Shown: positions 1 through 13,723 of the stretch, piece after piece
How the letters are laid out: each line of letters starts with the position of its first letter
How positions within the stretch are numbered: position 1 is the first letter of the stretch
From: Candidatus Pacearchaeota archaeon
Lineage (GTDB): Archaea; Nanoarchaeota; Nanoarchaeia; Pacearchaeales; GW2011-AR1
Assembly (NCBI GenBank): GCA_023228065.1
Contig: JALOBX010000012.1
Location: 1-13,723 of the forward strand
DNA: 13,723 nt
Reading direction: 5' to 3'
Program-made: the position numbers and the translations under genes
Notes under the pieces: model-generated
The model's input: the letters and a program-made list of their open reading frames with translations, nothing else
What the model was told of the DNA's origin: nothing
Databases searched by the model: none

Positions 1-317
1 CATAATTGTTTTATAAGTGCGGATGTAATAAATAATTTTGGTTTTTTATACGGTGGCATAAAATATGAAGCAAACGCCAAATATTCCAAACCACCAATAT
101 GATCTCCATGTAAATGTGAAACATAAACTGCATCTATATCCGTTGGACGAATTCCATGATGAAAACATGCAGCTTTGAAATCAGAACCACAATCCAACAA
201 TAAGTTTCTATAAGTTCCTTCCCCTGCACACTTGAATTGAACAAGAATCATTGAATTGAAATTATGTTGTGGGTTGCAAAAAGCACTCCCAGAACCGAGA
301 ATTTTTAACTTAATCAT
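1..317 (-). CDS. Metallo-beta-lactamase-fold hydrolase, RNase Z-like (partial)
   Basis: The reading frame starts at ATG 315-317 behind GGAG and runs off the left edge, leaving 105 visible residues. It opens with the KLKILGSGSA strand typical of RNase Z and related metallo-beta-lactamase proteins. The zinc motif SHLHGDHIGGLE follows at residues 67-78, with H68, H70, D72 and H73 in the HxHxDH pattern. LLLDCG (39-44) is the usual strand before that motif. This family hydrolyses phosphodiester or ester bonds with two metal ions; tRNA 3' processing is one known role, but the specificity cannot be told here because the C-terminal half is missing. The gene starts only 12 nt after the T-run of a terminator, so it needs read-through or a promoter inside the upstream genes. 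Confidence 0.85.
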   Translation of the reverse strand, partial: MIKLKILGSGSAFCNPQHNFNSMILVQFKCAGEGTYRNLLLDCGSDFKAACFHHGIRPTDIDAVYVSHLHGDHIGGLEYLAFASYFMPPYKKPKLFITSALIKQL

Positions 318-329
318 TTTTTACTCCAG

Positions 330-368
330 AAAAAAGAGAAGAAGATAAAAATATTCTTCTTCTCTTTT
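330..368 (-). terminator. Intrinsic terminator (purine/pyrimidine stem)
   Basis: A perfect 14-bp inverted repeat (332-345 with 355-368, 9-nt loop) is made of GA-rich and TC-rich arms. On the minus strand the hairpin is followed by six T residues. It closes the long minus-strand operon after the 374-517 gene. Because the arms end in A/T runs on both sides it could also work on the plus strand, although no plus-strand gene is nearby. Confidence 0.75.
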
Positions 369-373
369 GTGAA

Positions 374-517
374 TCATTTTTCAGTGCATTTCATAACTAA
401 GAATTCTTCCTCAGTTAATTCCGATTCTATTTCTTTAACTGGAATAGGTTTACCCCAGCGATTACAATTTCCAGAAGAGAAGTAACTACACCCTTTGCAT
501 TTCTCTTCAGACATCAT
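374..517 (-). CDS. Small Cys-rich protein (47 aa)
   Basis: A 47-residue frame starts at ATG 515-517 with a strong AGGAGGG site 9 nt upstream and ends at TGA 374-376. It contains CKGCSYFSSGNC (residues 7-18), a CxxC pair plus a third Cys, and another Cys at 44, so it may bind zinc. It overlaps the end of the upstream gene (507-773) by 11 nt, indicating translational coupling, and is the last gene before the terminator. An in-frame ATG at 512-514 is the alternative start. The function is not recognised. The upstream neighbour carries a comparable CxxCxxF segment, so the two may be distantly related. Confidence 0.7.
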   Translation of the reverse strand: MMSEEKCKGCSYFSSGNCNRWGKPIPVKEIESELTEEEFLVMKCTEK

Positions 518-773
518 CGTTTGATACCCTCCTGAATTCATGGCATATACAGCTTGTTGATTTTGGATTGTTAAAATAATTATCGGTTTGTTTTGTATTG
601 TAACATCTGAATATATGGGTGTAACTCACTTCCTTTTTTAATTTTTGATCCCCACATTTCGTTTCTATGTAGTGACCAAAATGTTTACATGTATAACAAT
701 CTCTTTTTTTGGATTGTAGATAATTCTTCAAATCATTTAGTCTTTCTTTGAACATAGAAACGACGGATCTCAT
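507..773 (-). CDS. Small Cys-rich hypothetical protein (88 aa)
   Basis: The gene starts at ATG 771-773 directly behind AGGAGGAAAG, one of the best ribosome sites in the window. Five to six cysteines are visible: CYTCKHF at residues 26-32, a Cys near 40, one near 57, and CIC near 75-77. This suggests a zinc-binding knuckle, but the spacing fits no family I can name. The N-terminal 25 residues are basic and helical in character. It lies 17 nt downstream of the last of four tandem tag-sharing genes and overlaps the next gene by 11 nt, so it is probably co-transcribed with the radical SAM operon. No function is assigned. Confidence 0.75.
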   Translation of the reverse strand: MRSVVSMFKERLNDLKNYLQSKKRDCYTCKHFGHYIETKCGDQKLKKEVSYTHIFRCYNTKQTDNYFNNPKSTSCICHEFRRVSNDDV

Positions 774-790
774 CTTTCCTCCTCATTGTT

Positions 791-1282
791 TTAATTTAAT
801 TCAATCAGTTCGACTTTTGTATGATCAAATTCTTTTCCACTTGACATCACATCACTTGTCTTCTGGCATAAATTATCCCAAAATTGGAATACATAGTATT
901 TTATTGGTTCATAATCATCCTTGACATTTTTCCAGAATATTTTTGCTAATCTTTTTCTTTCTTTGTAATAATTATCTAATTTTTCATCGTCACCAACATT
1001 CATATCCTCAAAATCAATAAATCTATGCAATTCATTGGATGTTTCAATAGCCAAAATAATTTTACTTTCCGGCTCTGGCCCGAATTTTATTTTGTTATAT
1101 ATTATTTCTGCTGCTGTAACAGTGGACAATTTTTTTCCCTCGTGTTCTATATAATTTTTATTGCCATACATGAATGTTCTCAAATCTTTTATGCTTTTTA
1201 TTTTTTTCAAATCTTCTTTATAAAATCCTACAATAAATGAACAACTGGAACTGTTAGAAACAAAATCAGTTCTTATTTTCAT
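791..1282 (-). CDS. FVSNSSSxSF-tag protein 1 (163 aa)
   Basis: The start is ATG 1280-1282, behind GGTGG, because the shared N-terminal tag begins exactly there; a longer frame to 1333 would overlap the upstream gene and hide the tag. The first residues are MKIRTDFVSNSSSCSFIVGF; this copy has Cys where the other three have Ser. The rest is a paralog of the neighbour at 1291-1830. Both carry an RLxKIFWKN segment followed by a Tyr-rich strand ending near a W/S-D-N, and end with an E/T-F-D motif. No catalytic motif is recognised. I recall similar N-termini in uncharacterised proteins of Firmicutes and phages, but know of no function. Confidence 0.85.
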   Translation of the reverse strand: MKIRTDFVSNSSSCSFIVGFYKEDLKKIKSIKDLRTFMYGNKNYIEHEGKKLSTVTAAEIIYNKIKFGPEPESKIILAIETSNELHRFIDFEDMNVGDDEKLDNYYKERKRLAKIFWKNVKDDYEPIKYYVFQFWDNLCQKTSDVMSSGKEFDHTKVELIELN

Positions 1283-1290
1283 GCCACCAC

Positions 1291-1830
1291 CTAATGATGT
1301 GAAAATCGTAAAGTTTTTATTGTGCAACAACAATTATCAAAGGTTGGTCCATGCTCTAATACGCATTCTTCTTCACTTTGATTATCCGAAAATTCTATTA
1401 TGATGTATTTGGTGTTTTCATAATCATATTTTGTATGATTTTTCCAAAATATTTTTGATAATCTATTTCTTTCTTCGTTCTCTTTGTTTTCCATTTCATC
1501 TTTTTCAACATCGGTTAGTTTATTATTAAAATGACGATTTTTTAGTTCTGGATCAATATAATCACCAATCATGTAACTATTATAAATAAGATCCAATATT
1601 TCTTCTTGTTTCGCAATCTTTGCATTTTTTATTTCTTCAAATAATATTTCAGATGCTTGATCTGTTGATATTACATGATCATAATATTTTAATTCTTCAA
1701 CATCTTTAAAGAAGTATTTTTTTACTGCTTCAGCACCTTTCTTTTTTATTTCCTTAAGATATGAACTTGGAATTCCTATAAGAAAGGAACTTGATGAACT
1801 GTTAGAAACAAAATCAGTTCTTATTTTCAT
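1291..1830 (-). CDS. FVSNSSSSSF-tag protein 2 (179 aa)
   Basis: ATG 1828-1830 follows AGGGAG, which sits over the stop codon of the upstream gene. The first residues read MKIRTDFVSNSSSSSFLIG, with the same tag as its three neighbours. The middle is rich in Lys and Glu and probably helical. The segment RNRLSKIFWKN and the following KYIIIEF strand match the protein encoded at 791-1282, so the two are tandem duplicates. A CCC cluster lies near the C-terminus (about residues 167-169) and has no counterpart in the paralog. The function is unknown. The DNA over the first 13 codons is almost identical to copy 1, consistent with recent duplication. Confidence 0.85.
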   Translation of the reverse strand: MKIRTDFVSNSSSSSFLIGIPSSYLKEIKKKGAEAVKKYFFKDVEELKYYDHVISTDQASEILFEEIKNAKIAKQEEILDLIYNSYMIGDYIDPELKNRHFNNKLTDVEKDEMENKENEERNRLSKIFWKNHTKYDYENTKYIIIEFSDNQSEEECVLEHGPTFDNCCCTIKTLRFSHH

Positions 1831-1841
1831 TTATTCTCCCT

Positions 1842-2189
1842 TTATTCATCACTATAACTCCCACCTTGAATTTTCAATGAATTTTCAAATCCAACTTCAA
1901 TTTTTAATTTTTTTAACTCATTAATAGTTTGTTCAACATCTTCTAATTCCAAAATTGCGTATTCACTCTCGCTGCTATAACAACCAATATGAATATCCTC
2001 GTCATCTCGTCCAATATCAATATAAAGCTGACTTGTACCAAATCTATTTATTGATTTTAAATCAAAATTTTTAATTGTTTGAATTATTTTTTTCTTGTGC
2101 TTTTTGTATTCATTTTTCGTAAAAACATATCCTGCAAATACAAACGAACTCGATGAACTATTGGAAACAAAATCCATTCTTATTTTCAT
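1842..2189 (-). CDS. FVSNSSSSSF-tag protein 3 (115 aa)
   Basis: The start ATG 2187-2189 directly abuts the stop of the upstream gene, with TGGAG upstream. The N-terminus MKIRMDFVSNSSSSSFVFAG carries the shared tag. The remainder (about residues 20-115) has no visible similarity to copies 1, 2 or 4. It has a Lys-rich helix (residues 27-45), an acidic IGRDDEDIHIG segment, and a predicted alternating strand/helix pattern resembling a small alpha/beta domain. No catalytic residues can be proposed. The combination of a constant tag and an unrelated body is the key observation for this cluster. Confidence 0.85.
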   Translation of the reverse strand: MKIRMDFVSNSSSSSFVFAGYVFTKNEYKKHKKKIIQTIKNFDLKSINRFGTSQLYIDIGRDDEDIHIGCYSSESEYAILELEDVEQTINELKKLKIEVGFENSLKIQGGSYSDE

Positions 2190-2570
2190 TTAGTCTCCAG
2201 GCAAAATTATTTTTACTTTAGAAAGATCTTTCTTTAATTCCTCATAATTGCAGTAATTTTCTAGCATTTCTTTCTTTAATTCTTCATATGACATTCCTAA
2301 TTTTTTAAATGCATACTTATAGACATCAAATATTGATGCTGTTTTCATTTGACATATTGGGCAATATTCCTTTGGAATTTCATCAAAATCATCAATCTCC
2401 ATATCATCATTTTTTATGACATGGTCTTCCTCCAAAATGTGTCCATTTACACATTCTACCAAATCAAAATCATCAAGTCCCGCATCATATCCACTTTCTA
2501 TACATCCGGTTTCATCAATAATATATGACGACGATGAACTATTACTTACAAAATCCAAACGAATTTTCAA
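2190..2570 (-). CDS. FVSNSSSSSY-tag protein 4 with Cys/His zinc-type motif (126 aa)
   Basis: The start is TTG 2568-2570, not ATG. AGGAGG lies 5-6 nt upstream and the tag MKIRLDFVSNSSSSSY follows at once, so the choice is firm. After the tag the protein is very acidic. It holds a CVNGHILEEDH segment (about residues 40-50) and CPIC (about 70-73), which together could form a Cys/His zinc site. A helical C-terminus rich in Lys/Glu/Leu follows. It is the first tag gene behind the radical SAM gene: its ribosome site lies at the radical SAM stop codon and only 8 nt separate them. Function unknown. Confidence 0.85.
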   Translation of the reverse strand: MKIRLDFVSNSSSSSYIIDETGCIESGYDAGLDDFDLVECVNGHILEEDHVIKNDDMEIDDFDEIPKEYCPICQMKTASIFDVYKYAFKKLGMSYEELKKEMLENYCNYEELKKDLSKVKIILPGD

Positions 2571-2578
2571 TAATCCTC

Positions 2579-3652
2579 CTAATACAAATCAAAAATAGGA
2601 CAAGCTCTGCAAGTCTTGCTTATATCATGTTTTTGATTTATCAGTAAATTTCTAAACTTGATTGTTTCAGGATGATACCACACATCCTTCAAAAAATCTT
2701 TACAGTTTACAACATCAATTCCTTCCCATCCCTTTTCTCCTTCAGTGAATGAACAATGAAAATATCTTCCATCTGCATTTATATAACTGCTAAAACAACT
2801 TGATTCACATGCTTCACTTAAAGAATCGTACATCTTAAAATTTTCATGCTCTTCTATGCACTTGAGAAAATTTGGAACAAAACAGGAATCAAATCCAAAT
2901 TTTATATGTTTTTCAAAAGCATAATCTATTAATTTTTTTAATTTTTCTATATTCTTTATTACGGTAAATTTATTTCTTTTTCCCTTTGGTTTTAAAGATA
3001 AAAATACAACAGCATTTAAATTTTTCAGTCTTTCATCAGTTTTGATATCATCTATTAATTCAAAACACTTATCATATGTTTCCTCTGATAACAGCATATG
3101 AATATTTACTTTTTTCATTCCATGATTTGTTATTTCTCTAACCGCATTATAACAAACATCTTTTGGTTCATATCTCGATATTGCTACAGCTCCACATAAA
3201 CTTGAAATGTTTTTTGCATATTCATCAGTTATATTCCAACCATTTATTGTAACATTTGGAACTATTCCTTTTAATTTTGTATATTCAAATATATTCCAGA
3301 TATCTGGATTGGAATCAATATCTCCAATACCAAATGCAACCTGTGTCAATACTTTTGGCATTTTATCAAGAATGGTTTTGAATACTTTAAATGTCATATT
3401 TTTTCCAGTTCCCGTGTTACTCTTATAGCAATGTAAGCATGGCTTGTTATTTATTCCATGACATATCGTTGATATTTCTATATCCAATATTTCAGGTCCA
3501 AATGGAGCAAAACTTGGATCATCCTCCGAGTTTCTTCCCCACCTTGCAAAGAATCCTGTTTTTTTATTGAAAGTGTATTTGTAGTTTTTGCTTCTGAAAA
3601 TTTTCATTTCAGAACTATCACTAAGAATTCCAGGATTAGTACTACGAAACAT
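2579..3652 (-). CDS. Radical SAM enzyme with SPASM-like C-terminus (357 aa)
   Basis: ATG 3650-3652 is chosen because GAGAGG lies just upstream; a longer in-frame start at 3682 has no better support. C64, C72 and C75 form a CX7CX2C cluster in ISTICHGINNKPCLHCYKS, the place where radical SAM proteins bind the catalytic [4Fe-4S] and S-adenosylmethionine. The following GIGDIDSNP (108-116) matches the glycine-rich SAM-binding strand. The C-terminal third has eight more cysteines (257, 265, 282, 286, 300, 317, 348, 351), including an ending CRACPIF as in SPASM auxiliary-cluster domains. Such enzymes often modify peptides or proteins. It overlaps the RNA ligase gene by 11 nt and is followed by four tag genes, possible substrates. 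The wide CX7CX2C spacing is unusual. Confidence 0.85.
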   Translation of the reverse strand: MFRSTNPGILSDSSEMKIFRSKNYKYTFNKKTGFFARWGRNSEDDPSFAPFGPEILDIEISTICHGINNKPCLHCYKSNTGTGKNMTFKVFKTILDKMPKVLTQVAFGIGDIDSNPDIWNIFEYTKLKGIVPNVTINGWNITDEYAKNISSLCGAVAISRYEPKDVCYNAVREITNHGMKKVNIHMLLSEETYDKCFELIDDIKTDERLKNLNAVVFLSLKPKGKRNKFTVIKNIEKLKKLIDYAFEKHIKFGFDSCFVPNFLKCIEEHENFKMYDSLSEACESSCFSSYINADGRYFHCSFTEGEKGWEGIDVVNCKDFLKDVWYHPETIKFRNLLINQKHDISKTCRACPIFDLY

Positions 3653-4790
3653 GTTTACCTCTCTCTTTTTCCAACCTTTCAAACAATGTTATCTTACCAT
3701 TATCTGACATATTATCAATGATTTTACCAAGTTCATTTCCTTTTCTTAGCATAAACATGATTGAGGAAATTGGTGTGTCTTTGACCTTTAATGCAAATTC
3801 TTTTTGATCTTGAATATGCATTGTTGTTTCAGACAATTTATTTATAGAATCGTACATATATTGTCTGGATTCTATATATTTTTCAAAATATGGTTTATCT
3901 TCTGGAAATGATGCAAGATATTCATCTTCATTGCATGATAACACAATTTTTATTATGCTCTTTGGATTCAATTGCCCATTGCATCTCAGATTTGAAAATG
4001 CCAAATACGCTGGATTTTTAATTTTTAATCTTGTTTGTCCACCATGCCCATCATCATAAACAAAAACATAACCTTCAAATGTTTCACCTAATGATGGGAG
4101 AGATTTCAGTGATTCTAGTATTTCATCTATATTTTTAAATGTTGGACCTTTTACGTATGGATTTATCATCGGAAGATGTTTCTCAAATATCTCGGCGGCT
4201 TCATAATAGTTCAAATAGTTTCCATTGTATTTATTTCTTATTGCAATTCCATGTATGGCTGTTTTTGGATAACGATTTATAATTCTTGTTTCAGGAGAAA
4301 CTAATTCAAAAATATATGTATATTTAATATCGGCCCAATTTTTGAACATTTCATCAACTGAAGTTCCTAACACTTCCTCGAATAACATTCTGAATGTTTT
4401 GTCATTGTTTGAAAACACTGTTCCTTCTGCAAATGCCATTTTTCTTGTTGAACATTGCCATCTTATTCCATCATGATATACATTAATTAATGATCCATCA
4501 ATTTTGATTGTGCAATAACTTTTTGTGATATCAAAATCTTCTTTATCTTTTCCGTGATCGAAAAATCTATCAAATGATCTACATAAAATATTTAAAGTTG
4601 GAATGGATAAAATCAATGCTCTACATTCCCTGACAATAGGATTGAAACGATGTTTATGTGATTCAATTTGATCGTAATTTAATACAACTCTATCTTCATA
4701 TAATTTATTTGTTATACCAAATTCAGTTTCAAGATTTTTTAAACCTTCGTTTATATCTGAAAATTTTTTCAGATACTCTATAACTCTCAT
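3642..4790 (-). CDS. RNA ligase, T4 RnlA (Rnl1) type
   Basis: This 382-aa protein carries the full set of nucleotidyltransferase motifs in the Rnl1 arrangement. Motif I is KIDGSL with K96 as the predicted AMP-accepting lysine, preceded by RECRALIL and RSFDRFFDHG as in T4 RnlA. FELVSPETR (161-169, E162) is motif IIIa, EGYVF (239-243) motif IV, and KIKNP (256-260) motif V. The length is close to the 374 residues of T4 RnlA. The enzyme joins 5'-phosphate and 3'-hydroxyl RNA ends using ATP, and in T4 it repairs tRNA cut by host anticodon nucleases. The ATG at 4788-4790 has GAGGAG 7 nt upstream. It lies 9 nt after the methyltransferase and overlaps the radical SAM gene, so all are one operon. No polynucleotide kinase partner is in view. 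Confidence 0.92.
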   Translation of the reverse strand: MRVIEYLKKFSDINEGLKNLETEFGITNKLYEDRVVLNYDQIESHKHRFNPIVRECRALILSIPTLNILCRSFDRFFDHGKDKEDFDITKSYCTIKIDGSLINVYHDGIRWQCSTRKMAFAEGTVFSNNDKTFRMLFEEVLGTSVDEMFKNWADIKYTYIFELVSPETRIINRYPKTAIHGIAIRNKYNGNYLNYYEAAEIFEKHLPMINPYVKGPTFKNIDEILESLKSLPSLGETFEGYVFVYDDGHGGQTRLKIKNPAYLAFSNLRCNGQLNPKSIIKIVLSCNEDEYLASFPEDKPYFEKYIESRQYMYDSINKLSETTMHIQDQKEFALKVKDTPISSIMFMLRKGNELGKIIDNMSDNGKITLFERLEKERGKHVS

Positions 4791-4799
4791 TGGATCTCC

Positions 4800-5450
4800 T
4801 CAAATTTTTTTACATATATAATATGCAGAATTTTTTATTTTTATTAAGTCAATATTAAAATACTTTTCTAATACATCTTTGAATTCTTTTTCAGATATAT
4901 ATGGAAATGAATTTGTGTCAATTAAATCCTCACAATGTTGGGTATGCATAATTATATTATTTTTTGAAACTGTGTTTAATTCAAAATAGTTTCTGTTATT
5001 ATATGTATATTTTTTAGAAGAATATGTTTCGGGAATATTTGTAAAAGTATTAAACATTAATATTCCATGTTTTTTAATTGATTTATGAAGTTGTTTTATA
5101 ATTTCTTCGTTAAACCAATAGTTGATTGCTTGCTTACATACGACCACATCATATTCCCAATTATTCAAAAGAAATATAAAATTCCTAACACTGGCATATG
5201 TTATTTTGATAAGTCTATGTGGAATCAGAGATGATCTTATCATATTTGAATTTTCATCTACATACCAAACTTTTTTGGTCTGTAGTTTATTTAATAAAAA
5301 TTCAGATAGATCTCCAGTTCCACCACATAAATCTAAACACACTATGTCTTTTTTTCTTTTAATTGTATCTCCGAGAATACTTTCAAAATTTTTATTATCA
5401 AGATATTTAGCATATAAAATTACGTATTGTTCATAAGTTAAATTGTTCAT
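4800..5450 (-). CDS. Class I SAM-dependent methyltransferase
   Basis: The 216-residue protein has the Rossmann-type methyltransferase signature VCLDLCGGTGDLSEFL (about residues 37-52) as motif I, an acidic residue after strand 2 (WYVDENSN, about 72-79), and a strand-4 region YDVVVCKQAINYW (about 99-111). The C-terminus is short and rich in Lys and aromatic residues. The substrate cannot be inferred from motifs. The start ATG overlaps the stop of the CoaB/aldolase gene as ATGA, so the two are translationally coupled and may act on the same small molecule; alternatively it serves the RNA ligase next door. Confidence 0.88.
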   Translation of the reverse strand: MNNLTYEQYVILYAKYLDNKNFESILGDTIKRKKDIVCLDLCGGTGDLSEFLLNKLQTKKVWYVDENSNMIRSSLIPHRLIKITYASVRNFIFLLNNWEYDVVVCKQAINYWFNEEIIKQLHKSIKKHGILMFNTFTNIPETYSSKKYTYNNRNYFELNTVSKNNIIMHTQHCEDLIDTNSFPYISEKEFKDVLEKYFNIDLIKIKNSAYYICKKI

Positions 5451-6592
5451 ATTAGATTTCCCTCTTTGTTGAACAGTAAATAAGCACCGTGTTCATTTAT
5501 ATTGAAGGATGAATTAATCAATGATTCATCTCTTAAAGAATCTCTTAAAGTTCCAGATGGCGCATATTCTAACGATTTTAATTCATTAATATTTAAATGT
5601 AAATGAACTATATGATCAACGTTTCTATTTGTTTCAAAAATTCTATATAGCAATGGAGAATTTATTGGTGATTTTGTATTTTCTTGATCGAACATTGATG
5701 AGTATAATACAACTCTATTTTCATGATCAACATGTTCAACCATAATTAATTTGTCAATATAATCAATTCTATTTTTATTTCTGATAGTGGTATAAAATTT
5801 ATTATCATTTAATCTAATAGCAATACAACCATGTGAGGTATTAAATCCAATATTTGATTCTATAAATTCCTTTGAAAATTTATTTTTTATTTTATTTATT
5901 TTTTCCAACCATTTAGGATTTAGATTTCTTGGTTCTTCCTGTATTGATTTGTAATATTGATTTGTGGCATTCTGGAATATATATTCTGCCAACTGATTCC
6001 TTCTAATTTCTTTAATTCCACATTCTTTATTTAGAATAAGTATTCTATTTAAATTGCTTGGATTATTTGCAAATATTGCATTTGCCTTCGATTCTTTTAA
6101 TGTTAAATATGCCGCTCTTAATAATTCATCATCCTGGGCATCCAATAATTTAAATCCAAACAAAATATTTTTATTGTTGATTCTTTTAATTTCATTTATG
6201 ATTCTTGGAGCTATTTTGAATGGAATATTCACTATATCATTTTCTGAATATTCATGACTTGGAAATTTATTTTTCCATGGGGATGACGGAATTAGATTTG
6301 CAACAGCAGCTCCCAGTATAAAACAATTATTATCTTTTTTTGCCAAATCTATCAAAATTTCACGATAGTCTTCAAACCCATTGTGATATATTGTATTCCA
6401 AGGAGATTCTACTTGGTTTAAATTAGTGGTTATATATGTAATAAATTCTTCCGAATTATATCCCTTTTTGAGCATCAAGTTCCATAAATCACCAATAAAA
6501 CTTAGCATTAATTTTCCTTTAAACTTATTGGTGATAATTTTAACTGAATCTAAATATGCATGGACTGGACCACCAGTGATTATGAAATTCAT
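5447..6592 (-). CDS. Two-domain protein: CoaB-like (DFP) domain fused to class II aldolase/adducin-like domain
   Basis: ATG 6590-6592 follows AGGAGAAAAT, so it is preferred to the TTG five codons upstream. The N-terminal half (1-205) resembles the phosphopantothenate-cysteine ligase domain of CoaBC: ITGGPVHAYLDSVKIITN (5-22), GAAVAN (94-99), a KIAP segment (126-129), and GFKLLDAQDD (146-155) followed by ANAIFANN. The C-terminal half (about 240-381) resembles class II aldolase/MtnB proteins: SHGCIAIR (253-260), VHLHLN with H330 and H332, and NEHGAYLLF with H368, giving the three zinc-binding histidines of the family. No flavin decarboxylase (CoaC) domain is present. I infer a nucleotide-dependent step on a carboxylate substrate coupled to an aldolase or dehydratase step. 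It heads the operon 23 nt downstream of an RNA terminator. Confidence 0.8.
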   Translation of the reverse strand: MNFIITGGPVHAYLDSVKIITNKFKGKLMLSFIGDLWNLMLKKGYNSEEFITYITTNLNQVESPWNTIYHNGFEDYREILIDLAKKDNNCFILGAAVANLIPSSPWKNKFPSHEYSENDIVNIPFKIAPRIINEIKRINNKNILFGFKLLDAQDDELLRAAYLTLKESKANAIFANNPSNLNRILILNKECGIKEIRRNQLAEYIFQNATNQYYKSIQEEPRNLNPKWLEKINKIKNKFSKEFIESNIGFNTSHGCIAIRLNDNKFYTTIRNKNRIDYIDKLIMVEHVDHENRVVLYSSMFDQENTKSPINSPLLYRIFETNRNVDHIVHLHLNINELKSLEYAPSGTLRDSLRDESLINSSFNINEHGAYLLFNKEGNLI

Positions 6593-6615
6593 ATTTTCTC
6601 CTGTCAAAATTTTTT

Positions 6616-6654
6616 AAAAAAAAGAGAGAGGGGCCGCACAGTTACATCTGCGGC
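6616..6654 (-). terminator. 3' terminator of the structured RNA
   Basis: GCCGCA and TGCGGC (6633-6638 with 6649-6654) form a perfect 6-bp GC-rich stem with a 10-nt loop. On the minus strand it is followed by CCC, a CT tract and eight T residues (6616-6623). Nine of the ten loop bases (6640-6648) are complementary to 6683-6691 upstream in the same RNA. The next gene starts only 23 nt beyond the T-run, so the terminator also stands between the RNA and the enzyme operon. Confidence 0.75.
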
Positions 6655-7090
6655 ATGGGCGATTTCCTATTCTATATAATAGGATGTAACTTATTTCTTA
6701 CGCCTTTCGCTATGACTGTTGTTCCTTTTATGTGGTACCATGGGATCGCAGGTGGGCGGTCCCAATAAAAGGCAGCATAACTCCACCATCTGCCTATTCC
6801 GATCCATTGGGCTAGCCATTATCGGATTTCGTAATCAGATGGATTCAAAAGATGGAAGTGTTAAACTATTTGATTTTGCCTCTTTCGAGGCTCCGTGCAG
6901 CATATCCACGGAGTGAGGTCTGCGGGTTTATCCTTGACCTTTTCGCCAGCTTTGTCTCGGAAGAGCTCCACCTCCGGTTTCCCGGCTAGCTTCAACACCC
7001 AACACCGATCCCAATCCCTAACAAAAGTTTCGGGCTCTAAGGGAGGCTGACTCCAGACGACGGCCATCTCCAGCTGGTTTTAATCTCCCA
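6616..7090 (-). ncRNA. Large structured noncoding RNA candidate (~475 nt)
   Basis: This gene-free block is far richer in G and C than its surroundings and is full of perfect helices on the minus strand. CCGG-GAAA-CCGG lies at 6974-6985 and AGGTC/GACCT at 6916-6920 with 6936-6940. CTCCGTG/CACGGAG is at 6891-6897 with 6907-6913, abutting GCCTC-GAAA-GAGGC (6878-6891). CCATCTG/CAGATGG pairs 6836-6842 with 6786-6792, enclosing TCCGAT/ATCGGA (6821-6826 with 6798-6803). CCTTTTAT/ATAAAAGG pairs 6765-6772 with 6724-6731, with TGGGA/TCCCA nested inside and TATGCTG/CAGTCATA extending it outside. CCTATT/AATAGG is at 6678-6683 with 6666-6671. Two GNRA tetraloops and a 3' terminator fit a stable RNA. Size and phage context recall ornate phage RNAs such as GOLLD and ROOL, but I cannot match it to either; tmRNA, RNase P and group I intron signatures are not seen. 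The 5' end is uncertain, probably within 7070-7095. Confidence 0.8.
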
Positions 7091-7094
7091 ACCT

Positions 7095-7268
7095 TCAACG
7101 CAATCCGCCATCATCTAAACAGATCTCTACACTCCTGTTTTTATCATAAGATTTGTAGATTAGATTATGTGCATAATAACATGTATCACATATCTTTTCT
7201 ACTCCTCCTCTGGAAACTTTTATTTCTTTTGTTGCTTCTTCTTTTTTACACCATGGGCAAATACTCAT
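7095..7268 (-). CDS. Small zinc-ribbon protein (57 aa)
   Basis: The start ATG 7266-7268 overlaps the upstream stop as ATGA, which makes translational coupling likely and explains the weak ribosome site. A longer frame to 7298 would lie inside the upstream gene. The protein has CPWC at residues 4-7 and CDTC at about 27-30, a clean two-knuckle zinc ribbon. A Tyr-rich tail and a last Cys near 50 follow. No partner or function can be named. It is the last protein gene before the structured RNA, so the RNA may be transcribed from the same promoter and cut out, or have its own. Confidence 0.72.
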   Translation of the reverse strand: MSICPWCKKEEATKEIKVSRGGVEKICDTCYYAHNLIYKSYDKNRSVEICLDDGGLR

Positions 7269-7522
7269 TTTAGCATCTCTTCTAGTCTTTTTCTCCACTC
7301 GATGAAGGATTCGGAAATTACATTATCTAACGCTTTTTTTGCATTGATAATACTTTCCGTATTTGATCTGGTAACTTTCATTGAGGAAAGGTATTCCTCA
7401 AAAGTTTTCACTGCAATTTCTTTTGGTTCTTCTTTTTCAAACACCCTGATTTTCAGAGTGTTCTTGAGATCCAACAGACATACTGGAATCCCAACCCCAT
7501 TAAACCCGACCGATTGCTGCAT
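7265..7522 (-). CDS. Hypothetical protein (85 aa)
   Basis: The frame starts at ATG 7520-7522 with GGGGGAG about 5 nt upstream and ends in the ATGA overlap with the zinc-ribbon gene. The N-terminal third is probably beta (GFNGVGIPVCLLDL, then NTLKIRVFEKEEP). The C-terminal half is a long amphipathic helix region rich in Glu, Lys and Leu (about residues 40-84). I do not recognise the family. Its position in a run of four short coupled genes between a terminator and the structured RNA suggests a small early or host-takeover type protein, which is only inference. Confidence 0.7.
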   Translation of the reverse strand: MQQSVGFNGVGIPVCLLDLKNTLKIRVFEKEEPKEIAVKTFEEYLSSMKVTRSNTESIINAKKALDNVISESFIEWRKRLEEMLK

Positions 7523-7545
7523 TTCACTCCCCCTTGAAACTTTCT

Positions 7546-7719
7546 CTACCTTTTCAATATATTTCCAGTTGATCGATCAAGATTACTTAAAATAATATTT
7601 GTTGGTTTTTGAATATTATTTAATTTTGAAACTTCCTCCTCTATTTTTTTTATTATCTTCTTTGCAGCAGGATCATCGAGAGCTTCAAATTCCCATACCA
7701 ATTTGAATGAAAATTTCAT
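7546..7719 (-). CDS. Hypothetical protein (57 aa)
   Basis: ATG 7717-7719 has AGGAGAG 10 nt upstream, and the frame ends at TAG 7546-7548. The sequence begins with a short strand (KFSFKLVWEFEA), then a basic/acidic helix (AAKKIIKKIEEEVSKL, residues 19-34), and ends in a Ser/Asn-rich tail. The opening resembles small phage proteins with one beta hairpin and one helix, but no family is recognised. The next gene starts 23 nt downstream with its own strong site. The codon pattern and ribosome site support a real gene despite its length. Confidence 0.68.
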   Translation of the reverse strand: MKFSFKLVWEFEALDDPAAKKIIKKIEEEVSKLNNIQKPTNIILSNLDRSTGNILKR

Positions 7720-7725
7720 TTGCTG

Positions 7726-7794
7726 TTACTCTCCTTTCTCCGGAAATAATCCAAAAACAAAACAAATTATATTGTGGACTTGAATTGACACCAT
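7726..7794 (-). CDS. Possible 22-aa leader peptide gene
   Basis: A 22-codon frame begins at ATG 7792-7794 (or the next codon, GTG) behind AAAGGAG and ends with TAA at 7726-7728, six bases before the start of the 57-aa gene, whose ribosome site lies inside it. The peptide is hydrophobic in the middle (HNIICFVFGLF, residues 7-17), so it could be a membrane micropeptide or a leader coupling translation. The short spacing from GGAG to ATG favours the GTG start. It is the only coding candidate between the terminator at 7893-7932 and the next gene; the rest of 7795-7892 is AT-rich and probably holds the promoter for this group. Confidence 0.4.
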   Translation of the reverse strand: MVSIQVHNIICFVFGLFPEKGE

Positions 7795-7892
7795 ATCTCC
7801 TTTTAAAAAAAGAATAACTGACTTATCAATTAATCTATATATGTAATTTAATGGATCATAAAAAAGAGGAAATTTTGATCGAAATTATGAAC

Positions 7893-7932
7893 GCAAAAAA
7901 AGCTCGGATCTTATATCCAAAATCCGAGCTTT
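7893..7932 (-). terminator. Intrinsic terminator
   Basis: An 11-bp perfect stem (7899-7909 with 7922-7932, core AGCTCGGAT, 12-nt loop) is followed on the minus strand by seven T residues (7895-7901). It lies about 11 nt after the stop codon of the 110-aa gene and ends the right-hand minus-strand operon. Confidence 0.88.
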
Positions 7933-7942
7933 ATATTTGAAA

Positions 7943-8275
7943 TTAAGAAATGCTAATCAACTCATAAGCAACAATATCCTTGAGAATATTATTCCATGTA
8001 TCTTTTCTAAAAGGTCCATAATATAAATCATCACCACGTTTAAAATTTTCATTTGGTAGTTGTTTCCGGCACATTGCAACTGCTCCTAGAAACCCACCAT
8101 CTGGACCATCCAATGCCGTGATGTCATAGTAATGCTCATCGGTGTATATTCTATATTTAACACCGCTCTTGTTATTCAATTCTAATTTTTTTAAGAACTT
8201 ATCTTTTGGTCTAAACGTGGATAACTCCTCAAACCATTCTTCTAATAGCTCGTAGTTGCTTTTATGAGTTGACAT
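7943..8275 (-). CDS. Hypothetical protein (110 aa)
   Basis: ATG 8273-8275 has AAAGGGG 9 nt upstream, lying across the stop codon of the preceding zinc-ribbon gene. The sequence looks like one compact alpha/beta domain. There is an N-terminal helix (NYELLEEWFEEL), then strands around VKYRIYTDEHYYDITAL (residues 39-55), a Gly-rich turn GPDGGFLGAV (57-66), and a C-terminal helix. YYGPF near residue 86 and the Asp/Gly-rich turn are the most distinctive parts. No catalytic signature is recognised. It is the last gene of its operon, 11 nt before the terminator. Confidence 0.8.
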   Translation of the reverse strand: MSTHKSNYELLEEWFEELSTFRPKDKFLKKLELNNKSGVKYRIYTDEHYYDITALDGPDGGFLGAVAMCRKQLPNENFKRGDDLYYGPFRKDTWNNILKDIVAYELISIS

Positions 8276-8279
8276 CTAT

Positions 8280-8465
8280 TTATTCCCCTTTAAAAAAGAT
8301 TTTTTTATCACCATAAAAATAATCATGATTTGCTTTTGCTTTTTCTATATCTGGATTTTTTATACAATCATCACAAAAATCTAGACATATATCTTTATTT
8401 ATTGCTACAATATGAAAATTTTTTATCTTTTTTCCGCACTCATCACAGATTATAATAACAGACAA
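8280..8465 (-). CDS. Small zinc-ribbon protein (61 aa, TTG start)
   Basis: The start is TTG 8463-8465 with AAAGGGGG 5-8 nt upstream; no in-frame ATG is better placed. CDEC at residues 7-10 and CDDC at about 31-34, with Cys 27 in between, give a zinc-ribbon arrangement. The C-terminus is Lys- and aromatic-rich (HDYFYGDKKIFFKGE). The stop codon overlaps the ribosome site of the next gene. The function is unknown; it belongs to a set of at least seven short Cys-pair proteins scattered through this window. Confidence 0.75.
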   Translation of the reverse strand: MSVIIICDECGKKIKNFHIVAINKDICLDFCDDCIKNPDIEKAKANHDYFYGDKKIFFKGE

Positions 8466-8477
8466 CAGTATCCCCCT

Positions 8478-8762
8478 TTAGTTATTCTCGTTCATTTTAT
8501 CTACAAAACTTTTTAATGTGGATATCATATCTTTATAATCTTCTATTTTTTCATTGAGATTTTTATTTTCCGTATATAGATCCACCAATGTTTCTGATAC
8601 TTTTTCAACCAATGTTGATTTTTCGAATACTTTCCACACCAGAGATAAAATTATATTTCTGTCTCCTCTGAATTCATTTTTTACATCTAGCTTATCTAAT
8701 AATTTTTCTAATTCTAATCTCCTGTTTTCAACATTTAACAAACTATTTTCCATATTTTCCAT
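8478..8762 (-). CDS. Coiled-coil hypothetical protein (94 aa)
   Basis: ATG 8760-8762 overlaps the stop of the preceding gene as TAATG, with GGAGG 9 nt upstream. Almost the whole sequence is helical and charged, with heptad-like Leu/Val spacing in RRLELEKLLDKLDV (residues 14-27) and LYTENKNLNEKIEDYKDMIS (62-81), suggesting two coiled-coil segments around a hydrophobic middle (IILSLVWKVFEK). A second Met at residue 4 is a possible start. It may be a distant cousin of the 79-aa gene just upstream, which has a similar helical make-up. No function can be given. Confidence 0.75.
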   Translation of the reverse strand: MENMENSLLNVENRRLELEKLLDKLDVKNEFRGDRNIILSLVWKVFEKSTLVEKVSETLVDLYTENKNLNEKIEDYKDMISTLKSFVDKMNENN

Positions 8763-9001
8763 TAATCATTTCCTCCAACTTTTATATCATCAATATCTTT
8801 TTGAACAATATCTTCCATTATTATATCTTCCAATATTTTAATTTTTTTATTTAAAACATCAACCATATCAATCAGATTGCGATTAATTATACTCTGTTGA
8901 ATAACAAATTCTTTTAATTTCATAATAGTATCGGAATCTTCAACAGATTTACAAACATCAATAACTGATTCATTCATCATTTTAATTCTATCTTCATCCA
9001 T
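8762..9001 (-). CDS. Helical hypothetical protein (79 aa)
   Basis: ATG 8999-9001 is chosen because AAGGAG lies 9 nt upstream and it gives an 8-nt overlap with the HAD gene; the longer frame to 9106 would run over 100 nt inside that gene. The protein is helical, with an LxxMVDVLNKKIKILEDIIMEDI stretch split by heptad-spaced Ile/Leu (about residues 41-63), so it probably dimerises through a coiled coil. The tail is acidic (DIDDIKVGGND). It is coupled on both sides. No family is recognised. Confidence 0.72.
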   Translation of the reverse strand: MDEDRIKMMNESVIDVCKSVEDSDTIMKLKEFVIQQSIINRNLIDMVDVLNKKIKILEDIIMEDIVQKDIDDIKVGGND

Positions 9002-9389
9002 TCGAATTCTCCTTTTTTGTAAACTCTTCAACAAGATAGTGTCTAAATATTCCCCAAACTTCTGGAGTGATGTTTCTATGGTATGGTGAAAAATTTCTAT
9101 CATCAATTAAAACATCCCAATATGGTTTTGATTTGGAAAATGTATCATCAACTTCAATATAATTTTTATTTACAGCATCAAATTCCAAACCTCTTTCCTT
9201 GCACCACTCAACTGCTTCTTGTAGATGTTTTCCCTCTCTACATGTATAGAGAATAATTTTATGACCAATTTTTCTACATTCTATAAGTGTTTCTATTGCC
9301 CCGGATATAGGTTCCCCAATTTTAGGAAAGTTTCCTTCCTGTGCAATAGTCCCATCAAAATCAGTAGCAATTATCATAAATTTATTCAT
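8994..9389 (-). CDS. HAD-superfamily phosphatase-like hydrolase (131 aa)
   Basis: ATG 9387-9389 follows GGGAG and is preferred to the in-frame ATG four codons upstream. The HAD motifs are clear: DFDGTI (D10 nucleophile, D12 acid/base), LYTCRE with T49, and DVLIDDRNF with D95/D96. K74 or K87 is a candidate for the motif III lysine. There is no large cap domain; 131 residues fit the minimal HAD fold seen in phage nucleotidase-like proteins. The likely reaction is phosphomonoester hydrolysis, substrate unknown. It could supply the 3'-phosphatase role that T4 Pnkp provides alongside RNA ligase, but nothing in the sequence specifically shows that. Confidence 0.87.
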   Translation of the reverse strand: MNKFMIIATDFDGTIAQEGNFPKIGEPISGAIETLIECRKIGHKIILYTCREGKHLQEAVEWCKERGLEFDAVNKNYIEVDDTFSKSKPYWDVLIDDRNFSPYHRNITPEVWGIFRHYLVEEFTKKENSNG

Positions 9390-9522
9390 TGACACTCCCA
9401 TCTATCTTTTTCTTCTTTCTAGTTGTCTTCTTAATTTCCAGTTTATTTTTAATGAGTTTTTCAATTGAACTCAACCTTTCTAGAATTTCATCTAGTTTTG
9501 GAATCGGATTAATTAGAGGCAT
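9382..9522 (-). CDS. Small basic protein (46 aa)
   Basis: The frame starts at ATG 9520-9522 behind a very strong AGGAGGGG and ends at TAA 9382-9384, overlapping the HAD start by 8 nt. The first 30 residues form a probable helix (LDEILERLSSIEKLIKNKLE). A strongly basic stretch KKTTRKKKKI (residues 31-40) follows, which could bind nucleic acid. It is too short for family recognition. The ribosome site and overlap make it a real gene despite its size. Confidence 0.72.
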   Translation of the reverse strand: MPLINPIPKLDEILERLSSIEKLIKNKLEIKKTTRKKKKIDGSVNE

Positions 9523-9533
9523 TTTAACCCCTC

Positions 9534-9797
9534 CTATTTTTTATTTGTCAAACTAAATATCATATCAATCAATTTGCCAATTTTAATATTTTCCATATTA
9601 CTTCTATTTTCATTTGTAAAATCTAAATTAAAATGTTGATCTATTAAATTTAAAAATAAATACAGATCGTTTTCATCAATGCCCATATCACTTCCCAATC
9701 TAAAACTAGGGAGAAAATCAATTATACCAAATGATTCTTTTAAAATTTCAGATAGTTTAAGAGAAATCATTTCTTTTGTCATTTTAAATTTCTTCAT
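9534..9797 (-). CDS. Acyl-carrier-protein-like protein without the phosphopantetheine serine (87 aa)
   Basis: ATG 9795-9797 has GGAG 8 nt upstream. The layout is that of a four-helix ACP: helix 1 (EMISLKLSEILKESFG), a long loop, then LGSDMGIDENDLYLFLNLIDQHFNL (residues 34-58, matching the LGxDSLDxVEL-type helix 2 and the ExFGI segment), then IKIGKLIDMIFSL (71-83, matching the TVGDLVDYI helix). At the DSL position the sequence is D41-E42-N43, so the serine that carries 4'-phosphopantetheine is replaced by Glu. It is therefore either a non-carrier structural relative or a chance resemblance. No acyl or peptide synthesis enzymes are nearby. Confidence 0.6.
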   Translation of the reverse strand: MKKFKMTKEMISLKLSEILKESFGIIDFLPSFRLGSDMGIDENDLYLFLNLIDQHFNLDFTNENRSNMENIKIGKLIDMIFSLTNKK

Positions 9798-9825
9798 ATG
9801 GATATCTCCAATCCAGTATTAAATT

Positions 9826-10218
9826 CTAGATTTTATTTTTAAGATTCTTATACACACTATTTTGCATTCTAGATATTATTTCATGGCTGTGATGTGTCAT
9901 AACCCTTCTTGGAACATCATATTTAAATGAGATATCATTTAATTTAGCCAGTAATAACTCGCACACCTCATGAAACGCAGTGGTTCTAATACATTCCTCT
10001 TTTTCTTCCTTTGTTAAAGTTATGTTGTTCCATTTTTTCTCAAGATTTATTGTAACTATCATACCACTCAAATCCCAAGAACACCATCCTAATACCTTAT
10101 CTGGATCTGTTGAAACGTTTGAATAATTTATATCCCATTCTGATAATCCCCAAAATTTGATCCACTTTTCACATTCTCTAACATATAATTGGAAGTCTTT
10201 TTTGCTTGTTATTATCAT
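9826..10218 (-). CDS. Zincin-like putative metallopeptidase (HExxE variant, 130 aa)
   Basis: ATG 10216-10218 follows GAGGAAT. A long N-terminal alpha/beta region (WIKFWGLSEWDINYS...VTINLEKKW) precedes the helix TTAFHEVCELLLAKL (residues 79-93), which carries H83-E84-x-x-E87. A second His-Glu pair is in HSHEIISRMQN (110-120). This order resembles small phage SprT-like or zincin-like proteins that end in a helix with HE(x)nRLE-type sequence. Classical members have HExxH; here the second His is Glu, so metal binding may use the downstream histidines or activity may be lost. The role in phage growth is unknown. Confidence 0.65.
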   Translation of the reverse strand: MIITSKKDFQLYVRECEKWIKFWGLSEWDINYSNVSTDPDKVLGWCSWDLSGMIVTINLEKKWNNITLTKEEKEECIRTTAFHEVCELLLAKLNDISFKYDVPRRVMTHHSHEIISRMQNSVYKNLKNKI

Positions 10219-10221
10219 AAA

Positions 10222-10314
10222 TTATTCCTCTATATCCGTGTTTCTTATAAATACTTTTAAAACCCAAAGTGCCATATAGCAAGAAATGAAAGATAAACAA
10301 AACATAAATTTCAT
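10222..10314 (-). CDS. Short membrane protein (30 aa)
   Basis: ATG 10312-10314 has GGGGGAAG 5 nt upstream. A longer frame starting at 10452 lies inside the HD gene and is rejected. The 30 residues are one hydrophobic segment, FMFCLSFISCYMALWVLKVFI (split at about residues 3-12 and 13-23), followed by a charged tail RNTDIEE. That is the pattern of a single-span membrane micropeptide. It sits 13 nt after the HD gene and 3 nt before the zincin-like gene, so it is co-translated. The function is unknown. Confidence 0.65.
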   Translation of the reverse strand: MKFMFCLSFISCYMALWVLKVFIRNTDIEE

Positions 10315-10327
10315 ATACTTCCCCCTA

Positions 10328-10963
10328 TCATACAACAGCAGAAACATCAGCAATATTTGTTGCCATAGTATCTGCAACATGTAATAATAAAGATAACGGC
10401 CATGTTTTCCAAGCTTGTTGCATGGAAGATTCTCTATCGTATCTATTACCAAAATGGAATGCCCCCATATGATAATTTATAGCAGCTATTTCTGAATGAT
10501 CTAATTTCAAACCAAATTCAGATAACATATAGACTGATTTCTCACCATGCCCCAACGGTAAATCATCTTTAAATAAATATCCACTATAACTTTCCCACCT
10601 ATTTGTTTTTTCATTTTTTCTTCTTCTTTCCTGCTCCACATATACATTTGTTTTACATATATCATGAAACCATCCACTGATTAAAATCGATTCTATAGGA
10701 ATTTTTATATGTTTAATGCCATGCATTTCGTTTAATTTAGTGAGATAACAAACAACATGATATGAGTGTACTAATAATCCATATTCACAATGCAAATGGT
10801 ATTGTGTTGATGCTGGAGCATACATAAAATCACTTTCGTTAATATACTCCAGGACTTTTTCAATGCCGTCTCTTTTAACTGTTTTCATATCATCTTCAAA
10901 CGCCTTCATAGCCCTAGAAACTAAAGATTGTCTAATCGCCATATCTTGTTTTAATTCTGACAT
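10328..10963 (-). CDS. HD-domain phosphohydrolase-like protein (211 aa)
   Basis: ATG 10961-10963 has AAAGGAG 9 nt upstream. The HD signature is complete and ordered: H66 in YGLLVHSYHV, H100-D101 in GWFHDICK, H139 in LGHGEKS, H165 in INYHMGAF, and H195 with D198 in LLLHVADTM. These residues bind one or two metal ions and hydrolyse phosphate esters such as nucleotides or cyclic nucleotides. The spacing H...HD...H...H...D is that of two-metal HD hydrolases. A short basic insertion QERRRKNEKTNRW (111-123) lies between motifs and could touch nucleic acid or nucleotide phosphate. The substrate cannot be named from sequence. Confidence 0.87.
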   Translation of the reverse strand: MSELKQDMAIRQSLVSRAMKAFEDDMKTVKRDGIEKVLEYINESDFMYAPASTQYHLHCEYGLLVHSYHVVCYLTKLNEMHGIKHIKIPIESILISGWFHDICKTNVYVEQERRRKNEKTNRWESYSGYLFKDDLPLGHGEKSVYMLSEFGLKLDHSEIAAINYHMGAFHFGNRYDRESSMQQAWKTWPLSLLLHVADTMATNIADVSAVV

Positions 10964-11015
10964 CTATATATACTCCTTTTTTATTTTGTTAATGTTTTTT
11001 TAAATTCATTTTTTT

Positions 11016-11258
11016 TCAATACATCATGTATTTATCTCTAAGAAAAATTCCACTCCATGTCATTTTAGAATTTGATCCGCTGTGAACTTTATACTTTCTA
11101 ATTTTAAATTTGAATCCACATTTCTTACAAATAAAAAAATTATTTGTATATAAATTACACCCATCATGCCCGGTAATTATGCTTTCTTTCTCAACATCAT
11201 CTTTATGAAAAATAAAACAATATTTTGCTCTGAGATAAACTAAAAAATTTAAAAACAT
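11016..11258 (-). CDS. Small zinc-ribbon-like protein (80 aa)
   Basis: ATG 11256-11258 has AAGGAG 9-10 nt upstream. The N-terminal 17 residues are hydrophobic and aromatic (MFLNFLVYLRAKYCFIF). Cys 34 and the pair CKKC at 44-47, followed by GFKFKIRKYKV, suggest a one-sided zinc ribbon or rubredoxin-like knuckle. The C-terminus is basic and aromatic. The gene is 52 nt upstream of the HD gene; this gap is AT-rich and shows only the HD ribosome site. No function is assigned. Confidence 0.7.
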   Translation of the reverse strand: MFLNFLVYLRAKYCFIFHKDDVEKESIITGHDGCNLYTNNFFICKKCGFKFKIRKYKVHSGSNSKMTWSGIFLRDKYMMY

Positions 11259-11273
11259 AAAAATATTCTCCTT

Positions 11274-11435
11274 TTATTTGAATTCCAATATCCATTTTAG
11301 ATGCCTTAATTTATTATCGTAAAAAACAAATTGACTTTGTGGCAATGGTCTTGCAATTATTTTTTCTATTTCATGAATTTCCATTATTATCTGTTTTTTG
11401 TTTTTATATCTATAATCTATCAAACTTCCCGGCAT
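11274..11435 (-). CDS. Small hypothetical protein (53 aa)
   Basis: ATG 11433-11435 is chosen because GGAGGA lies 6-8 nt upstream. A longer frame starts inside the right end of the neighbouring TnpB element (11504) and is an artefact of the insertion. The protein is basic, with a central helix IMEIHEIEKIIA (residues 17-28) and an RHLKWILEF tail. It is the first minus-strand phage gene downstream of the inserted element. Its original promoter would have been upstream, so the insertion separates the gene from the divergent promoter region near 12.8 kb. Confidence 0.62.
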   Translation of the reverse strand: MPGSLIDYRYKNKKQIIMEIHEIEKIIARPLPQSQFVFYDNKLRHLKWILEFK

Positions 11436-11470
11436 ACTTAATCCTCCATACAGAAACAATTTTATTTTTT

Positions 11471-11640
11471 TTCTTCGAATGATTTCGTGGATACTCCCCG
11501 GCATAAATGCCGGAGCATTTAAGGATTTGCACCCAGGCTATCTATACCGAGAGCCAATATGTTCAAAGCTGCATTCTCATCTCGATCCATAATGAGTCCG
11601 CATTGCGGACATCTATGAGTTCGTTCCGAGAGTGCTTTTT
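11471..11640 (-). ncRNA. Predicted omega (re)RNA with guide, copy 1
   Basis: In known TnpB systems a noncoding RNA covers the 3' end of tnpB and the right end, then runs into the flanking DNA, which serves as the guide. By that rule the scaffold ends at 11487 and the guide is the minus-strand sequence from 11486 downward, beginning GAAATCATTCG. The 5' boundary given here is only approximate. This entry is inferred from element architecture, not from a recognised RNA consensus. Confidence 0.45.
11487..11520 (-). repeat. Right-end hairpin of TnpB element, copy 1
   Basis: CCGGCAT and ATGCCGG (11498-11504 with 11507-11513) form a perfect stem beside CTCC, giving the subterminal hairpin expected at an IS200/IS605 right end. 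The same sequence recurs at 13470-13501 beside copy 2. The tnpB stop codon lies within 6 nt of the stem, so gene and end overlap, as in elements whose guide RNA comes from this region. Confidence 0.85.
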
Positions 11641-12619
11641 TGACTAAGGTATTGCATTGAGAGCATTGTTGACTGGTATATCTTGGATTGACGAGAATCA
11701 TATTTCTACCAGCACTTTCAGCCTTGTAGGAAGTTAGATCAATCAATTTAGACCAAGATGCATCAGCAATGCTCTTACTCAGCTTTCGATTGTGCATCAT
11801 TCCTTCAACATTCAAATCCTCGAAAACGAGGATTTGATATTGTTGCACAAGATAATGGCTGAGTTTGTGTGCAAAGTCGTTTCTCCGATTGGAGATATGT
11901 TCATAAATATGTTGGACCCGTTTGACACACTTTTTCCGTTTCAATGAGCCTTTCTCTTGTTTGCTCAACTTACGTTGAGCTCTAGCAAGAAGACTCTCAT
12001 CTTTGCGGAAGAATCTTGGATTTTCAATCTTCTCTCCGTTGGAGAGTGTTGCGAAATGAGTCAACCCGAGATCAATGCCGATAGCTTTCTCGTTCAATGG
12101 GAGCGGAGATGCTTCCACTTCACACGAGAAAGAAATCCACCATTTTCCGAGGATATCTCTTGTCAATATGAGAGTCTTTATTTTTCCCACAATCTCTCGG
12201 TGATAGACAATCTTCATTTCACCAATCTTGGAGATATGAATTTTCTTGCCAGACAACTTATATCCACCTTGTGGAAATGTTAAAGATTTATATCTGGTGA
12301 GAGATCTAAACCTCGGATATCCGGGATTTTCTTTCAACTTGCAACGCCGGAAATAATGTTTAAATGCATTGTCAACACGAGCGCACACGTCTTGCAACGA
12401 TTGTGAGTGAACCACTTTGAGACTCGGATTCTCAACTTTCAATGCTGGGAGCATGTTGATTGTTTCGAATTTCGAAACAGATCTCTTTTCCTGTTCCCAA
12501 ACATTCTTCCGAGTCTCAAGAATGTGATTATACACAAAACAACAATTAGACAGAATAACACCCAATTTCCTCCGTTGGAGTTTATTGGGGTATATTCTGT
12601 ATTTAAATGTTTTCATCAT
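11519..12619 (-). CDS. tnpB: TnpB RNA-guided nuclease (IS200/IS605 accessory protein)
   Basis: This 366-residue protein is a complete TnpB. The N-terminus FKYRIYPNKLQ is typical, a helical and basic recognition region follows, and the split RuvC site is intact: D183 in AIGIDLGL, E267 in VFEDLNV, and D345/D347 in MDRDENAALNIL. The zinc knuckle is C319/C322 with C337/C340. TnpB uses a right-end RNA to cut DNA beside a short target-adjacent motif, helping the element persist after excision. The GGAG is about 14 nt from the ATG, a poor spacing, so translation may be weak. The coding sequence is richer in GC and more conventional in codon use than its AT-rich neighbours, consistent with transfer from a bacterial host. 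Confidence 0.95.
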   Translation of the reverse strand: MMKTFKYRIYPNKLQRRKLGVILSNCCFVYNHILETRKNVWEQEKRSVSKFETINMLPALKVENPSLKVVHSQSLQDVCARVDNAFKHYFRRCKLKENPGYPRFRSLTRYKSLTFPQGGYKLSGKKIHISKIGEMKIVYHREIVGKIKTLILTRDILGKWWISFSCEVEASPLPLNEKAIGIDLGLTHFATLSNGEKIENPRFFRKDESLLARAQRKLSKQEKGSLKRKKCVKRVQHIYEHISNRRNDFAHKLSHYLVQQYQILVFEDLNVEGMMHNRKLSKSIADASWSKLIDLTSYKAESAGRNMILVNPRYTSQQCSQCNTLVKKALSERTHRCPQCGLIMDRDENAALNILALGIDSLGANP

Positions 12620-12707
12620 TGCAAGATATAAATCTCCTTTTCAATACTCAAATTTGTATTTGTTTATGGAAAAACAAATGAATATTTTTTCAATGATTGT
12701 TTTCTAA

Positions 12708-12755
12708 TTCATCCGATTCATCCATGGTCTAAAGCCCATGGTTTTCTCGGATGGA
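12708..12755. repeat. Left-end hairpin of TnpB element, copy 1
   Basis: Two nested arms form an imperfect palindrome: ATCCGA (12711-12716) with TCGGAT (12747-12752), and CCATGG (12722-12727) with CCATGG (12736-12741), separated by 5x5 internal loops and an 8-nt apical loop. The outer arm can extend by three more pairs, one of them G-T. No T-run follows on either strand, so it is not an intrinsic terminator. The position about 90 nt upstream of tnpB fits the left end of an IS605-type element. Confidence 0.65.
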
Positions 12756-12965
12756 AATAAAAAATAAAGCATTTTAGTATGTTCACTTAAAATCAAATCC
12801 AACCCATTCTGATCATTCAATAATAAATATATGTAGTGAAATGACCTTTCTAAAAAAACAATAACTACATATATATCTTAAATGTCGAGAGAGATTTTTT
12901 ATTTTTATAAACTAAAAGGGGGATTACTAGAATTATTTTTTCCTAAAATTAATTGGGGGTAAAAT
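12756..12965. promoter_or_regulatory. Divergent control region with 11-bp inverted repeat
   Basis: This AT-rich gap separates minus-strand from plus-strand genes. ATATATGTAGT at 12827-12837 is repeated inverted at 12864-12874, 26 nt apart, so the same ACTACATATAT element points outward in both directions. A related TTACATATATA stands on the minus strand near 7833-7843, upstream of another gene group. TATAAA occurs at 12906-12911, 55-60 nt before the plus-strand gene, with no convincing -35 box. AT-rich motifs recur by chance here, so a promoter role is only suggested. Confidence 0.3.
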
Positions 12966-13109
12966 TTGAAAGTAGAAAAAAACAATGGGTCGTTAATAAC
13001 ATGTACCGAATGTGGTAAATCATTTCCGATTTATCAGATTATACATACAGTTGATGGCGACATGTGTTGCACATGTCATGAAAAAAATGAAAAGGAAATA
13101 CAGGAGTGA
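12966..13109 (+). CDS. Small zinc-ribbon protein (47 aa, TTG start)
   Basis: A 47-residue plus-strand frame starts at TTG 12966-12968 with GGGGGT 6 nt upstream and ends at TGA 13107-13109. It has CTECGKSF (residues 13-20) and CCTCHEK (34-40), a typical two-knuckle zinc ribbon, and a Lys/Glu-rich tail. It is the first gene of the rightward transcript, followed 10 nt later by a terminator. The function is unknown, but it adds to the group of very short Cys-pair proteins in this window and is probably a DNA- or protein-binding accessory. Confidence 0.72.
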   Translation: MKVEKNNGSLITCTECGKSFPIYQIIHTVDGDMCCTCHEKNEKEIQE

Positions 13110-13119
13110 AAAAAATAAG

Positions 13120-13152
13120 GAGTTGGGTGTTTTAACACCAACTCTATTTTTT
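13120..13152 (+). terminator. Intrinsic terminator
   Basis: GAGTTGGGTGTT (13120-13131) pairs with AACACCAACTC (13134-13144), leaving one bulged G and a 2-nt gap that opens to a small loop. TATTTTTT follows at 13145-13152. It closes the 47-aa gene, and the ribosome site GGGAGG of the next gene begins at once, so that gene needs read-through or a promoter within this stretch. Confidence 0.82.
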
Positions 13153-13162
13153 GGGAGGTTAA

Positions 13163-13489
13163 ATGATAGTAGAACATAAGGATGGTTATTTCAAAGTCAT
13201 TCCATGTGATGCTTGTCAAAATCCAAATATAAGTCTAAGTTACAAATTGAGACACGAAAAGAACGGGACATGTAATTGTCCCAGGTGCAACGGAAATGGG
13301 TTTATAACCACATTTCCGAACATAGTCAAAAAATTTGAAAAACCAGCGAAAATATATACACCCGAAATTGGCGCTGAAGCCAAACGATTGTTTGAAGTTG
13401 AATTATACACAATTGTGGAGATAGCCAAAAAATTTGGAGTGGCACCATCCACAATTACAACATGGTTAGGTGAATACTCCCCGGCATAA
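13163..13489 (+). pseudogene. Zinc-ribbon/HTH protein truncated by TnpB element
   Basis: ATG 13163-13165 follows GGGAGG. The protein has CDACQNPN (residues 15-22) and CNCPRCNGNGF (38-48), a DnaJ-like CxxCxGxG zinc module, followed by a helix-turn-helix TIVEIAKKFGVAPSTITTWL (about 83-102). After TWLG the element begins: the last codons E-Y-S-P-A and the TAA stop are read from the right-end hairpin of copy 2. The natural C-terminus is thus lost or lies beyond the element, outside the window. The intact gene was probably a small DNA-binding regulator. Whether the shortened form still works is unknown, since both domains remain complete up to the second HTH helix. Confidence 0.75.
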
Positions 13490-13620
13490 ATGCCGGAGCA
13501 TCTAGGGATTTGCACCCAGGCCATTTATACCAAGGGCCAATATGTTCAAAGCTGCATTCTCATCTCGATCCATAATGAGTCCGCACTGCGGACATCTATG
13601 GGTTCGTTCTGAGAGTGCTT
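13454..13620 (-). ncRNA. Predicted omega (re)RNA with guide, copy 2
   Basis: By analogy with known TnpB elements, the scaffold would end at 13470 and the guide would be the minus-strand flank from 13469 downward, beginning CTAACCATGTTG, taken from the disrupted HTH gene. This guide differs completely from that of copy 1. The 5' end is approximate and expression is unproven. Confidence 0.45.
13470..13501 (-). repeat. Right-end hairpin of TnpB element, copy 2
   Basis: The palindrome CCGGCATAAATGCCGG (13481-13496) with flanking CTCC/AG is identical to that of copy 1. In the plus direction it supplies the TAA that ends the disrupted HTH frame. Confidence 0.87.
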
Positions 13621-13723
13621 TTTTGACAATAGTGTTGCATTGAGAGCATTGCTGAGATGTGTATCTCGGATTGACGAGAATCATATTTCTACCAGCGCTT
13701 TCAGCCTTGTAGGAAGTGAGTTC
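13502..13723 (-). CDS. tnpB: TnpB RNA-guided nuclease, C-terminal part (runs off window)
   Basis: The open frame continues to the window edge, giving the last 73 residues before TAG 13502-13504. It shows the same zinc knuckle (CSQC and CPQC) and the RuvC-III segment MDRDENAALNIL as copy 1. Changes seen against copy 1 include Leu to Ile after CSQCNT and Asp-Ser to Asn-Gly near the end, all outside the motifs. There is no frameshift or stop in the visible part, so the gene may be intact. It lies antisense to, and directly against, the truncated HTH gene. Confidence 0.9.
   Translation of the reverse strand, partial: ELTSYKAESAGRNMILVNPRYTSQQCSQCNTIVKKALSERTHRCPQCGLIMDRDENAALNILALGINGLGANP

Follow-up and report, generated by a model that had tools for sequence, protein, structure and literature searches.

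The 479-nt region 6616-7094 lies between the stop codon of gene 7095-7298 and the start of a CoaB-like gene in the window (the whole 13,723-nt stretch of DNA analysed here), and its 3' part, of about 285 nt, is probably a structured RNA of no Rfam class, judging from this single sequence. In our best reading, this core would either exist as a free RNA or serve the CoaB-like and methyltransferase genes that follow it as a partly terminated leader. We tentatively favour, as plausible and still short of probable, a structured non-coding RNA (ncRNA) of the minus strand that is probably set free by a partial stop or cut at its 3' end, with read-through into these genes. The composition of the region, its excess of helices, its position and the lack of a known family are direct observations. 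The features concerned are collected in Table 1.

Table 1 Features of the region and of its surroundings. Positions are those of the window; mean pair probabilities (m.p.p.) come from the fold of the whole region.
Feature	Positions	Strand	Details
Gene upstream of the region	7095-7298	-	67 aa, two CxxC pairs; stop codon adjoins the region
5' part	6914-7094	-	181 nt, GC 0.54; includes the 4-bp GAAA hairpin and most of ORF 7067-6861
GAAA hairpin	6974-6985	-	4 bp; in the 5' part
Structured core	6630-6914	-	285 nt, GC 0.46
Hairpin CUCCGUG/CACGGAG	6891-6913	-	9-nt loop; 7 bp, perfect; m.p.p. 0.87
GAAA tetraloop hairpin GCCUC-GAAA-GAGGC	6878-6891	-	5 bp, perfect; m.p.p. 0.94
Stem CCAUCUG/CAGAUGG	6786-6842	-	encloses hairpin UCCGAU/AUCGGA (6798-6826); m.p.p. 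0.37, 0.59
Long extended hairpin GUUAUG/CAUAGC, CUG/CAG, CCUUUUAU/AUAAAAGG	6709-6781	-	m.p.p. 0.63, 0.65, 0.71
Hairpin UCCUAUU/AAUAGGA	6665-6684	-	7 bp, perfect; m.p.p. 0.96
9-nt complement AGUUACAUC (6691-6683)/GAUGUAACU (6648-6640)	6640-6691	-	perfect; upstream segment against the loop of the 3' hairpin
3' hairpin GCCGCA/UGCGGC	6616-6654	-	10-nt loop, then CCCUCUCUC and U8; atypical, terminator-like
CoaB-like gene	5447-6607	-	downstream of the region; PF04127, DFP C-terminal domain, Pfam E 3.6e-13
Methyltransferase-like gene	4800-5450	-	behind the CoaB-like gene; six Pfam methyltransferase matches, one above cut-off
RNA ligase, tail-fibre-attachment family			phrog_562, E 3.8e-45
Radical-SAM-like protein			phrog_7293, E 2.3e-100
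Further genes of the window: CoaB-like, methyltransferase-like, HD-domain protein, TnpB			Pfam search

A GC-rich region in a phage-like setting

The window is AT-rich and its gene content resembles that of a large phage. The genes judged real between 374 and 11504 are all on the minus strand, and ORF 13163-13489 is the sole exception to this direction among the genes taken as real. The phrog_7293 protein is read as radical-SAM-like on the strength of weak NCBIfam matches and of how its phage relatives are named. Relatives of the RNA ligase (570 records) and of the HD-domain protein (38 records) are without exception below 60% identity, and the proteins 9829-10218 and 1294-1830 had no match in phages. 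Gene 7095-7298 has a Pfam match below threshold only. The CoaB-like gene starts either at ATG 6592, which is likely and is preceded by AGGAG, or at TTG 6607; its product has 341 homologues at E <= 0.001, none exceeding 44% identity among the 120 matches listed. Single-protein scans of viral contigs confirmed no relative of the CoaB-like or of the radical-SAM-like protein, and BLASTN of the DNA flanking the region on both sides against 50,697 phage records returned nothing at E <= 1e-5.

Long GC-rich intergenic regions are the basis of published searches for bacterial structured RNAs (GC-IGR; PMC11109978; PMC8723152). The original prediction had described a stretch of about 475 nt, without a credible gene and GC-richer than its flanks, and the contrast is confirmed: GC is 0.482 in 6616-7094 vs 0.284 for the rest of 1-11478, where 502 overlapping 479-nt windows have a mean of 0.283 and a maximum of 0.355. 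This comparison covers 1-11478 and leaves out 11479-13723, which holds the TnpB genes. These genes are also GC-richer (about 0.40), so that a raised GC content can simply mean foreign DNA.

Helices are confined to the 3' part

We counted perfect Watson-Crick helices (6 bp or more, spanning no more than 60 nt) and compared their number with that in shuffles that keep dinucleotides. The whole 479 nt contain 10 helices against a shuffle mean of 4.06, a number reached by 0/60, 1/200 and 7/500 shuffles. At least eight perfect helices had been announced; ten were indeed found, some of them mutually exclusive, but all are confined to 6633-6913 and none lies in 6914-7094. For the core alone, 10 helices compare with 2.37 expected and none of 500 shuffles reaches this count, while the minimum free energy on the minus strand has a z of -2.76 (2/100 shuffles as good). 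As the limits of the core were chosen after the helices were seen, 0/500 is optimistic and 7/500 is the fair figure. The 5' part has 0 helices vs 1.46 expected, and folds with a z of +1.13. The "large, ornate" RNA of 475 nt initially proposed is therefore retained for its 3' 285 nt, which combine an excess of helices with minus-strand GNRA loops and with the GC contrast, but not for the 5' part, which is about 40% of it. The present value of the work lies in the exact list of helices and in this reduction from 475 to about 285 nt; as a single sequence, the RNA is a candidate.

The whole region folds only slightly better than its shuffles (z -1.5, 10/100; in a repeat z -1.6, 7/100), and its folding energy is not significant; under the identical measure, a phage tmRNA has a z of -1.7 and a group I intron a z of -3.4. 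The helix excess fades at longer spans, 11/60 shuffles being as rich as the region at a span of at most 150 nt and at least 7 bp, and 5/60 at an unlimited span and at least 8 bp. When the same count was made in 28 adjoining segments of equal size, two were unmatched by any of 40 shuffles: 16-494, and 6722-7200, into which most of the candidate falls. Segment 6243-6721, which includes the 3' end of the candidate, was ordinary (24/40 shuffles). Helices beyond chance for the composition, as looked for in a structured ncRNA, are thus present in the core and, at the level of 7/500, in the whole region. Segment 16-494 includes a terminator-like hairpin near 332-368.

Both GAAA tetraloops of the original prediction were verified, at 6974-6985 with a stem of 4 bp and at 6878-6891 with one of 5 bp. 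The nested domain placed at 6724-6842 fared less well: its helices CCATCTG/CAGATGG, TCCGAT/ATCGGA and CCTTTTAT/ATAAAAGG were located, but on the minus strand it folds with a z of only -0.6. The 17-nt loop of the UCCGAU/AUCGGA hairpin contains the palindrome GGCUAGCC (6817-6810), which would allow self-pairing and nothing more. Two long-range pairings, TGGGATCG/CGATCCCA and GCTAGCC/GGCTAGC, were set aside at mean probabilities of 0.07 and 0.06, and helix CCAG/CTGG was rejected at a probability of 0.

Several of these observations would also be expected if the region were recently acquired, GC-richer foreign DNA without RNA function, with hairpins that are remnants or due to chance. The TnpB genes of the window share the raised GC, the 5' 181 nt are GC-rich but unstructured, the helix excess of the whole region is reached by some shuffles and fades at longer spans, and BLASTN of phages, plasmids and fetched records found no relative. 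We regard this origin as unlikely, since the core excess is reached by no dinucleotide-keeping shuffle (with post hoc limits) and two GNRA hairpins occur on one strand.

Strand of the candidate RNA

Four tetraloop hairpins with stems of at least 4 bp are present, of which two are GNRA on the minus strand and none on the plus strand; GAAA fits the GNRA tetraloop consensus, and two GNRA loops are reached by 4/500 shuffles. The whole region is more stable on the minus strand (-151.8 vs -142.2 kcal/mol on plus), whereas the core is more stable on the plus strand (-88.6 vs -83.6 kcal/mol on minus), with z values of -2.23 on plus vs -2.76 on minus. For the domain 6724-6842, the plus-strand z is -2.8, well below that of the minus strand. 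Because plus-strand folding is as good or better, the strand rests on the two GNRA loops and on the direction of the genes; the evidence is mixed, and an RNA on the minus strand is likely. Promoter-like sites are no more numerous than expected (4 found vs 2.9).

The repeats might instead act as DNA, in the form of single-strand hairpins at a site of replication, packaging or recombination. In favour of this, a perfect inverted repeat can form a hairpin whichever strand is read, and folding of the core is no worse on plus than on minus. Such a role appears most improbable: the two tetraloops are GNRA only on the minus strand, the cumulative GC skew takes no lasting turn at the region, where gene direction is also unchanged, and no direct repeat of the region occurs elsewhere in the window.

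Reading frames within the region

The longest open stretch of the region has 72 codons, less than the shuffle mean of 82, and is reached by 339/500 shuffles. Three ORFs of the region have no Pfam match, and no homologous protein was found for the two longest; the plus-strand frame 6719-6916 returned no homologous protein in a search by five-residue words and no Pfam match. The most protein-like of the listed frames is ORF 7067-6861 on the minus strand (68 aa), with a codon-position GC of 0.59/0.43/0.59, and it covers most of the helix-free part. Were it a small foreign gene making up the 5' part, only 6860-6616 would be intergenic, with a terminator-like end. This reading is very unlikely, its length being usual for shuffles and its coding score being matched by 16% of 2918 shuffled open stretches. 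Moreover, among about 5.8 billion proteins no candidate shared three five-residue words with it, a search that remote relatives would escape, and it had neither a confirmed relative in viral contigs nor a Pfam match. The GGAG in front of its ATG abuts it with no spacer, and a Shine-Dalgarno sequence needs spacing before the ATG. A hidden protein gene is disfavoured as no homologues were detected, and a small gene in the 5' part has a small chance. The earlier view that the stretch lacks a credible gene consequently stands as far as homologues are concerned, and needs to be softened for the mildly coding-like frame 7067-6861.

The 3' end and the downstream genes

A terminator had been predicted at the 3' end of the RNA. 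A canonical intrinsic terminator has a GC-rich stem with a U run directly behind it, as is the case for hairpin 7930-7901 of the same window, where the T run directly follows the stem. At the 3' end of the candidate the stem is present (6654-6633), but U8 (6623-6616) begins 9 nt behind it, the consensus terminator scan did not call the hairpin, and the mean pair probability of the stem in the fold of the whole region is 0.1, so that the prediction fails in its canonical form. The sole terminator-like match of the scan is inside the core, at 6787-6771 (1 found vs 1.1 expected).

The region is directly upstream of the CoaB-like gene and on the same strand, with ATG 6592 placed 24 nt behind the U run. 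The 23 nt that separate the two are too short for a promoter, which suggests that transcripts of the gene either pass through the RNA or start inside it; the best sigma-70-like match, 6607-6579 (11/12), spans the CoaB-like start codon. Furthermore, a perfect 9-nt complement to the loop of the 3' hairpin, reached by 2/2000 single-base shuffles of the 60 nt upstream (a post hoc comparison), is found in the core. Reasoning from the sequence, hairpin and complement cannot both form fully, as one nucleotide would have to bridge nine pairs. Taken together, these points would fit a leader (5' UTR) that acts in cis on the CoaB-like and methyltransferase genes: the 3' hairpin would be an attenuator, AGUUACAUC could pair with its loop, and the choice between the two structures would determine whether transcription ends or continues into the CoaB-like gene. 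We consider such a leader somewhat unlikely. Within the 3'-terminal 84 nt the hairpin is the preferred form, at -17.5 kcal/mol vs -11.3 for the forced 9-nt alternative, whose probability in the fold of the whole region is 0.01, against 0.1 for the hairpin stem; in this alternative it is the loop, and not the stem, that is bound, and the U run stands 9 nt off the stem.

The viral loci fetched with the CoaB-like protein also argue against a leader conserved with the gene. In 8 of the 15, a same-strand ORF ends at most 20 nt from the start of the CoaB-like relative or overlaps it (distances from a greedy ORF list, L013 giving no resolved distance), which indicates that a long structured leader is not the usual setting of the gene there, and in none of the 15 does the RNA find a match above chance. 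The relative is preceded by a gap of about 280 to 400 nt in L004, L006 and the pair L002/L003, with little or no rise in GC, and by shorter gaps, of about 50 and 120 nt, in L009 and L010. This lack of a conserved leader leans towards a free RNA, or towards a leader specific to the lineage.

Methyltransferase relatives are present in 14 of these 15 loci, directly behind the CoaB-like gene in 13 of them and 1.2 kb further on in L004. As regards the pair of genes (4800-6607, minus strand), five of the 15 viral contigs measure 200-550 kb. In L006, a 195-kb virus contig, a tmRNA gene (8130-8476; 132.6 bits, alpha_tmRNA) follows this gene pair at a short distance.

Search for relatives

The window and 14 fetched loci were searched with the Rfam covariance models. 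In the window no match reached the gathering score; with E relaxed to 10, only three chance-like matches were obtained around the region, to CRISPR-DR66 (outside the region), snR55 (plus strand, at its edge) and HOTAIRM1_3. The search proposed along with the original prediction thus returned no credible family, and its suggestion of a divergent GOLLD or ROOL is not borne out. No covariance-model match was obtained for GOLLD, ROOL, OLE, HEARO, raiA, tmRNA, RNase P or group I/II introns. ARAGORN reported no tmRNA and no tRNA in the window. The same kind of Rfam search did detect the tmRNA of L006 and, in L024, a group I intron. A GOLLD scan of 40 related virus records gave no match, but it drew no match in its control genomes either and so carries no weight.

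The BLASTN hunt for homologues, also foreseen earlier, produced no credible relative in phage, plasmid or fetched viral records. With the region as query, there was no match at E up to 1 in phages or plasmids. In the 15 loci with a CoaB-like relative the best match of the RNA had an E of 1.1, and the 14 whole records gave five short matches of 16-26 nt (E 0.09 to 0.47); BLASTN was run on all 15 loci and the models on 14, L002 being omitted as it gave the same matches as L003. Among the 29 loci fetched with a serine-rich protein of the window, 11 of 27 whole records had short matches at E <= 0.5. Two of these were below 0.001: the one in L052 is a C/U-T tract, and the one in L051 (25 nt) lies where an open frame of at least 516 codons begins. 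Three patterns of 17-19 bases, searched in all viral contigs, hit 4, 0 and 0 contigs; in the 4, the likeness stops after 17-18 nt and the match falls inside open stretches of 124-165 codons.

Single-sequence covariance models were built for 6620-6786 (R1) and 6784-6920 (R2), with self-matches of 215.5 and 180.1 bits. In 40 virus records R1 found nothing at E up to 5, and R2 gave five matches of 9 to 11 bits (E 0.6 to 3.3) that are taken as chance. All these searches reach related or near-identical RNAs only, and an empty result is not proof of uniqueness.

Proposed mode of expression and comparison with known RNAs

We infer transcription, strand, 3' end, accumulation and a role as free RNA from the arrangement described above. 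The RNA would be made from the minus strand within a transcript coming from gene 7095-7298. The core (6914-6630) would then fold into about six hairpin elements, of which one has a GNRA loop and the last precedes a pyrimidine tract. A fraction of the time, transcription would stop, or the transcript be cut, at the 3' end, so that the RNA accumulates in free form, and read-through past this end would supply the CoaB-like and methyltransferase genes. As to what the RNA does, its place and shape are our only guides, and any function suggested here is putative.

The nearest counterparts in the literature are large phage RNAs whose function is unclear; GOLLD, ROOL and OLE have symmetric kissing loops among their contacts (PMC12286853). 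The candidate resembles GOLLD (RF02032) and ROOL as a GC-rich, multi-hairpin ncRNA stretch in a phage-like genome with a palindromic loop. It differs from them in having no covariance-model match, a structured part of only about 285 nt and no evidence of oligomers; linker tRNAs, which GOLLD has only sometimes, were not found by ARAGORN in the window. It is quite unlikely, in our estimate, that the candidate represents a new class of phage structured RNA from an unsampled lineage, perhaps self-pairing through the GGCUAGCC loop and with a 3' hairpin that doubles as a gene switch.

With the candidate motifs of the GC-IGR searches, the candidate shares the discovery signal, a long GC-rich intergenic region. 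Those motifs reportedly rest on homologues with conserved structure, whereas the candidate is known from one sequence. A large motif from the same pipeline, smtA, is set apart in its report as exceeding the length of most riboswitches and as a motif of undetermined function (PMC11109978). Finally, attenuators and riboswitch-type leaders have in common with the candidate a hairpin and U run before a metabolic-type gene and a complement upstream; unlike them, the candidate does not recur with the gene across the viral loci examined and has no Rfam match, and, compared with attenuators, its energetics are one-sided in favour of the hairpin. If transcribed and conserved, the favoured structured RNA would add a phage RNA covered by no Rfam 15 model.

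Other observations in the window

Two copies of the TnpB gene are present on the minus strand, the second cut off by the end of the window. Their 3' ends (11479-11740 and 13462-13723) are 90% alike over 262 nt, a stretch that extends past the stop codon into an inverted repeat, which points to a recent spread inside one phage-like genome. TnpB relatives in bacteria and archaea, at 11 loci, belong to mixed phyla; their best segments are 29-76% identical, the higher identities over short segments only. The idea that the region is a copy of TnpB-associated transposon sequence was dropped, since self-comparison gave no match to the TnpB part beyond 15 nt.

At 791-3682 on the minus strand, four consecutive serine-rich proteins share a near-identical N-terminus, MKIRxDFVSNSSSSSF with small variations, and differ further on; they adjoin the radical-SAM-like protein. 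The MKIRxDFV...NSSSSSF motif strings had no mention in the literature searched. In all 29 viral loci fetched with one of these proteins (some of them near-duplicates), a run close to MKIRxDFVTNSSSSSF is seen, with 2 to 6 copies on one strand in 27 of the 29, and a radical-SAM-like relative lies within the fetched flank in 28. The stretch 791-3682 resembles a RiPP-like cassette for peptide modification in a phage, in which the leader is shared while the cargo changes.
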